Positions 1 to 64,000 of a DNA stretch of 64,000 nt are shown piece by piece. Under the pieces are notes generated by a model. That model did no database searches. It was given only the letters and a program-made list of their open reading frames with translations, and had not been told where the DNA came from. The stretch comes from Halonotius pteroides (GTDB taxonomy: Archaea > Halobacteriota > Halobacteria > Halobacteriales > Haloferacaceae). Location: the NCBI RefSeq assembly GCF_003605635.1, contig NZ_QMDW01000005.1, positions 62,001 to 126,000 on the forward strand, in the 5' to 3' direction. Within the stretch, counting starts at the first letter, position 1; each line of letters starts with the position of its first letter. The position numbers and the translations under genes are program-made.

Positions 1-24
1 CGTCCCAGAGTCGTATTCAGCCAT
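1..24 (-). CDS. Possible start of a gene running off the left edge
   Basis: An ATG on the minus strand at position 24 opens eight codons (MAEYDSGT) that run off the window. It lies 95 bp beyond the stop of the preceding minus-strand gene and has the acidic look of a haloarchaeal N-terminus. Nothing about function can be said. Confidence 0.3.
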
Positions 25-118
25 GCCCTCAGTTGTGACGTCGAGTTGTTAACTGTGTTCACGGGAGGGGCCCGATGCCGTGCCTTTCTTATCTCACATC
101 CGGGCGTCTCCGTTCCAA

Positions 119-499
119 TCAGATAATGATCGACTGGTGATGAGAAGAGCCAGTATTCGCTCTGTGAACTGAAGCGACGAGTCCACGCCCGCTTCGAAAT
201 CTCCTCACCTGCTCGCCGTCGGCCTTACCTCGCAAGGCGCCCATCGCCTCGCCTATGAGCACCGAAAACACACCCATACCCTCTTCCTCGGCTTGTTCGG
301 CGTTGCGCTCAACAACTTCAGCGACCGTTTCCCGCACCTCGTCGTCGCCGACGCCAGCGAGTCCGGCCTCTCCGACCGCCTCCTCGGCGGTCAGGATGGG
401 CTGTTCCGCCAGAACAGGAAGAACGTCGCCGATACCCTCCATCGCCAATTCGCCCGACTCGACGAGGAGCGGCACGTCCATGACTACCGGATTACCCAT
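119..499 (-). CDS. Acidic hypothetical protein, second gene after the HNH nuclease
   Basis: I do not recognise this 126-residue protein. Residues about 1-95 are rich in Glu, Ala and Val and look helical, as expected of a haloarchaeal protein; the last 30 residues are basic and polar, which is unusual and could mean a frameshifted or drifting C-terminus. Its start overlaps the end of the HNH gene by 16 bp, so the two are probably co-transcribed. The plus-strand frames across the same stretch give Ser/Thr/Arg-rich translations typical of shadow frames. Coding is likely; function is unknown. Confidence 0.55.
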   Translation of the reverse strand: MGNPVVMDVPLLVESGELAMEGIGDVLPVLAEQPILTAEEAVGEAGLAGVGDDEVRETVAEVVERNAEQAEEEGMGVFSVLIGEAMGALRGKADGEQVRRFRSGRGLVASVHRANTGSSHHQSIII

Positions 500-861
500 C
501 TGAGACCGCGTACGACTGCCCGACCGACCACTCGAAGGACCCGTAAGGCATTATGTTCGCCGGCACCGTACTGGCTCCCAGTCGGGTGGCCGTGGATCCC
601 GTCGTGACAGTACTGACAGACCGTCACGAGATTCCCCAAGTGGTTCCACCCACCGTCGCGGAGTGAGGTCAGGTGGTGCGCGTGGAGAATCGCCCCGCTG
701 TCGCCAGCGTGGGGCCCACTCCGCAATCCACAATCCTGGCACGTGTAGTTGTCGCGTTCGTAGACGGCTTTCCGGCGGGCGTCCCAGTCCGGTGGGTACG
801 TTCTGTCGTAGGTGCTGGGATCGTCATATTTCGAGTTGATTCCAGAACTACGCCCGAACAT
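484..861 (-). CDS. HNH endonuclease
   Basis: This 125-residue protein is an HNH nuclease of the zinc-stabilised type. Cys41 and Cys44 (CQDC) and Cys82 and Cys85 (CQYC) form the metal knuckles; the HAHH stretch at 60-63, Asn77 and the histidines at 86-92 supply the beta-beta-alpha-metal active site. It has no extra DNA-binding domain, so it is a small free-standing nuclease of the kind common in haloarchaeal genomes and mobile elements, rather than a homing enzyme with an intein or intron around it. Its target is unknown. A role in element maintenance or in damaging competing DNA is only inference. The downstream 126-residue gene overlaps it. Confidence 0.85.
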   Translation of the reverse strand: MFGRSSGINSKYDDPSTYDRTYPPDWDARRKAVYERDNYTCQDCGLRSGPHAGDSGAILHAHHLTSLRDGGWNHLGNLVTVCQYCHDGIHGHPTGSQYGAGEHNALRVLRVVGRAVVRGLRWVIR

Positions 862-935
862 CGCTCGTTAGTCCTTTCCCGACGTGTCGGCGGTCGAGTC
901 CTCGTTCGTGGAGGGACAGTCTCTCGACCCGGGCG

Positions 936-1646
936 TCATTTCGATTCCTGTTCAGGTTTTTTGCCGTCGACGTCGTAACCCTTGGCTTCGGCCTCCTCGA
1001 GGCGCTCCTCAATCGTCTCTTCGTCGAGGTTCGCCGCCGAGTCGTCACCATCGAGGAGGTTTTGGAGCGCAAACGCCGCGACATGCGCGAAGTACGACCC
1101 ATCGTGGCCGTACTGTTCGCGAGCGAGTGCGGCCACCTTCGGTGAGGTCTCCCGTGCCGATCCGACGCGCTCGAGTGTTCGCCGCGCCGCCTCGAATACC
1201 CAGCTGTTGCGCGTCTTGACATCGACGATACCGACGTCCTCGGGAACGAGTGAAACGTTAATCGTTCCATCGTCGGTCTTGTACGTCCGGGGCTTGCCGA
1301 TGACCGTGAGGAACTCGGGAGGCTGAATCTTCTTCAACTTCTTGAGCGCCTCATGCTGGTACTGCCCGGCGTACACCCAGAACGTCCCGGTTGGGTCGAC
1401 GACACGCACTCGGAGGTACTCTTGATCGTCGGTTCCAACATCCTCGACGTCCGTGACCGTTCCCATAACACACACCCGATTCGCTCGCTCCCCGGTGGGG
1501 AGGGCAAGATAAACCGGGGCACGCTCGTCTTGCGAGGTCTTGAACGTGTAGGTCGCTTCGTTCAGCTCGGCGGCAAAGACGTGCTTCGCCACCTCGCGGT
1601 CTGGGACGGTCGCCCCCTGCCGTGTTTGAGAGTCGCTTGTTGCCAT
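936..1646 (-). CDS. RPA-associated protein (RPA operon second gene)
   Basis: A 236-residue protein of the haloarchaeal RPA-associated family, encoded beside an RPA gene and expected to act with it on single-stranded DNA. The N-terminal block (REVAKHVFAAELNEATYTF) and the OB-like core with GQYQHEALKKL and a run ending EDVGIVDVKTRNSWV match the C-terminal half of the fused gene at 25794-27401 and the separate gene at 38422-39198. The start chosen is the ATG at 1646, four bases after the stop of the upstream RPA gene; the longer open frame reaching 1853 is inside that gene and its extra translation is Arg/Ser-rich shadow. The C-terminus is a Glu-rich helix. Confidence 0.9.
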   Translation of the reverse strand: MATSDSQTRQGATVPDREVAKHVFAAELNEATYTFKTSQDERAPVYLALPTGERANRVCVMGTVTDVEDVGTDDQEYLRVRVVDPTGTFWVYAGQYQHEALKKLKKIQPPEFLTVIGKPRTYKTDDGTINVSLVPEDVGIVDVKTRNSWVFEAARRTLERVGSARETSPKVAALAREQYGHDGSYFAHVAAFALQNLLDGDDSAANLDEETIEERLEEAEAKGYDVDGKKPEQESK

Positions 1647-1650
1647 GCTT

Positions 1651-2736
1651 TCAGTCGCCTCCCACACCGCCCGCCTGTACATCGTACGAACGCGGGAGAT
1701 CTTCGATGGACGCAGCCGTGAGCCCCGGCCCATCGTAGTTGTGTTCTGCGAGCAATTCCACGACGGCCTCCTGGTAGCCTTCCGAGAATGCTCTCTCCGG
1801 TGTCTCTCCGACCTCGTCGACGAGCAGATACCGCCCGAGCAGCGGGCCTTCAACAGTGAAACGCCGCCCGATCAGAAGGTCGGTGAAGCGGTCGGAGACG
1901 ACAGTGAAATCCAGCGTGTCGGCCGCCATCTTCTTGGCCTCCTCCAGGTCGATCTCCGTGATCTCCTCGGTGACGCCGCGAGTGAACAGACACTCCTGGG
2001 CAGTACGCCCATCGTCGATGACCGCTTTGATACGCAGGTCGAACTCGCCGTCGGCGGCCCCGTGTTCGCTGCACTCACCGCCCGTGACGACGCGAGTGCA
2101 ATCGGAAGCCGAACATCGCTTGATGAGTCCAGACTGCCCCTGGATCGCGACGAAGAATCCTTCTTGCGTCGTGGTCATCGTCCCGACATCTGTCACGGCT
2201 TCCTCGCTATCATGCGCGTGCTCAATAATCTCGCTACGCGAGTTGATTTTTACCGAGTAGGAACCTTCGTACTCCTCAACCACGACGTCTTTGAACGTGT
2301 ATGTCGTGTCTTCCTCGATGTCTGGTGGGTCCGACTTTGCCCACGCGGTAAACTTGAGCCGTCCGCTCTCATCGCTGATGAGTCCGACTTGGTGAATAGA
2401 CTCGTGCTGCGGTTCCCATAGTTCGACGACCTTCGCGCGGATTGTGACCCACTCGTTATCCGTGGTACACTCAGCAAGAGGGAGAGGATCGTCGGTCGTT
2501 CCCCGTTCGCCGTCGCGTTGAGCCGCCCAGAACGCGTCGGTGTCGATTCCCGCCTCTTTGAGAACGTGGCCTCGAACACTCTCGAACGCCTGGGTCCTCG
2601 GTACTCGGTACGTGTTGACGTAGGAGTCAAAGAGCGTCTCGAGCGCGTCGACGTCATACTCATCAGCGCAGTCATCCGGCAGATGGGGGACCAACTGCTC
2701 ATGGAGTGACTGCGCGTCTTCTCGGAGGGTGCTCAT
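1651..2736 (-). CDS. Replication protein A, large-subunit type (RPA copy 1)
   Basis: A 361-residue single-stranded DNA-binding protein of the archaeal RPA family. An N-terminal helical region (1-85) precedes an OB fold at about 95-170 with the family signature HQVGLISDESGRLKFTAWAK, then a zinc finger with Cys208, Cys213, Cys222 and His225, and a second OB-like region to about 310. It coats single-stranded DNA in replication, recombination and repair. Its partner gene follows after 4 bp. The start at 2736 lies about 31 bp after a TATA box, so the mRNA is probably leaderless. It is one of three full RPA genes in this window; unlike the other two it uses a TATA promoter and not the repeated C-run/G-run leader. 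Confidence 0.92.
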   Translation of the reverse strand: MSTLREDAQSLHEQLVPHLPDDCADEYDVDALETLFDSYVNTYRVPRTQAFESVRGHVLKEAGIDTDAFWAAQRDGERGTTDDPLPLAECTTDNEWVTIRAKVVELWEPQHESIHQVGLISDESGRLKFTAWAKSDPPDIEEDTTYTFKDVVVEEYEGSYSVKINSRSEIIEHAHDSEEAVTDVGTMTTTQEGFFVAIQGQSGLIKRCSASDCTRVVTGGECSEHGAADGEFDLRIKAVIDDGRTAQECLFTRGVTEEITEIDLEEAKKMAADTLDFTVVSDRFTDLLIGRRFTVEGPLLGRYLLVDEVGETPERAFSEGYQEAVVELLAEHNYDGPGLTAASIEDLPRSYDVQAGGVGGD

Positions 2737-2766
2737 GTGATCTACGGCCTGAACTACGCTTTCTGG

Positions 2767-2776
2767 TAGTATAAAG
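2767..2776 (-). promoter_or_regulatory. TATA box of the minus-strand RPA operon
   Basis: On the minus strand this reads CTTTATACTA, centred about 35 bp before the ATG at 2736. This is the spacing expected for a leaderless haloarchaeal transcript. Confidence 0.5.
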
Positions 2777-2818
2777 AAATCCAGCTAATTCGGTTTCAGC
2801 GTCGTTTTCTGGGCCGAT

Positions 2819-2834
2819 ACCCCCGAAATTCCGC
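2819..2834. repeat. Upstream motif ACCCCCGWAATNCCGC, copy 1
   Basis: ACCCCCGAAATTCCGC, lying 83 bp before the start of the minus-strand RPA gene. Near-identical 16-mers lie at 17252-17267 and 34600-34615, in the same orientation and 84-105 bp before the starts of two other minus-strand genes. Function unknown; a regulator-binding site is the simplest reading. Confidence 0.4.
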
Positions 2835-3041
2835 CACTCTACAACAAGTCACATCACCGGCGTGTCGCCACCAACTGAAACAACGCCCAGACACAGATGG
2901 AGGTGTGAATGTAGATGCAGAATACACTTCGATAGCGGGGTGTCACACCCTCGACTATCGTCTCGAAGTCGAGAACAGACCGCCCCTCTACCGTAACCGC
3001 CCGAGGCACAGCACCGCGAGGGGATGGATGCGTCATTATTG

Positions 3042-3088
3042 TCCTACGTAACAATCTGAGCGGCTACAATACAAATCGTAACGTAGGA
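3042..3088. repeat. Dispersed inverted repeat P1 (TCCTACGTAAC type)
   Basis: TCCTACGTAAC (3042-3052) and GTAACGTAGGA (3078-3088) form an inverted pair 47 bp long overall, between the AAA+ ATPase stop and the RPA promoter. Related pairs occur at 28031-28077 (47 bp), 44569-44613 (45 bp) and 63568-63603 (36 bp, degenerate). The rest of 2737-3169 holds only the RPA promoter region; no convincing gene was seen there. Confidence 0.55.
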
Positions 3089-3169
3089 AAATTAGCGATG
3101 TCCCGTTCGCGCTGTGAGGTCCAGTCAGTACAGGATGGAATGGAGAGGACCGATGGGTGAGAAGCGCTT

Positions 3170-4759
3170 CTACTGGTAGCCGATCGGCGAGTCGTCGGAC
3201 CCGCCGTCATCATCTGCCTTCGACCGGACGGCGACATCCGGATCTCGAGGGGGCTCCTCGTCATTTTCGGCGTCGTCGACGGGGAGGTCGTCCGTCTTGG
3301 GTTCCAGCCTTGTCGCTATTACCTGGAGGTCCTCGGTCGACGGGAAGTCCTCGCGCGTCAAGACGCGAGCATCTCGGTCTGCTGCGATCCGACGAGCCTC
3401 TGCGACGAGGTCGGCAAGATCCGCACCCGTCATTCCGGCTGTGTGTGTCGCGAGATTCGCAAACTCATCATCCGAGAGCGATGACGGCACATCGCTCAAA
3501 TGCGTCCGGAGGATGGCAGCACGGGCCTCTTCGTCCGGGAGGCCGATCTCGAAGTGTGCAGCTAACCGTCCCGGTCGAAGGATTGCTGGGTCGATGTCCC
3601 CCGGGCGGTTCGTCGCCGCAACGATGATAGCCTCACGCCCCTCGTGAGTGAGCTGGGCAAGGAATTCGCTGGTCACCTTCCGGTCCTCAGCATGCGATCC
3701 CTTCCCCGAGTATTCTCGAGCCCCGAACAGATGCTCGGCCTCGTCGAGGAAGATGACGCACTGCCCGAGTTGTTTCGCCTCGTCGAACAGCGTCTTCACC
3801 CGGTCGCTGCTCTCGTTGATCCACATCGACGTCACGTCCGCCGGGGAGAGCTCGACGAACGGGACGGTGAGTTCGCCAGCGAGTGCCCGCGCAAACAGCG
3901 TTTTCCCCGTCCCCGGCGGGCCATACAGCATGATACCGCTCTCAGGTTCGACACTGAACCGCGAGAAGCGGTCATCCCCATCGCGATGCGCCAGGAGGGG
4001 CTCAAGGACACGGCGTTCGAGATCGGCCTTCACCTCATCGTAGCCGCCGATGTCGCTGAATCGCTGCGGTGAGTGCTGCCAGTCGTACGTCAAGTTCCGT
4101 AACTGTACCTCGGACGGGCTACTCCCGGTCAAGGAATGAGTTCCCGGCGTCCCGTCAGTGGACACATCCTCGGCGACGACAGCATCGTTCGCCTCATGAC
4201 TGCTTGGACTGGGGTCCCTGTCCGTGTTTGTGTTCCGGGTCGAGGAGGGAGAAGTTGGACCGGAGGGGATTCGTGCTCGCTCACGCTCATTCTCCTGGTC
4301 GTTTCGCCGCTTGTCCGTCAGCGTGGTCGCAACGTACGTTCCGGCGATGACGGCGAGTAGATTCCCCGTAATAAGCGGAACCGTGAGCGCGTCCGAGTAG
4401 GCGTCGCCGGGCGTGCTCGGGAGGAAAGCGTTCACCCCAACGAGCAAGAGTGCTATGACAAAAAACAGCAGTCCACTCACTCCGAGCGGGAGGTATAGCG
4501 GTCGCTTGAGGAGCCAGAGAGCGGCGAAACCGGGGATGAACAGCAGGCCGTACACCGCAAGTCCCGCGACGCCCGTCCAAAAGGGATCAAGAACGAGTGG
4601 TGCGACCGCCCACGCCCAGCCCATTACCACAGCCGCGATGAGCGAGGCTTCGATGAGACGGCCACGCCGACCGTAAGTGGGGAATCCGTCACGCTTGCGG
4701 ACGAGTCCGTAGACGACGTCGGCAGCGATGTAGGCTGTTGTGGCAGCGGATAGTGACAT
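3170..4759 (-). CDS. Membrane-anchored AAA+ ATPase (FtsH/CDC48-like)
   Basis: A 529-residue protein with an N-terminal membrane region of about four helices (roughly residues 45-160), an acidic and Ser-rich linker, and one AAA+ module. Walker A (GPPGTGKT) is at about 278-285, Walker B (VIFLDEAEH) at about 333-341, followed by sensor and arginine-finger regions (AATNRPGDIDPAILRPGR), typical of the FtsH/CDC48/proteasome-activating group. No protease domain follows, so it probably unfolds or extracts proteins at the membrane. The ATG at 4759 is preferred over an upstream start whose 26 extra residues are basic and unlike the rest. It lies beside the type IV secretion operon and points the same way, which suggests, without proof, a role in building or recycling that apparatus. 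Confidence 0.9.
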   Translation of the reverse strand: MSLSAATTAYIAADVVYGLVRKRDGFPTYGRRGRLIEASLIAAVVMGWAWAVAPLVLDPFWTGVAGLAVYGLLFIPGFAALWLLKRPLYLPLGVSGLLFFVIALLLVGVNAFLPSTPGDAYSDALTVPLITGNLLAVIAGTYVATTLTDKRRNDQENERERARIPSGPTSPSSTRNTNTDRDPSPSSHEANDAVVAEDVSTDGTPGTHSLTGSSPSEVQLRNLTYDWQHSPQRFSDIGGYDEVKADLERRVLEPLLAHRDGDDRFSRFSVEPESGIMLYGPPGTGKTLFARALAGELTVPFVELSPADVTSMWINESSDRVKTLFDEAKQLGQCVIFLDEAEHLFGAREYSGKGSHAEDRKVTSEFLAQLTHEGREAIIVAATNRPGDIDPAILRPGRLAAHFEIGLPDEEARAAILRTHLSDVPSSLSDDEFANLATHTAGMTGADLADLVAEARRIAADRDARVLTREDFPSTEDLQVIATRLEPKTDDLPVDDAENDEEPPRDPDVAVRSKADDDGGSDDSPIGYQ

Positions 4760-4896
4760 GTGTTGATCTCGGCGATGTCTTGCTTTGTTTGGGTGGGGTG
4801 GTCGATTCTTGATTCGTCGTTTTTCGAGTGAAGACACCTGTGAACCGCGTGAAATTCACAGTCGAACAGAGTGACTCACGTATTATATCCTGTGGT

Positions 4897-4906
4897 GGTA
4901 TATAAG
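4897..4906 (-). promoter_or_regulatory. Candidate TATA box for the AAA+ ATPase gene
   Basis: Reads CTTATATACC on the minus strand, in an AT-rich patch of an otherwise GC-rich spacer. Initiation about 27 bp downstream would leave a leader of roughly 110 nt before the ATG at 4759. Confidence 0.35.
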
Positions 4907-5036
4907 CCTGCGTGCGGTCAGCAGATCGTCAGCAGGCCGCTTACACGGGTCTGAGACCCCCGAACGATGCGAACACGAAGAGAGATTCGCTTACGTCCTA
5001 CACGCCTATTCCAAAACAACCAGCGGTGGGCTAAAG

Positions 5037-6887
5037 CTAGAGCCCTCCACCGTCGTCGTTGTTGCCTTCATTACCCATTTCGTCGGGCGTGGACGCCTTC
5101 CCGCCAGATGCTCGGCCAAACTCCGAAGTGATCATCGGCTGGGATGACCGACGACCCATAGAGTGTGCGAGATACGAGTTCCCACCGACACCACCAGTCA
5201 TTGCGGCCACGCCGGTCCTCGTCGTGAACGCCCCGGCTTTGACGCCAGCTTTGCCCACAGTCTTACCCCTGTCGACTCGACGCTTCCGGACCGACGTCGC
5301 GTCAACCTGCGACTGTGCTTCCTCGACACGCTGACCGGCATCGCGCTGCTCGGCCTTCGCAGACTTGTACTTCTGTGTGAGGTTGACGGCGCGAGGAGCC
5401 CCGTCCGTGCCCACGTAGCTCATCTTCACGTCATTCGTGTCGGGGTCGGTCTTGAATTTCGGCGTCTGTCCTTCGACGGGCTCGGCGTCGAGGAACCCCT
5501 GCTCATTCGCCTCGGCCATATCCATGTCGCGTGACGCCATCGAGTTCTGAATGAACTTGGCCTGCGAACCGGCGGCCTGTTCACCCTGTTGCGCCTCGTT
5601 CAGGGAGGACTTCGCCTTATTGAGCTTCTGGGTTGTCCCGGCATATCTGGAACGCTGGGCTGCTTGCTTGCCCGCGACGTTCTTCGCTTTTCCTACCGCA
5701 CCCTTCGCCCGGGTCGTCATCCGACTTGCTAATCCCGACCCACCTGCACCCACGTTCGCACTTCCGGCGCCTCCGGCACCTGCACTCGAGGCAGACGCAG
5801 ACGCGCTACCACTCGATGCACCACCAGCAGTTCCACCGGCCGCCGCGCCACTACCGCCGCTACCGCCTGCTGCACTGCCGGCCGCGGATGCACCACCGCC
5901 TGCTGCACCGACAACGGCGCCACCGACAGCCGCCGTGACAGCCAACGTCGCGACCGAAGCGGCTTCACCAGCCCCGATGGGCTGGCCGGCCCACGAAATG
6001 AGCTTCCAGATCGTCACGATCAGCAAGACTGGGAAGAGAAGCATTAGCGCAAGTTCGGCGAACACAAGGCCGATGTTCCCAATAATGCCACTCTTTGCGG
6101 TCTGGAGAATCGCGCCATGCTCAATGACCTGGAACGTCAGCACAATCACGGCGATTACCGGCCCGGCTAACAGGGAAAACACACCCATCCGCATGAACGT
6201 CGCGCCGACGCTGCCGACGGACTTCAGCGGGCCGCGCCCTGCGAACCAGACAACCGCGAAGAACGGAGTTCCGATGTAGGCCATCCAGATCATGAACCAG
6301 CGCAGAAGCAGGAAGAATATCGACAGTAACAGTGCCAGGATTGCGAGAATCGCGGCGACTATCGAGACGATGAACTTCAGCACCCACACACCGAATGTGG
6401 TGGAGGCTCCAACAAGCCCGTTCTCGTACCCGTAATTGACACCACTACCCGGGTCAAGGTTCAAGATGGCAACCGTTACAGCGTTTGTCGCATCAATCGC
6501 GAACCCCCATGCAGGCTGGGAGATGCCAATAAACAGCAAGATCATCACGACACGGACGACAAGATCCAACAACCCGGATTCACGATCTTCGCTGAACGGC
6601 CACGCGATGAGCGCGAGCGCGATCATTATCGGAAGCAAGACAAGTGATATCTCGAACATTCCGGTCCACGCGTTGCCCGCTGTCGCTGATTCATACGGGT
6701 TCGGGACCTTCAGCAGACCCTTGATGAGTTCGTCCGTCAGTGCCGTCGATAGTTCGGTCGCAATCGCGTCAGCCGTGTCCGCGATCCACCCAAAGAGCGC
6801 CTCCGCTATCGCCTCAGGAATGTCACCCAGCCCGAGTTGGAGGGGGACGAACGTCATTAGCAGGAGCGGTTCGACCGGTATCGCCAT
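5037..6887 (-). CDS. VirB6/TrbL-like conjugation membrane protein
   Basis: A 616-residue polytopic membrane protein, last gene of the type IV secretion operon. Hydrophobic helices cover about residues 75-96, 105-128, 160-205, 230-252 and 268-300, including a very long double helix with LLLSIFFLLLRWFMIWM, the layout of VirB6/TrbL channel subunits. A Gly/Ala/Ser-rich stretch (about 310-400) links to a charged, coiled-coil-like C-terminal tail (about 400-560), a second feature of TrbL-type proteins. Its start codon shares one base with the stop of the VirB4 gene. Family assignment rests on topology and operon position, not on a sequence motif, so it is likely but not certain. Confidence 0.8.
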   Translation of the reverse strand: MAIPVEPLLLMTFVPLQLGLGDIPEAIAEALFGWIADTADAIATELSTALTDELIKGLLKVPNPYESATAGNAWTGMFEISLVLLPIMIALALIAWPFSEDRESGLLDLVVRVVMILLFIGISQPAWGFAIDATNAVTVAILNLDPGSGVNYGYENGLVGASTTFGVWVLKFIVSIVAAILAILALLLSIFFLLLRWFMIWMAYIGTPFFAVVWFAGRGPLKSVGSVGATFMRMGVFSLLAGPVIAVIVLTFQVIEHGAILQTAKSGIIGNIGLVFAELALMLLFPVLLIVTIWKLISWAGQPIGAGEAASVATLAVTAAVGGAVVGAAGGGASAAGSAAGGSGGSGAAAGGTAGGASSGSASASASSAGAGGAGSANVGAGGSGLASRMTTRAKGAVGKAKNVAGKQAAQRSRYAGTTQKLNKAKSSLNEAQQGEQAAGSQAKFIQNSMASRDMDMAEANEQGFLDAEPVEGQTPKFKTDPDTNDVKMSYVGTDGAPRAVNLTQKYKSAKAEQRDAGQRVEEAQSQVDATSVRKRRVDRGKTVGKAGVKAGAFTTRTGVAAMTGGVGGNSYLAHSMGRRSSQPMITSEFGRASGGKASTPDEMGNEGNNDDGGGL

Positions 6888-9211
6888 TAACGATCACCAG
6901 AGCCGGATGTCAAGGGGTTCGTCGTGTCGTCGTCAGCGATACTCTCGGACTGCTCCTGCGACGTTCTGTCTTCTGCGAGCTCACTCGACAGTTCCATGTC
7001 CAGCTCTCGAGTCGACACCGGAGGCATTTCCGACATCTCGAGATCGGGCTCCGTATTGGGATCAGCGTCATCGGGACGCATCGATCCCTCGATTTCCTCG
7101 ATGTAGTCCCACGGGTCGAGGTCGTCGTCGATCATGTAGTGCTCGAAGTCACCGGAGTGGATCTCAAGACGGCGTCGCCCGTGCTTTGTCGTCGACAACA
7201 GACATCCGGAGTACCCGGAATCCTGTCCACGTGGAGCCGATTGGAGGTACTTCACCTCGGCCGGGGAAAGATCGAAGTACTCCTTTGTCGCGTCCGAAAC
7301 AGACTGTGCGTAGAACAGGAGCTTGATGTCACAGTTCTCATAGATTTCGCGACGAGCGTCCGTCCGCATAAACTCGTGAGCCGTCTGACTCATCAGGGTG
7401 AGGCCCGCGTCGTAGTGGCGTGCGTGCCTGATGAAGAGGTTGATGAGATCCCGCGTCGATTCACGCCCCAGGAGGTAGTGGGCCTCATCAAAGGTCACGT
7501 CGAAGCGATCTGGCGACCGTTTGGCCTCGAGGTACGCCCACTGGAGCATCGCATGGAGGATCAGCGGCATCTCGCCTGTGTCGGCAAACGAACTCATGTC
7601 CATCACGACGAGACGCGAGTTCAGTTCGAGGTTCGTTTGGCCGTTCAGGTTCGCGTTGATACCACCTGGCTTGAACGACTCGAACTTCGGTTCCAGCGCC
7701 TTCGCAACCTCCTGGTGCTTCTTCGAGGGCGTGAACACTGCCATCGGCACAGAAATGTGCGTCTCCGTGACTGGGTTGCCGTCCTCGTCGAGGATGTCCA
7801 ACTCCTGGAAGTGCTCGAACACCGCCTCGTCGACGAGGTCCGATTCGAGCGCCTCCATGAAACCACCTTCTGTGATGATTTTCACACCCTGGATGAGATC
7901 GTCGATGATGGGTGATTCATTCGCGTAGGTGTCGTACTCGCCAAGAATGATGCCCTTCGAGAGGTAGGCGTAGTGCGTCGCTTGGATGAGCATACCCTCT
8001 TCCGCAGCAGGGAGCCCGCCACGGTCTTCGTAGTGGGTGTTCAGCATCTCTACCACGGAACGCACCGTGAGCGGGTAGGTATCCTCGGACGCACCAATCT
8101 CGCCCGTGGGTGCTGAGATATCCATCGGATTTACTTTCTGCGACCCACCAAAGCGGATGACCTCGCCACCCAGTTTCTTTGCGAAGTGTGGATAGTCGTC
8201 ACCCGCCGGGTCGAACAGGATGCACTGCACCGTGGGGTCGGTCAGCAGTCGGCGGTAGATTTCGAGTTTCCTAGCGTAGGACTTCCCAGAGCCAGTTTTC
8301 CCCGAGATGGTCATCCCGAATCCGGAGTGGGCATAGCGATCGAGGATTACTGGACGCGATGTGTCGTCGAAGCCCATCATGATGCCGTCTTCGTCGTAGA
8401 TCGGCGGCTCGACGAGGTTGAACAGCGTCCCGAGCGCCTCGAGCTGGATGGGGTGGACGTTCTTGATCGTGTCCGTCGCGAGAGGGACAATAGTCCCATT
8501 ACCCTCGATCTGTTGATGGTGCAGTACCGTCGTCTCGACATCCTGTTCTGCGAGAATGGTGTCAACGCGCTCGCGCATTTCATCAAGTTCCTCGTGCGAG
8601 TCCGCGACGAGTTCCATGTAGATGGCGATGTCAAAGACCTTCGTTGTCCCGCGAATCACGTCTTGAAGAATCCGTAGGAGGTCCTCGCGCTCCAATTCCT
8701 CCTGGTGGGTGTCCGTCCGACCCTTTCGGGACTTGAGCGTGAGTGCCGTCGTGGTCTGCGTGTAGCGGCGCTGGAGTTGTTTACGTGTCTTTGCTGGGTC
8801 TCGTGGCGTGATATGTAGCGAGAGGCGGAGGTTTACGTCCGCGATAGTAAGCGGTACGAGCCACCCAAGGTTGACTTTCCGAGGGAAGGCCGTGACGGTC
8901 ATGATTTGCGTGACCTTCTCTTCACGGACTTGGAACTCAGGGTGGCGCTCCATTGCTCGCGGCGCGACCAGCTTCTTGTCAAGCGTCTCTCGCTCTTCGA
9001 GGGACTCGATAGGGGAGACGAGCGGGACTTCTTCCGCCTGAAGCTGGTAGGCCGCCCACTCGATGTTCTTCCGGGTGGCTTCCCGATCGAGGAGTTCCAG
9101 GTATTCGAGTGCGACCTGGGTTTCCTTGCCGGAGAGATCGTCGATCGGAATACGTTCAGGCTCGTCTTCCTCGGGTTCGTTCTTTCCGAGGAGTTTCTCG
9201 AGGGGGTTCAT
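6887..9211 (-). CDS. VirB4-family type IV secretion ATPase
   Basis: A 774-residue ATPase of the VirB4/TraC group that powers type IV secretion. The N-terminal 250 residues form the VirB4-type platform domain; the ATPase domain begins near residue 290 with Walker A (SGKTGSGKS, about 301-309), then ILFDPAGDDYPHF and Walker B FDVTFDEAHYLLG near residue 570, followed by the conserved RHARHYDAGLTLMSQ segment. A HerA-type partition ATPase is the alternative, but the preceding membrane genes and following VirB6-like gene favour secretion. It overlaps the upstream gene by 4 bp (ATGA). It is expected at the cytoplasmic face of the membrane. Confidence 0.93.
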   Translation of the reverse strand: MNPLEKLLGKNEPEEDEPERIPIDDLSGKETQVALEYLELLDREATRKNIEWAAYQLQAEEVPLVSPIESLEERETLDKKLVAPRAMERHPEFQVREEKVTQIMTVTAFPRKVNLGWLVPLTIADVNLRLSLHITPRDPAKTRKQLQRRYTQTTTALTLKSRKGRTDTHQEELEREDLLRILQDVIRGTTKVFDIAIYMELVADSHEELDEMRERVDTILAEQDVETTVLHHQQIEGNGTIVPLATDTIKNVHPIQLEALGTLFNLVEPPIYDEDGIMMGFDDTSRPVILDRYAHSGFGMTISGKTGSGKSYARKLEIYRRLLTDPTVQCILFDPAGDDYPHFAKKLGGEVIRFGGSQKVNPMDISAPTGEIGASEDTYPLTVRSVVEMLNTHYEDRGGLPAAEEGMLIQATHYAYLSKGIILGEYDTYANESPIIDDLIQGVKIITEGGFMEALESDLVDEAVFEHFQELDILDEDGNPVTETHISVPMAVFTPSKKHQEVAKALEPKFESFKPGGINANLNGQTNLELNSRLVVMDMSSFADTGEMPLILHAMLQWAYLEAKRSPDRFDVTFDEAHYLLGRESTRDLINLFIRHARHYDAGLTLMSQTAHEFMRTDARREIYENCDIKLLFYAQSVSDATKEYFDLSPAEVKYLQSAPRGQDSGYSGCLLSTTKHGRRRLEIHSGDFEHYMIDDDLDPWDYIEEIEGSMRPDDADPNTEPDLEMSEMPPVSTRELDMELSSELAEDRTSQEQSESIADDDTTNPLTSGSGDR

Positions 9212-10827
9212 TTTGTAGCCTCAGATTCATTTTCAGTCGTCCCGGGGTCCGTGTCAGCGCCAGTATCGGCATCCAGGCCCTCTATATCGACACCGTCGGT
9301 GTCGACCTCGGCAACACCGATACCAGGGTCACGACACCTATCAAGGTCGACGCCGGCGTCTTCATCGTCAGTGTCGTCGACGGGGCTGAAGGGAACGCCT
9401 GCGCCCCCACCGTCGGTCGCCACATCAGACGCGTCGGGGTCAGGGGCGACTACTAGGTTCGAGAGGTCCACCTTTTGTCTCGAACGTACCGCGAGGACGA
9501 CAGCGATGAGCAGCGCGAAGATACCCACCGCATACACCTCAAGCGTGAACGTTGTCACGGCGGGATTCGAGTCCCAGTCTTGGGGATACGCCCCAAGGAA
9601 CAAAGTGAGCGCATAGCCTGCCGCCGCGAGGCCAGCCACTGCGAGTCCCTTCGTCCTTCGCTCCGAAGGGAACAATACGACAAGACTCAGCACGAATCCA
9701 GGCAGACTCGCCGCAGCCGTCGCGAACGACACGGTCCGAGCCAGCCAGTAGATGTCCGTACCGCGTTCGGCGATGTTCATCGACCAGATGAACGTGCCGA
9801 ACGCCCCCACACTGAGCATGAGGCTTAGGAGGCCCAGAAAGACACCCGCGTAGACCGCTCGCGGGACGACCGGGAGTGACCCGTGTCCAATAGGCCCGAT
9901 ATTCCGAGCGTACCAGCTCAGGATACGCGATTCTGCGACGCGCTCGACGGAATCCGGGTGTGCGTACCCACCATCACCAACCGCCGCCAGCGGGTCGGAA
10001 TCAAATTCGGGTTCGATTTCGGGATGTTCGTCGGAAGCGCGATTGAACTCGTAGTCACCATTCTCATTTGCCTCGGCCTGTGCCGCTTCTTCGGGGGTAT
10101 AGGCTGCGTTGGCGACCTCCTGTGCCTTATCGGCCGGGAGTGAGAAGCTACCTTGCTCGAACGAGATAGGCGGCTTCTCTCCGTGATAGACTTGGTAGAG
10201 GACCTCAAGGACAGCCGGGCGGGTGTCCAGAATCTCGGCTTTCACCTGCGTCTGGGGAAGCTTCGACGCCACGCGCTGGGCGCGGGCCTTCACTTCCTCG
10301 ATACACTCGGCTTCGTTGTCGGCCTCGACATCGTTCCCGCTAGGCATCAGCGACTGAATCTGGGCCTTGAGGCCATCGTCGGCCTCCTCGTCTTTAGCGA
10401 CTGCGACCGCGAAATAGAAGTCGCGGTCACGAATCTCCGCGACATCGACGACGCCCCGGAGCCACTCCGTGTGGTATTTTCGGCCGTAGTCGAGCAACGG
10501 AGACTCGTCCAGCGGGTCACCATCTTCCTCATCATCGCCCGAATTGATGAGCATACTTTCCGCTTCCTCGAACTGCTTGAGGTAGGGTTCGGGATCGTAT
10601 GCCGTCGTCATCGAGAGGATCTGTGTCGGGAACTGAACCCCGCGCAGGAACGTCAAGAACGATAGATAGAGGCTTTCTTTGTGTTCTTCAGAGAGAATTA
10701 GCCAGTCTCGGGGCTGTATCTGCATCACCATCGCATAGGTGGTAGGCGTTTCCACGACGCCGCCATCACGGACATTCTTGAAATCCATGAGGTCCAGCGT
10801 CGAACCGGCGTCTTCGTATTCAGTCAT
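9208..10827 (-). CDS. Membrane protein with VirB4-N-terminal-like domain
   Basis: A 539-residue protein between the VirB3-like and VirB4 genes. Residues about 10-215 resemble the non-ATPase N-terminal domain of VirB4/TraC proteins (DWLILSEEHKESLYLSFLTF, then a run of alternating strands), but no Walker motif follows. Instead there are four or five membrane helices at about 335-465 and an acidic tail rich in Asp and Gly. The ATG at 10827 overlaps the upstream stop by 8 bp; an in-frame ATG at 10842 is the alternative. It probably forms a membrane-bound partner of the VirB4 ATPase. Similar ATPase-less VirB4-like domains next to PrgI proteins are known in other type IV systems; the detailed role here is inferred. 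Confidence 0.75.
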   Translation of the reverse strand: MTEYEDAGSTLDLMDFKNVRDGGVVETPTTYAMVMQIQPRDWLILSEEHKESLYLSFLTFLRGVQFPTQILSMTTAYDPEPYLKQFEEAESMLINSGDDEEDGDPLDESPLLDYGRKYHTEWLRGVVDVAEIRDRDFYFAVAVAKDEEADDGLKAQIQSLMPSGNDVEADNEAECIEEVKARAQRVASKLPQTQVKAEILDTRPAVLEVLYQVYHGEKPPISFEQGSFSLPADKAQEVANAAYTPEEAAQAEANENGDYEFNRASDEHPEIEPEFDSDPLAAVGDGGYAHPDSVERVAESRILSWYARNIGPIGHGSLPVVPRAVYAGVFLGLLSLMLSVGAFGTFIWSMNIAERGTDIYWLARTVSFATAAASLPGFVLSLVVLFPSERRTKGLAVAGLAAAGYALTLFLGAYPQDWDSNPAVTTFTLEVYAVGIFALLIAVVLAVRSRQKVDLSNLVVAPDPDASDVATDGGGAGVPFSPVDDTDDEDAGVDLDRCRDPGIGVAEVDTDGVDIEGLDADTGADTDPGTTENESEATK

Positions 10828-11311
10828 TTGTTTGTCCTCCATACGTCGCGTTCGGCCAATCCGCGTCAAGGCCGTCGTCCGAGTCCGTTGGTTCATCTGT
10901 CTCCGTCTCCGCGCCTGTCTCGTCACTGTCATCACGAGTTCCGTCAGCATCGGCGACGACTGGCTTTGGGCGTCCCGTGATCCACGCCTCGAAAGGTTCG
11001 TGATACGCGAGATCGTTCTTGTTAGGTTCCGGAGACTTCCAGACGTAATCCGTCCGCCCACGCAGATGCCGTGCCATTGCTGCTGCATATTGCAGGGGGC
11101 GCTGTCCCGGCGGGGTGCGGCTATAGATGAACAGTCCCACGAGGAATCCGACGAACACTAACGGGATCGTCACCAGTAGCGGGAGGCCAATAGTGTAGAG
11201 AATAAGCGGGATGACAAGTGGCGGCCCCATCGACTCGGCCAGTTTCCGAGCCGAGACACCGAACATCTTCGAGGCGAGAAGGTTAGATGCCACCGGAACG
11301 TCCTGGCTCAT
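10820..11311 (-). CDS. PrgI/VirB3-like small membrane protein
   Basis: A 163-residue protein with two close membrane helices at about 28-65 (PPLVIPLILYTIGLPLLVTI and the next run) followed by RTPPGQRPLQYAAAMARHL and TDYVWKSPEP. A double helix, then an Arg-rich amphipathic segment, upstream of VirB4, is the layout of the PrgI/VirB3 family, which anchors VirB4 to the membrane. The C-terminal 60 residues are acidic and disordered. It overlaps both neighbours (4 bp upstream, 8 bp downstream), so translation is probably coupled. Confidence 0.75.
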   Translation of the reverse strand: MSQDVPVASNLLASKMFGVSARKLAESMGPPLVIPLILYTIGLPLLVTIPLVFVGFLVGLFIYSRTPPGQRPLQYAAAMARHLRGRTDYVWKSPEPNKNDLAYHEPFEAWITGRPKPVVADADGTRDDSDETGAETETDEPTDSDDGLDADWPNATYGGQTND

Positions 11312-11613
11312 CTCGCCACCTCCTCAATCTCGGCGTCACCGTCACTCTCCGCCTCGGCTTTAGTATCGGCCTCAGTCTCGCGTCCCGCTTCGATATCGGC
11401 GTCCGATTGAGCAGGGGCCGAAACCACATGCTGGGATCGGAGTGCCGGCGGCCATGTTCGTTCAGCGGCGAGAAGTCGCTGTTCGGCTTTCAGCATCATC
11501 CCACGCCAGGTCAGCCCGAGACCTTTCCGAACGGAGTCTAACCATTCATACTCCTCTTGGGATCGGATATTGATTCGCGTATTGTAGTCCGAGGGACTCG
11601 ACGATCGACTCAT
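11308..11613 (-). CDS. Small operon protein sharing an N-terminal module with the next gene
   Basis: A 101-residue protein that I do not recognise. Residues about 13-45 (RSQEEYEWLDSVRKGLGLTW then RGMMLKAEQRLLA) clearly resemble residues 9-40 of the gene immediately upstream (11610-12272), with a shared pattern of Arg/Leu helix, G-(L/M)-x-WRG-hydrophobic-L. The rest is acidic, Ala/Glu-rich and probably disordered. It lies at the head of the type IV secretion operon with 4-bp overlaps on both sides. A DNA-binding or structural adaptor is possible; no motif decides it. Confidence 0.75.
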   Translation of the reverse strand: MSRSSSPSDYNTRINIRSQEEYEWLDSVRKGLGLTWRGMMLKAEQRLLAAERTWPPALRSQHVVSAPAQSDADIEAGRETEADTKAEAESDGDAEIEEVAR

Positions 11614-12272
11614 CGAAAATCACCGTCGTATTCGTCAGCGTAGCCCTCGTAATCATAGCGCGGGTCGACGACATCCCACTCGTCGTGGTCGCCGGGGTGT
11701 CGAAGCACATCTTCGACATCCTCGTGTGCGTCCGCGGGATGAACTGTTTCACCGCCTTCGGCGTGTGCCGCCTGAGCATCCCAACGTTGGTAATCTCTTT
11801 CCCGGGTATGTTCGGCCGCAACCGACCGCTGCACATGGTTGGGGGAGGGGTTGCGATTCTCCGGCACCTGAGCGACGGCAGCACTCACGTCAAAGTGCTC
11901 GGCCTCACCATCATCACGGTCGCCCTCGCTATCGACGTCACTACTGCCGTTCGCGTTAGCGTCCATATCAGTATCTGTGAAGCCAGACAGTGGGAGCTTG
12001 GTCGTTGAGCGGGCACTTTGCCGTTCGCGAATCTGCTCGTGCAGTTGCTCGGTGACACTTGTTCGCTCGGCAGAAACGCCAGCGTGGTCACCCGGTCGGG
12101 AGTGTGCGAGGTCTGGGTGTAACTCAACGAGGGCTTTGAGGAGGTCTATACTTTCTGCGTGTTTGGCTCCCTCAAGGAGGACGCCGCGCCATATCATCCC
12201 GTGCCGATCACGGAGATCGCGGAGGCGGTCAGCTTCTTCCCGAGAGTACCAGTCGACTTGAATTTCAGGCAT
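11610..12272 (-). CDS. First gene of the secretion operon, unknown
   Basis: A 220-residue protein, first of the six overlapping minus-strand secretion genes. The N-terminal 40 residues (SREEADRLRDLRDRHGMIW then RGVLLEGAKHAES) are related to those of the next gene, so the pair arose by duplication. From about residue 75 on it is hydrophilic and low in complexity, rich in Asp, His, Glu and Ser. The short WRG-containing helix pair could be a ribbon-helix-helix-like or oligomerisation module, but the case is weak. Position at the operon head suggests an accessory or regulatory role. Confidence 0.75.
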   Translation of the reverse strand: MPEIQVDWYSREEADRLRDLRDRHGMIWRGVLLEGAKHAESIDLLKALVELHPDLAHSRPGDHAGVSAERTSVTEQLHEQIRERQSARSTTKLPLSGFTDTDMDANANGSSDVDSEGDRDDGEAEHFDVSAAVAQVPENRNPSPNHVQRSVAAEHTRERDYQRWDAQAAHAEGGETVHPADAHEDVEDVLRHPGDHDEWDVVDPRYDYEGYADEYDGDFR

Positions 12273-12612
12273 GGGAGGGTGCTCACATTTCCAAGCTAGA
12301 GGACGGGCCCTGTTTGGAGCTCATCGGACAGATGCGGTTACTCCCGCACGTATCGTCACGTGCAGGCGACTCGCGCTCGTCCTGGAGGGGCGAGCCGTCA
12401 CGCGACGTACCGGTGAGCGACTGGAGTTTAACAGGACTTGCCATCGGCCTTCATAAGCAGCAGCCAGTTAAGGACTTTTCAAATCTACAACAACTGTGAC
12501 GAATGTAGCGCATGTAGAGGGTGTGGGTAAAGAGAATATTTAGTCGCAGATAGCCTCGGATTAGCCACTCCAAGCGTCGTCGGCACCGCTGGCGACGACA
12601 GAACACCATCTC
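12273..12612. promoter_or_regulatory. Divergent promoter region between the two secretion-gene clusters
   Basis: This 340-bp spacer separates the minus-strand type IV operon from the plus-strand membrane-protein operon. An AT-rich TATA-like stretch (GAATATTTAG, about 12531-12540) could serve the plus-strand genes. No gene was convincing here; translations are short and Arg-rich. It must hold the start signals for both operons. Confidence 0.4.
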
Positions 12613-13155
12613 ATGAACCCCCTCCAACTAGAGGCCCTTGAACTGTTTATCCACTGGCTCATTCCCGTCGGTGGAGTACTGTCGGCAAGTACCGATGTTG
12701 CCCATCTTACAGGTCCATACATTCGAGCAATCACCGGCCCGCTCGTGCCGATCGAAGGGTATCGGACCATCTCCACGTTCACGCGTGTACTATCAGAACT
12801 CGTCGGGGACAGCCACGGTCCCCTCCTATATCCGGTCGTTGATACTGCGGCGAACGCACTCCTGCATACCAACACACAGCAGGCGTCGGTTATCCCACTC
12901 CAGAGCGGTCCCGACCTCAGCACCCTTATTTCCGATCTAAAGGCCGCAGTTACACTCCCTGGTTGGGTCGGGAGCGCAATCAAGTGGACGGGTCTTATCA
13001 CGCTCGTCATCGGCATAATTGCGTACTTCATCAGCCCGTCCATCAACAACCGCCGTCGGGGGTTCGTGATGGCAACAACCGGGTTCGTCCTCACGATAAT
13101 TGGGTTCGCCTTCCCGATCTTCATCAGCCTGATCCACTATGTCCTCTCAGGCTGA
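12613..13155 (+). CDS. Membrane protein with pilin-like helix hairpin
   Basis: A 180-residue membrane protein. A hydrophobic N-terminal segment (about 8-25) is followed by an exported-looking middle and two C-terminal helices (about 118-140 and 150-176) joined by a short basic loop, SPSINNRRRG. That helix-basic-loop-helix unit, with an aromatic pair before the loop and a Gly after it, recurs twice in the protein at 15601-16104 and once at 17363-17707 and is the topology of VirB2/TrbC pilins. The 3' end overlaps the next gene by 17 bp. It is probably a surface or pore component of the conjugation apparatus; this is inference from context and topology. Confidence 0.75.
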   Translation: MNPLQLEALELFIHWLIPVGGVLSASTDVAHLTGPYIRAITGPLVPIEGYRTISTFTRVLSELVGDSHGPLLYPVVDTAANALLHTNTQQASVIPLQSGPDLSTLISDLKAAVTLPGWVGSAIKWTGLITLVIGIIAYFISPSINNRRRGFVMATTGFVLTIIGFAFPIFISLIHYVLSG

Positions 13156-15604
13156 TTCACGTCGGGATGGAGAGACTGAATCGGCACACAAGGACAGTTG
13201 GGCCGATAGGCTCAGAGGACGTATCTACGCCTTCTACGCCGGGTGTTCAGCGAAACTCACCACCACAGATAATGTAGGGATGAAGACCATCGCGAACGCT
13301 TTCCGGGGCTGGTCACACGGATTCCGCATCCTCGTGACTGTCCTCTTAGCGACCAGCCTCGTGATCGCACCCGTCACCGTTGTCTACGCCGCGGGTATCG
13401 GCCCAATCTATGACATTCCGAGTCCTGAGCCTGGCGTCGATAAGACCTACGACGAAACCTATCGTGTTCTCGCGAACAACGACGTGGATGTCGATCCCGC
13501 GGATGTCAGTTACACCGGCTACTTCGAGAACGACTACCCGGCCTACCCAGTCGACCTCGGGCGGGCTACACTGTCACCCTCGCAATCGCTTCGGTATTCC
13601 ACAACAAGCGATGTCTACATCACGGACCTCTCCGATTACAACGCGATTCCCATCCAGGATGAGTGGAAACCCTACTCCAGCATGCCGTTCTACACAGAAA
13701 CGCAATTCATCAACGTGCATGAGAAGAACACCTACGACGGGCCAAAAAGTAACGACGGAGAGTGGTTCGTGCGTGCTACTAACCAGTACGGTGAGTGGCG
13801 GCCCGTCTATAACGCCGACGTGAAATGGGATCCAGACGCGGAAGAACTCTACGTCTCAAACCCTGACGACGCCCTCGTTCACCAGGCCAAGCACGAGAGC
13901 ATCATCTCACGGAACCTCCACGCGGCCGAACAATACACGAAGTACGCACAGGACTCAGATCGGATCGCCATCCCGAAAATGAACGGCAGGGAGCTTTACC
14001 CCACCTCGAGCGGCGCGAGTATGTCCCGAAAATGGGGGCAGAGTGACTTCAATACAGTCCGCGAGTCATGGGTCGGCATCAACGACCTCTTTGGCGGTGC
14101 CTGGTATCGTGACAGATACGTTTCCGGGTCGACCCCAACCCGGGGTGCGTACGTTCCCTATGATCACCGAGCCGTTGCCCCAGCGGATTTCAGTCGAAGT
14201 GCAACGTGTACGAGATCGCACACGCACGGAAACAGTACACACTCTCACACCTACCCGAAGACCGAGTGGGCCGAATACGATCTCCTCAATTCGACGGCGA
14301 ACGTCACGTCCGTCCGACTCGATCGTCCCGGATTCACGGGCGAGTCCGAATGGAACCGATTCGGTAAGGTAACCTGGATCGCGATTGAATCTATATCGAG
14401 TAAGAATCTCGAATATCCTCGAGGGGAATACACCCTGACGGCGACCCTCGAAGTCACCAGCGAAGTCGAAACTCGGTGGGGTGTCACCAGCTCGAAATGC
14501 AGTGAATGGTCGCGAACGAGTGTGAGCACGAACACTCACACGACGAAATACAGCGTCCCAGTCACCATCACGGACTGGGATTCCCCGAATCTCGAGATCG
14601 ATGTCGCTCACATCGACGGCGCTGGTCACGACCGCCTCGCCGTGAGGTGGAAGGGCAATCAAGACTTCCCGAGCGACCCCTGGAGAAGGATCAGTGTCAA
14701 TATCGACAACAAAACCATCCACCTCACCTCTCCGTGGCGGTTCTACGGTATCTCCCGCAACGACGAGGTAGAAGTCCTCACCGGAGGCGGGTCAACCTCT
14801 CATAACGCGACGCACACCCACAACGACCGCTGGCCTGCCATCTACCGCTACGAGACAGGCGTCGCCAACGTCACCGCCGCTTTCCCACAGAAGGGTGAAG
14901 ACAACCAAGTATGGGGATACACGAAAACCGTCGATAGCCAAGTTTCGACGACGCTCCCGGGAGCACCACTTCCTGCCAACGTCAACGATCCCGATAACGA
15001 TCAGCCGACCGACCTCTACACACATCACGTCATCGACGTCAGATCGAGTGACCTCGACACAGGTGAAGCTGTCACCGTCGACGCCTCGAATCCGTTCGGT
15101 GCTCCACTCGACGGGAAGACAGTCTCCGGCGAAGACCAGCTCGAAGTCTATAGCCAACCATACGAGTCAACCGTCCTCCAGATGACAGATGTTAATGTCT
15201 CATCTACCGGCGCGGATCACGATGGCGTCCTCGTTCTCACGGACACTGACGGCAACTCCATCAAAAATAAGGAAATCACTGTCACCCAAGATGACGGAAC
15301 GACATCGACGGTTACGACTGACAATAATGGCCGTGCCAAGATCGCGTGGGACGGATCGGTTCTCCGCGCTCGCTACGACGGCGACGTGTTTTGGTCACCC
15401 GGCGACCCCTACTACAAGAGTGACCGACTCCTCTATATCCTGCCGCCCTCACCCCTCGATTTCGAGGCCGTTGGCGCAGTCGGGGAATACATCTCGGCAT
15501 CAATCAGCAATGTTCTCATCTTCGTCGAGTGGCTCGCCCTCGGGATCTTCGCCGTGTGGTGGGTGCGGATGCGTCGTCGCACCAGCAAGGGGAAATCAGG
15601 ATGA
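13139..15604 (+). CDS. Large surface protein with membrane anchors at both ends
   Basis: An 821-residue protein with an N-terminal cytoplasmic part (1-60), a signal-anchor helix at about 62-84, a long extracellular region rich in Thr, Ser, Tyr and Asn, and a C-terminal anchor helix followed by MRRRTSKGKSG in the cytoplasm. Near residues 690-760 there is a beta-sandwich repeat resembling invasin-type immunoglobulin-like domains (LTDTDGNSIKNKEITVTQDD and TTDNNGRAKIAWDG). A His-rich run (CTRSHTHGNSTHSHTY, near 360) and a second (HNATHTHNDRW) could bind metal. As the largest exposed protein of the conjugation region it is a candidate for cell contact or mating-pair stabilisation, by inference only. 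Confidence 0.85.
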   Translation: MSSQADSRRDGETESAHKDSWADRLRGRIYAFYAGCSAKLTTTDNVGMKTIANAFRGWSHGFRILVTVLLATSLVIAPVTVVYAAGIGPIYDIPSPEPGVDKTYDETYRVLANNDVDVDPADVSYTGYFENDYPAYPVDLGRATLSPSQSLRYSTTSDVYITDLSDYNAIPIQDEWKPYSSMPFYTETQFINVHEKNTYDGPKSNDGEWFVRATNQYGEWRPVYNADVKWDPDAEELYVSNPDDALVHQAKHESIISRNLHAAEQYTKYAQDSDRIAIPKMNGRELYPTSSGASMSRKWGQSDFNTVRESWVGINDLFGGAWYRDRYVSGSTPTRGAYVPYDHRAVAPADFSRSATCTRSHTHGNSTHSHTYPKTEWAEYDLLNSTANVTSVRLDRPGFTGESEWNRFGKVTWIAIESISSKNLEYPRGEYTLTATLEVTSEVETRWGVTSSKCSEWSRTSVSTNTHTTKYSVPVTITDWDSPNLEIDVAHIDGAGHDRLAVRWKGNQDFPSDPWRRISVNIDNKTIHLTSPWRFYGISRNDEVEVLTGGGSTSHNATHTHNDRWPAIYRYETGVANVTAAFPQKGEDNQVWGYTKTVDSQVSTTLPGAPLPANVNDPDNDQPTDLYTHHVIDVRSSDLDTGEAVTVDASNPFGAPLDGKTVSGEDQLEVYSQPYESTVLQMTDVNVSSTGADHDGVLVLTDTDGNSIKNKEITVTQDDGTTSTVTTDNNGRAKIAWDGSVLRARYDGDVFWSPGDPYYKSDRLLYILPPSPLDFEAVGAVGEYISASISNVLIFVEWLALGIFAVWWVRMRRRTSKGKSG

Positions 15605-16104
15605 GCAAGGTTAGTGAATTTACTGAGCCCGCAATCGAACTCCTCGAAATCGCGACCATTATCGGGCGCTACGGAACCCTCATTGCGCTCGTCATCGGTA
15701 TCATCGGCTGGTGGGGTTACGCGAAAAGTCCTCGAGCGATGGCCCGCTTCCGGGGGATGGCCGTCGGTGGCGGAGCCGGCTACATAGCGATCGTCGCTAT
15801 CGACGTCATCTACGAGGTTCTCGTGTTCATCCTCGGAAGCAAGTTCCTCCCGGATGGGTGGCCCTACGGCGCCGTGACCGGCGTTCACGAAAGCAACCTC
15901 TCCCAGCTCGCCACCGCTCTCAGCATCGTCCTCCACAGCCTTGGCCTCGTCTTATTCATCATCGGTGTGACGTGGTGGGCGTTCGGCAGCCGCGATTCGC
16001 GTGCCGAGTCTCGCGGCCGTCGTGGGATCGTAATGGGGCTTACTCTCATCGGTGGAAGCATCGGAGGCAACGTGTTCAGCGTTTTCGCGTGGATTTTGCT
16101 ATGA
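15601..16104 (+). CDS. Four-helix membrane protein with two pilin-like hairpins
   Basis: A 167-residue membrane protein made of two related halves. Each half has a hydrophobic helix ending in an aromatic pair, a short basic loop, then a Gly-rich helix: GIIGWWGYAKSPRAMARFRG in the first half and GVTWWAFGSRDSRAESRGRR in the second. The second loop is strikingly like ARKNSDRAENG in the small protein at 17363-17707. The whole is therefore like two fused VirB2/TrbC-type pilin hairpins. The ATG overlaps the previous stop by 4 bp and the stop overlaps the next ATG by 4 bp, so the four genes of this cluster are co-translated. A role in the mating channel or pilus is inferred. Confidence 0.78.
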   Translation: MSKVSEFTEPAIELLEIATIIGRYGTLIALVIGIIGWWGYAKSPRAMARFRGMAVGGGAGYIAIVAIDVIYEVLVFILGSKFLPDGWPYGAVTGVHESNLSQLATALSIVLHSLGLVLFIIGVTWWAFGSRDSRAESRGRRGIVMGLTLIGGSIGGNVFSVFAWILL

Positions 16105-16835
16105 CCGGCAACGGCCAACGCCCGGACGCCGGAAGAGATTGTGATGGAAATCTCGACCGCAGGCAAGAACAGGGATTTGATCAGGAGCAAGAAGAGTACG
16201 GCCCCACGAACCAACCGTTGCTCCCTGAAGACACAATCGCTCGGCGAATTGTTGACCGTCTCAAGAACCCCTGGGTCATCGCTATCCTCATCGTCGTTTT
16301 CGTACCGATGGTCGTATGGGTCGGCTATACTGTTCACGCAGACCTGACTTCTCCCGATTACGGGACTGCGACCATCTACGATGAGAGCGGCGACTACCTC
16401 GCGTCCGTCGAGGGAAATGTCGCCGCCACATGGCGAGAACAATACACCGGCCTCTCGAATACTGACTCCCTCGAAGATGGTCACGGGATGATTTTTCTCC
16501 ACGACACAGAACGAGAACGCACCTACGTGATGCGGGACATGGCCTTCCCCATCGATATCATCTTTATCGACAAGGAGGGGCGGATCACCGTGATCCACCA
16601 CGCTGAACTCGAAAGCAGGGATCCCCTCACAGAGTACCGGGGCCAGTCGAAATACGTCCTCGAAGTCCCCTACTACTGGACCACCGATAACGGCATCGAC
16701 GTCGGTGATACCGTCGAGTTCCGGTGGGGCCCCCCGCGCACCGAAACAGGTGGGATATCGATAGCCTCCAGTAGCGGCCCTCGCAACGATGTCCCGATCA
16801 ATTCGAAACGCCGCCCGACGGCCAGCTCTCCGTAA
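16101..16835 (+). CDS. Membrane-anchored DUF192 protein
   Basis: A 244-residue protein with a polar N-terminus, one membrane helix at about 58-80, then an exported DUF192 domain (about 120-220). The family landmarks are present: GMIFLHDTERERTYVMRDM, AFPIDIIFIDKEG, a Tyr-Val-Leu-Glu-Val-Pro strand and GIDVGDTVEF. DUF192 proteins are small secreted beta-rich proteins of uncertain function. Being last of a four-gene overlapping cluster with surface and pilin-like proteins suggests it acts outside the cell on the same apparatus. The start at 16101 overlaps the previous stop; a longer open frame upstream is Arg-rich shadow. Confidence 0.87.
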   Translation: MTGNGQRPDAGRDCDGNLDRRQEQGFDQEQEEYGPTNQPLLPEDTIARRIVDRLKNPWVIAILIVVFVPMVVWVGYTVHADLTSPDYGTATIYDESGDYLASVEGNVAATWREQYTGLSNTDSLEDGHGMIFLHDTERERTYVMRDMAFPIDIIFIDKEGRITVIHHAELESRDPLTEYRGQSKYVLEVPYYWTTDNGIDVGDTVEFRWGPPRTETGGISIASSSGPRNDVPINSKRRPTASSP

Positions 16836-16904
16836 TACCGTGCTACGTCAGTGGGGAAAGGAAACCAGCGTGAAAAAGAACGTGTTGTAGGTGGGTCGTT
16901 CGTC

Positions 16905-17168
16905 TCAGTCTGAGTCGCTAGGATGTGCGTCGGACATTGACGGAAGGTACTTGTTCTCGATCATTTCAGCCTGTGGGAAGTCGATTTTTTCAAGAATTTC
17001 GTTGATCGCTTCGTCATACGACTTCTCTATCAGGGGGTTGTCGTTCTTGTAGGCGGTCAACCGCGTATGCGTATCCCGGTGGAGGCAGACGTTGATCGTC
17101 GTCTCGGGGTCGCGGTCGGTGTTATCACTCGAGGTGGGCTTGGAGCTGTTTGTTGGCACTGCAATCAC
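16905..17168 (-). CDS. Small ribbon-helix-helix-like protein
   Basis: An 87-residue protein. Residues 22-60 (PETTINVCLHRDTHTRLTAY, then SYDEAINEILEKI) have the strand-helix-helix spacing of ribbon-helix-helix DNA-binding proteins such as CopG-type repressors and antitoxins. No toxin gene is adjacent. It lies convergent to the DUF192 gene and divergent from the pilin-like gene at 17363, whose promoter contains a perfect inverted repeat, so it may repress that promoter and its own. This link is inferred. A shared 16-bp motif (17252-17267) lies 84 bp before its start. Confidence 0.65.
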   Translation of the reverse strand: MIAVPTNSSKPTSSDNTDRDPETTINVCLHRDTHTRLTAYKNDNPLIEKSYDEAINEILEKIDFPQAEMIENKYLPSMSDAHPSDSD

Positions 17169-17251
17169 CTATGGACAAGGAGGCACTGGAGGGTGTTCCA
17201 AGTCCAACAATTAGGTGTGCTATTGGTAACCACATAACTGTTCCGGTGAAA

Positions 17252-17267
17252 ACCCCCGTAATCCCGC
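17252..17267. repeat. Upstream motif ACCCCCGWAATNCCGC, copy 2
   Basis: ACCCCCGTAATCCCGC, 84 bp before the minus-strand ribbon-helix-helix-like gene and 96 bp before the plus-strand pilin-like gene. It differs at two positions from copy 1. Confidence 0.4.
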
Positions 17268-17292
17268 CCGTTGACACCCTAAAACCGCCGTT

Positions 17293-17335
17293 CTACATCT
17301 GCCACATTAGATGTAGTCTACTCTTCTTTATAATA
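17293..17335 (+). promoter_or_regulatory. Promoter with perfect inverted repeat upstream of pilin-like gene
   Basis: CTACATCT (17293-17300) and AGATGTAG (17309-17316) form a perfect 8-bp inverted repeat with an 8-bp spacer. It is followed after 10 bp by a TATA box, TTTATAATA (17327-17335), 28 bp before the ATG at 17363. The inverted repeat sits where an activator or a repressor could control TFB/TBP loading; the transcript is probably leaderless. Confidence 0.6.
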
Positions 17336-17362
17336 GATTCTCACCTCTTCCCGGTGGGTAAC

Positions 17363-17707
17363 ATGAGCACCCTCCGAACAAAGAAACTCCTGAGAAAGCA
17401 CAGCACATCCCTCGTCTTGGGAATCCTCGTCCTAGTCGTTTTCGTGGATCCAGTCGCCGCGCAGAGTGGGCCCCCAGCCGATTTCGAGGGTATCATGACC
17501 AATCTATACGACACCGTCCTGCTCGTTCTGAAGTACGCTGGCCTCGTGGCTCTCGCCTTTGGCGCGATCGTGTGGTTCACTGCCCGGAAAAACTCCGACC
17601 GCGCTGAGAACGGGATGTGGCTCATGATTGGTGGAATGAGCATGACGATTTTCTACTTCGGCGTCACGATCTTCGTGGCTGTCTTGGAGTGGATCGCCAC
17701 CCCGTAA
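17363..17707 (+). CDS. VirB2/TrbC-like pilin candidate
   Basis: A 114-residue protein with a basic N-terminus, a signal-peptide-like helix ending near DPVAAQSG (about residues 16-35), then two membrane helices joined by a short charged loop (ARKNSDRAENG). Small size, signal peptide and a two-helix hairpin are the hallmarks of VirB2/TrbC pilin subunits. The loop resembles the second loop of the protein at 15601-16104. The ATG at 17363 is chosen because it follows the TATA box by about 28 bp and because the longer open frame upstream spans the promoter. It is transcribed just ahead of the coupling-protein gene. Family membership is inferred from topology. Confidence 0.75.
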   Translation: MSTLRTKKLLRKHSTSLVLGILVLVVFVDPVAAQSGPPADFEGIMTNLYDTVLLVLKYAGLVALAFGAIVWFTARKNSDRAENGMWLMIGGMSMTIFYFGVTIFVAVLEWIATP

Positions 17708-17708
17708 A

Positions 17709-17729
17709 CCGTCTAGACGGGCTAGACGG
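17709..17729 (+). terminator. Inverted repeat just after the pilin-like gene
   Basis: CCGTCTAG-ACGGG-CTAGACGG, perfect 8-bp arms, begins 2 bp after the stop codon. It could be a transcript-end hairpin or an operator for the coupling-protein gene 230 bp further on; no T-run follows, so termination is uncertain. Confidence 0.4.
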
Positions 17730-17956
17730 TACGGACGCCTTCCCCGCTCGCCGCTCGTGTCCGAATTTCCAATTGTGGGTGGATTAGGTCACAATCCAGT
17801 AGCGGCTGAATCAAACGACACAACACAATCCAAAATGACAACAAACAGTCCAATAGTGTGCCTATCTAACCGAATCGCCCGATGGGTTGGGACGCACTCG
17901 ACCGTTGTACAGTGTCGGCGGAGGGGTGTGTCTACTCGCAAGAAGATGGTGGGCCA

Positions 17957-20900
17957 ATGACTCCCCCATCCACGGACCCCAATCGGGACGATCATGAACA
18001 GGACACCCTCCACGATCGCATCAACTCTTTGTCGTCAACGCGCGGAGAAGACTCGACCGAATCGGGACGGGACCACCCCACTCAGAATCAGGAAGAACCG
18101 ACCAACTTTGACCGCGTCCCTCCGACCGAGAACGAGGTCGATCAGGAGAACGAAGAGCGTGAGGAACAACTCACTCCCTACGAGGTCAAGGGCACGACTG
18201 GGCCGGGAAAGAAACTCAGTGATCCGATCGAAGCCCGGCCGTATATCCACATCTCACCCGCCCGTGAGCAAGTCACGCCCGGGAACGTCATCGCGGGGCT
18301 TTTTGGCTTATACCGGGCGGGCGTGACGAGCACTTCGCGGTTCAATCTCAAAGCCAGCCTCGGCATCAAGGACTACAAGAAGACCTTTGAGTTTATCATC
18401 CACAAGCCGCGGAACACGAAGCGATTCGACTTCTATATCTCCGTGACGCCCTACGAGGCGACTGCGTTCAAGACGCTCGCCGCAAACGTCGCCGCGATGT
18501 ATCCCGAGTCCTTCGAGTTCGAAATCGTCCCGTTCAACCCCGTCGCGGCGTTTGCCTCAGAAGACGGGAACGCCCGCGTTGGCGGGCGACGTATCGCTAC
18601 GCTCGACGACATTATCGACCTCGAGAACCTCGCTGGCTTCGAGGACCCCGAGGTTTTTGTGGACCATAGTATTGGAAGCGGACATGATCTTTCTTCCGAG
18701 CAGGCTGAAGAACAGCTCGTCAGGGAAGGCGTTCCGCTCCGTCCCGAGGAAGTCCGTGAAGAGAAGCGTCCCTCGCTCGTCCGGTGGAAAGGCATTGCCT
18801 CAAAAAAAGACGACTGGATGACGCTGCTTCGGCCGTTCAGCGATTTGGCTATCGACAGCGACGACCAGTATCGCTCGCCGCTCAGTGTGCTCCTTGAGCA
18901 GGCCGTCCACACCGACGATCCGTTCATCTTCCAGGCCACCTTCAGGCCACGCTCTAACTGGACTAGTGAGGCTGAAACCCACAAGCGGAACCTCAAAATG
19001 GGCAACCACGGGACGCTCTCCGCGTTTAAAAACGAGTTTGCCCGGCAGATGTTTGGAACATCCGACCAGGAACGCCGAAACATCCACCGTGGAGACATCT
19101 CCGAGCAGGTCGGAGGGTCCGTCAGCGCCGGCGATGATGACAAGATCACGGGGTCGCGGATGGAACAGATCGACCGCAAACAACCCACCACAACGTTCGA
19201 CCTCACACTCCGAGCTGCTTGCGACGAACAGACTGTCCAGAGTATCTCAAACGCGTTCACGTCGCTCTCGGGGCCATATTATGGCATCGAGGGGGAACTC
19301 CTCGGGTTCAACAACAAAGAGTTCGCCCGCCTGTGCCACGCCCGTCAGGCCAGCATCAGCGGTTTTACCGGGCGCTTCAGTAAAGGTGACCCACTCATCT
19401 GTGCCTCTCCCGACGAACTCGCGAACTTCGTCGTCGTCCCGCACACGGACGCCCTCCCGCGAGCCTCGCGTGGGTCATCGGGCGGGTCACCCGACGCTCG
19501 ATCGCCACTCACGGCAACAGATGAAGACCTGCTCTCGCAGTACGATTACGGAATGCACATTGGGTACGCCGAGACCGCCGTCGACAACCGGCGAGACATT
19601 CCCATCCGTCTCAGTGCAGAGCAGCTGACGCACCACATTCTCCGCGCAGCGACGACGGGCGGCGGGAAGACAACCGCAATGGTCAACGATGCGCTGTCGG
19701 CCTATCAATCGTTCGACGGCCCCATCTTCGTCTTCGACCGGAAAGGTGGGACGATGGCCGACGAGTACAAGAAAGCACACTTCAAGCAATTCGGCAACCT
19801 CGATGACGTCCTCCACGTCCCCGTCCCGGGGCCGAACGACGAGGTGCTTGCTTTCCCGTACTTCGACATTCGACCGCAACTCGCTGCCGGCGTCTCACGC
19901 ACGGTCGCCGTCCAAGAGAAAGTTGACCGCTACAACGAACTCCTCGTGTACGTGCTGGGCCGAGAAATGACCCAGCAGGCGTTCGTCGCCCAAGAGATCC
20001 TCAACAACCTCATCAAGGCGATGTTCGACCCCGTGTACGGCCGGGACGCATGGCCCATCCAAGACCTGTTCCAGGTTGCCTACGAGATGCAGCAGGGGCA
20101 ACTCCCCGAAGTGAGCGACCGGACGCTTCGCCTCGCTCTCACGCGGCATCTCCACGCCGACGAGCAGCGGTTCCAAACGTCGATCGATGCTGTGATGAAC
20201 CGCATCACGAAGCTCGCTGAGCGGAGCTTTGTCTGGCGTGTCCTCAATTTCGTTCCCGAGTGGAACGGCGAGAAGGGCTGCTACGCCAACCAATCGCCGA
20301 TGTTCGACATCCAGGACGTCCTCGCCTCGAAGAAGGTCGTCCTCGTCGATACGGGTGACCTCCGGCCCGCCTCAAGCAATCTGTTTATCTTCATGCTGCT
20401 CGACTACATCTGGTCGGGCGCTCGTCTCCGTCATCGACTCAGGAACACCCCGCCGGTCGAGGATGGATACGTTATCAACCTCATCATCGACGAAGCTGCG
20501 GCGATGCTCCAGTCCGAACTGGTACGCGACGACATGATTCCTGACGGGCGTGAATTCGGTCTCTCCCTCGAAGTCATCGTCCACTTCGCAGAGCAGGTCA
20601 AGGCCGATGCCCTCGACGTCTCCTCGTACAAGGAAATTCTGCGGAACATTAATACGAAACTCATCGGGAAACTCGCCGTCGACGACGAGCTCGTGATGAC
20701 GCTGTTCCACGAAGGCATCGAGGACGAGGAACTCGTCGACCGGATCACGTCGCTCCCGCGTGGAGAATGGGTCGCTCAACTCCCTGACACCGGGTTCATG
20801 ACCGATATCCCCGAAATCGTGACGATGCTCCCCGTCGATATCCCCGACGGTCACAGCGATTCTGACAACCCCGTGATCAACAAGACCGTGTCGACGCAGG

Positions 20901-22231
20901 GTCATGTCTTCAGCGACATCAACGCAGAAATTACCCGTACAACGCGGCGTGACCACTGCCTGCTACCCGGAAGCAACACCGACGCTTCCGACGAGCAGCT
21001 CTCAGCCGAACACAGACGCGGCATCAACGGTAGTGAAAATAGCCAGAATCGTGACTTCGAGATTGGCGTGTCCGGCGAGAACCGAGACGCAAACGGCGAA
21101 GGCAAGAAGACTGGGTCCAACCCTCAGACGCAACTCGGCACGGGGAGTCCAAACACCCCCAGCACAGAGGGACAACCCCGATCAAACGAGCACGGCGAAC
21201 ACGCCGAATCAGGAGCTAGTCGAGTTCCCGCAGACGACCTCACAGACGATCTCGGTTCACGCCGCCCGCCGCGAGAGACGAACGATGAAAACGAGACCGA
21301 TGGCGGGGTTCCACGATCAGCTGATGAAGGAGACAGTAATCTGGGAGATCGAGTTGACGGCTTTCTCTACGGTGGAGTTGACCCTAGCTCCGAGGATCCG
21401 TCCAAAACCGACGATGCAGACACCGACGAGGAGAGGGGAACAAGTGCCGACAATACAGACGATCAGAGTGCGTCTGATGCCCCCAACGAGAACGCCACTG
21501 AGAGTGCCGACAAAAAGGATAGAGAGACTCGAGAAGGTATAAATAAGAGTCTGACAGTTGAAGAACGCCATTTCCTGACCGCGATTGTCACCACAGTCAA
21601 CGGCAACCACCCTGCCTACGACGTTGTGAACTCGATGGAGAGGATAAAGAATCAGTTTGATGAGGTAGACGAAGAGAAGCTCATCGAACTCGGCTACCTC
21701 GAGAAGCGGACCGAAAATCTGCGGGTCTACTACACTGTGACTCGCGACGGCCAGCGAGCGTGTGGAGCGAAGGTCGCTACCGGCGAAGATCAGGGCGATG
21801 TGAACGAGAAGACCTACCACAAGGTGATGGTAGAGGCGTTCGCTCGCTCACTCGCCCGTGACCCGAACAATCACTATTTTGTTAAAAAATATACGCCTCT
21901 TCACGGGACTGATGTGAAGCCAGACGTGGTCGGCTACGATGGCAAAGATCCCGTCATTATTGGAGAGGTCATCTCAAACGTCCATCCCTCGCTGATGGTC
22001 AAGCACTATGACGACTTCAACAGGTTCGACGTCGAGATGAAAATCTGGATTGTGCCCAATCTATCAGTCGCATGGGATATCACTCGAGCCCTCGCAAATG
22101 CTGGCCGGATCGACGAACTGCCCCCCAAGAGAAGTAAGCGGACCTACGAGAAGCTCACCGAAGCCATCTGGGGTGAAGATGGTAAGTGGACGTTCGTCGG
22201 CGCTCCAAATCTCCTCGATGATCTCGACTAG
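17957..22231 (+). CDS. VirD4/TraG-type coupling ATPase with nuclease-like C-terminus
   Basis: A 1,424-residue protein. After a hydrophilic N-terminus and a long middle domain, an FtsK/HerA-type ATPase begins near residue 550: Walker A TGGGKTT (about 570), IFVFDRKGGTMADEYKKA, and Walker B NLIIDEAAAML (about 840). This fits the VirD4/TraG coupling proteins that feed DNA to the secretion channel. An acidic disordered stretch (about 1000-1190) leads to a winged-helix-like segment (about 1200-1280) and a final domain with KPDVVGYDGKDPVIIGEV (about 1321-1338), which resembles the core of PD-(D/E)xK nucleases but lacks the usual Lys after the Glu. No N-terminal membrane helix was seen, unlike many VirD4 proteins. 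The ATG at 17957 is preferred; the frame is open 25 codons further upstream. Confidence 0.88.
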   Translation: MTPPSTDPNRDDHEQDTLHDRINSLSSTRGEDSTESGRDHPTQNQEEPTNFDRVPPTENEVDQENEEREEQLTPYEVKGTTGPGKKLSDPIEARPYIHISPAREQVTPGNVIAGLFGLYRAGVTSTSRFNLKASLGIKDYKKTFEFIIHKPRNTKRFDFYISVTPYEATAFKTLAANVAAMYPESFEFEIVPFNPVAAFASEDGNARVGGRRIATLDDIIDLENLAGFEDPEVFVDHSIGSGHDLSSEQAEEQLVREGVPLRPEEVREEKRPSLVRWKGIASKKDDWMTLLRPFSDLAIDSDDQYRSPLSVLLEQAVHTDDPFIFQATFRPRSNWTSEAETHKRNLKMGNHGTLSAFKNEFARQMFGTSDQERRNIHRGDISEQVGGSVSAGDDDKITGSRMEQIDRKQPTTTFDLTLRAACDEQTVQSISNAFTSLSGPYYGIEGELLGFNNKEFARLCHARQASISGFTGRFSKGDPLICASPDELANFVVVPHTDALPRASRGSSGGSPDARSPLTATDEDLLSQYDYGMHIGYAETAVDNRRDIPIRLSAEQLTHHILRAATTGGGKTTAMVNDALSAYQSFDGPIFVFDRKGGTMADEYKKAHFKQFGNLDDVLHVPVPGPNDEVLAFPYFDIRPQLAAGVSRTVAVQEKVDRYNELLVYVLGREMTQQAFVAQEILNNLIKAMFDPVYGRDAWPIQDLFQVAYEMQQGQLPEVSDRTLRLALTRHLHADEQRFQTSIDAVMNRITKLAERSFVWRVLNFVPEWNGEKGCYANQSPMFDIQDVLASKKVVLVDTGDLRPASSNLFIFMLLDYIWSGARLRHRLRNTPPVEDGYVINLIIDEAAAMLQSELVRDDMIPDGREFGLSLEVIVHFAEQVKADALDVSSYKEILRNINTKLIGKLAVDDELVMTLFHEGIEDEELVDRITSLPRGEWVAQLPDTGFMTDIPEIVTMLPVDIPDGHSDSDNPVINKTVSTQGHVFSDINAEITRTTRRDHCLLPGSNTDASDEQLSAEHRRGINGSENSQNRDFEIGVSGENRDANGEGKKTGSNPQTQLGTGSPNTPSTEGQPRSNEHGEHAESGASRVPADDLTDDLGSRRPPRETNDENETDGGVPRSADEGDSNLGDRVDGFLYGGVDPSSEDPSKTDDADTDEERGTSADNTDDQSASDAPNENATESADKKDRETREGINKSLTVEERHFLTAIVTTVNGNHPAYDVVNSMERIKNQFDEVDEEKLIELGYLEKRTENLRVYYTVTRDGQRACGAKVATGEDQGDVNEKTYHKVMVEAFARSLARDPNNHYFVKKYTPLHGTDVKPDVVGYDGKDPVIIGEVISNVHPSLMVKHYDDFNRFDVEMKIWIVPNLSVAWDITRALANAGRIDELPPKRSKRTYEKLTEAIWGEDGKWTFVGAPNLLDDLD

Positions 22232-22264
22232 TCACATCCACGCATTCGCACAAAGTCCGCGCAC

Positions 22265-22552
22265 GACGCGCACGAGCAGTACGGACGCTGTACCCCGCAA
22301 ATCCGCCTTTTCTAACGCCCCTTCAGCGTCAGCACTTAGTGCGCGCGTTCAAGGCGTTTTAGAGGCTCTAAAACGGCATTTTGAGGTTCAAAGCGAAATC
22401 ACCGGGTTTGCGGGGGTTTCGAGTGCTCGCAACTTCGCGCAAAATTCGCGTGTGACGCGCATCAGCAGTATGGGAGCTCTATCGTCAGAATCCGCCTTTT
22501 CTAACACCCCTTCAGCGTCAGCACTTAGCGCACGTGCGCAAAGCGCTTTAGA
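22265..22552. repeat. Two ~99-bp direct repeats, period 189 bp
   Basis: Copies at 22265-22363 and 22454-22552 share blocks such as AATCCGCCTTTTCTAAC, CCCTTCAGCGTCAGCACTTAG and the ends AAGGCGTTTTAGA / AAAGCGCTTTAGA. They fill the 522-bp non-coding gap between the coupling-protein and primase genes. Inside are GC-rich palindromic patches (GTGCGCGCG; CGCACGTGCGC) and GGCTCTAAAAC/GTTTTAGAG. Candidates are a transfer origin, a second replication or partition site, or a duplicated promoter region. Confidence 0.6.
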
Positions 22553-22753
22553 CAGGCTATCAACCAACCAGATCGCTCCATTCGACACCTCCGGAGTGAT
22601 TTTACATAGTATTGGATACGGGAGGGGGATCATTCCCTCACAATTCGTGTGCTGTCTGTTGGTTTTCGCCCTGAGTCGGGGAAAATCGACGAAATCGGTT
22701 TGTCTCGCCCGACGAAACGAGGCGACGAGGCGGACTGACAATAGGTAATATCC

Positions 22754-24970
22754 ATGCCAAAAGTAGACGTAGCTAAAGACGGGATCCCGGACAAAATCCG
22801 CACTATCAGGAATTGGATTTGCTGGCGTGAAGGTATGCGTGACGGAAAATCTACCAAGATTCCGACTAAACCATATCGGACGAGTGGTGACATTAATGCC
22901 GACGTTACCAACCCCGAACATCGCCGAGACTTCGACACCGCCTGGGATTCACTCAACGACTCTCGCGTGAACGCCGATGGTCTGGGGTTCGTCTTCAGTG
23001 ACGACGTCACCATCGCCGGTATCGACCTCGATAACTGTCGTGATTCTAATACTGGTGAAATCAAGGAATGGACGCAAACAATCATCGACAAGGTCGACTC
23101 ATATACGGAGGTTTCCGCTTCCGGGACTGGTGTGCATATCCTCGCAAGTGGGAAACTTCCGCCCGGCGGAAACCGGAAGGGCCCTATTGAGATGTATGAC
23201 TCCGGACGGTACTTCGCTACGACTGGTGCTCACGTCGAGGGAACCCCCACAGAAATCCGGAAGCGTCAGGATGAGATAGAGACCGTTCACCGCGAGTTCA
23301 TCGAGGATGGCGTGAGACCAGATGGACAGACGACTCTCACCAGAGGGACAGAAGTTGAAGATTCAGAAAGCAGAGGTGACGCGGATGGTCGCCGCGGCAT
23401 CGAGGCCCGGGCGCAGCAGAGTGCGAGTTCGCTCATTGAGCGTTATGGAGACGCCTTCAAGAGCATCCACGACCCCGCAATCAAGGAGGCCCTCGAGCGG
23501 GTCGCGACGAAGTACCTTCCCTCCAAGTGTCCGAGTACGTTCGCCGACCTCGCGGGACCCGGTGTGGACCTATCAGATCAAGAGATACTCACGCGGATGT
23601 TCGACTCTCAGGGAGGTGACCGCAGGCAGCGTCTCTACGAAGGCGACGCCTCGATGTGGGGGTCCCATGACGCCGATTATCCAAGCCAGTCCGAGGCAGA
23701 TATGGCGCTCGCTCACAACCTCGCGTTCTGGACGGCGAAAGACCCCAAACGGATGAACGCACTGTTCGAGGAATCCGGCCTGCACCGTGATAAGTGGGAG
23801 CGACGTCACTACGCGAGTGGCGCAACCTACGGCGATGTCACGCTCGCCCGTGCACTCCTCCGGGTGGACGATTACTACGAAGTCCCGAGCAAAGATGGTG
23901 TGAAGTTCTCGAAGGCCGATTCCAACGGCTCGGATTCATCGTCATCCTCGGGTGCGGACGACCACGATCTCCCGCCGATGGATTTCAAGATTGGCTCCGA
24001 TTCCGAGCCGTCCGAGACTGTCAACGCCGCTACGGACGAGACAAACCCACTGCACAGCGAAGGGGCGAACGGGGGATCCCCCGCCGTCAATACCGATGTC
24101 CATCCTAACCTCGAGGACGACGAAGAGTTCATTCCCGTCAACCCCGACGAAGATGGCGACCCGGCAGCAGTCGCTGACGCCTACGCAACTAGGCAGGAAC
24201 CGGAACAGGGGAACAGCCACGCCCGGGCCCATAGTCATGACGCCGCTTCGTCGACGACCACACCCAAAGGTTCCACGACAGCTGGGACAAGTGCTGATGA
24301 TAGTCCTGTCTCAGGGCAGAGAACGGCCGGGCCAGGGGCCGCGCCGCCGACGACGGATGGTCGCGAACCCGCTGACCCGCGTGGGGTGGACACCGATTCC
24401 GACCTCGACGAGAGCACCCAGCGAATGATGGAAGCGTCCGCTCGCGACGCCGGGCTGGGATGGGAACGCACCGACCCGACGCTCAATGATGACGAGAAGT
24501 ACCCAGCGGATTGGACCATCGGTGAGATCCGGGGCTACTCCGCGACCGACCAGGCAATGCGTCTCGCTCGTGAAGACCAGCGAATTCTCGCTCGGAAACT
24601 CGACCGGCAATCAATGGAACTCGCCGAACTCAGCGAGCAGGGCGAGGAGAACGAACGCCTCCGGTTTGTCCTCAGGGTCTACCTCGAAACGATGGATGAG
24701 CTGATGGAGGAACGCGCTCAGTATCGTACGCAACTCAAGCACCTCGGGGAGCTCTCGAGAGACGCTGCCGAGCTCCCAGACGACCCCGTGAAGCGAGTCA
24801 AGCAGATTATGCGTCCGAAGATTCGGCGCGAAGACGCAAAGACGGCAAAAGAGACACTCACAGGAATCGACGCCGTCCTCCAGGAGTACGAAGAGGCGAA
24901 CGAACGTATCAAGGCCGAAGAACGCGAACGACGCAAGAAACAGGGCTTCCTCTCGCGTCTCTTCAGGTAA
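22754..24970 (+). CDS. PrimPol-type primase (NrS-1-like replication protein)
   Basis: A 738-residue replication protein. Residues about 15-185 form a primase-polymerase domain: GIDLDN (about 88-93) supplies the metal-binding acidic pair, SGTGVHI (about 122-128) the conserved His, and IEMYDSGRYFATTG the third motif, as in phage NrS-1-like enzymes. Residues about 285-385 match the helical domain that follows it in that family (MALAHNLAFWTAKDPKRM, then LFEESGLHRDKWERRHYASG). A long acidic, Ser/Thr-rich linker and a basic coiled coil finish the protein; the superfamily 3 helicase found in many relatives is absent. It probably makes primers for the replicon whose origin lies 5 kb further on. Confidence 0.87.
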   Translation: MPKVDVAKDGIPDKIRTIRNWICWREGMRDGKSTKIPTKPYRTSGDINADVTNPEHRRDFDTAWDSLNDSRVNADGLGFVFSDDVTIAGIDLDNCRDSNTGEIKEWTQTIIDKVDSYTEVSASGTGVHILASGKLPPGGNRKGPIEMYDSGRYFATTGAHVEGTPTEIRKRQDEIETVHREFIEDGVRPDGQTTLTRGTEVEDSESRGDADGRRGIEARAQQSASSLIERYGDAFKSIHDPAIKEALERVATKYLPSKCPSTFADLAGPGVDLSDQEILTRMFDSQGGDRRQRLYEGDASMWGSHDADYPSQSEADMALAHNLAFWTAKDPKRMNALFEESGLHRDKWERRHYASGATYGDVTLARALLRVDDYYEVPSKDGVKFSKADSNGSDSSSSSGADDHDLPPMDFKIGSDSEPSETVNAATDETNPLHSEGANGGSPAVNTDVHPNLEDDEEFIPVNPDEDGDPAAVADAYATRQEPEQGNSHARAHSHDAASSTTTPKGSTTAGTSADDSPVSGQRTAGPGAAPPTTDGREPADPRGVDTDSDLDESTQRMMEASARDAGLGWERTDPTLNDDEKYPADWTIGEIRGYSATDQAMRLAREDQRILARKLDRQSMELAELSEQGEENERLRFVLRVYLETMDELMEERAQYRTQLKHLGELSRDAAELPDDPVKRVKQIMRPKIRREDAKTAKETLTGIDAVLQEYEEANERIKAEERERRKKQGFLSRLFR

Positions 24971-25050
24971 CGGCGCTGTTCCGAACTGTTCGGCCGGCGG
25001 GCTGATCGCGCCGTTCGTTCCGTGTGTACCCCCGCTCCTCGCAGCGTGAG

Positions 25051-25076
25051 TATTGGACCCCAAATGGGGGTGAGGG
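25051..25076 (+). promoter_or_regulatory. Leader element L1
   Basis: TATTGGACCCCAAATGGGGG then TGAGGG. The C-run and G-run can pair around AAAT. It ends 8 bp before the ATG at 25084, where GGGGGTGAGGG could also act as a ribosome binding site. The preceding 18 bases (25034-25051) are identical to those before L2. Confidence 0.65.
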
Positions 25077-25083
25077 AAGTGAG

Positions 25084-25416
25084 ATGTACGACAACATCAA
25101 CCCCGATGAGCGGCGTATCGACAGCGATTTCAGCAGATCAGCGACCGAAGCCAAAATTGAGCCGCGAGAACCCGTGAGCGTTCAGTTCAAGACCGGCGAT
25201 GGCCCCGAGTTCAGGAAGCCCGACCATGACCCACATGGCGAGACGTTCGCCGCGGTCAGACATTCCTGGGCGTCGTGTGACGGTGGGTGTGGGATGTCGG
25301 GCCTGGTCCCGACCACGCTCCTCGAAGATGCCGACGGACTGACCGGGTGGCCGCCATTCGACATCCTCTGCGAGGCGTGTGCCGAAGCTCGCGATCGCGA
25401 CGACTACACCTTCTAG
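25084..25416 (+). CDS. Small zinc-binding protein
   Basis: A 110-residue protein that I do not recognise by name. The C-terminal half carries CDGGCGMSG and, 35 residues later, CEAC, which together make a likely four-Cys zinc site. The N-terminal half is charged. The ATG at 25084 follows leader element L1 by 8 bp and is preferred to an upstream in-frame start that would place the element inside the coding sequence. Small zinc-ribbon proteins of this kind are common on haloarchaeal plasmids; a nucleic-acid-binding role is plausible but unproven. Confidence 0.75.
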   Translation: MYDNINPDERRIDSDFSRSATEAKIEPREPVSVQFKTGDGPEFRKPDHDPHGETFAAVRHSWASCDGGCGMSGLVPTTLLEDADGLTGWPPFDILCEACAEARDRDDYTF

Positions 25417-25524
25417 TCGTCGAGGATGTGAACGCGATTCTGTACGTACTGCTTTCCGACTAGACGGCTCGGACGGGCAAAGTGCCTCTATTCTCTCGGT
25501 TTCCCCAGCTCCTCGCAGCGTGAG

Positions 25525-25550
25525 TTTTGGTCCCCAAAGAGGGGTGAGGG
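25525..25550 (+). promoter_or_regulatory. Leader element L2 (orphan)
   Basis: TTTTGGTCCCCAAAGAGGGG then TGAGGG, preceded by the same 18 bases as L1. No clear gene follows before L3; a weak GTG-started 39-codon frame (25572-25691) is the only candidate. L2 may be a duplicated leader or may head a small RNA. Confidence 0.55.
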
Positions 25551-25692
25551 AAGTCAGAGAAGGGCGCAGCGGTGACTGCGTTCATTCTCGCCGAGATCCG
25601 GGGTTCAACCTCGGAGCGAATCAGTCCATACGGCGGCGGTCGGGATGTCCCAATCGTCGCTTTCCGGTTATCCTGCTTGCGTCTCCCGTGAG

Positions 25693-25718
25693 TATTAGCC
25701 CCCAAAGGGGGTGAGGGA
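25693..25718 (+). promoter_or_regulatory. Leader element L3
   Basis: TATTAGCCCCCAAAGGGGGT then GAGGGAG, with a five-base C-run facing a five-base G-run around AAA. It lies 76 bp before the ATG of the fused RPA gene. The frame is open to a GTG at 25725, so an N-terminal extension of 23 residues cannot be excluded. Confidence 0.65.
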
Positions 25719-25793
25719 GAGCGGGTGGGGCGCGACGGTCGAGTGCCCAGTCCCGAAGCCGTTTCTCAGAAATCCCCTCAGAGAGTGACAAAC

Positions 25794-27401
25794 ATGTGTG
25801 CAAACATTACCACAGACGTAGCACAGCGCGCGGAAGACATCAGCGACGAGTTCGGCGAGATGGGCGTTGAGATCCCCGTGTCGAGCATTGAAGAGCGAAT
25901 TGCGGCCATGCAGGAGTTCTCCGTTCCGATCGAGGCGGCGGTCGAGACGACAGTTCGTAACGTCATCAACGACTACGACCTCGAATCCAACGACCTCTCG
26001 GACGGGGTCAAGGCGGTTGCCGGCTTCGTCGGCACCGGTAACAGCAGTTCCCGGGGCTTCGACCGGATAGCTCTCGAGGATATCTCGAACCTCGGTGACG
26101 AGGAATGGGTGGACGTCCGGGCGCAGATCGTCGACCTCTGGGAGCCGCACTCCGATTCCATGCGGCAGGTCGGCCTCATCGCCGACGAAACGGCCCAAAT
26201 GAAGTTCGTTGTCTGGGCGAAGAACACCGACTCGCTCCCGACCCTCGAGGAGGGCGTCACCTACGACATCACCTCGGCGGTCACGAACGAGTACGAGGGC
26301 AAGTACTCCATCTCGCTCAACAAGGCGAGCAGCGTCACGGAGTCCGAGGAGGCCGTCGAACCCACGGACGGGTCGATTCGCGCCACTGGGACGCTCGTCG
26401 GCCTCGATGAGGGTTCGGGCCTCATCAAGCGCTGCCCCAGCGAGGACTGCACGCGCGTCCTCCAGAACGGTCGCTGCTCCGAACACGGTGACGTCGATGG
26501 CGTGTTCGATCTTCGCCTGAAGGCCATCCTCGACGATGGCAACCGTGCTGTCCGCACGCTGTTCAACGCTGAGATGACTGAGGCAGTCTCCGAAGTGAGT
26601 CTCGATGACGCCATGGAGATGGCTTCCGAGGCCCTCGATCCCAGCGTCGTCGAAACGGAGCTCCGTGAGTTGCTCATCGGCAGGACGTATGATATCCGGG
26701 GCCCGGTCATCGGCGAGTACTTCCTCGTCGACGAGGTCGAGGAGATCTCCTACTCGGGAGAGAATGCCGGCCTCAGTAACGCATTCCTCGCAGACGCCGC
26801 CACGCAGCGCCAACCCGCCAAGCGCGTGTTCGCTGAAGAGCTGAACATGGCGACCCACTCGTTCACCCGCCCAGAGGACGAGGGCGACGATCGTGCGCCA
26901 AAGTTCACGCTACTCCCCTCGGGTGAGGCGGTCAACCGCGTGCTCGTGGTCGGTGCTCTCATCGAAACCTCGGATGTCGGCGATGACTCCGAGTTCTGGA
27001 AGGGGCGCGTCATGGCAGGTGGTGAAGTTGTGAACATCTACGCAGGGCAGTACCAGCAGGAGCCGATGGCTGTGCTCCGCTCGACCGAGACCCCGTCGTT
27101 CGTCGCAGTGGTCGGCAAGGTCCACCAGTACGAGACGGACGCCGGCGTGAACGTCTCCATCCAGCCCGAGCACATCTCGACGGTGGACGGGGAGATTCGC
27201 GACTCGTGGATGGTTGAAACCATCAACGCGACCCGGGCGCGACTAGGCGCGCTCGAGGGCGGTGAATCGGATGCAGCGGACGCCGTTCTCAGCGTCTACA
27301 ATAGTGATATCTCGGCCATCGAAGCGGCAGTCCAGGCGGCAGCCGAGAACCTCGCGCCTGCCGGCAGCGACATCGAGTCGGAGCCAGCTCCCGCCCAGTA
27401 A
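25794..27401 (+). CDS. Fused RPA and RPA-associated protein (RPA copy 2)
   Basis: A 535-residue fusion of two proteins that are separate elsewhere in the window. Residues 1-320 match the RPA genes at 1651-2736 and 37401-38351: helical N-terminus, OB fold (SMRQVGLIADETAQMKFVVW), and the zinc finger CPSEDCTRVLQNGRCSEHG (about 214-232). Residues about 340-505 match the RPA-associated genes at 936-1646 and 38422-39198 (AKRVFAEELNMATHSF; NIYAGQYQQEPM; RDSWMVETINATRARLG). It binds single-stranded DNA; fusing the two parts fixes their ratio. It follows leader element L3. ATG 25794 (MCANITTD) is the preferred start. Confidence 0.92.
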   Translation: MCANITTDVAQRAEDISDEFGEMGVEIPVSSIEERIAAMQEFSVPIEAAVETTVRNVINDYDLESNDLSDGVKAVAGFVGTGNSSSRGFDRIALEDISNLGDEEWVDVRAQIVDLWEPHSDSMRQVGLIADETAQMKFVVWAKNTDSLPTLEEGVTYDITSAVTNEYEGKYSISLNKASSVTESEEAVEPTDGSIRATGTLVGLDEGSGLIKRCPSEDCTRVLQNGRCSEHGDVDGVFDLRLKAILDDGNRAVRTLFNAEMTEAVSEVSLDDAMEMASEALDPSVVETELRELLIGRTYDIRGPVIGEYFLVDEVEEISYSGENAGLSNAFLADAATQRQPAKRVFAEELNMATHSFTRPEDEGDDRAPKFTLLPSGEAVNRVLVVGALIETSDVGDDSEFWKGRVMAGGEVVNIYAGQYQQEPMAVLRSTETPSFVAVVGKVHQYETDAGVNVSIQPEHISTVDGEIRDSWMVETINATRARLGALEGGESDAADAVLSVYNSDISAIEAAVQAAAENLAPAGSDIESEPAPAQ

Positions 27402-27599
27402 GGGCGGCGCGGGATATTCCCGCCCGGCTATGGTGAACGTCGTCCTCCGGCACGCCGTCACTGTGCATCGAAAATCTGCCGAGTGCCCCCGGTACGACTG
27501 CGGTTTCGCTGGTCTCAAGCGGTATGCGGTTGCATCGCCTCTTGACCCTTGACTAGCTTCTACCCATTTCTGGTTCCCTCTGGCGCTTCTTTCCTCCAG

Positions 27600-27627
27600 T
27601 TTTTGCCCCCCGAAGGAGGTGAGGGGG
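27600..27627 (+). promoter_or_regulatory. Leader element L4 (orphan)
   Basis: TTTTTGCCCCCCGAAGGAGG then TGAGGGGG. It contains GGAGGTGA, a perfect eight-base match to the archaeal anti-Shine-Dalgarno sequence, yet no good gene follows. Confidence 0.6.
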
Positions 27628-28030
27628 CGATTCGACCATCGATTAATGCTCGCCTCATCGATGAGGTCGGCTTATCACTGCCTTCGTCGAAGATCGCGGG
27701 CCTCACGACGATCAATCGCTAGCCCTCACCGACCGTTCGACTCTGTTTCCATCGGTTCCGTTCCCGGAGTCTTGGCACGAGTCCTGCCCGTGTCCACTCA
27801 TAGCAACACTGGAAAGCAATCTGGCAACGCCACCGAACTCATCGCAGAGTCCCCGTCGAGAGTCACAGCCGACCCGACCATACGCTTGAGAGCGTGGTCC
27901 TTGGACGTCGGCCAGTATTGCCAATGCCACGTCTGACGACGCACCTGGCTCTCGCATCGTCACTTTCTGTACCATTCGACCATCCGCCAGCAGTTTTCAG
28001 ACGGATGCCAGTTCCGGTGCTCCGTTCTTT

Positions 28031-28077
28031 TCCTACGCAACAACAAACGGCATCTACGTTCGGACTGTAACGTAGGA
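28031..28077. repeat. Dispersed inverted repeat P2
   Basis: TCCTACGCAAC (28031-28041) and GTAACGTAGGA (28067-28077), 47 bp overall, the same length as P1 and with the same right arm. Confidence 0.5.
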
Positions 28078-28269
28078 TTTGAGCCTTTCGTACGACTCCA
28101 TCTCATCTGGAGATACCGTCAACGTCACCAATTGCGGTCAAAGCACCCCGCTGCACACCGTGAAATGTGGCGGCTACATTGAATGTGGTTCGCGAAGAGT
28201 TATGCCTACATTTCACTGCTAGTTTTGACTATGAACACCCACCAAGCTCCTTCCTCGGCATCGTGTGAG

Positions 28270-28298
28270 TATTGGGCCCTGAAGAGGAGTGATGGAGG
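28270..28298 (+). promoter_or_regulatory. Leader element L5 (diverged)
   Basis: TATTGGGCCCTGAAGAGGAG then TGATGGAGG, preceded by CGTGTGAG as L1-L3 are preceded by CGTGAG. Pairing between the runs is weaker than in other copies. It lies 52 bp before the Tat lipoprotein gene. Confidence 0.5.
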
Positions 28299-28349
28299 TC
28301 GGAGAGGCGGCGTAACCGCTGTTCTCGGTCGATTTCGTTCATTCCAGTC

Positions 28350-29030
28350 ATGAACTCCAATAATACCTCCGCGGACGCACAGCACTCGAACAGTACTCTC
28401 GGTCGCCGGTCATTCCTCAAGGAGGCCAGTGCGCTCGCTGGCGCTGGAGCAATCACGGCGATCGCCGGCTGCTCCAGCTCCAGCGCTAGTGGCGGGACGA
28501 ATGATGGTGGGGAGAGTTCGAGCCCGAAGCCTGACTCGGATGAGCCTGTTTTCCCGCTCACCGCCTCGGTTTCCGACCCGTACCATTTCTACCGGATCAT
28601 TAACGAATACGAGAATCACACCGAATATCACGGCCCTGTCTGGCTTGTCGACCTTACCTTCGATCTGGCCGTCGATATCGATGACTGGAAGAGTTCCGAC
28701 GAGTACGTCGTTCCGACGATGTATCCCATCAGATTCTCGAAAAACGGTGGGAACCCAAAGTACGGCCGCATCTTCCATATCAATAAGCACGAGGGCTGGT
28801 ACAGAGTCGAGAATAAGTGGTTTGTCGAGCGGTCTCACTTCGTCGTCGACGAGACGGAGACCGAGTATCTCATCCTCGGCTACGGCGAAGATGACGAACC
28901 CGACGCGGACACGGACTACAGCGTGTATCTTGAGGATCGGACGAATCAAGACTTCCACGAACTCGTCTCGTTCACGTACGACGGCGATCCCGCCGAGCGC
29001 AACCTCCTCGATGAGGAATTCCGAGAGTAA
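28350..29030 (+). CDS. Tat-exported lipoprotein
   Basis: A 226-residue secreted protein. The N-terminus has a twin-arginine signal (GRRSFLKE, residues 18-25), a hydrophobic run and a lipobox ending IAGC (Cys40), followed by a Ser/Gly-rich spacer, the typical haloarchaeal Tat lipoprotein layout. The mature domain (about 75-226) is acidic with many aromatic residues (PYHFYRIINEYENH, GWYRVENKWF) and looks beta-rich; I recognise no family. It is anchored to the outer face of the cell membrane. On a conjugative element such proteins may act in surface exclusion or signalling, but this is only inferred. It is followed directly by the origin region. Confidence 0.85.
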   Translation: MNSNNTSADAQHSNSTLGRRSFLKEASALAGAGAITAIAGCSSSSASGGTNDGGESSSPKPDSDEPVFPLTASVSDPYHFYRIINEYENHTEYHGPVWLVDLTFDLAVDIDDWKSSDEYVVPTMYPIRFSKNGGNPKYGRIFHINKHEGWYRVENKWFVERSHFVVDETETEYLILGYGEDDEPDADTDYSVYLEDRTNQDFHELVSFTYDGDPAERNLLDEEFRE

Positions 29031-29291
29031 TAGTGAAATGCTACTACACCGCTTTGTTTGTGTCCTCCAACAGCAGTGGGAGAGCTCAGAGTTTCCCGTC
29101 TTGGCGATAGAACAATATGCAACTTTATTTTTGGCTATGCCGTTCAGGACCCGGATGTTGAGGTTAGTGCTTGGCCTGACAGGGGAGTGCAGGTGATATC
29201 TCATACGGGGCCCGCTCTTCCATACGAACAGGTGAATCGGAACATCGGACATACCACGATCCAACGTGGGGAGAGAAAATTCAGAGAGGGG

Positions 29292-30112
29292 ACACCCCTC
29301 CGGTTCCGTCGTAAGGAGAGATGGTCGGCCCCCACGGGTTCCGACGTTAACACAAAGAGACACCCCAAGACTTCCGTCGTAAATGAAGGATAGATCGTAT
29401 TAGCTCACCAGAGATCAAGATGAGATACCGCACCATTTCCGACGTTAGCATGTGAATCTACTCTCTTAGTATTAGAGCGGAACAAATAAGATGAAAAGAT
29501 GGGTGGAGACTACCTCAGAACTTTCGTTGAGAGTGAATAATTCGGCATCCCACAAATGGAATATGAAAGTTAGAGACGAGAGTTATACTCGGGAGACTCT
29601 ACCAGCCCACGATGGTTGACCCACACCCCTTCGGTTCCGGCGTTAGATGAATTGGTGACCACCCAGATTGAGGATAGGGTGATCAGACACACCCCACCGG
29701 TTCCGACGTTAGCGGCAACGAAAGCAGGTAACTAGACTGAGAACATTAGAGGTGATTCGTATCCTATCTCACGATAAAAACATGTAAAATTTGAGTTAGT
29801 TCACCCATAGTTTTATACTAATACAGCTAGAACAACTCCGCAGGACGAAGTACCAGATATGAAGAAGCGAAGCGACTGATTTGTTCGAGACGAAATTCGG
29901 TAACAGATTGAAACGCACAGAAACGCCGTAGAGGCGCGTTCTATCCTCTGGACCGTGATCGTACCTATGCTTCCTGTGAGGGGTACACGTTCATCGGTAA
30001 CGACGGAACCGAAGGGGTGTGTGTGTTGGGGGTCTGTGGTTGTTCGGAGATCGAGGTAGTCCTTCCACTACATTCTCTTCGGTGGTAGATTTACGTCGGA
30101 AGTCGAGGTGGG
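29292..30112. other. Replication origin with eight origin-recognition-box repeats
   Basis: Six repeats of consensus ACACCCCNNCGGTTCCGWCGTTA point one way: 29292-29314, 29327-29350, 29360-29383, 29427-29449, 29623-29647 and 29687-29713. Two point the other way: 29998-30024 and 30090-30112. Read in the reverse sense they are TAACGNCGGAACCGNNGGGGTGT, with the G-string and half-dyad of haloarchaeal Orc1/Cdc6 boxes. Between the two sets, 29714-29990 is AT-rich (especially about 29750-29835) and is the likely unwinding region. The orc1/cdc6 gene starts 37 bp after the last box. The remainder of 29031-30148 holds no gene. Confidence 0.88.
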
Positions 30113-30115
30113 AAT

Positions 30116-30123
30116 ACATTTAA
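30116..30123 (+). promoter_or_regulatory. TATA box of orc1/cdc6
   Basis: CATTTAAG, about 29 bp before the ATG at 30149 and 3 bp after the last origin box, so initiator bound to that box would be placed to repress its own promoter. Confidence 0.5.
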
Positions 30124-30148
30124 GTAATCAGGTTTCGTCGATGCCTCT

Positions 30149-31546
30149 ATGTCAGACGGGACCTCGACTTCCGATGAAAGTCGAGATTTGGAATCTGCGT
30201 CTTCAGACGGTCAAGACGACCGATCTCGCGTCCAAACATCGGAACCGAAGGGGAGTCCAGACGAGAATGGAAAACCGCCATCAAGCGACGGGGACGGTAC
30301 ACAATTCAAAGTTGATGACCCGCTCTTTTCTCAACGGAAGGGAATTTTCCAAAATAAGGAGATGGTCCGTGTCGGTTGGGTACCTGATGGCGATCGAATT
30401 GTCGGACGTGACGATTATATTTCCACTATCAGCAGCTGTCTGAACGACGCTGTCTATGGTGGTGCCCCAAATCATATCTCAATTACCGGGAAAACAGGAA
30501 CGGGAAAATCTCTTGTCTCCCGATACGTCACTCGTCGCGCTGTCAATGCATCTGTTGAGGATATCCGAATAGGTCATACGTATCTAGACTGTTCGAAATC
30601 CTCAACTGAAGTTCAAGTCATCTCGACAATCGGGCAACAGCTGAACGACGAGGATATCTATGACGAGGATGAAGACATCGTGAAAATGCCCGATACCGGG
30701 CTACCGAAAGACAAGTTCTACAAACGCCTCTGGCAGATTCTCGATCACTATGATTCGGCTATCATCATTCTCGACGAAGTCGACCTTCTCAAGAGCGACC
30801 ACGTTTTGATGAGTCTCGCGAAGGCTGTCGAATCGAATGATACGTCGTGTCAAATTGGAATTATCGCAATAAGCAATCAAATCAATTTCTTCGACGAGCT
30901 AAACCCACGCACGAAGAGTGCCTTCCAGACCCAAGAACTCAATTTCGACCCATACAACGCAAATCAAATTCAAGAAATTCTTCGAGGCCGTGATGACGCC
31001 TTCCGTGATGGAGTCCTAACCGATGACGTTATTCCTCTTGTTGCGGCTTTCTCAGCACAGGAACACGGAGATGCGCGAAAGGCAATGCGATTATTCAGGA
31101 CAGCGGGAGAGCTTGCTGATCGCGAGGGATCAGACGTTGTTGGAGAAGATCATGTCCGAAGCGCTCAGGACACACTTGAAAAGGATCGATTCCGCGACTT
31201 CCTCCAGGGAACCCCAACTCAAATGAAAGCCGCATGCCTCTCGATCTCTGCCAAGTCGCTCTACTCGCGCGACGATTATGTTATTACAGGTGAACTATAT
31301 GATGCGTACCAGCAGATCACTAACGCAATAGATATGGACACGATCGGGATACGGCGGTTCCGGGATATCCTCGATGAGATGCAACTCAGTCAGGTAATTG
31401 AAACTAAAGAGGTAAATATGGGAAAAGGCGGCGGCCGCCACAACTCTCATCGGCTACTCCACAATCCTGAGACTATCCTTGATATTGTAATGGAGGATAC
31501 TCGATTTAGAGAAATCTCTAAATCCTCGCTGAAACGGTTCGCCTGA
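30149..31546 (+). CDS. orc1/cdc6: Orc1/Cdc6 replication initiator
   Basis: A 465-residue initiator that binds the adjacent origin boxes and loads the replicative helicase. A disordered acidic N-terminus (1-60) precedes the AAA+ domain with Walker A TGKTGTGKS (about 114-122) and Walker B IIILDEVD (about 205-212), sensor 1 (IGIIAISNQ) and sensor 2 (HGDARKAMRLF, about 310-320). The C-terminal winged helix covers about 370-450 and contains VNMGKGGGRHNSHRLLHNP, the beta-wing region that contacts DNA. Codon use is less GC-rich than in the neighbours, a common feature of orc genes carried on mobile replicons. Its position beside the repeats is strong support for function. Confidence 0.95.
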   Translation: MSDGTSTSDESRDLESASSDGQDDRSRVQTSEPKGSPDENGKPPSSDGDGTQFKVDDPLFSQRKGIFQNKEMVRVGWVPDGDRIVGRDDYISTISSCLNDAVYGGAPNHISITGKTGTGKSLVSRYVTRRAVNASVEDIRIGHTYLDCSKSSTEVQVISTIGQQLNDEDIYDEDEDIVKMPDTGLPKDKFYKRLWQILDHYDSAIIILDEVDLLKSDHVLMSLAKAVESNDTSCQIGIIAISNQINFFDELNPRTKSAFQTQELNFDPYNANQIQEILRGRDDAFRDGVLTDDVIPLVAAFSAQEHGDARKAMRLFRTAGELADREGSDVVGEDHVRSAQDTLEKDRFRDFLQGTPTQMKAACLSISAKSLYSRDDYVITGELYDAYQQITNAIDMDTIGIRRFRDILDEMQLSQVIETKEVNMGKGGGRHNSHRLLHNPETILDIVMEDTRFREISKSSLKRFA

Positions 31547-31693
31547 TTAGACCGCTTTGAGGTTGTGATAAAAGAATTTAGTGTAGTGGCTTGGAAGTAT
31601 GATGAACCGGTAGGATCTATTTACAGTAAAAACCATATAGAATGTATTATTCACGCATACTGTTCTTCTCGGGAACATTTTATGCTAATCCTT

Positions 31694-31706
31694 CGGGTTG
31701 AACCCG
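31694..31706. terminator. Short palindrome between convergent genes
   Basis: CGGGTTGAACCCG lies between the convergent orc1/cdc6 and UPF0212 genes, 8 bp beyond the latter's coding end. It could form a small hairpin; a true terminator role is unproven. Confidence 0.35.
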
Positions 31707-31713
31707 CTTAAAC

Positions 31714-32145
31714 TCACGTTTGCTTTGTTTCGTTTCTGGATTGGACGTCGCGGCCAAGATCCGCGAAGTTCATTTCTGGCTTTTCATCCGCTTCGTCAAC
31801 CGGTCGCGTCTCCAACACCGTGAGCGGGATGTCCTTCATGCGGACGCCCAACTCGCGCTTCGCGACACGCTCGCTCTCCTCGTGAGACTCTGCCAACATC
31901 TCGACGATAACAGTCAGTACGACCAGCGCAAAATCCGTCGTACAGAGCGCCGCCTCCATTTCATACCCACAGGAGGGACAGACAACATCTTGGACGAGGA
32001 TCTCCGACGACCGGGCTTCTGTTGACTTCGTTCGCGTACCGACTTCCGCAACTGCGATGTTGATTGCGTCTTGGACGCTCTTCGCGCCGGCGACGACCCA
32101 CGGGACCGACAACTGAACTTCGTACCACTGCTCATCGATACTCAT
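31714..32145 (-). CDS. UPF0212 / DUF555 family protein
   Basis: A 143-residue protein of the UPF0212 (DUF555) family, widespread in euryarchaea but of unknown function. The landmarks are the N-terminal YEVQLSVPWVVAGAKSVQDA, a CPSC pair with a further Cys (GYEMEAALC) that may bind zinc, then a helical stretch (TDFALVVLTVIVEM) and the closing VRMKDIPLTVLE. The ATG at 32145 is preferred over one nine codons upstream because family members begin shortly before the YEVQL-type strand. Finding a normally chromosomal family here suggests either a gene captured by the replicon or that the window is part of a secondary chromosome. Confidence 0.85.
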   Translation of the reverse strand: MSIDEQWYEVQLSVPWVVAGAKSVQDAINIAVAEVGTRTKSTEARSSEILVQDVVCPSCGYEMEAALCTTDFALVVLTVIVEMLAESHEESERVAKRELGVRMKDIPLTVLETRPVDEADEKPEMNFADLGRDVQSRNETKQT

Positions 32146-32698
32146 CTCGTCGTCGCTGCGCCACCTCGTCATCGCAATCGCCGACCAGTTACGCGGGCAT
32201 CAACTGTGTATCGCCGTCTCCTATTCGCTGTCGATGGAGGTCTCGGTGTCATCGGTGGAGGGAGAATCCGCTCGATCCGCCCACGTCAATGACACAACGA
32301 GGGCCGAGCCGAGCCAATTCCGTGTTGTTGGAGGGTGTTACGACCGGTCGCGTCAGCAGGCGGGATGACTGAGCATCCCGGTTCGCAACCGTACCGCACC
32401 CAACGCTGTAACATTATAAATTGATTTGCCGTTCACATTCAATGTAGCGTCACATCCGTCACGTTCTCCACATTCCACGTCTTTCGATGTCGCCTCGAAA
32501 TCCCGAGCATGGATGCTTGCGAGGTTGCGACCGGTAGCAAGACCTCTTGCTCTGTGGTTTTCGAAAAGGAAGATTTAGTATTCTGAGTTCGTCGGGGAAC
32601 TCGGGTTGTTGTTAGGGTTCGTTACATTTCGGGGTGACAGTACGGAGACGGTATTCCGTCATCGAATCCACACCAAGGAGTACGGACTACACGTGTAC
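32146..32698. other. 553-bp gap with hairpin and AT-rich promoter-like patch
   Basis: No gene was convincing. CGGGATG-ACTGAG-CATCCCG (32361-32380) makes a perfect 7-bp hairpin. An AT-rich stretch at about 32409-32426 reads ATTTATAATG on the minus strand and may be the promoter of the UPF0212 gene, with a long leader that includes the hairpin. Confidence 0.4.
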
Positions 32699-34495
32699 TC
32701 ATGTAGCATCACCAGTCTGGGCAATGCGGGTGAGCTCATCGGCGATAAAGTCAGCAGTCATCGCTGGCTCGGGCCAGGAGACACAAACTTCACCGTCGAA
32801 ATTCGCAGCCTCACTCCGGGGAACTGGTTCACCATCATAAGACGGACTCGACGAACGACCAACATGTTGCGGTCTGACAGTCGTCGACGTCTGATCGGAT
32901 GACTTGACAGGAGCGCGTTCGACAATCTCGATTTCAGATGCCCATCGTGAATCGAGCTTCGGTTGACCTTGATACGTCTGCTTGGATCTCTCGCGTGGAA
33001 GCTTGAAATCCACCAGACGCACAGTGTCGCCCTCGTTCGGTTCGATGAAGGTCTTCTTCGAGATTAGGACTTCGCCATCGACATCACCGGGGTCAGCCGT
33101 TGACGCAGTCTCTTCGTATTCGCTGGACTCCCAGACGGAAACGCGGACCTCATCCTCGCGGCGGTTACCATCCTTTAGAATCATAGCAAACTTCAGGCTA
33201 GGAACTGGTGGATAGTAGATTTTCTTCACGACGCCCTGTGTCGTGACATAGCCTTTCGAGGACGCGAGATTCGCCTTCAAAATCGCGTTGATCCTGATGA
33301 CGTTTCTCGGGTCAGTCTGCTCCTCTTCGACAAGCGAAAGGAACGCGGTCGTGATGTCCGTCCCAGCCTGCACACGGCGTGCAAGTTGGGAAGCGACAGT
33401 GACCGGTGGTTTCCGAATTTCGTGCAGTGCATTCCCGTCAAGCAGTCTGCGTGTCTCGGCAAGAATTTCTTCACGAAGATCGGGATCTTCCTTACCCAGC
33501 TCGCGCAACGGAGCAGCTCGGTCGTAGATCTGCTGTTTGAACCGTTGTTCGAAGCTCCGCCGGTTTCGATCCCGTCGCTCAGGAAGCGTGCGATCGTGTT
33601 CCGTGCGGAAACGAGCAAGGATGTCTGTGTGTTGATTCAAGAGAGCAGCCACACCTGTCATGTGACCGTTTTCGTCGATACCATGAGAGCTCCGCTTGAG
33701 CTCTTCATCCAACGCTAGGCGGAATTCGATTCCGGTTATCGACGACCGAGAGTAGTCCTCGGGGTTCGGCACGACGCTCCGAAGGGAGGCAACTTCGCCA
33801 TAGGGAAGCAGCACTTCTAATTCGGACGTCGTGACACCTTCTGATTCGCGAGGCGTCTGTTCATCGTTGGGGATGATCTTCAGCTCACGAAGCCGTTGAG
33901 TGTCTAGGTCGAGGGTTTCGACAGATTCGAGCTTCTGTCCCAACTGTACGGGGGCAGTAGACGAACTCGTGGGGATGTACTCTTCAAGACCAGACGCTGT
34001 GCCCGTCAACTGATCGCCAGTTGGGTCGGTCAGGCGGTCGTGGCCCATGTAGATGTACTCGCCAGTCGAGAGAGCGTCGGGTTCAGTGATCGCGTCAGCC
34101 GGACGGCCTCTCGCGTTCATCTCAGCCCTCCGCTCGTCACTACGGGATGGGACCATCGGTTGGTCGTTGTACCAGCCGTAGTAATCATCGGAACTCTCGC
34201 TCTCGAACTCGTGTTCGGAGCCAGACGTGAATTCAGAGATTGCGCCTTGCGACTCCACGTCGTCCGCATCGAGGCGACGCTCGGACTCATCGAGGCCAGC
34301 GTGCCAGCGGATAGTCGGCGACTCCACGTTACCGTCCAAGCGACGGCGTTCCTCGCGATCGAGGGAGCGGAGATCGTCGAACCACCCATCGTAGCGACGG
34401 GCAATGTGGGTCGGATTCTCATATTCGATTTCGGTTCTACCGTTCTTCTCGTGACCAGCCTCAGAGAGGTGGACACTGTCGGTGTTTCCACTCAT
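32699..34495 (-). CDS. Large OB-fold protein, distant RPA relative
   Basis: A 598-residue protein. The first 250 residues are acidic and low in complexity. Residues about 330-400 are helical (VASQLARRVQAGTDITTAF) and match a helix in the plus-strand gene at 35104-36846 (HLLARKVRSGQDVFTA). Residues about 405-515 form an OB-like domain (VTTQGVVKKIYYPPVPSLKF; EDEVRVSVWESS; EPNEGDTVRLVDFKLP; YQGQPKLDSRWASEIEIVER), corresponding to the RPA OB fold. No zinc finger was seen. It is likely a single-stranded DNA-binding protein. The start codon lies inside one arm of a long inverted repeat that also copies its promoter. Confidence 0.8.
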   Translation of the reverse strand: MSGNTDSVHLSEAGHEKNGRTEIEYENPTHIARRYDGWFDDLRSLDREERRRLDGNVESPTIRWHAGLDESERRLDADDVESQGAISEFTSGSEHEFESESSDDYYGWYNDQPMVPSRSDERRAEMNARGRPADAITEPDALSTGEYIYMGHDRLTDPTGDQLTGTASGLEEYIPTSSSTAPVQLGQKLESVETLDLDTQRLRELKIIPNDEQTPRESEGVTTSELEVLLPYGEVASLRSVVPNPEDYSRSSITGIEFRLALDEELKRSSHGIDENGHMTGVAALLNQHTDILARFRTEHDRTLPERRDRNRRSFEQRFKQQIYDRAAPLRELGKEDPDLREEILAETRRLLDGNALHEIRKPPVTVASQLARRVQAGTDITTAFLSLVEEEQTDPRNVIRINAILKANLASSKGYVTTQGVVKKIYYPPVPSLKFAMILKDGNRREDEVRVSVWESSEYEETASTADPGDVDGEVLISKKTFIEPNEGDTVRLVDFKLPRERSKQTYQGQPKLDSRWASEIEIVERAPVKSSDQTSTTVRPQHVGRSSSPSYDGEPVPRSEAANFDGEVCVSWPEPAMTADFIADELTRIAQTGDAT

Positions 34496-34775
34496 AACAA
34501 TGTGGGAAAGCGACCTTGCTTTCCATTCGCATAGACGCTCGAACCGTCTATAACTGTATCGCGCCTATCACCGCGCAGTAATGCGGTTTTCTGATGAAAA
34601 CCCCCGAAATACCGCTCCCTTCTAACAGAGCCTCCGACTAGATCGCTCGCGCCAGCAACACTCATCGTCGCCCATAGCCTCTCAATTCGTCCTCACAGAC
34701 CGTTATAGAACGTCCCAATCGCTCAAGAAGTGTGGAAGTGGAAAGACGAGAGTCGCCTTTCCCACATTGTTATGA
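34492..34775. repeat. Inverted duplication of a promoter and start codon
   Basis: TCATAACAATGTGGGAAAG (34492-34510) recurs as its exact reverse complement at 34757-34775. Each arm contains an ATG: the real start of the minus-strand OB gene (34495) and a mirror-image ATG at 34772 opening only 26 codons. TATA boxes GTTATAGA lie behind both arms (34547-34554 on minus, 34702-34709 on plus). The promoter has thus been copied in inverted orientation. Confidence 0.65.
34600..34615. repeat. Upstream motif ACCCCCGWAATNCCGC, copy 3
   Basis: ACCCCCGAAATACCGC, 105 bp before the start of the minus-strand OB-fold gene, in the same relative orientation as copies 1 and 2. Beyond the promoter duplication and L6, the rest of 34496-35103 shows nothing further. 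Confidence 0.4.
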
Positions 34776-35001
34776 TGAGCCGTTCAAGGCTCACTATTAG
34801 CTACTCAGGATGTAGATATAATCGTATCGGCTACCGACCACCCAGTCCATAGCACAGTAGCCTGTCCTCGGACGTTACCCCTCATAATCCCGCCCGAACA
34901 CGCTCATCGACTACCCCCAGCGAATGCGGGCGGGAACTGACCGGGGGACACCTGAAGACGTGACACGTTCCTAAAGACGCGATTGGCTAGCTTGCGCTCA
35001 G

Positions 35002-35028
35002 TTTTGGACCCCAAATGGGGCTGAGGGA
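35002..35028 (+). promoter_or_regulatory. Leader element L6
   Basis: TTTTGGACCCCAAATGGGGC then TGAGGGA. The core TTGGACCCCAAATGGGG is identical to L1. It lies 76 bp before the ATG of the OB-TFS fusion gene. Confidence 0.65.
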
Positions 35029-35103
35029 GTGAGAGAGGGTCGACAGCAGCGCCGCTGTCGGTTCAGATCGCCTCAGACCTCACCCAGATGGAGTGACTAC
35101 CAG

Positions 35104-36846
35104 ATGACGTACTACCACAACGGAGACGACCAGCTCACGAACGGCGATGTCGAACAGGACGACCGGTTCGACGAACTCACCATGCGCGGCCTCTACGAGT
35201 CACCGCACCTCGAAAGCGACTGCCTCGGCATCCGCCTCGAGAACGCTGGCGAGCTCATGATGGCTGCCCGTCGTGAGCCCGAATACGACGAGTTCGGCCT
35301 CGAAATCGAAGGAAATGGAAACTACGAACTCGACGCATACTGGATCGGTGCGAGCCTTCGCACTACCGAAGGTCGCGACGTCGATCCTATCGACCTCGCC
35401 GACGAGGACCTCACTGGACTCCCACTCGAAGCCCAGGAACGCCTGCACGGACTCCGTGAGGAACGCAAACGCCAGCGCGAGAAGGCCTTGGCCGCCCACG
35501 TGGTCGGCATCGACCGCGAGACACGATGTCGTAAGGAGCTCGTCGAAGAGCGCGAGGAACGCCAGTCCAAGCGCAACGAGCGCGTCCTCGGGGAGGGAAT
35601 CATCCGCAACAACGCATTCGAAGATATCGACGACAACGAGGCTGAGGCTGTCCGCGAGGCCGCTGCTCGAATCGAAGACCACCTTATCACCGGCCCCGGT
35701 GACGAAGTACTCCAACACCTGCTCGCACGCAAAGTCCGGAGCGGTCAGGACGTCTTCACCGCTCAGTCCAACACGTTGGACCAGCTCTATCAGGAGGCGA
35801 GCGTCATCCAACCTATCTCGTCCGTGCCGATTATCCCCTCGAAGTACAACGTCGAGGCTGACATCCAGGGCGAAGTCACGACCCTCTGGCAACCCAAATC
35901 AGGGAGCCAACAGCAGGTCGGCCTCATCAAAGACGACGCCGGCGATACCATCAAATTCACCGTGTGGACACGCTCTCAACAGGGTGTCATCCTCCACGAA
36001 GGCGATCTCGTTCGGATTCGTGCCGGGAAAGTCGGGAAGTACCAGGGACAGGCCACTCTCGCCGCTGACTCCGAGACGCATATCGAAGTTCTCGAGCGTG
36101 GCGACGGACCCGCTCCCAGAGGCGACATCCCGAACGTAGACTGGGAGAAATACGCCAAGCGTCACCGCGAACAGGGCATCGAACAGCCCTTCCAAGTGCA
36201 CAGCGCGTGTACGATTCCCCCCTTGGGCGCTCCCGGCGTCGAAGAAGTCTCCCGTCCCGTGCATGCTCCCGTCGACAGACTCGACCAAGAGAAGGGCGAG
36301 AAGCTGGACGCCCTCGAATGGCTCAAAGCCACCGAGATATTCGACGAGGACGATAGCAAGATACCACTCCCAACTTGGTGGCGCGAACAAGCGAACGTGG
36401 TCTCCCTAATCGTCGACGTCGACGCCGAAGGGGACGAGATCGGCGCGGCCATCCGGGAGGTCGTCTCGACGGGCCGTCCCGAATCCACGCCTGTTCCCGT
36501 TACTCCCGTTCCCCAGGGTAAGCGTCGTCTCTGGGCGCTTATCCGTGACCTCGACCTTTTCGGAACCGCCCTTGATGACGACAAGGAGGGAGAGGTAGAG
36601 ACGGAGACAGTGGACGACACGAACGAGAGCGTACTCACTGGCGTTGCAACCCCCGACACCTCGGAGACTACCGTGGCGAGCGACGACAAGCCGGGTCTTG
36701 GACTTCCAACGACCACGTGCCGGTGTCCAGAGTGTGATCACGATCGAGCGCAATATCGCCTCGTTCAACTCCGGTCCATCGACGAACCACCGACGAGACT
36801 CCTCTCCTGTGTGAATTGCGGCCAGCGATGGCGCGAAGACAGCTAG
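35104..36846 (+). CDS. OB-fold protein fused to a TFIIS/TFS-type zinc ribbon
   Basis: A 580-residue protein with an unusual layout. Residues 1-110 are acidic, 110-200 a charged coiled coil, about 215-245 a helix shared with the gene at 32699-34495, and about 250-345 an RPA-type OB fold (QQQVGLIKDDAGDTIKFTVW; YQGQATLAADSETHIEVLER). After a linker, the C-terminus (539-580) is a classic TFIIS/TFS zinc ribbon: Cys541, Cys544, Cys569 and Cys572, with VQLRSIDEPPTR carrying the acidic pair Asp560-Glu561 that in TFIIS and TFS enters the RNA polymerase active site to promote transcript cleavage. The protein may therefore act on RNA polymerase while holding nucleic acid. It follows leader element L6; ATG 35104 is preferred over a GTG at 35029. 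Confidence 0.87.
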   Translation: MTYYHNGDDQLTNGDVEQDDRFDELTMRGLYESPHLESDCLGIRLENAGELMMAARREPEYDEFGLEIEGNGNYELDAYWIGASLRTTEGRDVDPIDLADEDLTGLPLEAQERLHGLREERKRQREKALAAHVVGIDRETRCRKELVEEREERQSKRNERVLGEGIIRNNAFEDIDDNEAEAVREAAARIEDHLITGPGDEVLQHLLARKVRSGQDVFTAQSNTLDQLYQEASVIQPISSVPIIPSKYNVEADIQGEVTTLWQPKSGSQQQVGLIKDDAGDTIKFTVWTRSQQGVILHEGDLVRIRAGKVGKYQGQATLAADSETHIEVLERGDGPAPRGDIPNVDWEKYAKRHREQGIEQPFQVHSACTIPPLGAPGVEEVSRPVHAPVDRLDQEKGEKLDALEWLKATEIFDEDDSKIPLPTWWREQANVVSLIVDVDAEGDEIGAAIREVVSTGRPESTPVPVTPVPQGKRRLWALIRDLDLFGTALDDDKEGEVETETVDDTNESVLTGVATPDTSETTVASDDKPGLGLPTTTCRCPECDHDRAQYRLVQLRSIDEPPTRLLSCVNCGQRWREDS

Positions 36847-36901
36847 TCGACAGAAGCAGCACTTCACTCCGTGCATCCAGTCTCACTATTCCAATAGAAC
36901 G

Positions 36902-37204
36902 ATGTCAACCAACAACTCCGACCACGGTCCGACGAACAGTCACAGTCAACCACCCACGAACGAGGAACTCACCGGCGACGACGATGTCGACTTCCATCTT
37001 GACATCGTCGACGGCGAAGATCCCAGCCGGCCCGTCACCGACGACAAGAACGAGTTCAACCCGTACCCGTCGGGACCCGGTCCCCTTCCAAGAACGATGC
37101 GGTTCGTCAGGCTCATCGACGGCACCTGGGCGTTCATCGAGCGCGGGAACGTCGGCGGCTGGATCAGTGCCGAGGAAACCATCAACCTCGATGAAGTCTG
37201 GTGA
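36902..37204 (+). CDS. Small hypothetical protein after the OB-TFS gene
   Basis: A 100-residue protein without a family I recognise. The N-terminal 60 residues are polar and acidic; the C-terminal 40 (PRTMRFVRLIDGTWAFIERG, then GGWISAEETINLDEVW) look like a small beta-rich domain. It lies 55 bp after the OB-TFS gene and ahead of an RPA gene, so it is probably co-transcribed with the former. No leader element precedes it. Confidence 0.7.
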   Translation: MSTNNSDHGPTNSHSQPPTNEELTGDDDVDFHLDIVDGEDPSRPVTDDKNEFNPYPSGPGPLPRTMRFVRLIDGTWAFIERGNVGGWISAEETINLDEVW

Positions 37205-37230
37205 ATCGCGATCGGCCACCAATACCTGTG

Positions 37231-37257
37231 TTTTGGTTCCCCCAAGGGGGTGAGGGG
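37231..37257 (+). promoter_or_regulatory. Leader element L7
   Basis: TTTTGGTTCCCCCAAGGGGG then TGAGGGG; the runs pair around AA. It lies 144 bp before the ATG of RPA copy 3. Confidence 0.65.
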
Positions 37258-37400
37258 AATCGGAGGAGGAGCAAACATCCTGGGTGCTGCTCCAGCAGCC
37301 GTCCTCTGGGCACTCCCACTCGAATCTCATCTTCTATCTAGTCTCGTTCACCCAGTCGAACCATTCCAGCCAGCGACAGCAATCGCGCCACTTCCAGAAA

Positions 37401-38351
37401 ATGTCAAGCAACACAAAATCCGCAGAACTAGCCGTAACTGTCTCCGACACAGACCTCTCGGAGGCTGCAACCGGCATCCTCGAACAGTTCCCAGACGACC
37501 TTGATGGCGACCTTCCTAGCGAAAAGGAAATCGCGAGCCGTCTCGAGAAGATGACCAACCAGTACAAGGTTCCTCTTGACGAGGCCCGCCGCGCCGCGGT
37601 CAGCCACTATCGCGACGTGTTCGGCCTCGAATACGATGACCTCGAGTTCCCTGGCCAGAGCGCCGGCGACGTCACCCTCGCCTCAATCAACCAGCACGAG
37701 CAGTGGGTGGACGTGACCGTAAAAATCGTCGAACTCTGGGACCCCACCCACGACAGCATCGACCAGGTCGGGCTCATCGGCGACGAGAGCGGTCGCCTCA
37801 AGTTCACCAAATGGACGAAGGCCGAACTCCCCGCCCTCGAAGAGGGTAGCGTCTACAAGCTCTCGAACGTCATCACCAGCGAGTACCAGGGGCGATACAG
37901 CATCAACCTCAACTCGCGCTCGACCATCGAACCCGTCGACGGCGACATCGACGTTAGAGCCGATATCGAAGATGTTCAACTCTCTGTCCCGATGGTTGCA
38001 ATCCAGTCCGGGTCGGGACTCATCAAGCGGTGTCCCGACGAGGACTGCACGCGCGTCCTCCAGAATGGTCGGTGTGCAGAACACGGCGACGTTGAAGGGG
38101 AATTCGACCTTCGCATCAAAGCGGTCTTCGACGACGGTGAGACCGTCCAGTACGCAATCTTCGACCGCGAAGCGACCGAGGCCATCGCGGGTATCACGCT
38201 CAATGAGGCGATCGAGCAGGCGATGGACGCTCTCGATACCAGCGTTGTCGAGGACGCCCTTATCGACGCGCTCGTGGGCCGATACTACCAGGTGGAAGGC
38301 TCTATCGTCGGTCGATATCTGCTCGTGAACGAGGCAGAACAACACGGGTAA
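37401..38351 (+). CDS. Replication protein A (RPA copy 3)
   Basis: A 316-residue single-stranded DNA-binding protein, close to RPA copies 1 and 2. It has the helical N-terminus (1-95), the OB fold with SIDQVGLIGDESGRLKFTKW and YQGRYSINLNSRS, the zinc finger CPDEDCTRVLQNGRCAEHG (about 212-230), and a C-terminal OB-like region ending VGRYLLVNEAEQHG. The zinc finger is nearly identical to that of the fused copy, so these two are the nearer pair. The ATG at 37401 is preferred; a 39-residue upstream extension is Ser/His-rich and unlikely. The RPA-associated partner follows after 70 bp. Confidence 0.92.
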   Translation: MSSNTKSAELAVTVSDTDLSEAATGILEQFPDDLDGDLPSEKEIASRLEKMTNQYKVPLDEARRAAVSHYRDVFGLEYDDLEFPGQSAGDVTLASINQHEQWVDVTVKIVELWDPTHDSIDQVGLIGDESGRLKFTKWTKAELPALEEGSVYKLSNVITSEYQGRYSINLNSRSTIEPVDGDIDVRADIEDVQLSVPMVAIQSGSGLIKRCPDEDCTRVLQNGRCAEHGDVEGEFDLRIKAVFDDGETVQYAIFDREATEAIAGITLNEAIEQAMDALDTSVVEDALIDALVGRYYQVEGSIVGRYLLVNEAEQHG

Positions 38352-38421
38352 TCTCGAATCCGCACCAGAACGCTACCCGGGTAGCACGATTTCTGACTCC
38401 ACAACCGTCACTCAGCACTTC

Positions 38422-39198
38422 ATGAGCGAATCCAACTCAAAATCATCCAGCAGTAGCACCGATACCGAGAACAACGACAGCGGTTGGCACGGCCGCCAGG
38501 TAGCGAAGCGTGCCTTCGCCGCCGAAATCAACGACGCTACCCACGTCTTCAAACAGTCTGATGAGGAACGAGCCCCGAACTTCGCGCTGCTTCCGTCGGG
38601 CGAGGTCGCCAACCGATACTTCCTCGTCGGCACGATAACCGAAGTCAACGACGTCGGGAACGAGGACGAATACTTGCAGGCTCGCGTGGTCGACCCTACG
38701 GGCACGATGTTCGTCTACGCCGGGCAGTACCAGCCCCAGGCCGCTGCGCTCCTCTCCAGCCTCGAACCCCCGGCGTACGTCGCTGTGACCGCGAAGCCAT
38801 CCGCGTTCGAGAGCGATGGCGAGACGTACGTCTCGCTCCGGCCCGAGACCACCACCCGCGTCGATAATGAAACCCGTGATCAGTGGGTTTCCGAGACCAT
38901 CGAATGTACCGAAGCCCGACTCGACGCCTTCCCCGATAGTGACAGCGAGTTCGCCGCGATGAGCCGCGAGCAGTACGGCGACAGTCTCGACCTCGATAAC
39001 TATCGGGAGGCCGTCAACGACGCTCGTGAGGACCTCGGAATGGACATGGACCACCGGTCGGACAGATCCAATAGTGAGACCACGACCGAGAACCAGAACG
39101 ACGACGTCAGCGTAGATGAAGACGGCGTCACCAAGGAAGCGACGGTTGAGGAGGCAGAAATCGCCGCTGCCGTCGCAAACGCCAGGTTTGAGGAGTAA
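38422..39198 (+). CDS. RPA-associated protein, partner of RPA copy 3
   Basis: A 258-residue protein of the same RPA-associated family as 936-1646 and the second half of 25794-27401. Shared blocks are GRQVAKRAFAAEINDATHVF, VDPTGTMFVYAGQYQPQA and ETRDQWVSETIECTEARLDA. It is an OB-like partner of RPA, with a disordered acidic C-terminus (about 205-258). With the upstream RPA gene it restores the usual two-gene cassette. The 220 bp after it hold nothing I can name. Confidence 0.9.
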   Translation: MSESNSKSSSSSTDTENNDSGWHGRQVAKRAFAAEINDATHVFKQSDEERAPNFALLPSGEVANRYFLVGTITEVNDVGNEDEYLQARVVDPTGTMFVYAGQYQPQAAALLSSLEPPAYVAVTAKPSAFESDGETYVSLRPETTTRVDNETRDQWVSETIECTEARLDAFPDSDSEFAAMSREQYGDSLDLDNYREAVNDAREDLGMDMDHRSDRSNSETTTENQNDDVSVDEDGVTKEATVEEAEIAAAVANARFEE

Positions 39199-39419
39199 GC
39201 CCAAGTAGGAACACCTCCGTTCACTCCCGGCCACACTTTCTAACGTGGTCGCACAACTCTCTCGGGAGGGCTTTCACCCCGCCCCACTCCGTCGTTCGTT
39301 CCTCCCCGCCGAAATCCACCTTCCCTGAGCTGTAAGTGCAGTTTGACTCTACGGACAACCTATTCGTACAATAACTGCGAGTGTCTGTTCGTCCTCTTCT
39401 CGCACCGAAAATCGAGGAA

Positions 39420-39842
39420 TTACTCGTAGTAACTCAACCGTTCGACGACCTCGGCGAAAGCGACGTTTTGCCGTACATCGGTAATCTCAATTTTGACTCG
39501 CTCACTCTCTTTCGTATCCGGGACGATCACGACGAAACCACGTTCGACCCGAGTGATGCCATCACCCTGTTCGCCGATGTCCTCAATCTCGACTTCTCGA
39601 GTCTCACTTTCCTCAACTGGTGGTTCCTGTGGCTCACGCTGGGACTGTGATCCCGTTTCAGCCTGTTCGCTCTGTTCTGGCTCGCTCTGTGTCGGGGAAG
39701 ACACGAGTGCGACGCGATATGTTTCTCCTTGCTGTAGATCACCCAGTTGTAGCTCGCGCTCTGGAACGTCGATCACGTACGACCCGTCCTGTTCCTCAAT
39801 CGAAGCTGAAAACAGACATTGGAGTTCTTCAGAAATCTTCAT
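39420..39842 (-). CDS. TRAM-domain protein
   Basis: A 140-residue protein of a family abundant in haloarchaea. Residues 1-45 (MKISEELQCLFSASIEEQDG then YVIDVPERELQLGDL) form a typical short N-terminal domain; after a polar linker, residues about 82-138 are a TRAM domain (VEIEDIGEQGDGITRVERGF, VIVPDTKESERVKIEITDV). TRAM domains bind RNA, and small TRAM proteins are thought to act as RNA chaperones or cold-shock-like factors in archaea. ATG 39842 fits the family start; a start 12 codons upstream is possible but poor. Confidence 0.9.
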   Translation of the reverse strand: MKISEELQCLFSASIEEQDGSYVIDVPERELQLGDLQQGETYRVALVSSPTQSEPEQSEQAETGSQSQREPQEPPVEESETREVEIEDIGEQGDGITRVERGFVVIVPDTKESERVKIEITDVRQNVAFAEVVERLSYYE

Positions 39843-39988
39843 TAGTCGGCCTCCTGGCAGCGTAATAGTGCAGAACACTTGACTCTGCTGTCGTGTCGTT
39901 GCTCAGAATTCACTCGGGACTCACGACATCGTCGCAGATGGGACACTCTGCCCAGATACCAGTCGTTCCGTTGTTTTACTCATATTCA

Positions 39989-41057
39989 GAGGGTGTCATA
40001 GAAGAGTTCTCACACCGTGATCACGGTACTTCCCGGATTGTCTCCGCGTTCGTAGTTGGTGATAGCGACGACGAGACGCAAACACAGCGCGAGGAATACC
40101 TGCGCTCGTGCGTGGACGCGGCCTCGGGCGAACGCACGCCCGAGGCCGCAGTCCTTTACTGATTCGTTGGTTCGTTCGACTCCTGTCCGGCGGTTGTACG
40201 TCTCGTCTAGCGTCGATTGCTTCAGCTGAACGTCCTCGCTGTGTTCGTCGATGCGGTCTTCGACCCTGTACTCGATGTCTTTTGGATCGTCGGTGTTTCG
40301 CGCGTTGTACGGGGCGACTGGCACGACCCCTGCGGCCAGCAGGTGGTCGTGCCAGTCGAGCGTGTCGTAGGCGCTGTCACCGACCATCCACATCGGTTTG
40401 GCGACGGCGAGCGCGTCACGCGTGACGCGCATCGCCGTCTCTTCTGGCGCTTGTTTGCTCTCGGTGAACTCGGCTGCAATCGGGATCTTTTGCCCGGTCG
40501 AAATGATCGTGCAGCCGTATCCGTGGTAGTACTCTTCGGCCGTTGGATCGTAGCACTTCGAGGCGTCTTGATCGGCAGGCATCGCCCTCACATCCGTTGA
40601 ATCGATGCAATACGTCAAGTCGAGCAGGCCGCGGCAGGCGGCCTGCTCGACGAGGTGGTCGAAAACATCGTCAACAACGTGTTCGAGGTCGGTGAGGAAC
40701 CGATCGACCGCGTCTCTCGACGGCGGTCGATCGAATCCACAGCCAAGCCAGACGAACGTGTTCTGTAGCTCTCGTTCGATCGGACGAATGCCGTAGGTGT
40801 CGTGGTAATAGCAATGGAGGAATCCACGCATCAGTTCTGGTGGCTCATGCTCTCGTGTTCGCCCCGTCTCCGCCGGGGCGAACACGTCGAACTCTGCGAG
40901 AAACTCGAAGGAGAGATGCTCAAACAACGCTAACGTCTCGGTCTCCGCGACATTGAAGAACGACTCTACCGAAGGATCATCTTGCAGGGTCGCTGAGCTC
41001 ATACCACCTCAGCATAGACCCTGCTCTTTGGTGTGGTAACCGTTCTATGACACCCTC
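39989..41057. mobile_element. IS5-family insertion sequence, 1,069 bp
   Basis: Ends are the inverted repeats GAGGGTGTCATAGAA (39989-40003) and TTCTATGACACCCTC (41043-41057), with further similarity inward. CATATTCA occurs directly at 39981-39988 and 41058-41065, an 8-bp target duplication as made by the ISH1-like group of IS5. It contains one full transposase gene, so it may be active. Confidence 0.9.
40010..41002 (-). CDS. IS5-family transposase
   Basis: A 330-residue DDE transposase filling the insertion sequence. The N-terminal third is the DNA-binding part; the catalytic residues are expected in CIDSTDVRAMPAD (first Asp), MVGDSAYD (second Asp) and YNRRTGVERTNESVKD (Glu). The length is normal and there is no frameshift. 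It cuts and rejoins the 15-bp inverted ends. Related elements are common in haloarchaeal plasmids. Confidence 0.92.
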   Translation of the reverse strand: MSSATLQDDPSVESFFNVAETETLALFEHLSFEFLAEFDVFAPAETGRTREHEPPELMRGFLHCYYHDTYGIRPIERELQNTFVWLGCGFDRPPSRDAVDRFLTDLEHVVDDVFDHLVEQAACRGLLDLTYCIDSTDVRAMPADQDASKCYDPTAEEYYHGYGCTIISTGQKIPIAAEFTESKQAPEETAMRVTRDALAVAKPMWMVGDSAYDTLDWHDHLLAAGVVPVAPYNARNTDDPKDIEYRVEDRIDEHSEDVQLKQSTLDETYNRRTGVERTNESVKDCGLGRAFARGRVHARAQVFLALCLRLVVAITNYERGDNPGSTVITV

Positions 41058-41239
41058 CATATTCAACCAAGACGTGTGCAGCAGAAATGTTCTCATCACA
41101 CTCCGGACATTGCCCGTGTTTCGGAGTATCGTAGGTTATCAGGAGAAGGAAGGGAGCGTGTGACAATTCCCCTCCAACTGGCTGTAGAGTTATGTTTCGG
41201 TGTAAGCTTTGTGTGGAATCGTACCTGAGACGAGCGTAG

Positions 41240-41590
41240 TCGCAAAAAATCATTCGCAACCCGATCTCCGGTGATGAGCAGTATTTATGCGAACTCTGCG
41301 CCGAGAACTCCCTCTCTGTCGAACAAGTCGCCGAAAAGCGGATGGGCTGTGCGCAGAACACGGCACTCTCCTGGTTGAGACGGCATAGAATCGAACCCCG
41401 GTCTCACGACTACTCTGAGGCCCCGTGACGCAATCCGAATCTCCTGTACGAACTACACTGGGAGAAATCTCTCTCCGGAGAGGCAATCGGTGAACACCGC
41501 GGCTGCGGTGCGACCATCGTCGCGCGGTGGATAGATCGGTTCGATATCGACGCGAGGCAAGCCGATAGTCAAAAAATTAGTGACGGCTAA
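41240..41590 (+). pseudogene. Remnant of a helix-turn-helix zinc-finger DNA-binding protein
   Basis: One reading frame runs from 41240 to a TAA at 41588-41590 with a single internal TGA (41426-41428) and no start codon. It encodes YLCELCAENSLSVEQVAEKR and, after the stop, LYELHWEKSLSGEAIGEHRG with ATIVARWIDRFDID, two helix-turn-helix-like units after a CxxC knuckle, as in haloarchaeal HTH proteins that often accompany HNH nucleases. It is probably the debris of such a gene. Confidence 0.5.
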
Positions 41591-41620
41591 GGGTACTGTG
41601 ACAGAACTATTGACCCCCCC

Positions 41621-41648
41621 GTTTGTGCTCCCCTGAAATGGTGGAGGG
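41621..41648 (+). promoter_or_regulatory. Leader element L8
   Basis: GTTTGTGCTCCCCTGAAATG then GTGGAGGG. It ends 12 bp before the ATG at 41660, a spacing compatible with ribosome binding. Confidence 0.6.
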
Positions 41649-41659
41649 TTCAACACGAA

Positions 41660-42148
41660 ATGGCTACACTCCAGCTCAGCACCGTCTCGAACGCACCGAC
41701 TATCGACCCCACTCAGGTCGATGAACTCCGCGAGTTTCTCGACGAATGGCTCATCGGCACGGGCTCATTCGACGACATCACGGTGAAGATTGCGGTTCCC
41801 GAACGCGATCCCGATACCGGTGAGGCAGACCCGCCGCACCTCACGCTCTACGGATATGCCTCGTTCTCCCCGACGCATCGGCCGACCGTTCGCGAGGCCG
41901 TTCTCGAGGGCCTCGACGACAATCTCGATGAAGACGAACGCGAGGTCGTCATCAACGACGAAACCGAGGAACTCCTCTGGGACTACGCCGGTGAGCACAC
42001 CGAGGACTTCCTTCGCGAACTCTCGCCGTTCCTCACCGAGCCCTTTGTCATCCAGACCGTCGGCTACGAGAAATGTCGATTCCCCCACGTCGGCTACCAG
42101 TACCGCGTCGATCCCGATGGAGAAATTGACCATATCCAGTTGGGATGA
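41660..42148 (+). CDS. Hypothetical acidic protein
   Basis: A 162-residue protein that I do not recognise. It is acidic throughout with regular alternation of strands and helices: DELREFLDEWLIGTGSFDDI, ITVKIAVPERDPDTGE, then a helical DNLDEDEREVVINDETEELL and a C-terminal strand VGYQYRVDPDGEIDHIQLG. No metal or catalytic motif was seen. It begins a run of three small plus-strand genes ahead of TFB and follows leader element L8. Confidence 0.78.
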   Translation: MATLQLSTVSNAPTIDPTQVDELREFLDEWLIGTGSFDDITVKIAVPERDPDTGEADPPHLTLYGYASFSPTHRPTVREAVLEGLDDNLDEDEREVVINDETEELLWDYAGEHTEDFLRELSPFLTEPFVIQTVGYEKCRFPHVGYQYRVDPDGEIDHIQLG

Positions 42149-42217
42149 GCAGTCGGCTCGAATCTTTCGCCACGACGCTCGCCGCAACTCGCCTCCATCT
42201 CCTATCCCCCATCCAGC

Positions 42218-42745
42218 ATGAGCTTCTACGCGCGAATCTCCGGCTACCTCCAGTACCGCACGCACGACCACCTTGACGCCGCCATCGAACGCCTCAGGCG
42301 AGGCGCTTGGCTCAACGACGACGAGCAGTGGCTCGTCCGAGGTCACCCCCGGGAGATCCGCACTGACGCTACCATCGACCACGATCGCAACCTCCTCGCA
42401 ATTCCCGCTGGTGTGTACCAGAATCTCGGTCGAATCACCACCGAACTCTTCGCTGGGGCGACCGACGGTGTCGTAGTCACGTCCTCGAACGACGCGTGTT
42501 TCGACGCTTGGATCGAGACCCCGCTTCCCGAAGCCGCCAACGTTCCGCCTGGTGAGGGTGGTGATGTCTCTTCTATCCGTTGTATCGACCTCGAACACTT
42601 CGCCCGTACGCAGGGCCTCGGCGTCAACCAATTCGGCGATCCTGGTCACTTCCAGTGGCAGTGGGATGTCCTCGATGCCTTCCACGACAAGCACGACCCA
42701 GACATCCTCGGGATTCTCGAATCCGCGCACGGGCCACCCGGATGA
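42218..42745 (+). CDS. Hypothetical protein
   Basis: A 175-residue protein without a recognised family. The N-terminus (FYARISGYLQYRTHDHLDAA) looks like a small alpha-beta domain; the middle (RTDATIDHDRNLLAIPAGVY, QNLGRITTELFAGATDGVVV) is strand-rich and ends in a Trp/Asp/His-rich tail (GHFQWQWDVLDAFHDKHDPD). It lies 69 bp after the previous gene and 15 bp before the next, so the three are probably one transcript. Confidence 0.78.
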   Translation: MSFYARISGYLQYRTHDHLDAAIERLRRGAWLNDDEQWLVRGHPREIRTDATIDHDRNLLAIPAGVYQNLGRITTELFAGATDGVVVTSSNDACFDAWIETPLPEAANVPPGEGGDVSSIRCIDLEHFARTQGLGVNQFGDPGHFQWQWDVLDAFHDKHDPDILGILESAHGPPG

Positions 42746-42760
42746 CCAAGAGCCGAAACT

Positions 42761-43279
42761 ATGCAATCTCCCGAACCCATGACCCAGAACACTGACCCAG
42801 ACGCAAATACAGACTCAAGTGCGAACAAAACGAATACTGACACAGGCACTGCTCCCGATACGTTCGCTGATTTTCGCGATCAATTCGACGACGAGTGCGT
42901 TCTCCAGACGCTCTCGAAAGCCCACGATATCGACCGCGAGAACCCGCCGACTGTGTACTTCCTTGACGAGGACACCGGCCGTGTCTATCGTGTTCTCGAA
43001 GCCACGCGAGGCTCACCCGACTCGGGGTGGTTCGTCCTCGCCCTCGCCGGCCCCCACGTTGACGATGGCTACGAACGCCAGTTGCGCGTCCACGACTCGG
43101 ACACCCACCGTATCCTGCTCGGCAACGAGATCGAGCACTACCCTCGCGATGAGCCGACCCCCGCCGACGACGTCATCACTACTAGTGAGGGGATGTTCAT
43201 CCTTCGGATAGACGAGCCACTAATCCCGATCGGTGAGCACCGCCAGACACGCTCCTCCGGGGATGACGTCGATGAGTGA
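42761..43279 (+). CDS. Hypothetical acidic protein
   Basis: A 172-residue protein (166 if it starts at the second Met, 42779). A polar disordered N-terminus of about 35 residues precedes a compact alpha-beta domain: ECVLQTLSKAHDIDRENPPT, VYFLDEDTGRVYRVLEATRG, WFVLALAGPHVDDGYERQLR. No motif decides its function. It lies 15 bp after the preceding gene. Confidence 0.75.
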   Translation: MQSPEPMTQNTDPDANTDSSANKTNTDTGTAPDTFADFRDQFDDECVLQTLSKAHDIDRENPPTVYFLDEDTGRVYRVLEATRGSPDSGWFVLALAGPHVDDGYERQLRVHDSDTHRILLGNEIEHYPRDEPTPADDVITTSEGMFILRIDEPLIPIGEHRQTRSSGDDVDE

Positions 43280-43352
43280 ACACGAACACAGCGAACTCGA
43301 AGGACCGTGAATCGTGCTCTTCGGTTGCTTACGACCAGATTCCTCGCCTTCA

Positions 43353-43381
43353 GTTTGTCTTCCCCCGGAGGAACTGGGGGG
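43353..43381 (+). promoter_or_regulatory. Leader element L9
   Basis: GTTTGTCTTCCCCCGGAGGA then ACTGGGGGG; five C face six G around GGAGGAACT. It ends 19 bp before the TFB start. Confidence 0.65.
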
Positions 43382-43399
43382 TCTACACCCCCGTTCCAT

Positions 43400-44578
43400 A
43401 TGTCTCAAGATGCCCTCGAGAACACTGACACTACGACCCATAGTACCGGCTCGTCTTCCGCCGGGTCGGGGTCTCCCACTCCCGTCTCGACGCGCCTCAG
43501 GCAGAACCAGCAGCAGACTCAGTCATTTTCCAGCGAGACTGCCTCCGAAGACGAGCAGTCGAAAGCCACGGACTCGGAATCGACCGATGAAATACAGTGT
43601 CCTGAGTGCGCAACCGACGAGTACCTCGTCATTGACGAGGAGGAAACCTACTGTGGGGAATGTGGCCTCGTACTCTTCCGTGACATCCTCGATCGGCGCC
43701 TTCGCTGGGTCGATACTGGGGACGGCCGTGAACCCGAACGTGGCGGCGCTCCCACCACACATCGCCTCCATCATAAGGGGCTCCCGACGGAGATCGGATA
43801 TAACAGTGACGGGTACGACCGCCCGCTGTCGCGTCAGACCAAACGGCGTTTCCGTCGACTCCGTAAGTGGGATAGTCGATCGAAAACCGGCTCGAGTCGC
43901 GACCGCTCGCTCCGCACCGGCCTCGGCGAAATCGCTCGCCTCGTCAGTGCGCTCGAACTCTCCGGCTCTATCCACGACCGCGCCGCTGACCTCTACCGCG
44001 AGGTTAGCGCAGAAGGGATGCTCGCCGGCAACTCCGTCGAAGGTATGGCGAGTGCCTGTGTGTACGCTGCTTGCCGTCTCGAACGCCTGCCACGCACGCT
44101 CAAAGAGATTGGTGAAGTCGCTCGTGTCGATATTAAAGAAATCAATCAGGACTACAAGTGCCTAAATCAAGATCTTGAGCTCGCAACGCCTCCACCACTC
44201 CCGCAGGACTACATCCCACGACTCGCGAGTGCCGTTGATGCCTCCCCTCGTCTCGAACGCCGTGCCTACCAGCTCTCCAGATCGAACGCTGTGGGTGTCC
44301 TCGCGAACGGCCGGCAACCGAACGGCGTCGCCGTTGCCTGTCTCTATCACGCCTTCAAAGAGAGTGGGCAAAGCAACCTCCGACTTACCCAACAAACTCT
44401 TGCCGAGGAAGGCTACACGACCCCGACAACGATTCGCAAGCTCTGGAGGGAGCTCCAAGGCCTTGCCGATGACGGAGAACTTCCCGATCCGGACGGCAAC
44501 CTCGACCATTTCTCGTTAGCCTGTGGAACGGTGGTAGGCGACGAGACGGATTGGATGACACCCCCATATCCTACGTAA
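43400..44578 (+). CDS. tfb: Transcription factor B (TFB)
   Basis: A 392-residue archaeal TFIIB homologue that binds TBP-DNA and recruits RNA polymerase. A disordered acidic N-terminus of about 60 residues precedes the zinc ribbon (Cys67, Cys70 and the pair in YCGECG about 20 residues later), then the B-reader region (GGAPTTHRLHHKGLPTEIGY), and two cyclin-like repeats (about 165-265 and 270-365) with the second-repeat segment NAVGVLANGRQPNGVAVACL. Haloarchaea use several TFBs for different gene sets; a plasmid-borne one suggests control of the replicon's own promoters. The N-terminal extension is longer than usual. The start at 43400 follows leader element L9; its stop codon lies in inverted repeat P3. 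Confidence 0.94.
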   Translation: MSQDALENTDTTTHSTGSSSAGSGSPTPVSTRLRQNQQQTQSFSSETASEDEQSKATDSESTDEIQCPECATDEYLVIDEEETYCGECGLVLFRDILDRRLRWVDTGDGREPERGGAPTTHRLHHKGLPTEIGYNSDGYDRPLSRQTKRRFRRLRKWDSRSKTGSSRDRSLRTGLGEIARLVSALELSGSIHDRAADLYREVSAEGMLAGNSVEGMASACVYAACRLERLPRTLKEIGEVARVDIKEINQDYKCLNQDLELATPPPLPQDYIPRLASAVDASPRLERRAYQLSRSNAVGVLANGRQPNGVAVACLYHAFKESGQSNLRLTQQTLAEEGYTTPTTIRKLWRELQGLADDGELPDPDGNLDHFSLACGTVVGDETDWMTPPYPT

Positions 44579-44613
44579 CAGTCCTAATCACACCATCGAA
44601 TCGTTACGTAGGA
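44569..44613. repeat. Dispersed inverted repeat P3 (best copy)
   Basis: TCCTACGTAAC (44569-44579) and GTTACGTAGGA (44603-44613) are exact reverse complements 45 bp overall. The left arm contains the TFB stop codon, so the sequence is transcribed with TFB and could fold as a hairpin. Confidence 0.6.
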
Positions 44614-44648
44614 CTAGCACTCGGGACGCGGCACCTGCGACCCCCCGT

Positions 44649-44675
44649 GTTTGTCGCACCCCGAGACGGTGGGGG
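44649..44675 (+). promoter_or_regulatory. Leader element L10
   Basis: GTTTGTCGCACCCCGAGACG then GTGGGGG. It ends 9 bp before the ATG at 44684. Confidence 0.65.
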
Positions 44676-44683
44676 AACTCGAA

Positions 44684-44893
44684 ATGGGCTCACTCGCACG
44701 CCACCGTGCAGCGAATCGCTTCCAGACCGCACTCCAGCAGCGCCTCGACGCTGCCTCGAATCAGAGTGAAGTACAGCAAGCCTACGACGATGCACTCGAG
44801 GCGCTCATCAAAATCACTCTCGACGATGTCGAACTCGACCGCGTCGCCAGGGAGCTTTCGACCAACCCCGACGTTATCGACTTCCCCGAGTGA
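44684..44893 (+). CDS. Small helical protein
   Basis: A 69-residue protein, almost entirely alpha-helical by composition (RHRAANRFQTALQQRLDAAS, EVQQAYDDALEALIKITLDD) and ending DVIDFPE. I recognise no family. The ATG at 44684 lies 9 bp after leader element L10, whereas an earlier TTG in the same frame lies inside the element. It sits between TFB and PCNA. Confidence 0.7.
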   Translation: MGSLARHRAANRFQTALQQRLDAASNQSEVQQAYDDALEALIKITLDDVELDRVARELSTNPDVIDFPE

Positions 44894-44917
44894 CCGAGGT
44901 CACGACCATCATGCTCG

Positions 44918-44948
44918 GTTTTGCCCTCCCCACGGGGATGGGGGGAGG
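44918..44948 (+). promoter_or_regulatory. Leader element L11
   Basis: GTTTTGCCCTCCCCACGGGG then ATGGGGGGAGG. It lies 128 bp before PCNA, but only 11 bp before a 39-codon frame (44960-45079) that overlaps the PCNA start. Confidence 0.65.
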
Positions 44949-44959
44949 TAGAAGAGTTC

Positions 44960-45079
44960 ATGACGGTTACCGTTCATAACGGTATTACCGTTATTATTAC
45001 TATTATTGGTTCGATTTTCTCCCTTCGTGAGCAGCTCGATCACCGACAGTATCGCGACCACGACTCCACTCAAACATGA
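44960..45079 (+). CDS. Small upstream ORF overlapping the PCNA start
   Basis: An ATG 11 bp after the G-rich end of leader element L11 opens 39 codons (MTVTVHNGITVIITIIGSIF, then a charged tail). Its TGA (45077-45079) overlaps the PCNA ATG at 45076 as ATGA. The arrangement suggests translational coupling: ribosomes loading at the leader would reach PCNA after reading this peptide. The peptide has one hydrophobic helix and may also have a function of its own. The DNA includes two near-palindromes, so coding could be accidental. Confidence 0.4.
   Translation: MTVTVHNGITVIITIIGSIFSLREQLDHRQYRDHDSTQT
44963..44992. promoter_or_regulatory. Repeated ACGGTNNACCGT half-palindromes before PCNA
   Basis: ACGGTTACCGTT (44963-44974) and AACGGTATTACCGTT (44978-44992) are two near-palindromic sites in tandem, followed by an AT-rich run. 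They look like a pair of binding sites for a dimeric regulator upstream of PCNA. Confidence 0.4.
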
Positions 45080-46092
45080 GTACCAACACCGAATCCGAAA
45101 GCGCGGACGCACAGCCAGCGACCACACCCGACGACGGATCCTCAGACGTAGAATCTGAGATGGACGTCGACGACGCGACCACCGCAGAAACCGCTGAAAA
45201 TACCCAACCCAAAGGCGAGCCCGAACCAGATCTGGAATCGGAACCAGATTCTGAACCGGAGCAAGAATCCAACACCGACGGTGAAGCCGACGAGGACGTC
45301 GAGGAAGACGCAGAAGAAGAGGCCGATGTCAGCACCGGACCGCCGAGCCAGTTCCAGGCCGCCATCATGGGCGGTGACATCAAGGAGTTCGTCGGTACGC
45401 TTCGCGCCATCGTCGACGAGGCGAAGTTCAATGTTGAGCCTGATGGCATTCAGGTCCGTGCGGTCGATCCCGCAAACGTCGCGATGGACGACGGTGTGCT
45501 GTCCGCAGGGGCTTTCGAGTCCTACGACGCCTCCGAGGGTGTTCTGGGCCTCAATCTCGAACGTCTCGAGGGGGTCCTAAAACTCGCGAAGAAGAATGAT
45601 CTCGTCGAACTCTCGTTCGACACGAATACGTTCAAACTCGTCATCTACATCGATGGCGTCGAGTTCACGATGGCGTGTATCGACCCCGACAGCATCAGGT
45701 CGGAACCCGAAATTCCGGACATGGATCTCCCCGCGTCGTTCACTGTCGATGAATCGCAGATCAGGCGGGGGGTGAAAGCAGCTGATATGGTCTCCGACCA
45801 CATCCAAATCCGTTGTGACGAGACCGAGCAGGCCGTCTTCATCGAAGCCCAAGGCGACACCGACGACGTGTCCCTGGAACTTACGGAGGAGGAGTATACC
45901 GAGCTGACCGCCGTCGACGCGGAGGCGCTGTTTTCGCTTGACTACGTTAAGGACATCTCCCGGAAATTCCCGAAGAACGCTGCAATCAGCATCACCTTCG
46001 GGACTGACTTTCCAATGATGATCGAATACGAGTTTGCAGACGGCGAGTGCGAGATTCTCTCGATGATTGCCCCACGAATCCGGTCCAACTAA
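45076..46092 (+). CDS. pcn: DNA sliding clamp PCNA with acidic N-terminal extension
   Basis: A 338-residue protein. From about residue 92 (FQAAIMGGDIKEFVGTLRAI) to the end it is a normal, complete PCNA of about 247 residues: VRAVDPANVAMDDGVL, the connecting loop region around MACIDPDSIRSEPEIPD, and the C-terminal MIEYEFADGECEILSMIAPR. PCNA rings hold polymerases, ligase and nucleases on DNA. The first 90 residues are a disordered tail rich in Glu, Asp, Ser and Thr that most archaeal PCNAs lack. The ATG at 45076 agrees with this long form; an internal start at Met98 (MGGDIKEF) would truncate the fold. The stop overlaps the next ATG by one base. Confidence 0.95.
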   Translation: MSTNTESESADAQPATTPDDGSSDVESEMDVDDATTAETAENTQPKGEPEPDLESEPDSEPEQESNTDGEADEDVEEDAEEEADVSTGPPSQFQAAIMGGDIKEFVGTLRAIVDEAKFNVEPDGIQVRAVDPANVAMDDGVLSAGAFESYDASEGVLGLNLERLEGVLKLAKKNDLVELSFDTNTFKLVIYIDGVEFTMACIDPDSIRSEPEIPDMDLPASFTVDESQIRRGVKAADMVSDHIQIRCDETEQAVFIEAQGDTDDVSLELTEEEYTELTAVDAEALFSLDYVKDISRKFPKNAAISITFGTDFPMMIEYEFADGECEILSMIAPRIRSN

Positions 46093-46340
46093 TGACTTCG
46101 CTAACCTCCCTCAGCGACGGCGATACCTATGCAGATATACGGCTTGGCGAGACGTTCATCGTTTCTGTCGATCGTTCCGAGGATGCACTCACTATCCGGG
46201 TATTCCACCCGGACGAACCGGAGACCGCCATCGGCGAACACTGCCTCGATCTCAGTCCTGACGGAGCAAACGACGAGACCACCGTTGGGGCACATACCGG
46301 GACTGACCCGACCACGAGCAGCGATTTGGCTCTTGGGTAG
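46092..46340 (+). CDS. Small hypothetical protein after PCNA
   Basis: An 82-residue protein whose ATG shares one base with the PCNA stop (TAATG), which indicates coupled translation. Residues 5-60 look like a small beta-rich domain (SDGDTYADIRLGETFIVSVD; ALTIRVFHPDEPETAIGEHC); the C-terminus is polar. No family is recognised. A PCNA partner is possible because of the coupling, but there is no clear PIP-box. Confidence 0.7.
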   Translation: MTSLTSLSDGDTYADIRLGETFIVSVDRSEDALTIRVFHPDEPETAIGEHCLDLSPDGANDETTVGAHTGTDPTTSSDLALG

Positions 46341-46351
46341 TTACTCGATCG

Positions 46352-46660
46352 ATGGCTCCTGGACGCTACGCGGCTCCTCTCTCGATTATCGATACGAGAA
46401 CTGAAACCCAGCGGAAGTGTCCGTACTGTCGCTGGGAGACGAACTCACTCTATAGACTCGACAGCTGGCTAGACGACTACGCGGGCTGTGCGTCCTGCGT
46501 TCTCGAGGAACTTGCCGATGACGACGAGTACCTCATCTACAGAAATCAAGGGAGAGTGCCTCGGGGCTTGACGAGGGTGAATCCCGACTATAGCCAACCA
46601 ACCGACGATGAGTTTCGCCCGGCCCACAGGCCCACCGAATCGGCGTCATTAATTGGATTG
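46352..46660 (+). pseudogene. 5' part of a zinc-ribbon gene cut by insertion elements
   Basis: From the ATG at 46352 the frame encodes about 100 residues with CPYC and CASC pairs (KCPYCRWETNSLYRLDSWLD, YAGCASCVLEELADDDEYLI), a probable four-Cys zinc ribbon, then PTDDEFRPAHRPTESAS. Beyond about 46660 the frame runs into the TnpB element and its translation turns into Ser/Pro-rich shadow. The 3' end appears at 49863-49945, after both insertion elements. The exact junction is not certain. Confidence 0.55.
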
Positions 46661-46677
46661 GGTACGATTAAATCAGT

Positions 46678-46812
46678 ATGGATCAGACAGAGATGGAATG
46701 TTACCCCACCGTCCGCGACCGGGGGCAAGTCACCATCCCCGAAGAAGTCCGAGAAACACTCGGCATCGAATCCGGGGATAGAGTCAAACTCACCGTCGAA
46801 CGGCTGGAGTAA
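46678..46812 (+). CDS. AbrB/SpoVT-like DNA-binding protein paired with TnpB
   Basis: A 44-residue protein with a complete SpoVT-AbrB swapped-hairpin core: YPTVRDRGQVTIPEEVRETL then GIESGDRVKLTVERLE. Such proteins dimerise and bind DNA as transition-state regulators or antitoxins. Its stop lies 5 bp before the tnpB start, so the two genes form one unit, and it probably represses transcription of the pair. It has a TATA-like GATTAAATC about 12 bp upstream, too close for a normal promoter, so the true promoter may lie in the interrupted host gene. Confidence 0.75.
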   Translation: MDQTEMECYPTVRDRGQVTIPEEVRETLGIESGDRVKLTVERLE

Positions 46813-46817
46813 CACCT

Positions 46818-48053
46818 ATGAACGTCACGCTTCGCTGTCGCGCCTGCCCTGATGAGGAAACCGCCAGCGAAGCGTGGCGTCACATAGAACTTCACCGGCA
46901 GATCCGCAACCACGCCGTCCGCGACTACTACTCCCACGAACCGGGCAACCGTCCGAGTTCTTTCGATCAGCACAACAAACTCACCGACTGGAAACAGCGG
47001 TGGCCCGTGTTCAAGGACGTGTCCGCACATGCCGCCCAACAAACCATCTCTGAAGTTCACAAGAACATCAAGATCCTCCGAGAAAAGCGGTACAAGGGCT
47101 GTAAAACTGGACGGCTCAAATGGCAGGGGAGCGGAGAGCGGCGATCGGTCGCGTATCAGTCCGAAGGCTACGACGTGAATCACACCACGGGCCGCGACGG
47201 ATACGTGTCACTCCGACTCTCCAAAATCGGCACTATTCAGATTCGCGCACACCGCGACCTGCCGCCGACCGAGAGCATCAAGCGCGTCGTTCTCAAAAAG
47301 GAGGTGACGGGCGAATGGTTCGCCTGTCTCGTCACCGAACGCCCGGACGACAGCCTCCCCGAGAAACCGAATCCCGACGACCTGTCTCCAGCCGACTGGG
47401 TAGGCGTGGACCTCGGCATCCAGTCGTATATCCACACCAGCGACAACCTCGCTGTGGACACGCTCGACCTCTCCGACGAGTACGATCGCTACGCACGCGA
47501 ACAGCGGAAACTCGACCGGAAAGAGTATGGGTCGAACAACTGGGAGAAACAGCGTCAGAAGGTCGCCAAGGCGAAGCGTCGTATCAAGCGGGTGGTGCTG
47601 GACTTCCAGCACAAGTTGACGACGTGGCTGGTTCGGGAGTACGACATGGTGGCTGTCGAAGACCTCGACGTGAAGCCGATGATGGAAACGTCTCAATCGG
47701 CCAAGAACAAACAGGATGCGTCGTGGTCGCGGTTCTTGACGCTCTTAGAGTACAAAGGAGAGTTGCACGGCACGCACGTCGTGAAGGTAGACTCGGCAGG
47801 GACGACCAAGGAATGCTCGCGGTGTGGTGTCAAAACGGACAAGCCGATTTGGGTTCGGCAGCACTCGTGTCCGGCGTGTGGTCACGAGGAGGACCGGGAT
47901 CTAAATGCGGCGAAGAACATCCTTTCACGCGGTTGCAAGCAGTTAGGGGCGGGACGCTCCGAATCAACGCCTGTGGAGACTGCGCTCCCTACGTTCACTC
48001 CTTCGCGGGTGAATGCAAAGCGCGTCGTAGAAGCAGGAAGCCCCGAGGCTTGA
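46818..48053 (+). CDS. tnpB: TnpB, RNA-guided nuclease of an IS1341-type element
   Basis: A 411-residue TnpB, the ancestor-type of Cas12 nucleases, which uses an RNA copied from the element's right end to cut matching DNA. The RuvC residues are intact: Asp198 (GVDLGIQ), Glu281 (AVEDLDV) and Asp361 (EEDRDLNAA). The zinc finger CSRCGVKTDKP...CPACGH lies between the last two. Length and motifs are normal, so the nuclease is probably active. The coding end runs into the right-end hairpin, whose loop includes the TGA stop. The AbrB-like gene 5 bp upstream probably controls it. Confidence 0.92.
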   Translation: MNVTLRCRACPDEETASEAWRHIELHRQIRNHAVRDYYSHEPGNRPSSFDQHNKLTDWKQRWPVFKDVSAHAAQQTISEVHKNIKILREKRYKGCKTGRLKWQGSGERRSVAYQSEGYDVNHTTGRDGYVSLRLSKIGTIQIRAHRDLPPTESIKRVVLKKEVTGEWFACLVTERPDDSLPEKPNPDDLSPADWVGVDLGIQSYIHTSDNLAVDTLDLSDEYDRYAREQRKLDRKEYGSNNWEKQRQKVAKAKRRIKRVVLDFQHKLTTWLVREYDMVAVEDLDVKPMMETSQSAKNKQDASWSRFLTLLEYKGELHGTHVVKVDSAGTTKECSRCGVKTDKPIWVRQHSCPACGHEEDRDLNAAKNILSRGCKQLGAGRSESTPVETALPTFTPSRVNAKRVVEAGSPEA

Positions 48054-48062
48054 CCTCGGGGC
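48040..48062 (+). ncRNA. Right-end hairpin of the TnpB element (omega-RNA 3' part)
   Basis: GCCCCGAGG-CTTGA-CCTCGGGGC, a perfect 9-bp stem whose loop includes the tnpB stop codon, followed by AGGTTCAC. In this family such a hairpin ends the guide-RNA scaffold and the bases just past the element act as the guide, here expected to begin near 48073. The 5' limit of the RNA inside tnpB cannot be set. Confidence 0.5.
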
Positions 48063-48092
48063 AGGTTCACCATTCGTCTCCGACCAACCTAG

Positions 48093-49862
48093 CACTACTT
48101 CTGGGGTTTAGACCGGAGACGAGGAAACCTGGAGTTGAGTATCGACGAGTGACGCCCAACTCGTCGGAATCTGTTACGGTTTAGCGAGATTCCATCTGAG
48201 ATTTGACGTTCTGACTCTCGTTTGAGAGAGACGTATGCTCGAAGCGATCAAAATCCGAGGGAACACTTCACAGTGGCTCTCTGTGAGCAGTGCTGCCGCT
48301 CGCAAGCGGCAGTCACTGCGTTGGCTGCCAGCTTACAGATCAGGGATGCGCCAGTCAGTGAATCCCTGCAACATCTCCTCAGCGGCGTCGGTCGCCGTCT
48401 CTCGGTCGAAGTTCAGATTCTCCATCAGTTGCTGGATCGCCGCTTCGCGGACGATCCGCTGCATTACCACCTCGAACGACGAGAGATCTTGACCAGCCTC
48501 CAGGCGGTGTGTTGCAATGAACGCGTGAGCTAACATCACAACCGCAAGATGGCGATGGAATCCGTCCCAGGATCGTCCCTGAAATTCATCAGCTCCAAGA
48601 TGCTGTTTGATGTCTTCGTGGAAGCGTTCAATGGACCACCGGAGGTGTGTCCATTGAACCAATTCTTCGAGCGAGGACTCATCGAGATTCCAGCAGATCC
48701 ATGCCTTGACACTCACCGTTGAGTCGTCCTCATCGTCATCGGTTGTTTTCTCGATCAGCAACCAGCCAGTTTCTTCGCCAACTTCACGATTTGCCCTATC
48801 GGTGACAACACGTACACGCGTGCGGTAGAACTCCCCGCTCAGCGTTTCTTTGGTTCCTTCTGCCCAGTGGATGTGTTCCCATTCCCGCTCAGTGTCGGTG
48901 TCTTCGACCTCTTGGGCGAGATCTTCTGGTGAGAAGATCTCTTCGTCCTCTGAGATCTCCCAGCGAGTCTCATCGGGGTCATCTGACCCCGATTCAGACT
49001 CTTCTTGCAGTGGTGTCTCTTCGTCAATGACCGGAAACTTCGATGGCACAAGCTCCAGCGCGTAGGGAATCGCTTCGGCCCGGAGTCTGCGGCGGAGTTG
49101 GGTAGATTTCCCGAAGTTACTGTCACCGAGAACACAGCCAAAGTCAAGGCCGCTGTCAGCGGCCTCTTCGACCAGATCACCGCCGATTTTGTGTTTGGGC
49201 TGGTACTCTATATCGTTAGGAATCCCGGCTTCTTTCCGCCGTTTAGCGTACTGCTGCTGTTCTTGGATGCTATCGTAGATGGACGAGTTGTCGCCGATCC
49301 ACTTCTTGGGCGTGTACAGCCGCATCCCGAGTGGCCAACTGATCTGGTCTGCGTTGCGGTGCTGTCCCGGTGAGGCGAGGGTGAGATTGACCGTCACCTG
49401 GCAGTTGTCCATTTTGCCAGTTGCACCGCACCATTGACGGCCTACACCGACGCTGTCGTGTCCCTTTTTGGGAATTCCCATCCCATCGAGGATGAGCGCA
49501 GAGGCGGCTCCCTGAGCCGCCTCGGGCGCTGTCTGTCGGAGGTGTTCCTCGACATTTTTGTACTTCCAGGCGCTCTCTCGGACGAATCGTTCGAGTTTCT
49601 CCTGTTTGATGTCTACCATGCTTGCAATCCCTGCGATAGATTTGTTGCTCCCGGGTCGGATGAGTCCGCGAAAATACTGCGTCCCACGGCGCCATGTCGT
49701 CTCCCAGTTTGGCCACGAAGAGCCGTCGGCTCTCGTGGCGAAACACGCCTGGTACTGTCTGAGAAAGCCTGCCGCGTCCCCGTGATCGTGTGCAAGTTCG
49801 TTCATCGCACTACTTCTTCAGCTGCCACAATCAGCCTGCCGAATTAACCCCCAGAAGTAGTG
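48093..49862. mobile_element. IS701-family insertion sequence, 1,770 bp
   Basis: Inverted ends begin CACTACTTCTGGGG on the left (from 48093) and end CCCCAGAAGTAGTG on the right (to 49862). CTAG flanks both sides (48089-48092, 49863-49866), fitting the 4-bp YTAR target duplication of IS701 elements. It holds one full transposase gene on the minus strand. Confidence 0.88.
48333..49805 (-). CDS. IS701-family transposase
   Basis: A 490-residue DDE transposase. Family marks are ALILDGMGIPKKGHDSVGVG with RQWCGATGKMDNCQVTVNL (first Asp), CVLGDSNFGKS (second Asp) and RWSIERFHEDIKQHLG (Glu). An acidic insert at about 265-320 (rich in Glu and Asp) is typical of haloarchaeal versions. The reading frame is complete, so the element may still move. 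Confidence 0.92.
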   Translation of the reverse strand: MNELAHDHGDAAGFLRQYQACFATRADGSSWPNWETTWRRGTQYFRGLIRPGSNKSIAGIASMVDIKQEKLERFVRESAWKYKNVEEHLRQTAPEAAQGAASALILDGMGIPKKGHDSVGVGRQWCGATGKMDNCQVTVNLTLASPGQHRNADQISWPLGMRLYTPKKWIGDNSSIYDSIQEQQQYAKRRKEAGIPNDIEYQPKHKIGGDLVEEAADSGLDFGCVLGDSNFGKSTQLRRRLRAEAIPYALELVPSKFPVIDEETPLQEESESGSDDPDETRWEISEDEEIFSPEDLAQEVEDTDTEREWEHIHWAEGTKETLSGEFYRTRVRVVTDRANREVGEETGWLLIEKTTDDDEDDSTVSVKAWICWNLDESSLEELVQWTHLRWSIERFHEDIKQHLGADEFQGRSWDGFHRHLAVVMLAHAFIATHRLEAGQDLSSFEVVMQRIVREAAIQQLMENLNFDRETATDAAEEMLQGFTDWRIPDL

Positions 49863-49945
49863 CTAGAGCAATCACAACCGAGTCCCACACCATCGACCGA
49901 GGCACGACCCGCCTCGGACCCGTCGCAGTCCCACCAATCCGCTGA
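49863..49945 (+). pseudogene. 3' part of the interrupted zinc-ribbon gene
   Basis: After removal of the two insertion elements and one CTAG copy, the flanking DNA stays open in two frames to stops at 49943-49945 (ending DRGTTRLGPVAVPPIR) or slightly further on. One of these is the natural end of the gene that begins at 46352; which one depends on the exact left junction of the TnpB element. Confidence 0.4.
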
Positions 49946-49973
49946 TGGATAACCCACCTTCAGACTTACTCTC

Positions 49974-50852
49974 ATGCCAAAAAAAACCGATTACTCGCGA
50001 AAAACGAAATGGAAGAACGAACCGTACCAAGGCGAACGAGGCGTTGGCGGAAACTTCGTCCACGCTGGCGATAACCTGCTCGACAAGCATCTGTTCGTCC
50101 ACCGACTCGCTCCCGGCGGATTCGACTGGGGACCTGACGCCTCTGACGAGAAGGCCAGTCAACTCGCTATCGCACTCCTCGCCCCGCTCAAAGGCGTGGA
50201 CTACGCTGTCGAACACTACCACCTATTCGCGGAGAACTTCGTCCGGCGTGAACTAACCGACGATACCTGGGAAATCAAACGTCAAGACTACCGCTCAGAT
50301 GAGTACGTCGAGGCCATCGACGGTCGCGACTACCCCGAAAACACCGCCCCCGGCCCCGAAGACGTTCCCGATCTCGAGGATGCCGACCTCGAGTCCATCA
50401 CGTACGCCGCGGAGATCGCTCTCGCCGAGAAGTACGCGGAGGTTCTGTGGCAGTCGGGGAACCGTCGCGAGAACCTTCGACGGCTGAAAGCCATCTGGAG
50501 CGGTGAGGAAGATCCCGCCAGCGACGCCGTCGCTTCGGGGACACTTTATCGAATTCAAGGCCTCGACATTCCCTCGAACGCCCGCAGTACGGTCGTCAAG
50601 CAGTTCGACTCGATGGGCGAACTCGCAGCCTGGGTCTGCTATGGGCGCAATCACTCCCAGCTCGCGGGCATCAGCGACGCATCCGCGAAGAAAATCCGTA
50701 ACGCTCGCCCCGGCTTCGTCCAGTACTTCGGCGGTACAGAGCACATCCCCGAGCACGACAGCCGTGAAATGTCGCTCTCGGAGATGTCCAACACTCGGGG
50801 CGACACCGCCCAGCAGACGTTCACAAGTACTCTTAGTGAGGCAGACGAGTAA
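49974..50852 (+). CDS. DUF6166-like protein with helix-hairpin-helix-like tail
   Basis: A 292-residue protein. Residues about 15-105 (YQGERGVGGNFVHAGDNLLD, RLAPGGFDWGPDASDEKASQ, LAIALLAPLKGVDYAVEHYH) match the pattern of the small DUF6166 domain found in archaeal and bacterial plasmids. The middle is acidic and helical; residues about 205-250 (STVVKQFDSMGELAAWVCYG, QLAGISDASAKKIRNA) look like a helix-hairpin-helix unit, which would bind DNA. The gene starts 28 bp after the remains of the interrupted zinc-ribbon gene. Its function is unknown. Confidence 0.78.
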   Translation: MPKKTDYSRKTKWKNEPYQGERGVGGNFVHAGDNLLDKHLFVHRLAPGGFDWGPDASDEKASQLAIALLAPLKGVDYAVEHYHLFAENFVRRELTDDTWEIKRQDYRSDEYVEAIDGRDYPENTAPGPEDVPDLEDADLESITYAAEIALAEKYAEVLWQSGNRRENLRRLKAIWSGEEDPASDAVASGTLYRIQGLDIPSNARSTVVKQFDSMGELAAWVCYGRNHSQLAGISDASAKKIRNARPGFVQYFGGTEHIPEHDSREMSLSEMSNTRGDTAQQTFTSTLSEADE

Positions 50853-50890
50853 CCCACAGCAGCCCGACCGACTCGGCTTCCCTCTCACCT

Positions 50891-50917
50891 GTTTGTTCCC
50901 CCCTGTTCGGTAGGGGG
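50891..50917 (+). promoter_or_regulatory. Leader element L12
   Basis: GTTTGTTCCCCCCTGTTCGG then TAGGGGG. It lies 265 bp before the next large gene (51182) but only 5 bp before a 13-codon frame at 50923. The rest of 50853-51181 holds no other feature. Confidence 0.6.
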
Positions 50918-50922
50918 ATCGG

Positions 50923-50964
50923 ATGTCCAAACAGAACACTCCAAGCGTTCCGCGCGTCGATTGA
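50923..50964 (+). CDS. Possible 13-residue leader peptide
   Basis: ATG just after leader element L12 opens MSKQNTPSVPRVD and a stop. It is far too short to judge by composition; it is recorded because PCNA shows a similar small frame after its leader element. Confidence 0.2.
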   Translation: MSKQNTPSVPRVD

Positions 50965-51181
50965 CGACCACCGGGACGGATTCTGTTCGGGCTCTCCACC
51001 ACCCCCCCATCTTTCTCCTCTCGGCTCTAGCGGTTCTCCACGCTCCACTCCCCTTCGTAGCTGTAGTACTGTGCGGCAAACTCCCATGATACGGGATCGG
51101 CCGTCGAGTCTCTGCGTGTTCTCCGTTCACTCCCAGCCGTGTGCGTACTCCCGCGGCATTTTCGATACCGAGGACTCACCC

Positions 51182-52738
51182 ATGTCAACAGAATCCAAAT
51201 CCAGTTCCAGCCAGCCTCGCTCCCCCGGCTCCGACTCGAACGAGAACGAGACCGAGAACACCAGTGGGGACGAGAACGATACTAGCGCCAGTCGCACCGA
51301 TACCGACCGCCCGCCCCTTCCGCTTGCCGATCTCCTAACCCGAGAGACAGACCGAAAATTCGTCGGCCTCACTGAGAACGACTCCCGGGAATATCCCGAT
51401 GAAGTTCCACCGGAAACCCGGTGTTCGGCAGCGAACTCCCGCTCGTTTAAGGAAGCAATCCAAGCCCTCCCGAAGGCGAGCTCCGGTGAACTCTGGGCGA
51501 ACAACGATTTCGTCGAGACATCCGGGCGTGTCGACACTGCCGCCATCCGCCGTGTGCATGGTCTCGACGTCGACGCACTCGAATCCTATACCGGAAGTTC
51601 GATCGCAGACCTTGCCGCCTCGAGCGATGCGGACGCAGTCGTGCGTGTCCATGACCACCAGGACATCGTCGACGACCGCCGAAAGGCGTTGAACGCGCTC
51701 GGCTACGATGTAAAATTCCGGTGGCAGATCGCTTCGGATTCGTACTCCATCATCAACCCACAGGAGGCGTATCTCCCGATCATCAGTGCGCTCCAGCAGC
51801 GTGGTGAAACCAATCCCTTCGGGTGGGTGTCCTACCGTGACTGGGGCGGTTTGCTCAAGATGGTCGTCATCTGCCCGAGCCTTCGCAACGTCGTGTCCGG
51901 CGACAAGGAGGACCTCGAGAACACAATCGACGAAGACGGCATTACCAGCGCCGTCAGTAACGACAGCGACTCCGATGGAGAAGACAACGAAAACAACCCG
52001 GAGACCGTCATTTACGGCGGCTTCCAGACCGGCTACGACTTCCGTGGCACGCAAACGCTCTGGGCGCGACCCATCCTCTTCTTCCCCGACAGCGGAACCG
52101 TTCTCCCGGATATGGGTGAGCGGTACACACGACGGCACTATGGGAAAGCCACGAATGCCGATCACGAACGTAGTCAGGGGCGTGTTCCGATCAGCGAGTG
52201 GTGGCGCTCCATCTACGACGATATCGATACTCGGATGATCGAGGTCGATACCGCCATCCGTCGGACGCGGGCCATCGCTTACGACTTCGAGGACCTCCCA
52301 TTCTCCGTCGAAGACTGCTACACCTACTGGGGGATTGCGTTCAAATACGCAGAGCGGGCCGCTGACAGGGCGACCTCGATCGCCAACCCCTCCACACGAC
52401 CAACCGTGTTCAACCTCCAGCTCTCATTGCTCATCTCCGTGTTGGAGGAATACGAGGGGTCGATGGCCTCGGACACGTACCAGGAGTACCTCGAGGTCGC
52501 TGGTGAGTTGTTCAGAACGCCGGCGATGATGATCCAACTCGCGATGCAAGAGCACGACCACCGGACGGACGATGACTCCCAACGCGTCCTCCCCGAGAAC
52601 CAGCAGACGCTCAGTGACTCCCTCGAGGACATCGTCGATATCCCGGGCATCAGCGTCGATACCGAGGCCGACCTCTCGGATCAGCAAGCACACCGGGTGC
52701 AGGATCGGGTTCAAAGACGACTCGGTGACATCTTCTGA
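51182..52738 (+). CDS. Large hypothetical protein of the replicon core
   Basis: A 518-residue protein that I do not recognise. A Ser/Asn/Glu-rich disordered N-terminus (1-60) precedes an alpha-beta region; FRWQIASDSYSIINPQEAYL and NPFGWVSYRDWGGLLKMVVI, then VIYGGFQTGYDFRGTQTLWA, resemble DUF932-type phage/plasmid proteins that are expressed early in phages, though I cannot confirm this. A helical C-terminal half follows (VEDCYTYWGIAFKYAERAAD, LLISVLEEYEGSMASDTYQE). ATG 51182 is preferred over an upstream in-frame start. Leader element L12 lies 265 bp upstream. Confidence 0.8.
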   Translation: MSTESKSSSSQPRSPGSDSNENETENTSGDENDTSASRTDTDRPPLPLADLLTRETDRKFVGLTENDSREYPDEVPPETRCSAANSRSFKEAIQALPKASSGELWANNDFVETSGRVDTAAIRRVHGLDVDALESYTGSSIADLAASSDADAVVRVHDHQDIVDDRRKALNALGYDVKFRWQIASDSYSIINPQEAYLPIISALQQRGETNPFGWVSYRDWGGLLKMVVICPSLRNVVSGDKEDLENTIDEDGITSAVSNDSDSDGEDNENNPETVIYGGFQTGYDFRGTQTLWARPILFFPDSGTVLPDMGERYTRRHYGKATNADHERSQGRVPISEWWRSIYDDIDTRMIEVDTAIRRTRAIAYDFEDLPFSVEDCYTYWGIAFKYAERAADRATSIANPSTRPTVFNLQLSLLISVLEEYEGSMASDTYQEYLEVAGELFRTPAMMIQLAMQEHDHRTDDDSQRVLPENQQTLSDSLEDIVDIPGISVDTEADLSDQQAHRVQDRVQRRLGDIF

Positions 52739-52768
52739 TTCGCCGTGAACAAAACTCACCGACATAAC

Positions 52769-52775
52769 TTTATGC
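52769..52775 (+). promoter_or_regulatory. TATA box of the winged-helix/PIN operon
   Basis: TTTATGC in CATAACTTTATGC, about 25 bp before the ATG at 52797. This gives a leaderless transcript and shows that this operon does not use the repeated leader element. Confidence 0.5.
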
Positions 52776-52796
52776 ATTCCGCGAAAATTAAAATAC

Positions 52797-53384
52797 ATGG
52801 CCAAATCTGCTCTCTCGAATTCGCACCCGCTGGATACGATGCTGGCCGTCTCTGACGTGATCCAGAACGACCGATTGGCCCGTTTGTACGCTCGGGTACT
52901 CGACCTCGACACTCCCACTGTAGAGGAACTCGCAAGCCGTTCTGCGAGTTCCAAAACCACGGTCTATGAGGATGTCAAGCACCTCGTCGAGATTGGCGTC
53001 CTCGAGCGCGTGACGGACTCTCAGCCACATCGTTACCGCGCTCGATGGGTCGATATGACCATTCAGACGGGGAAGGAGACGTTTCAAATCACCCCGACAC
53101 TCCTCGTCGCCTTGGCTCAACACGACTCGAACGACAATATCGAACTCTACATCGAACGCCACGGAGTCAGTGGTCTGGCGACGGCAATCGAATACGCTCG
53201 GGCCTACACGAAATCGGAGATGACTGCCCGGATCATGGCTCGAGAGCAGGAGATCCCCGTCCTCGAAGCCGAAACAATCCTCCAGGAACTCCAGGAAATC
53301 CTCCTTGATGTAGAGGACGAGATTTCGACGGAAATCGATATCGAGGCGTTGGATGCAGACGTAGACGAGCAAATCGGCGAGTAG
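52797..53384 (+). CDS. Winged-helix regulator, likely antitoxin of the PIN gene
   Basis: A 195-residue protein with an N-terminal winged helix (about 20-90: LARLYARVLDLDTPTVEELA, SSKTTVYEDVKHLVEIGVLE) of the ArsR/TrmB-like type, followed by helices (about 95-160) and an acidic C-terminal tail (VEDEISTEIDIEALDADVDE). Its stop lies 5 bp before the GTG start of a PIN-domain gene. This layout, an acidic-tailed DNA-binding protein followed by a PIN nuclease, is that of a toxin-antitoxin or regulator-effector pair; the tail could neutralise the PIN protein. It has its own TATA promoter. Confidence 0.82.
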   Translation: MAKSALSNSHPLDTMLAVSDVIQNDRLARLYARVLDLDTPTVEELASRSASSKTTVYEDVKHLVEIGVLERVTDSQPHRYRARWVDMTIQTGKETFQITPTLLVALAQHDSNDNIELYIERHGVSGLATAIEYARAYTKSEMTARIMAREQEIPVLEAETILQELQEILLDVEDEISTEIDIEALDADVDEQIGE

Positions 53385-53389
53385 TAACC

Positions 53390-53923
53390 GTGCCGGAACA
53401 CCTCTTTCCCGATGTCGAGAGCCACCTCATTGACACGAATCTCTTCATTCGCTTCGAGCGCCACGAGACGATTGACCTGCTTGAGCGAGCAGTGACCGAA
53501 CACGATATCGTTCTCTTGGCCCCGCAGCGAGTATACGAAGAACTCACGCCAGAGTCCTATCCCTACGACCAACCTCCAATTGACGATGCGATAGAATCCG
53601 GCTGGGTGCAGGTCTTGGATGAAGTTGATTACTCGAACCCCGTCGTTTCAGCCACGATGGATATGGTTCGACACTATATCTCCGCCGCAACCGAGCGTCC
53701 CGAGCATACGATAGAGCAAGCCGATGCAGAAGTAGGTGGGGCGGCTGCTACGCTCTTGGAAGACGGACTCACAAACTCGATAGCGATCTACACGAACGAC
53801 AGAGCCGCATTCCGTGGGATTGAGCGAGCACTCTCTCAACACAGCTACGAGAATCACGTTCAGTTAGTCAAGGCGTTCGATTTCGCGGATACCGTCGAGA
53901 ACAGATATCAATTCTCTAAATAA
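53390..53923 (+). CDS. PIN-domain protein, likely ribonuclease toxin
   Basis: A 177-residue PIN-domain protein. The acidic active-site residues are visible in HLIDTNLFIRF (Asp near residue 15), RVYEELTPESY (Glu near 50), EQADAEVGGAAATL (Asp/Glu near 115) and AIYTNDRAAFRG (Asp near 137). PIN proteins cut RNA; many are toxins controlled by a cognate protein. The start is GTG at 53390, 5 bp after the winged-helix stop. It is larger than classical VapC (about 130 residues) and pairs with a winged-helix protein rather than VapB, as in several archaeal PIN loci. A stabilising role on the replicon is inferred. Confidence 0.85.
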   Translation: MPEHLFPDVESHLIDTNLFIRFERHETIDLLERAVTEHDIVLLAPQRVYEELTPESYPYDQPPIDDAIESGWVQVLDEVDYSNPVVSATMDMVRHYISAATERPEHTIEQADAEVGGAAATLLEDGLTNSIAIYTNDRAAFRGIERALSQHSYENHVQLVKAFDFADTVENRYQFSK

Positions 53924-54039
53924 CCACTCTTTCAACAATTAGACGAATGGAGTAATAATCGAGAGCCGTGCCTCGTCTCTCTATTCGGAATTCGATTCTA
54001 GAAACCGACCGTTGCACGCTCTCTGACGGTGGAACGCCA

Positions 54040-54068
54040 TTTTTGTCGCCCCCCGACAGGTGAAGGGG
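54040..54068 (+). promoter_or_regulatory. Leader element L13
   Basis: TTTTTGTCGCCCCCCGACAG then GTGAAGGGG. The 14-mer TTTGTCGCCCCCCG is identical in L13, L15 and L16. It lies 42 bp before the MoxR-like gene and contains AGGTGA. Confidence 0.7.
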
Positions 54069-54109
54069 CTGGAAAGACCCAGATAGAACGCCTCGATTGC
54101 CAGAAAATC

Positions 54110-55714
54110 ATGTCCTCAGCATCCACCGCAAGTGGCGACACCATTCCCGAAGGCCAGGTTGTCCTCTCACATCTCGTAAATCGACTCCTCCAGCGTGAAG
54201 GAGGCAACGTCCCCGTTGAGCGGGTGGCACTGCGGGTGTCCGACTATGCCGACCTTTCCGATCAAGATGCCGCAGATCTTATCGATGAAGGGGCTGACGC
54301 CGGCATCTACACGCTAGATCGCTCCTCGGGCGGGAACGCCACCATTACCGGCGTCTCACCACAGGGGACGGAACCGAAGGTAATCACCGACGCCTTCGGC
54401 GAACTCCAGCAAGACACTGACGTCGACTTCCGCGTGATCAGCGTCGTCACCGATTCGATTAATGACGCGCTCTATGACGCCGGCTACGACGACTTCGCAT
54501 CGCTCGCGGACGCCAGCATCGACGACATCGCCAGCCTCACCAGTACGCTCACCGAGAGCCGTGCCGAGAACCTCCTCAAAGAGGCCCGCACGCACGTCCC
54601 CGTTGGACTCCGCCTCGCAAAGACCGCTGCCACCTACTACGGCCAACGGATCGATCCCGACACCGAACGGGCCGCCGCTCGCGTCACCGACCTCTCGCTT
54701 GTCACGGATTCCGTCGGAGAACCCCTGTACCGTTCCGAGGGGTGGGAGCCCGACGACGAGCGAGGGATGTACGTTTCCGATATCGGCCGCAACGCCGGGA
54801 GTCCTGTCACCACAGGCCTGCACCTCCTCGACGATCCCGACTACCCGAGCGTCCCGAAGACCGCGACTCACCCCGACGCAGCCTATGACGCGCTCCCGGT
54901 CGACGACAACGGCGAGGTCGTCCCACCAGCCGTCCCCATCGACCCACGCTTCCAGGTCCCCCTCGATGAACTCATCGCGAAGAAACTCGCTCGTGGCCTC
55001 GTCCCGATTCGGGTGGTCGGGCCGCGTGGGTCGGGGAAGAACTATCTCATCAAGTATTTGTGCCACAAGACGAACCGGGGGTACCAGTCCATCGATGTCG
55101 ACCGAGCGACCGAACCCGAGGATCTTTTCGGCCCGCTCGTTCCCGATGGCGACGTCATCGTTCCCCGAAACGGCGCCGTGAAACAGGGTCTTCTGAACGG
55201 CGATACGATCGTCATCAACGAGTTTCCCGTCATGCAGGCCGGCGCTGCCATCGCATTACACCGGCTCTTGAACGAGGGGACACTCCTGGTGAAGAGCCAC
55301 GGTGAACTCGTCGAGCCGCACCCGTCGGCTCGAATGGTCATCACTATGAACCCGCCGACACGCGAGTACCGGGATTCGGAGCCGATGAACTCGGCAACGA
55401 GAGGCCGCTTCCGTTCGTTCGAGCAGCCCTACATTCAGGAGATCGAGGAAGAAGTGGAGACACTCGATAGGCAGGCGAACAGCAACGACCCCGTCGTGGA
55501 CCGACCGACGCTCAAGAAAATCGTCCAGTTCGCCCACCAGACCCGAGAGAACGAGTCCTGGCCCACGCTCTCGACGCGGAATCTCACGATCCTCTGTGAA
55601 CACATCGAAGACGGAGTGTACCCGAAGGCCGCCGTCAAGGGGGTGCTCTGGGGAGTTGCCGAACCAAACCAGTACCCCGAGGACGCCTACGAAACGCTGA
55701 ATGACTACCTCTAG
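54110..55714 (+). CDS. MoxR/CobS-like AAA+ ATPase with helix-hairpin-helix domain
   Basis: A 534-residue protein. The N-terminal part (1-110) is helical; residues about 115-165 contain a helix-hairpin-helix-like repeat (DALYDAGYDDFASLADASID, DIASLTSTLTESRAENLLKE). The AAA+ module (about 280-500) has Walker A GPRGSGKN near 304-311 and Walker B VINEF near 367-371. Both differ from the norm: Asn replaces the Ser/Thr after the Walker A Lys, and Asn replaces the first Asp of the DE pair. MoxR/CobS ATPases act as chaperones with a VWA protein, which is encoded next. Fold and pairing are clear, but hydrolysis may be weak. Start ATG 54110 follows element L13. Confidence 0.87.
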   Translation: MSSASTASGDTIPEGQVVLSHLVNRLLQREGGNVPVERVALRVSDYADLSDQDAADLIDEGADAGIYTLDRSSGGNATITGVSPQGTEPKVITDAFGELQQDTDVDFRVISVVTDSINDALYDAGYDDFASLADASIDDIASLTSTLTESRAENLLKEARTHVPVGLRLAKTAATYYGQRIDPDTERAAARVTDLSLVTDSVGEPLYRSEGWEPDDERGMYVSDIGRNAGSPVTTGLHLLDDPDYPSVPKTATHPDAAYDALPVDDNGEVVPPAVPIDPRFQVPLDELIAKKLARGLVPIRVVGPRGSGKNYLIKYLCHKTNRGYQSIDVDRATEPEDLFGPLVPDGDVIVPRNGAVKQGLLNGDTIVINEFPVMQAGAAIALHRLLNEGTLLVKSHGELVEPHPSARMVITMNPPTREYRDSEPMNSATRGRFRSFEQPYIQEIEEEVETLDRQANSNDPVVDRPTLKKIVQFAHQTRENESWPTLSTRNLTILCEHIEDGVYPKAAVKGVLWGVAEPNQYPEDAYETLNDYL

Positions 55715-55731
55715 AGGAACCAGCAGCGCTC

Positions 55732-55759
55732 GTTTGTGCGCCCCCGTGACGACGAGGGG
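55732..55759 (+). promoter_or_regulatory. Leader element L14
   Basis: GTTTGTGCGCCCCCGTGACG then ACGAGGGG, 53 bp before the VWA gene and 17 bp after the stop of the MoxR-like gene. The two genes therefore each carry a leader element although they could share a transcript. Confidence 0.65.
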
Positions 55760-55811
55760 CTGCACACTCTGTCCATTACTCGCCCGTCCCGGCCTCCGTC
55801 CTGTTCCAACC

Positions 55812-58805
55812 ATGTCAATTCAACACCACCAGATCGTCGACGATCTCAAACCCAACGCCGCTGTGATATCGCGAATTTCTCCGCAGCGGGCCGACCGTCT
55901 CCGAGAGTTCATCCTCGGTCACCTGCCAAGGGGTCTGACCGTCGACGTCGTCATTTCCTCCAGCGTCCAGACCGCTGCCGTTCTCCCCGTCGATGTCGAT
56001 GCCATCGTCTCTTCAGATGCGACCGAAATCGAACGCGCTCAGGCCGAACAGTTGCTCGCCGGCGTCGACGCCGATTACCTGGTGATGGTGACTGGGACCG
56101 AGGCCGACCTCACCCGCATCCCGCTCAACGACCAGCTCACCGCCGACCACGCCCACCAGTTCGGCCTTGCCTTTCACGAACTGCTCCACATACTCAAGAC
56201 AGCCATCACAGCGATATCAGAACTCCTCGAGACCGAGGTCGATGTCAAATACCATGCCCAGGTTCACGACCTCATCAACATCGTCGAGGATGGCGCTATC
56301 GAGTCCGAAGCCATCCACGGCGAGAATTTCAGCGATAACGCCGGAATTCGGCTCGAACTCACTCGACGGCTCCACTCGCAGACGCCCGAGGACATCCCAG
56401 ACGGTGAGGAAATTCGCTACTCGTTCTGGGACGCTGTGACGAGTTGTCTGTACGACGAAGCCATCTATCCGACGGGAACGACCGATGTTCTTCTCGACGA
56501 AAACGATTCTCGCATACAATTCAAGAGTGATGCGGATCGGGATGCGTTCGAGGCGATCCACACAGAACTGTGTACGCTGTCTGACGACGTACACGCGATT
56601 CGGAGCGCCGACCGATCAGACATCACTCACAACCACGACAAGACCGCCTCGATCCGTCGAGCGCGACGAGTCATCCAGACATGGACCGACCACATTCAGC
56701 CCGTCCTCGAGGCCGACAAAGAGGACGAAGAAGAGCAGGAACAGGACGTCCAGGTCAACCAACAGGTCGGTGGTGAGAACGAAGGCGGGTATCAAGACCA
56801 GTCCAGCGGGGATGGGAGTGACGAGGCCGCAGAACTGCCGGAAACGCCATCAAACTCTGGTGCAGGCGACGACAGTTCCAGTAGAAACGAAGGGCTACAG
56901 GACGCTGAAGAGGGCGCTAGTACAGATGGGGATTCACAGCGGCTGTCACAGACCCAGCCCCCAACACAACTCCCCGAAGACTTCGATCCGACCGACGTCT
57001 CGCTATCGCGGGAAGCAACGAGTGACCCCCATCAAAACGTCTTCGAACAACCGCCGGTCACGGACGATCCCAGCCCCACCGACGTCGGCGAGATCGACAA
57101 TCATGGGGAAGAGGACGAACAGAACGACGAGCAGGCCCCCAGCACTGGCGAGGGCGCACAGCGGCACCACCGCGATGGTAAAGACGTAGGTGACGCAGAA
57201 GCCGACGAGGAGAGAACTGACGCCGCTCAGGACACGGGAGGCGACAGTGATGGTGAGGGAGATGTCAAAGACAAGGCGGGGGGAGAGAATGATGGACAGG
57301 CCGAGTCAGAATCCGAACCGTTGAGTCGGGCTCAAGCCATCGCGCAGGCCGCTGACCGTGCCCGACAACGCGAGCAGGAACAACAGAGTGGGAATCCAGG
57401 CCAGAAGACGAACACCGAGACAGAAGCGCCGTCGAAGTCACCATCACCCGAGGAGGACATGGGTGACGTCCCGAGGTCCGCCGCTTCGAGTTCCATCGAC
57501 ACTCAGCAACAGAACCAGAACCAGCTCACTCTCGGGAAATTCGGCGGCGATTCCCAGGATAATCACGAGGGCACAAATCCCGATACGAGCGAAGGCGAGA
57601 CCGACGACGAGCACTCCTCGGACGGATTAGATGAGGCATGCCAGTCGGACCAAGCGGATACCCCGACGCTCGAGACGGCGAGCAGCAGCGCGCCGGGAGA
57701 CACCGACACCGACGTACGTTCGGAATCGGAGTCCGGTTCAGAACCCGAAGCAGAATCAGACTCTGAATCGGGGCAAGACATCCTGGAAGGACCTGCCCAT
57801 GCCGAGAGTTCGACGAGGTCGCCCGACGAAGACGAAGCCACCTACGAGAATGCCCTTGCCGGAGACGAACGCGCTGCCCACGGTGAATCCGAGCGCGAAG
57901 GTATCGACGAACAGGCCCTCGAGGAAGAACTCTCCGCGCTTGCTGACCAGCTTGAACGCTCCGCTCGCCAGCAAGCACAGAACGGGGAAGATCAGAACAA
58001 CGGAGAGGGTGGGCAGCAGGGCGCTCTTGGAACTCTTGAGGATCTCGATATCCTTCCCATCAGCGACGATCTCGCCCTCAATCGCGAGTGGGGCGCTATC
58101 GAAGACGGGGCGGATCGGGTCGCAGACACCCTCGAAATGTACCTTCGACTCGACCGCCGCAAAAACGTGAGACGTGGACTTTCTTCCGGGGCGTACGATT
58201 CCCGAGCCGGCCACCGTCTCGTAATCGGCGACCCCCGCGTGTGCAAATCCCGAACCCTTGGGGACGAAAAGCAGTACGCGCTCGTCCTCATCCTCGATCG
58301 TTCTGGATCGATGCGGCGGGGGTCACCGCCGAAGATCGAGATCGCAACGCAAGCCCTTGCCCGGTTCGCACTCGCCGCCGAGAACCTCGGGATTCGCGTC
58401 GCCATCACTGACTTCTACCGTGGCGAGGCACGTCTCGTGAAGCCATTCAGCATAGAAACGCGCCACGTCCAGGCGAATCTTCTTGACACGACGTGTGGTG
58501 GCGGGACGCCCCTCGCGGATGCGGTTAGCCTCGCCCGTGAACTCGTCGAAGCACAACGCGACGAGCCGCTGATAATCACTGTGACGGATGACAACCCCTC
58601 CTCGACGGACGATGTCATCGACCAGATCCGGCGGTCGCACGCCCCCGTGTGTTCGCTCACTATCGCGACCGATTGCCAGCCCGGGTCGCTCTCTGACAGC
58701 GCCTCCGAACTCTCGCAGTACTACGAACGTCAGGAAGCCGTTTACACACCCGAGCGTCTCGACGACAGACTCGACCAGTTCGCGAGCCTGCTAGCCGGGT
58801 TGTGA
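55812..58805 (+). CDS. VWA-domain protein with HExxH motif, partner of the MoxR-like ATPase
   Basis: A 997-residue protein. The N-terminal domain (about 1-300) has HELLH at 122-126, a zinc-peptidase-type motif, and further on VEDGAIESEAIHGENF, where the Glu residues could be the third ligand. A very long acidic, Gln/Ser-rich disordered region follows (about 305-750). The C-terminus (about 820-997) is a von Willebrand A domain with an intact MIDAS (DRSGS at 829-833, then a conserved Thr/Gly loop GGGTPLADAVSL and TVTDDNP). The layout recalls CobT and other MoxR-partner VWA proteins. With the preceding AAA+ gene it probably forms an ATP-driven remodelling or metal-handling complex; the substrate is unknown. 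Confidence 0.87.
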   Translation: MSIQHHQIVDDLKPNAAVISRISPQRADRLREFILGHLPRGLTVDVVISSSVQTAAVLPVDVDAIVSSDATEIERAQAEQLLAGVDADYLVMVTGTEADLTRIPLNDQLTADHAHQFGLAFHELLHILKTAITAISELLETEVDVKYHAQVHDLINIVEDGAIESEAIHGENFSDNAGIRLELTRRLHSQTPEDIPDGEEIRYSFWDAVTSCLYDEAIYPTGTTDVLLDENDSRIQFKSDADRDAFEAIHTELCTLSDDVHAIRSADRSDITHNHDKTASIRRARRVIQTWTDHIQPVLEADKEDEEEQEQDVQVNQQVGGENEGGYQDQSSGDGSDEAAELPETPSNSGAGDDSSSRNEGLQDAEEGASTDGDSQRLSQTQPPTQLPEDFDPTDVSLSREATSDPHQNVFEQPPVTDDPSPTDVGEIDNHGEEDEQNDEQAPSTGEGAQRHHRDGKDVGDAEADEERTDAAQDTGGDSDGEGDVKDKAGGENDGQAESESEPLSRAQAIAQAADRARQREQEQQSGNPGQKTNTETEAPSKSPSPEEDMGDVPRSAASSSIDTQQQNQNQLTLGKFGGDSQDNHEGTNPDTSEGETDDEHSSDGLDEACQSDQADTPTLETASSSAPGDTDTDVRSESESGSEPEAESDSESGQDILEGPAHAESSTRSPDEDEATYENALAGDERAAHGESEREGIDEQALEEELSALADQLERSARQQAQNGEDQNNGEGGQQGALGTLEDLDILPISDDLALNREWGAIEDGADRVADTLEMYLRLDRRKNVRRGLSSGAYDSRAGHRLVIGDPRVCKSRTLGDEKQYALVLILDRSGSMRRGSPPKIEIATQALARFALAAENLGIRVAITDFYRGEARLVKPFSIETRHVQANLLDTTCGGGTPLADAVSLARELVEAQRDEPLIITVTDDNPSSTDDVIDQIRRSHAPVCSLTIATDCQPGSLSDSASELSQYYERQEAVYTPERLDDRLDQFASLLAGL

Positions 58806-58973
58806 TAATGGTTAGCAGAAGATTTCATAATATCACTGTTATTATCGCTCTGTGACTAATAGATCCAGCTTGCCGAATACCACTACAAATATATCGTGCG
58901 TATCTTGCACACGCCGATAGTAGTGTAGCATATGAAGGAACATTTAACAGGTTGATAATCGCTACTGGAAATA

Positions 58974-60983
58974 ATGGCCGAGCTGCTAGTTTTCACCCTT
59001 CTTGCCGCTCTCGCTGCGATCTACCCAATACTTCCGAAGCATCGACAGCTACGAGTTCGATACAGTTTGTGGACGAAGGGCAGACTCGGTTTTATCGGAC
59101 TAATGTTTATATTGATTATCACAACTTATTGGGTCTCTGTCCTCGTTCAGAGTAAGGAACAGAACACTCTTGATGTCAGTTTCCTTGACTGGTCAACTAC
59201 GATTACGCTGCTCTACGTTGAATCTGTCCAGCTGATTGCTGTACTCCTAATTGTCATCCCGATTGCGATATTGTTCATCAAGCCAAATGTTCGGATTCGT
59301 AACGAAGATAACCTACTGGAAATTCTACGTGATCTTTACAATCGAGAAGAGTACACGACATTAGTTAATCTTCTTCAAGACAATTATCGACCGTTAATAA
59401 ATCATTCTTCCAGTCCTGTTCATCCAGAATCGCTGATGACGGTATCTTCGCTCTTCGTTGAAGTAGACGAGGATCACAAGGAGGATCTTGAACAGGAGGA
59501 AGACGAAGGTGAGGACGAAGAGGAAGAAAAAGAGGAACTACCTAAGGCGCGGAGACGACTGGTTCGGGAGACGAGACGAACCCTCCGGTTTCGTTGGACG
59601 AACTTACGAGACAGGGTGAGCAGCACGGTAGAAGATTGGAGTGAACGAATCCAGCAGAAATCACGCTTGCTCAGGTACTATGTGGCGAGGTTGCGATACC
59701 GAGTGGATAACACGGCGGAAAACGCGTCAGAGTATAGTGAAACCCTTCTGCTTGATCCAGATTTTAGCGAGTTGTATTCCGATCTTGCTTCGGAATTGGG
59801 ACTCAAAATACTTTGTGATGACTCACTAGAAAACGTCCCCCGACAGGATGTTGTGCATCGGTATTTACAAGCACAACTTGAGACAGAGAACACTCTTCTA
59901 TACCGCGATCTCGAACAGAATACAGAGATGGAGGATTTGTACCGGTACAATCTTAAAGAAAATAACAGACTCATTTATGCTTTGTTCTCAGATTTCGAAC
60001 GGGCGGAGGACCTGAACGTGTATAAACCGATAGGAGATCGAACTCAAGAGATTATTCGGGAACAGCGAAGGGGGGAGTTCGACAAGTATCATGATCGGCG
60101 TCTCACAGATACTCGTATCCGGGACGACTATATCTTCCAAGATCCAGTATATGTCGGGATCCAGTTTTTCGACGTGATGGTGAGAGAAGCTTTTGATCAA
60201 GAAGTTGATTGGCATGTGTGGCTGTCTTATTATGAGTCGTTCACTCGTGAAATCTGCCGAAATTACGAAATAACAGAGTACAGTGATCCGGATGCAGAGT
60301 GGCCGAATGATTACTCTCGTTTCCTATATGAGATTGTCCGAAACATGCGGGAGTGGATCAAGATGCTGGAGGAAGAACTCAAGCCGGATACTAAGAGTGA
60401 TCTGAATGGACCGCCTTTTGTCCTTGAAGTTAGTTCGGTTACCGATAGCTCGGAAACTGAACCCCCGTCAGATGAAGAAGAAGACTCGGATGATGAGTCT
60501 GGTGAGAATAAAGAACAGGTAGAAACGGAAAATGAATCAGATGCTGAAGAAAAACAACGAGAACCCGCTGAGGTGGGGGATCACATTCGGTTAGGAAATA
60601 TTAGCACGATGAGAATGGAGAGAAACATTCCGGAAATGACGGTGATTATTCTCATCTCATGTCATGAGGAGATCCTCACGACCGAGGAAATCCCCCTTCA
60701 GTTCATGGATTATATCACCGAAACCATTTTTCTATGTTTGCTTGACCTACGGGAATACGACAAAGGATCGCTCCAATGGATGTATAGCAAGTTGATGCTG
60801 CACTGTTTGAGTGAGAATCTCACTGGAAAACGGACAGACCCGTTATACCGGGAGAATCTGAAGCGTGTCTATTACGGTGATTACGGTGGCCCCCACGACT
60901 ACGGTGTTCGTCACGAAGTGTCTGTCAAGGATAGGCAAAGGGTAGGCCTTGTTGAGGACTTGGACGAAATAATCGGTTCTTGA
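58974..60983 (+). CDS. Low-GC membrane protein, probably acquired cargo
   Basis: A 669-residue protein with three membrane helices in the first 120 residues (about 3-22, 38-58, 80-105), a highly charged linker with Glu runs (about 165-190), an Arg-rich segment and a large helical cytoplasmic domain. A second acidic linker lies at about 490-530. No family is recognised. The gene is visibly lower in GC than its neighbours and uses A/T-ending codons. It has its own TATA-like box (TTTAACA, about 58943-58949, about 30 bp before the ATG) and no leader element. Such isolated AT-rich membrane genes in a GC-rich plasmid are often recent cargo, for example in phage defence; this is only inferred. Confidence 0.75.
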   Translation: MAELLVFTLLAALAAIYPILPKHRQLRVRYSLWTKGRLGFIGLMFILIITTYWVSVLVQSKEQNTLDVSFLDWSTTITLLYVESVQLIAVLLIVIPIAILFIKPNVRIRNEDNLLEILRDLYNREEYTTLVNLLQDNYRPLINHSSSPVHPESLMTVSSLFVEVDEDHKEDLEQEEDEGEDEEEEKEELPKARRRLVRETRRTLRFRWTNLRDRVSSTVEDWSERIQQKSRLLRYYVARLRYRVDNTAENASEYSETLLLDPDFSELYSDLASELGLKILCDDSLENVPRQDVVHRYLQAQLETENTLLYRDLEQNTEMEDLYRYNLKENNRLIYALFSDFERAEDLNVYKPIGDRTQEIIREQRRGEFDKYHDRRLTDTRIRDDYIFQDPVYVGIQFFDVMVREAFDQEVDWHVWLSYYESFTREICRNYEITEYSDPDAEWPNDYSRFLYEIVRNMREWIKMLEEELKPDTKSDLNGPPFVLEVSSVTDSSETEPPSDEEEDSDDESGENKEQVETENESDAEEKQREPAEVGDHIRLGNISTMRMERNIPEMTVIILISCHEEILTTEEIPLQFMDYITETIFLCLLDLREYDKGSLQWMYSKLMLHCLSENLTGKRTDPLYRENLKRVYYGDYGGPHDYGVRHEVSVKDRQRVGLVEDLDEIIGS

Positions 60984-61220
60984 TTAGTCTTACTTCCGCG
61001 GTTTAATCTGAACGAGTAGCACGATCTCCAGAGAGGCGGTGCTGTCTGTCGGTTTTGATTGACTACCTGGGAATACATCACGGATTGGAGCGTTTCACTG
61101 TGGAGCCGGCGTGGGAGCCTACCACCGCTCAAACGACACAGACGCTACAGAGAGACCCTCTCTATACTACGCGAAACCGGCCCAAAACGGCGACCTGCTA
61201 AACCGCGGAAGTAGGATTAG
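60982..61220. mobile_element. Candidate MITE, about 227 bp, beside the low-GC gene
   Basis: TACTTCCGCGGTTTA (60991-61005) and TAAACCGCGGAAGTA (61199-61213) are perfect 15-bp inverted ends. GATTAG flanks both sides (60982-60987 and 61215-61220) as a possible 6-bp target duplication. The inside is non-coding. It fills most of the gap 60984-61329. Confidence 0.5.
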
Positions 61221-61257
61221 CGTGTAACTCTTATTCCGAGGATGTCATCTGAGCCAA

Positions 61258-61285
61258 TTTGTCGCCCCCCGCGTCGGTAGCGGGG
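61258..61285 (+). promoter_or_regulatory. Leader element L15
   Basis: TTTGTCGCCCCCCGCGTCGG then TAGCGGGG, 45 bp before the SWIM-domain gene; shares its first 14 bases exactly with L13 and L16. Confidence 0.7.
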
Positions 61286-61329
61286 CGTCCAGCAGACGAC
61301 CTGCGTCCGCACTCCGTCCTTCGTCAATC

Positions 61330-62346
61330 ATGTCCTGTCGAACCATCCACTCAGCCGACGGCAGTGTGCCCCACCTAGCGTTGCCACCAGGCGCACTCGC
61401 CCACATGGACCGTGACTACGACTACGAAGTTGATCGCGATCCACCGAACGTCGAACCCATCGAACACCAGATTCGCCTTGATTTCATGTTCGGTGGGGCT
61501 ATTCGTCGCGACCAGCTCCTCGGAGACTACAATCCCTGGTCGTACAAGGCCGAGACTCCCGCAACCCATCCCTGGCGAGGGGTAAAACAGAAGCCGAGGG
61601 GCCTCGATTACGCCGAAGCATCGTGTGATGTATGGATTCGCGAAGAGGAGATGTTCTACGAACACGCCGACGATGACACTGTTCTGGTCGACGCACCTGC
61701 CTACCTTGCCGCACGTATCCGTGAAGCTAGTGAGCAATCCGACCCTCACGAAGCCGTCCGTAAGGTGCGTAAGGACCGGGAGAAGTGGTATCAGGAACTC
61801 ATCCCCGGCGCGAATCTCCGCCAGATCCTCAAGGAGTCGTCCTATGGGTCGCTGATCGAGAAGTGCATTGGACCCACCCCCGACGCCAACCACCTCCTCG
61901 AGCACAACACCTTCGTAGGGATGGTCCTCGTCGACGACGACACCAACTCCGACGCAATCGCCCGAGAACATGACCTCGACTCGGTGTACGTCCTCCACGA
62001 ATCTGCGCTCTCACACGCGAACACCGACGAACCAGTGGCTCTCGCTGACTACGGTATCGAACTCCCCGCACCCGTCCTTGTCGGAGAATACGACAGCGGG
62101 AGCCAGTACCCATTCATCCCGTGGGGGGACGCCCTCACCTGTTCGTGCCCGTACAAGCAATCCGCTCCCTTCCGCGTGATGTGTAAACACGAACTTCTCG
62201 CGAGCATCGTCTGCGGCGACCACGACTCAATATTCATCCCTCTCACCCGGGGTATCCACGTCCCTCACCGCGCTCGTCGATTCGTTAGTCCCGAAATTGC
62301 CGTTTCTCACCAGCCGCAAACAGCGAGAGGTCACCCGTCGCCATGA
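61330..62346 (+). CDS. SWIM zinc-finger protein
   Basis: A 338-residue protein, first of three overlapping genes. Near the C-terminus is a SWIM zinc finger: Cys271-x-Cys273, an 11-residue loop, then Cys285-x-His287 (CSCPYKQSAPFRVMCKHELL). SWIM fingers bind DNA or proteins and in archaea and eukaryotes occur in recombination and transposition factors. The rest (about 40-255) is acidic and has no recognised fold; it includes a helical stretch (PHEAVRKVRKDREKWYQELI). The last 20 residues read into the overlap with the next gene. It follows leader element L15. Confidence 0.83.
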   Translation: MSCRTIHSADGSVPHLALPPGALAHMDRDYDYEVDRDPPNVEPIEHQIRLDFMFGGAIRRDQLLGDYNPWSYKAETPATHPWRGVKQKPRGLDYAEASCDVWIREEEMFYEHADDDTVLVDAPAYLAARIREASEQSDPHEAVRKVRKDREKWYQELIPGANLRQILKESSYGSLIEKCIGPTPDANHLLEHNTFVGMVLVDDDTNSDAIAREHDLDSVYVLHESALSHANTDEPVALADYGIELPAPVLVGEYDSGSQYPFIPWGDALTCSCPYKQSAPFRVMCKHELLASIVCGDHDSIFIPLTRGIHVPHRARRFVSPEIAVSHQPQTARGHPSP

Positions 62347-63248
62347 CGACACTCTTTGACCCCGAACACCGCGAACACGTCACTGACCCGCTTGACGACA
62401 TCAGTCAGCAGACGGGCGAATCTCCCTATCAAGTCTTCTCAGATTGGATCAGTATGGCGGTCGCCAGCTTCTCCGGCGACGAAGACGCTTATCAGAAACC
62501 TCTTGATCGATATCGAGATGATGGTCGCAACGAGGAGACGATTCGAGAAATCGCGACGCTGCACGCCAACGCCCTCGGGGGTCTCGTCCTTGCGATGGAG
62601 GAAACACGAGAAGATGTCCTCGGCGGCGTCTACGAGCACTACGGTCTGACAAGCGAGCATTTCGCCCAGTACTTCACGCCCGGAGCAGTGAGCCGAGCGA
62701 TGGCCCAGATGAACCTCCCTGATGCCAACAGTATCCGTGAGGCAACGCCGGAGGGGCCGCTCGTTATCGGTGATGTCTCTGGGTGCGGGAGCGGTCGACT
62801 CATCGTCGACAGTGCCCATCGATTCCGGGACCTCGCACCAAAGGCTCCAGCCGTCTATCTCGGATACGACAAAGATCCTCTCTGCGCGAAGATGGCCGTT
62901 CTCAACTTCGTGCTCAACGATATGACCGGGTACGTCCTCCTCGGTGACGCCTTGAAACTCGACGCCCACCGGGTGTGGTTCATCAGTACTGCCCAACTCA
63001 TAGGGGGCGACCATCCTGTACGAGAACTCGACACGAGCGAGCGTGACCGCGTCCTCGCCCGATTCTTCGGTGTATCCCTCGTCGACGACGACACCGACGC
63101 CGGCGCCGCACAAGAGGAACCGGACACCGAATCTGAGCTGGACGTCGACCCGGAACCGACACCCGAAGAATCAACACCCGCACCGAACCTCGATGTCACG
63201 CTCGACCCGAGTGATACCTCCCAGGCTGGTTTCGACGAGTTCGCATGA
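62343..63248 (+). CDS. N6-adenine methyltransferase-like protein lacking the catalytic motif
   Basis: A 301-residue protein related to type I (HsdM-type) DNA methyltransferases. The helical N-terminus leads to GLTSEHFAQYFTPGAVSRAM, the usual lead-in to the methylase domain, then the S-adenosylmethionine motif VIGDVSGCGSGRLIVDSAH (about 141-160) and YLGYDKDPLCAKMAVLN. The place where NPP(Y/F) should follow reads LDAHRVWFISTAQLIG, so the catalytic motif is missing, and the protein ends in an acidic tail. It may bind cofactor or DNA without methylating adenine. It overlaps both neighbours by 4 bp (ATGA). Confidence 0.85.
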   Translation: MTTLFDPEHREHVTDPLDDISQQTGESPYQVFSDWISMAVASFSGDEDAYQKPLDRYRDDGRNEETIREIATLHANALGGLVLAMEETREDVLGGVYEHYGLTSEHFAQYFTPGAVSRAMAQMNLPDANSIREATPEGPLVIGDVSGCGSGRLIVDSAHRFRDLAPKAPAVYLGYDKDPLCAKMAVLNFVLNDMTGYVLLGDALKLDAHRVWFISTAQLIGGDHPVRELDTSERDRVLARFFGVSLVDDDTDAGAAQEEPDTESELDVDPEPTPEESTPAPNLDVTLDPSDTSQAGFDEFA

Positions 63249-63544
63249 CCATCTCCTGCAATCGCGACGGCTGTGATCGAACGTGGCTCCGCGATCCCGT
63301 GCTTGAGGTAGGGTGCCCATCGTGTAGCGCTCCTATCGGCACGAAGTGCAAGCGCCCGTCGGGGCACGCCGGTAATTTCGTTCATCCGCACGGAAAGCGT
63401 GACCGCCTCGCTGTCGACGAAGGCCACTACGGAACGTGTCCACTCGATATCTGCGCTGAAGCACTCGAAGACATAGATCGACCGGATACGCCCACCGAGG
63501 AAGATGGAGATACTATCGAACAGGTCTCGATCGGAACATTTTGA
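63245..63544 (+). CDS. Small multi-zinc protein
   Basis: A 99-residue protein with many Cys and His residues: CNRDGC near the start, CPSCSAPIGTKC (about 24-35), then HPHGKRDRLAVDEGHYGTCP. The segment CPSCSAPIGTKCKRPSGHAG is like the small zinc-ribbon proteins seen in phages and plasmids, which are thought to bind nucleic acid. It overlaps the methyltransferase-like gene by 4 bp and is the last gene of the SWIM operon. Confidence 0.8.
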   Translation: MTISCNRDGCDRTWLRDPVLEVGCPSCSAPIGTKCKRPSGHAGNFVHPHGKRDRLAVDEGHYGTCPLDICAEALEDIDRPDTPTEEDGDTIEQVSIGTF

Positions 63545-63567
63545 ATTGTTCCTCCGGCGTTCAGCGT

Positions 63568-63603
63568 CCTACGTTACAGTACGGACGCGAGCGTAGAGTA
63601 GGA
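63568..63603. repeat. Dispersed inverted repeat P4 (degenerate)
   Basis: TCCTACGTTAC (63568-63578) and GTAGAGTAGGA (63593-63603); the outer arms TCCTAC/GTAGGA are only partly kept and the spacer is shorter than in P1-P3. It lies just before leader element L16, as P3 lies just before L10. Confidence 0.4.
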
Positions 63604-63606
63604 CCA

Positions 63607-63634
63607 GTTTTGTCGCCCCCCGTGCCGGTGAGGG
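63607..63634 (+). promoter_or_regulatory. Leader element L16
   Basis: GTTTTGTCGCCCCCCGTGCC then GGTGAGGG. It ends 11 bp before the ATG at 63645, so its GGTGA could be the ribosome binding site. Confidence 0.7.
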
Positions 63635-63644
63635 ACGTACAAAC

Positions 63645-63980
63645 ATGACCTATGAAGTCGCAGGAGACGCGCCTGAACGCACCCGTAGTGAAGTAGAACA
63701 GCTCCACGAACTCGCGGTCAACACGTTTGGCTACGCCACCGACCACGTCCTCTTCACCGCACACGGCGACGGGACAATCTCCGGTCGAATCGCCCTCCCT
63801 ACCGGTCGTCCGTACGATGACACGGACGACGATCGGGAGCGCACAACACTCCACGACCGAATCGCCCGTCGCTTTCAGAACAACAACGACACCGATCCCG
63901 ACCCACCCGCCGTCTGCGCACCCATCACCCCAGACGCACCGAGCGCGAATATCCCGGACGAAGCGCAAGCCAGTGCATGA
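63645..63980 (+). CDS. Small hypothetical protein
   Basis: A 111-residue acidic protein that I do not recognise. The first 75 residues look folded (TRSEVEQLHELAVNTFGYAT, DHVLFTAHGDGTISGRIALP); the C-terminus is Asp/Pro-rich. The ATG follows leader element L16 by 11 bp. The stop overlaps the next ATG as ATGA. Confidence 0.75.
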   Translation: MTYEVAGDAPERTRSEVEQLHELAVNTFGYATDHVLFTAHGDGTISGRIALPTGRPYDDTDDDRERTTLHDRIARRFQNNNDTDPDPPAVCAPITPDAPSANIPDEAQASA

Positions 63981-64000
63981 CCGGTGACTCTACGCCCAAT
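63977..64000 (+). CDS. Start of a gene running off the right edge
   Basis: An ATG overlapping the previous stop (ATGA) opens eight codons (MTGDSTPN) to the window end. The coupling pattern seen throughout this replicon supports it as real. Confidence 0.5.

Follow-up and report, generated by a model that had tools for sequence, protein, structure and literature searches.

A plasmid-borne OB-fold protein with a TFS-type zinc ribbon in haloarchaea: a possible direct connection of plasmid replication with transcription

What might a plasmid protein do that joins an OB fold of the single-stranded DNA-binding type to the zinc ribbon of a transcript-cleavage factor? The question is raised by a gene of Halonotius pteroides in the 64,000-nt stretch of DNA analysed here (the window), which corresponds to positions 62001-126000 of contig NZ_QMDW01000005.1. 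Circular plasmids from other genera contain stretches that are 94-98% identical in DNA sequence to parts of the window, over 28-52 kb in three plasmids and 1-25 kb in three others. An earlier note on this DNA had described the gene as an RPA-type OB fold fused to an intact TFIIS/TFS ribbon, and both parts were confirmed by PF01096, PDB and Foldseek matches. From N to C terminus, the protein comprises a conserved N-terminal region, a helical region, the OB fold, a second conserved region, an acidic tether and the TFS-type zinc ribbon, and its features are located as follows.

35104..36846, + strand: fusion gene, 580 aa, with its ATG at 35104 and a stop codon ending at 36846
35854..36096, + strand: RPA/SSB-type OB fold, residues 251-331
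36568..36699, + strand: variable acidic tether, residues 489-532, predicted to be disordered
36700..36843, + strand: TFIIS/TFS-type C-terminal zinc ribbon, residues 533-580, with R557, D560 and E561

A near-identical copy on NZ_CP098520.1 is an annotated CDS, likewise of 1743 nt. We rejected a false open reading frame on the grounds of 54-99% identity in independent genera and a whole-frame dN/dS of 0.13-0.20. A misassembled junction was also rejected, since the identical junction is present in complete circular plasmids from many strains.

The ribbon was assessed by profile, by structure and by alignment. PF01096 (Pfam) matched residues 540-577 with 48.5 bits (E 7.6e-13; cut-off 21). The protein has cysteines at 40, 142, 369, 539, 541, 544, 569 and 572; C541/C544 and C569/C572 are the zinc ligands and accompany Q-x-R557-x-x-D560-E561 with TFS spacing. 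These ligands, and the motif RSIDEPPTR (residues 557-565) that contains D560 and E561, are as the earlier note gave them. A strict ribbon signature was found once in the window and in none of 30 codon-shuffled windows. Sequence matches of the ribbon in the PDB were RPC10, RPB9, RPA12 and TFIIS. When the ribbon was modelled alone (AlphaFold, aligned with chromosomal TFS ribbons; pLDDT 81.8), the model had the three-stranded zinc-ribbon fold of the PF01096 domain, and the Foldseek matches, among those listed, were RNA polymerase subunits of the RPB9/RPC10/RPA12 class and TFIIS. The earlier note had made its reading depend on a TFS fold at this point, and a TFIIS/TFS fold was obtained. The full-length AlphaFold model placed the ribbon strands at residues 549-577. 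In 26 aligned ribbons the four cysteines and Q, R, D, E, T, R and W were invariant and the hairpin was of equal length, the fusion having the full 24 residues of chromosomal TFS.

With archaeal TFS (TIGR01384) and the TFIIS C-ribbon (PF01096), the fusion thus has in common the four cysteines, the hairpin length, Q-x-R-x-x-D-E and the predicted fold. However, archaeal TFS is a protein of about 110 aa with an N-terminal ribbon, whereas the fusion has 580 aa and lacks the second cysteine set that would form one. Because the N-terminal ribbon is absent, the fusion is not a TFS, and its TIGR01384 score was 32.8 bits against a cut-off of 64.75; an in-frame fusion of a whole TFS gene was rejected for the same absence. 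The closest solved structures to the ribbon, RPB9, RPC10 and RPA12, are small polymerase subunits with an N-ribbon, while the fusion is a plasmid OB protein.

Pfam OB matches of the fusion at about residues 263-328 were sub-threshold (REPA_OB_2, 17.9 bits against 27). A PDB sequence match covered residues 252-330 (OB domain 2kbn, 7e-6), and the full-length AlphaFold model contained an OB barrel at residues 251-331. In Foldseek the best match of this OB was 2ken (Methanosarcina MM0293 OB domain, 2.7e-7), followed by POT1, HIN-200 and human SSB-type proteins, and its identity to the plasmid's own RPA was 34%. The PDB match, the model with its Foldseek matches and the identity to RPA indicate that the OB fold is of the ssDNA-binding type. 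The fusion is not a canonical RPA: NCBIfam PRK07217 (replication factor A) matched it at 3.8e-11, in support of the OB fold, but with 42.9 bits, below the family cut-off of 353. Haloarchaeal RPA (PRK07217) and a plasmid family of OB-only "DNA-binding proteins" have the OB fold in common with the fusion (32-43% identity); the OB-only family, unlike RPA, also has the helical region preceding it.

The earlier note had called the rest of the protein RPA-like with a coiled coil. This description holds for about 80 residues of clear OB fold, but residues 1-100 and 346-488, although conserved, match nothing known; as to the coiled coil, AlphaFold predicted helices at residues 108-230. The full-length model (30 sequences) was weak overall (pLDDT 56.6), too weak for interpreting residues 1-100 and 346-488, and its very low confidence at residues 486-535 is as expected for a disordered tether. 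The fusion is a plasmid OB protein of the ssDNA-binding type with a TFS-type ribbon, and we infer that it binds ssDNA.

The earlier note had proposed a profile search for conservation of the fusion. The results showed that it recurs, at 54-99% identity and for the most part on large plasmids, in some ten genera of haloarchaea; among the hosts are Halorientalis, Haloplanus, Halobellus, Halorarius, Haloglomus, Salinigranum, Salinirubellus, Halarchaeum, Haloarcula, Halorubrum and Halosimplex. Relatives of full or almost full length numbered 10 among species genomes (54-99%), 11 in PLSDB plasmids and 9 among 392 class-level genomes, the window's own not counted, and these three sets overlap. No relatives were found in the phage collection, and none were confirmed in viral contigs. 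R557, D560 and E561 were present in each intact ribbon among the homologues, so the acidic pair, whose loss in homologues would have told against the earlier note, is conserved wherever the ribbon is intact. Two copies lacked an intact ribbon. In NZ_CP101168.1 (Haloglomus halophilum) the reading frame shifts directly behind the D-E pair, so that the final two zinc ligands are missing, and this may be a natural loss, the ribbon being dispensable, or a sequencing error; in the Haloquadratum J07HQW2 MAG a run of N lies ahead of the ribbon.

The ribbon is under strong purifying selection in most comparisons, with dN/dS of 0.05-0.14 in six of eight pairs (of the other two, one gave 0.45 on just five changes and one was saturated), while the preceding tether varies and its dN/dS reaches 0.66. 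None of 20 OB-only relatives examined carried a ribbon, all ending 1-46 residues past the aligned part, so the OB family does not in general carry a ribbon. The most parsimonious reading, given these 20, is that a pre-existing haloarchaeal OB protein probably gained the ribbon and then kept it. In PF01096 searches of Halobacteria, nearly every genome had two canonical TFS. Among the inspectable PF01096 matches listed for this class, no other ribbon was found in a large protein; large open frames around some strong matches were read collectively as stop-to-stop extensions of ordinary TFS genes, and further fusions may exist, also among weaker matches beyond those listed. The host itself has two ordinary TFS genes, and the one translated in full has both ribbons. 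Its second TFS (L002:1495-1815, on chromosome-type contig C39) reads Q-T-G-A-A-D-E where other TFS show Q-x-R, and its catalytic arginine seems to be replaced by glycine. The earlier note knew of no family joining an OB fold to such a ribbon; we likewise found neither such a family nor a description of the fusion in the open-licence PMC literature.

The fusion lies in an island of replication and transcription genes.

22754..24970, + strand: NrS-1-like primase-polymerase upstream of the fusion (PF22763; PDB primase matches 1e-30)
25725-27401, + strand: RPA-RPAP-like single chain, 558 aa, which looks like RPA joined to RPAP
30149..31546, + strand: Orc1/Cdc6 replication initiator
32699..34495, - strand: OB paralogue of 598 aa without a ribbon, transcribed divergently from the fusion
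36902..37204, + strand: 100-aa ORF, 55 bases downstream of the fusion, conserved in the nearer clade
37401..38351, + strand: RPA (replication factor A; PRK07217)
38422..39198, + strand: RPA-associated (RPAP/COG3390-like) protein, assigned by its position behind RPA, without a profile match
42218..42745, + strand: 175-aa protein with no family assigned, conserved between the fusion and TFB
43307..44578, + strand: plasmid TFB (TFIIB-type initiation factor)
45076..46092, + strand: plasmid PCNA sliding clamp

The order OB paralogue (-), fusion (+), 175-aa protein, TFB and PCNA is kept in relatives, and the upstream primase-polymerase is conserved in them. PCNA was found in all 11 loci with enough flank, down to 54% fusion identity, and a TFB match in 10 of these over the same range; at the TFB match in NZ_CP098520.1 no intact gene is annotated, and the Halarchaeum plasmid keeps the fusion with TFB missing. 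The RPA/RPAP pair adjoins the fusion in the nearer clade only. In Haloarcula-type loci, the RPA and RPAP matches lie in a single-chain RPA-RPAP protein further upstream, and in relatives RPA and RPAP queries match successive parts of the 558-aa gene (41% and 46% identity); the chain at 25725-27401 is a second unusual fusion within the island.

The window has other notable features. A perfect 19-nt inverted repeat (34492-34510 and 34757-34775, arms separated by 246 nt) perhaps marks the ends of a small inserted element; its left arm includes the start codon of the divergent OB paralogue. The island is interrupted by a DDE transposase (40010-41002), a TnpB-type protein (46818-48053) and a second DDE transposase (48333-49805). 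At 54029-58805 (+), a dynein-type AAA ATPase (AAA_5) and, behind it, a VWA protein of 1034 aa form a MoxR/VWA-like pair. The element may be conjugative, because a HerA/VirB4-like ATPase (DUF87; 6887-9211, -) adjoins a DUF7139 protein (9208-11088, -) here and a TrbC/VirB2 protein is present in the corresponding stretch of a relative plasmid.

Published work gives several points of reference for function. TFIIS-type factors insert an Asp-Glu pair via the secondary channel and thereby activate RNA cleavage (PMC5715097). Archaeal (Pyrococcus) RPA binds RNA polymerase and increases in vitro transcription, eukaryotic RPA has been suggested to bind the non-template strand during elongation, and enzymes clearing RNA polymerase ahead of archaeal forks were not known as of 2013 (PMC3820547). 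In 12 of 27 archaeal genomes the gene tfs lies next to pcna, and a replication-transcription connection has been proposed (PMC2643942).

Our preferred reading, to which we give an even chance, is that the fusion is a plasmid ssDNA-binding protein which, on plasmid ssDNA or where the plasmid replicates, presents host RNA polymerase with a functional cleavage tip of TFS type. Its OB fold, perhaps together with the adjacent RPA and OB paralogue, would keep the protein on plasmid ssDNA, either at a fork or on the strand displaced in a transcription bubble. Being flexible, the acidic tether would allow the ribbon to enter the secondary channel of the host polymerase, where Asp560-Glu561 would help it cleave backtracked RNA. 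Such cleavage would restart or clear host polymerase stalled where it meets the plasmid replication machinery. The PF01096 score, the TFIIS/RPA12/RPB9 fold, the invariant Q, R, D and E and the low ribbon dN/dS argue for this reading, as do the ssDNA-binding-type OB fold, the conservation of the fusion in about ten genera and an island with PCNA, TFB, the OB paralogue, RPA and the primase-polymerase. Precedents exist in the binding of RPA to RNA polymerase (PMC3820547), the tfs-pcna neighbours (PMC2643942) and the Asp-Glu mechanism (PMC5715097). The gene island also lends support, in no particular order of preference, to the functions that the earlier note suggested, which were polymerase rescue at forks or on single-stranded transfer DNA and redirection of host polymerase. 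However, the missing TFS N-terminal ribbon bears on docking, a step that we infer would proceed without it; no PIP-box-like motif for PCNA was found in the fusion protein; hosts already own two TFS genes; and the ribbon, frameshifted in one plasmid allele, may be dispensable unless that record is in error.

The ribbon might instead hold host RNA polymerase at plasmid DNA with no fork-rescue purpose and, jointly with the plasmid TFB, bias transcription towards plasmid genes or replication primers. The retention of TFB behind the fusion at 10 of the 11 loci fits such recruitment, and according to PMC3820547, Richard et al. 2004 reported action of a Sulfolobus SSB at recruitment or initiation. 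Nevertheless, a mere tether would not need the invariant catalytic R, D and E, and the Halarchaeum plasmid keeps the fusion without TFB; we consider this explanation unlikely.

A ribbon serving replication alone, by binding DNA or the primase-polymerase, PCNA or RPA with no action on RNA polymerase, appears quite improbable. Archaeal RPA41 homologues nearly always have a zinc finger (PMC2643942), and the island is rich in replication genes. Against this, the profile, the fold and the intact catalytic residues are specifically of the TFIIS/TFS class, and the ribbon stands about 200 residues from the OB fold, behind the variable tether.

Very unlikely is a polymerase antagonist whose ribbon would block the secondary channel and thereby inhibit transcription by the host or compete with its TFS. 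Potent inhibitors have arisen among TFS paralogues, including Sulfolobus TFS4, which is of the same ribbon class and inhibits RNA polymerase (PMC5715097), and the gene is carried on a mobile element. In TFS4, however, the acidic pair is lost and the lysine hairpin is shorter (PMC5715097), whereas the fusion keeps D-E and all 24 hairpin residues, and its intact catalytic residues count against inhibition.

What appears new is the conserved OB plus TFS-ribbon architecture, each part being already known, and the fusion suggests that replication and transcription of the plasmid are directly linked. Prior links were indirect, namely Pyrococcus RPA with RNA polymerase and the position of tfs next to pcna in many genomes; a fusion of an OB protein and a TFS tip that is natural, conserved and found beside PCNA and TFB serves as a "Rosetta stone" for this connection, which can now be tested in haloarchaea used in the laboratory, such as Haloferax volcanii. 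The fusion also means that plasmids carry an elongation-type factor beside their own initiation and replication factors. Only tentatively do we suggest that the fusion is a dedicated plasmid factor, a fork-borne ssDNA binder and cleavage factor that, with plasmid PCNA and TFB, resolves replication-transcription conflicts. If so, it would be, to our knowledge, the first described covalent link of the archaeal replication and transcription-elongation machineries.
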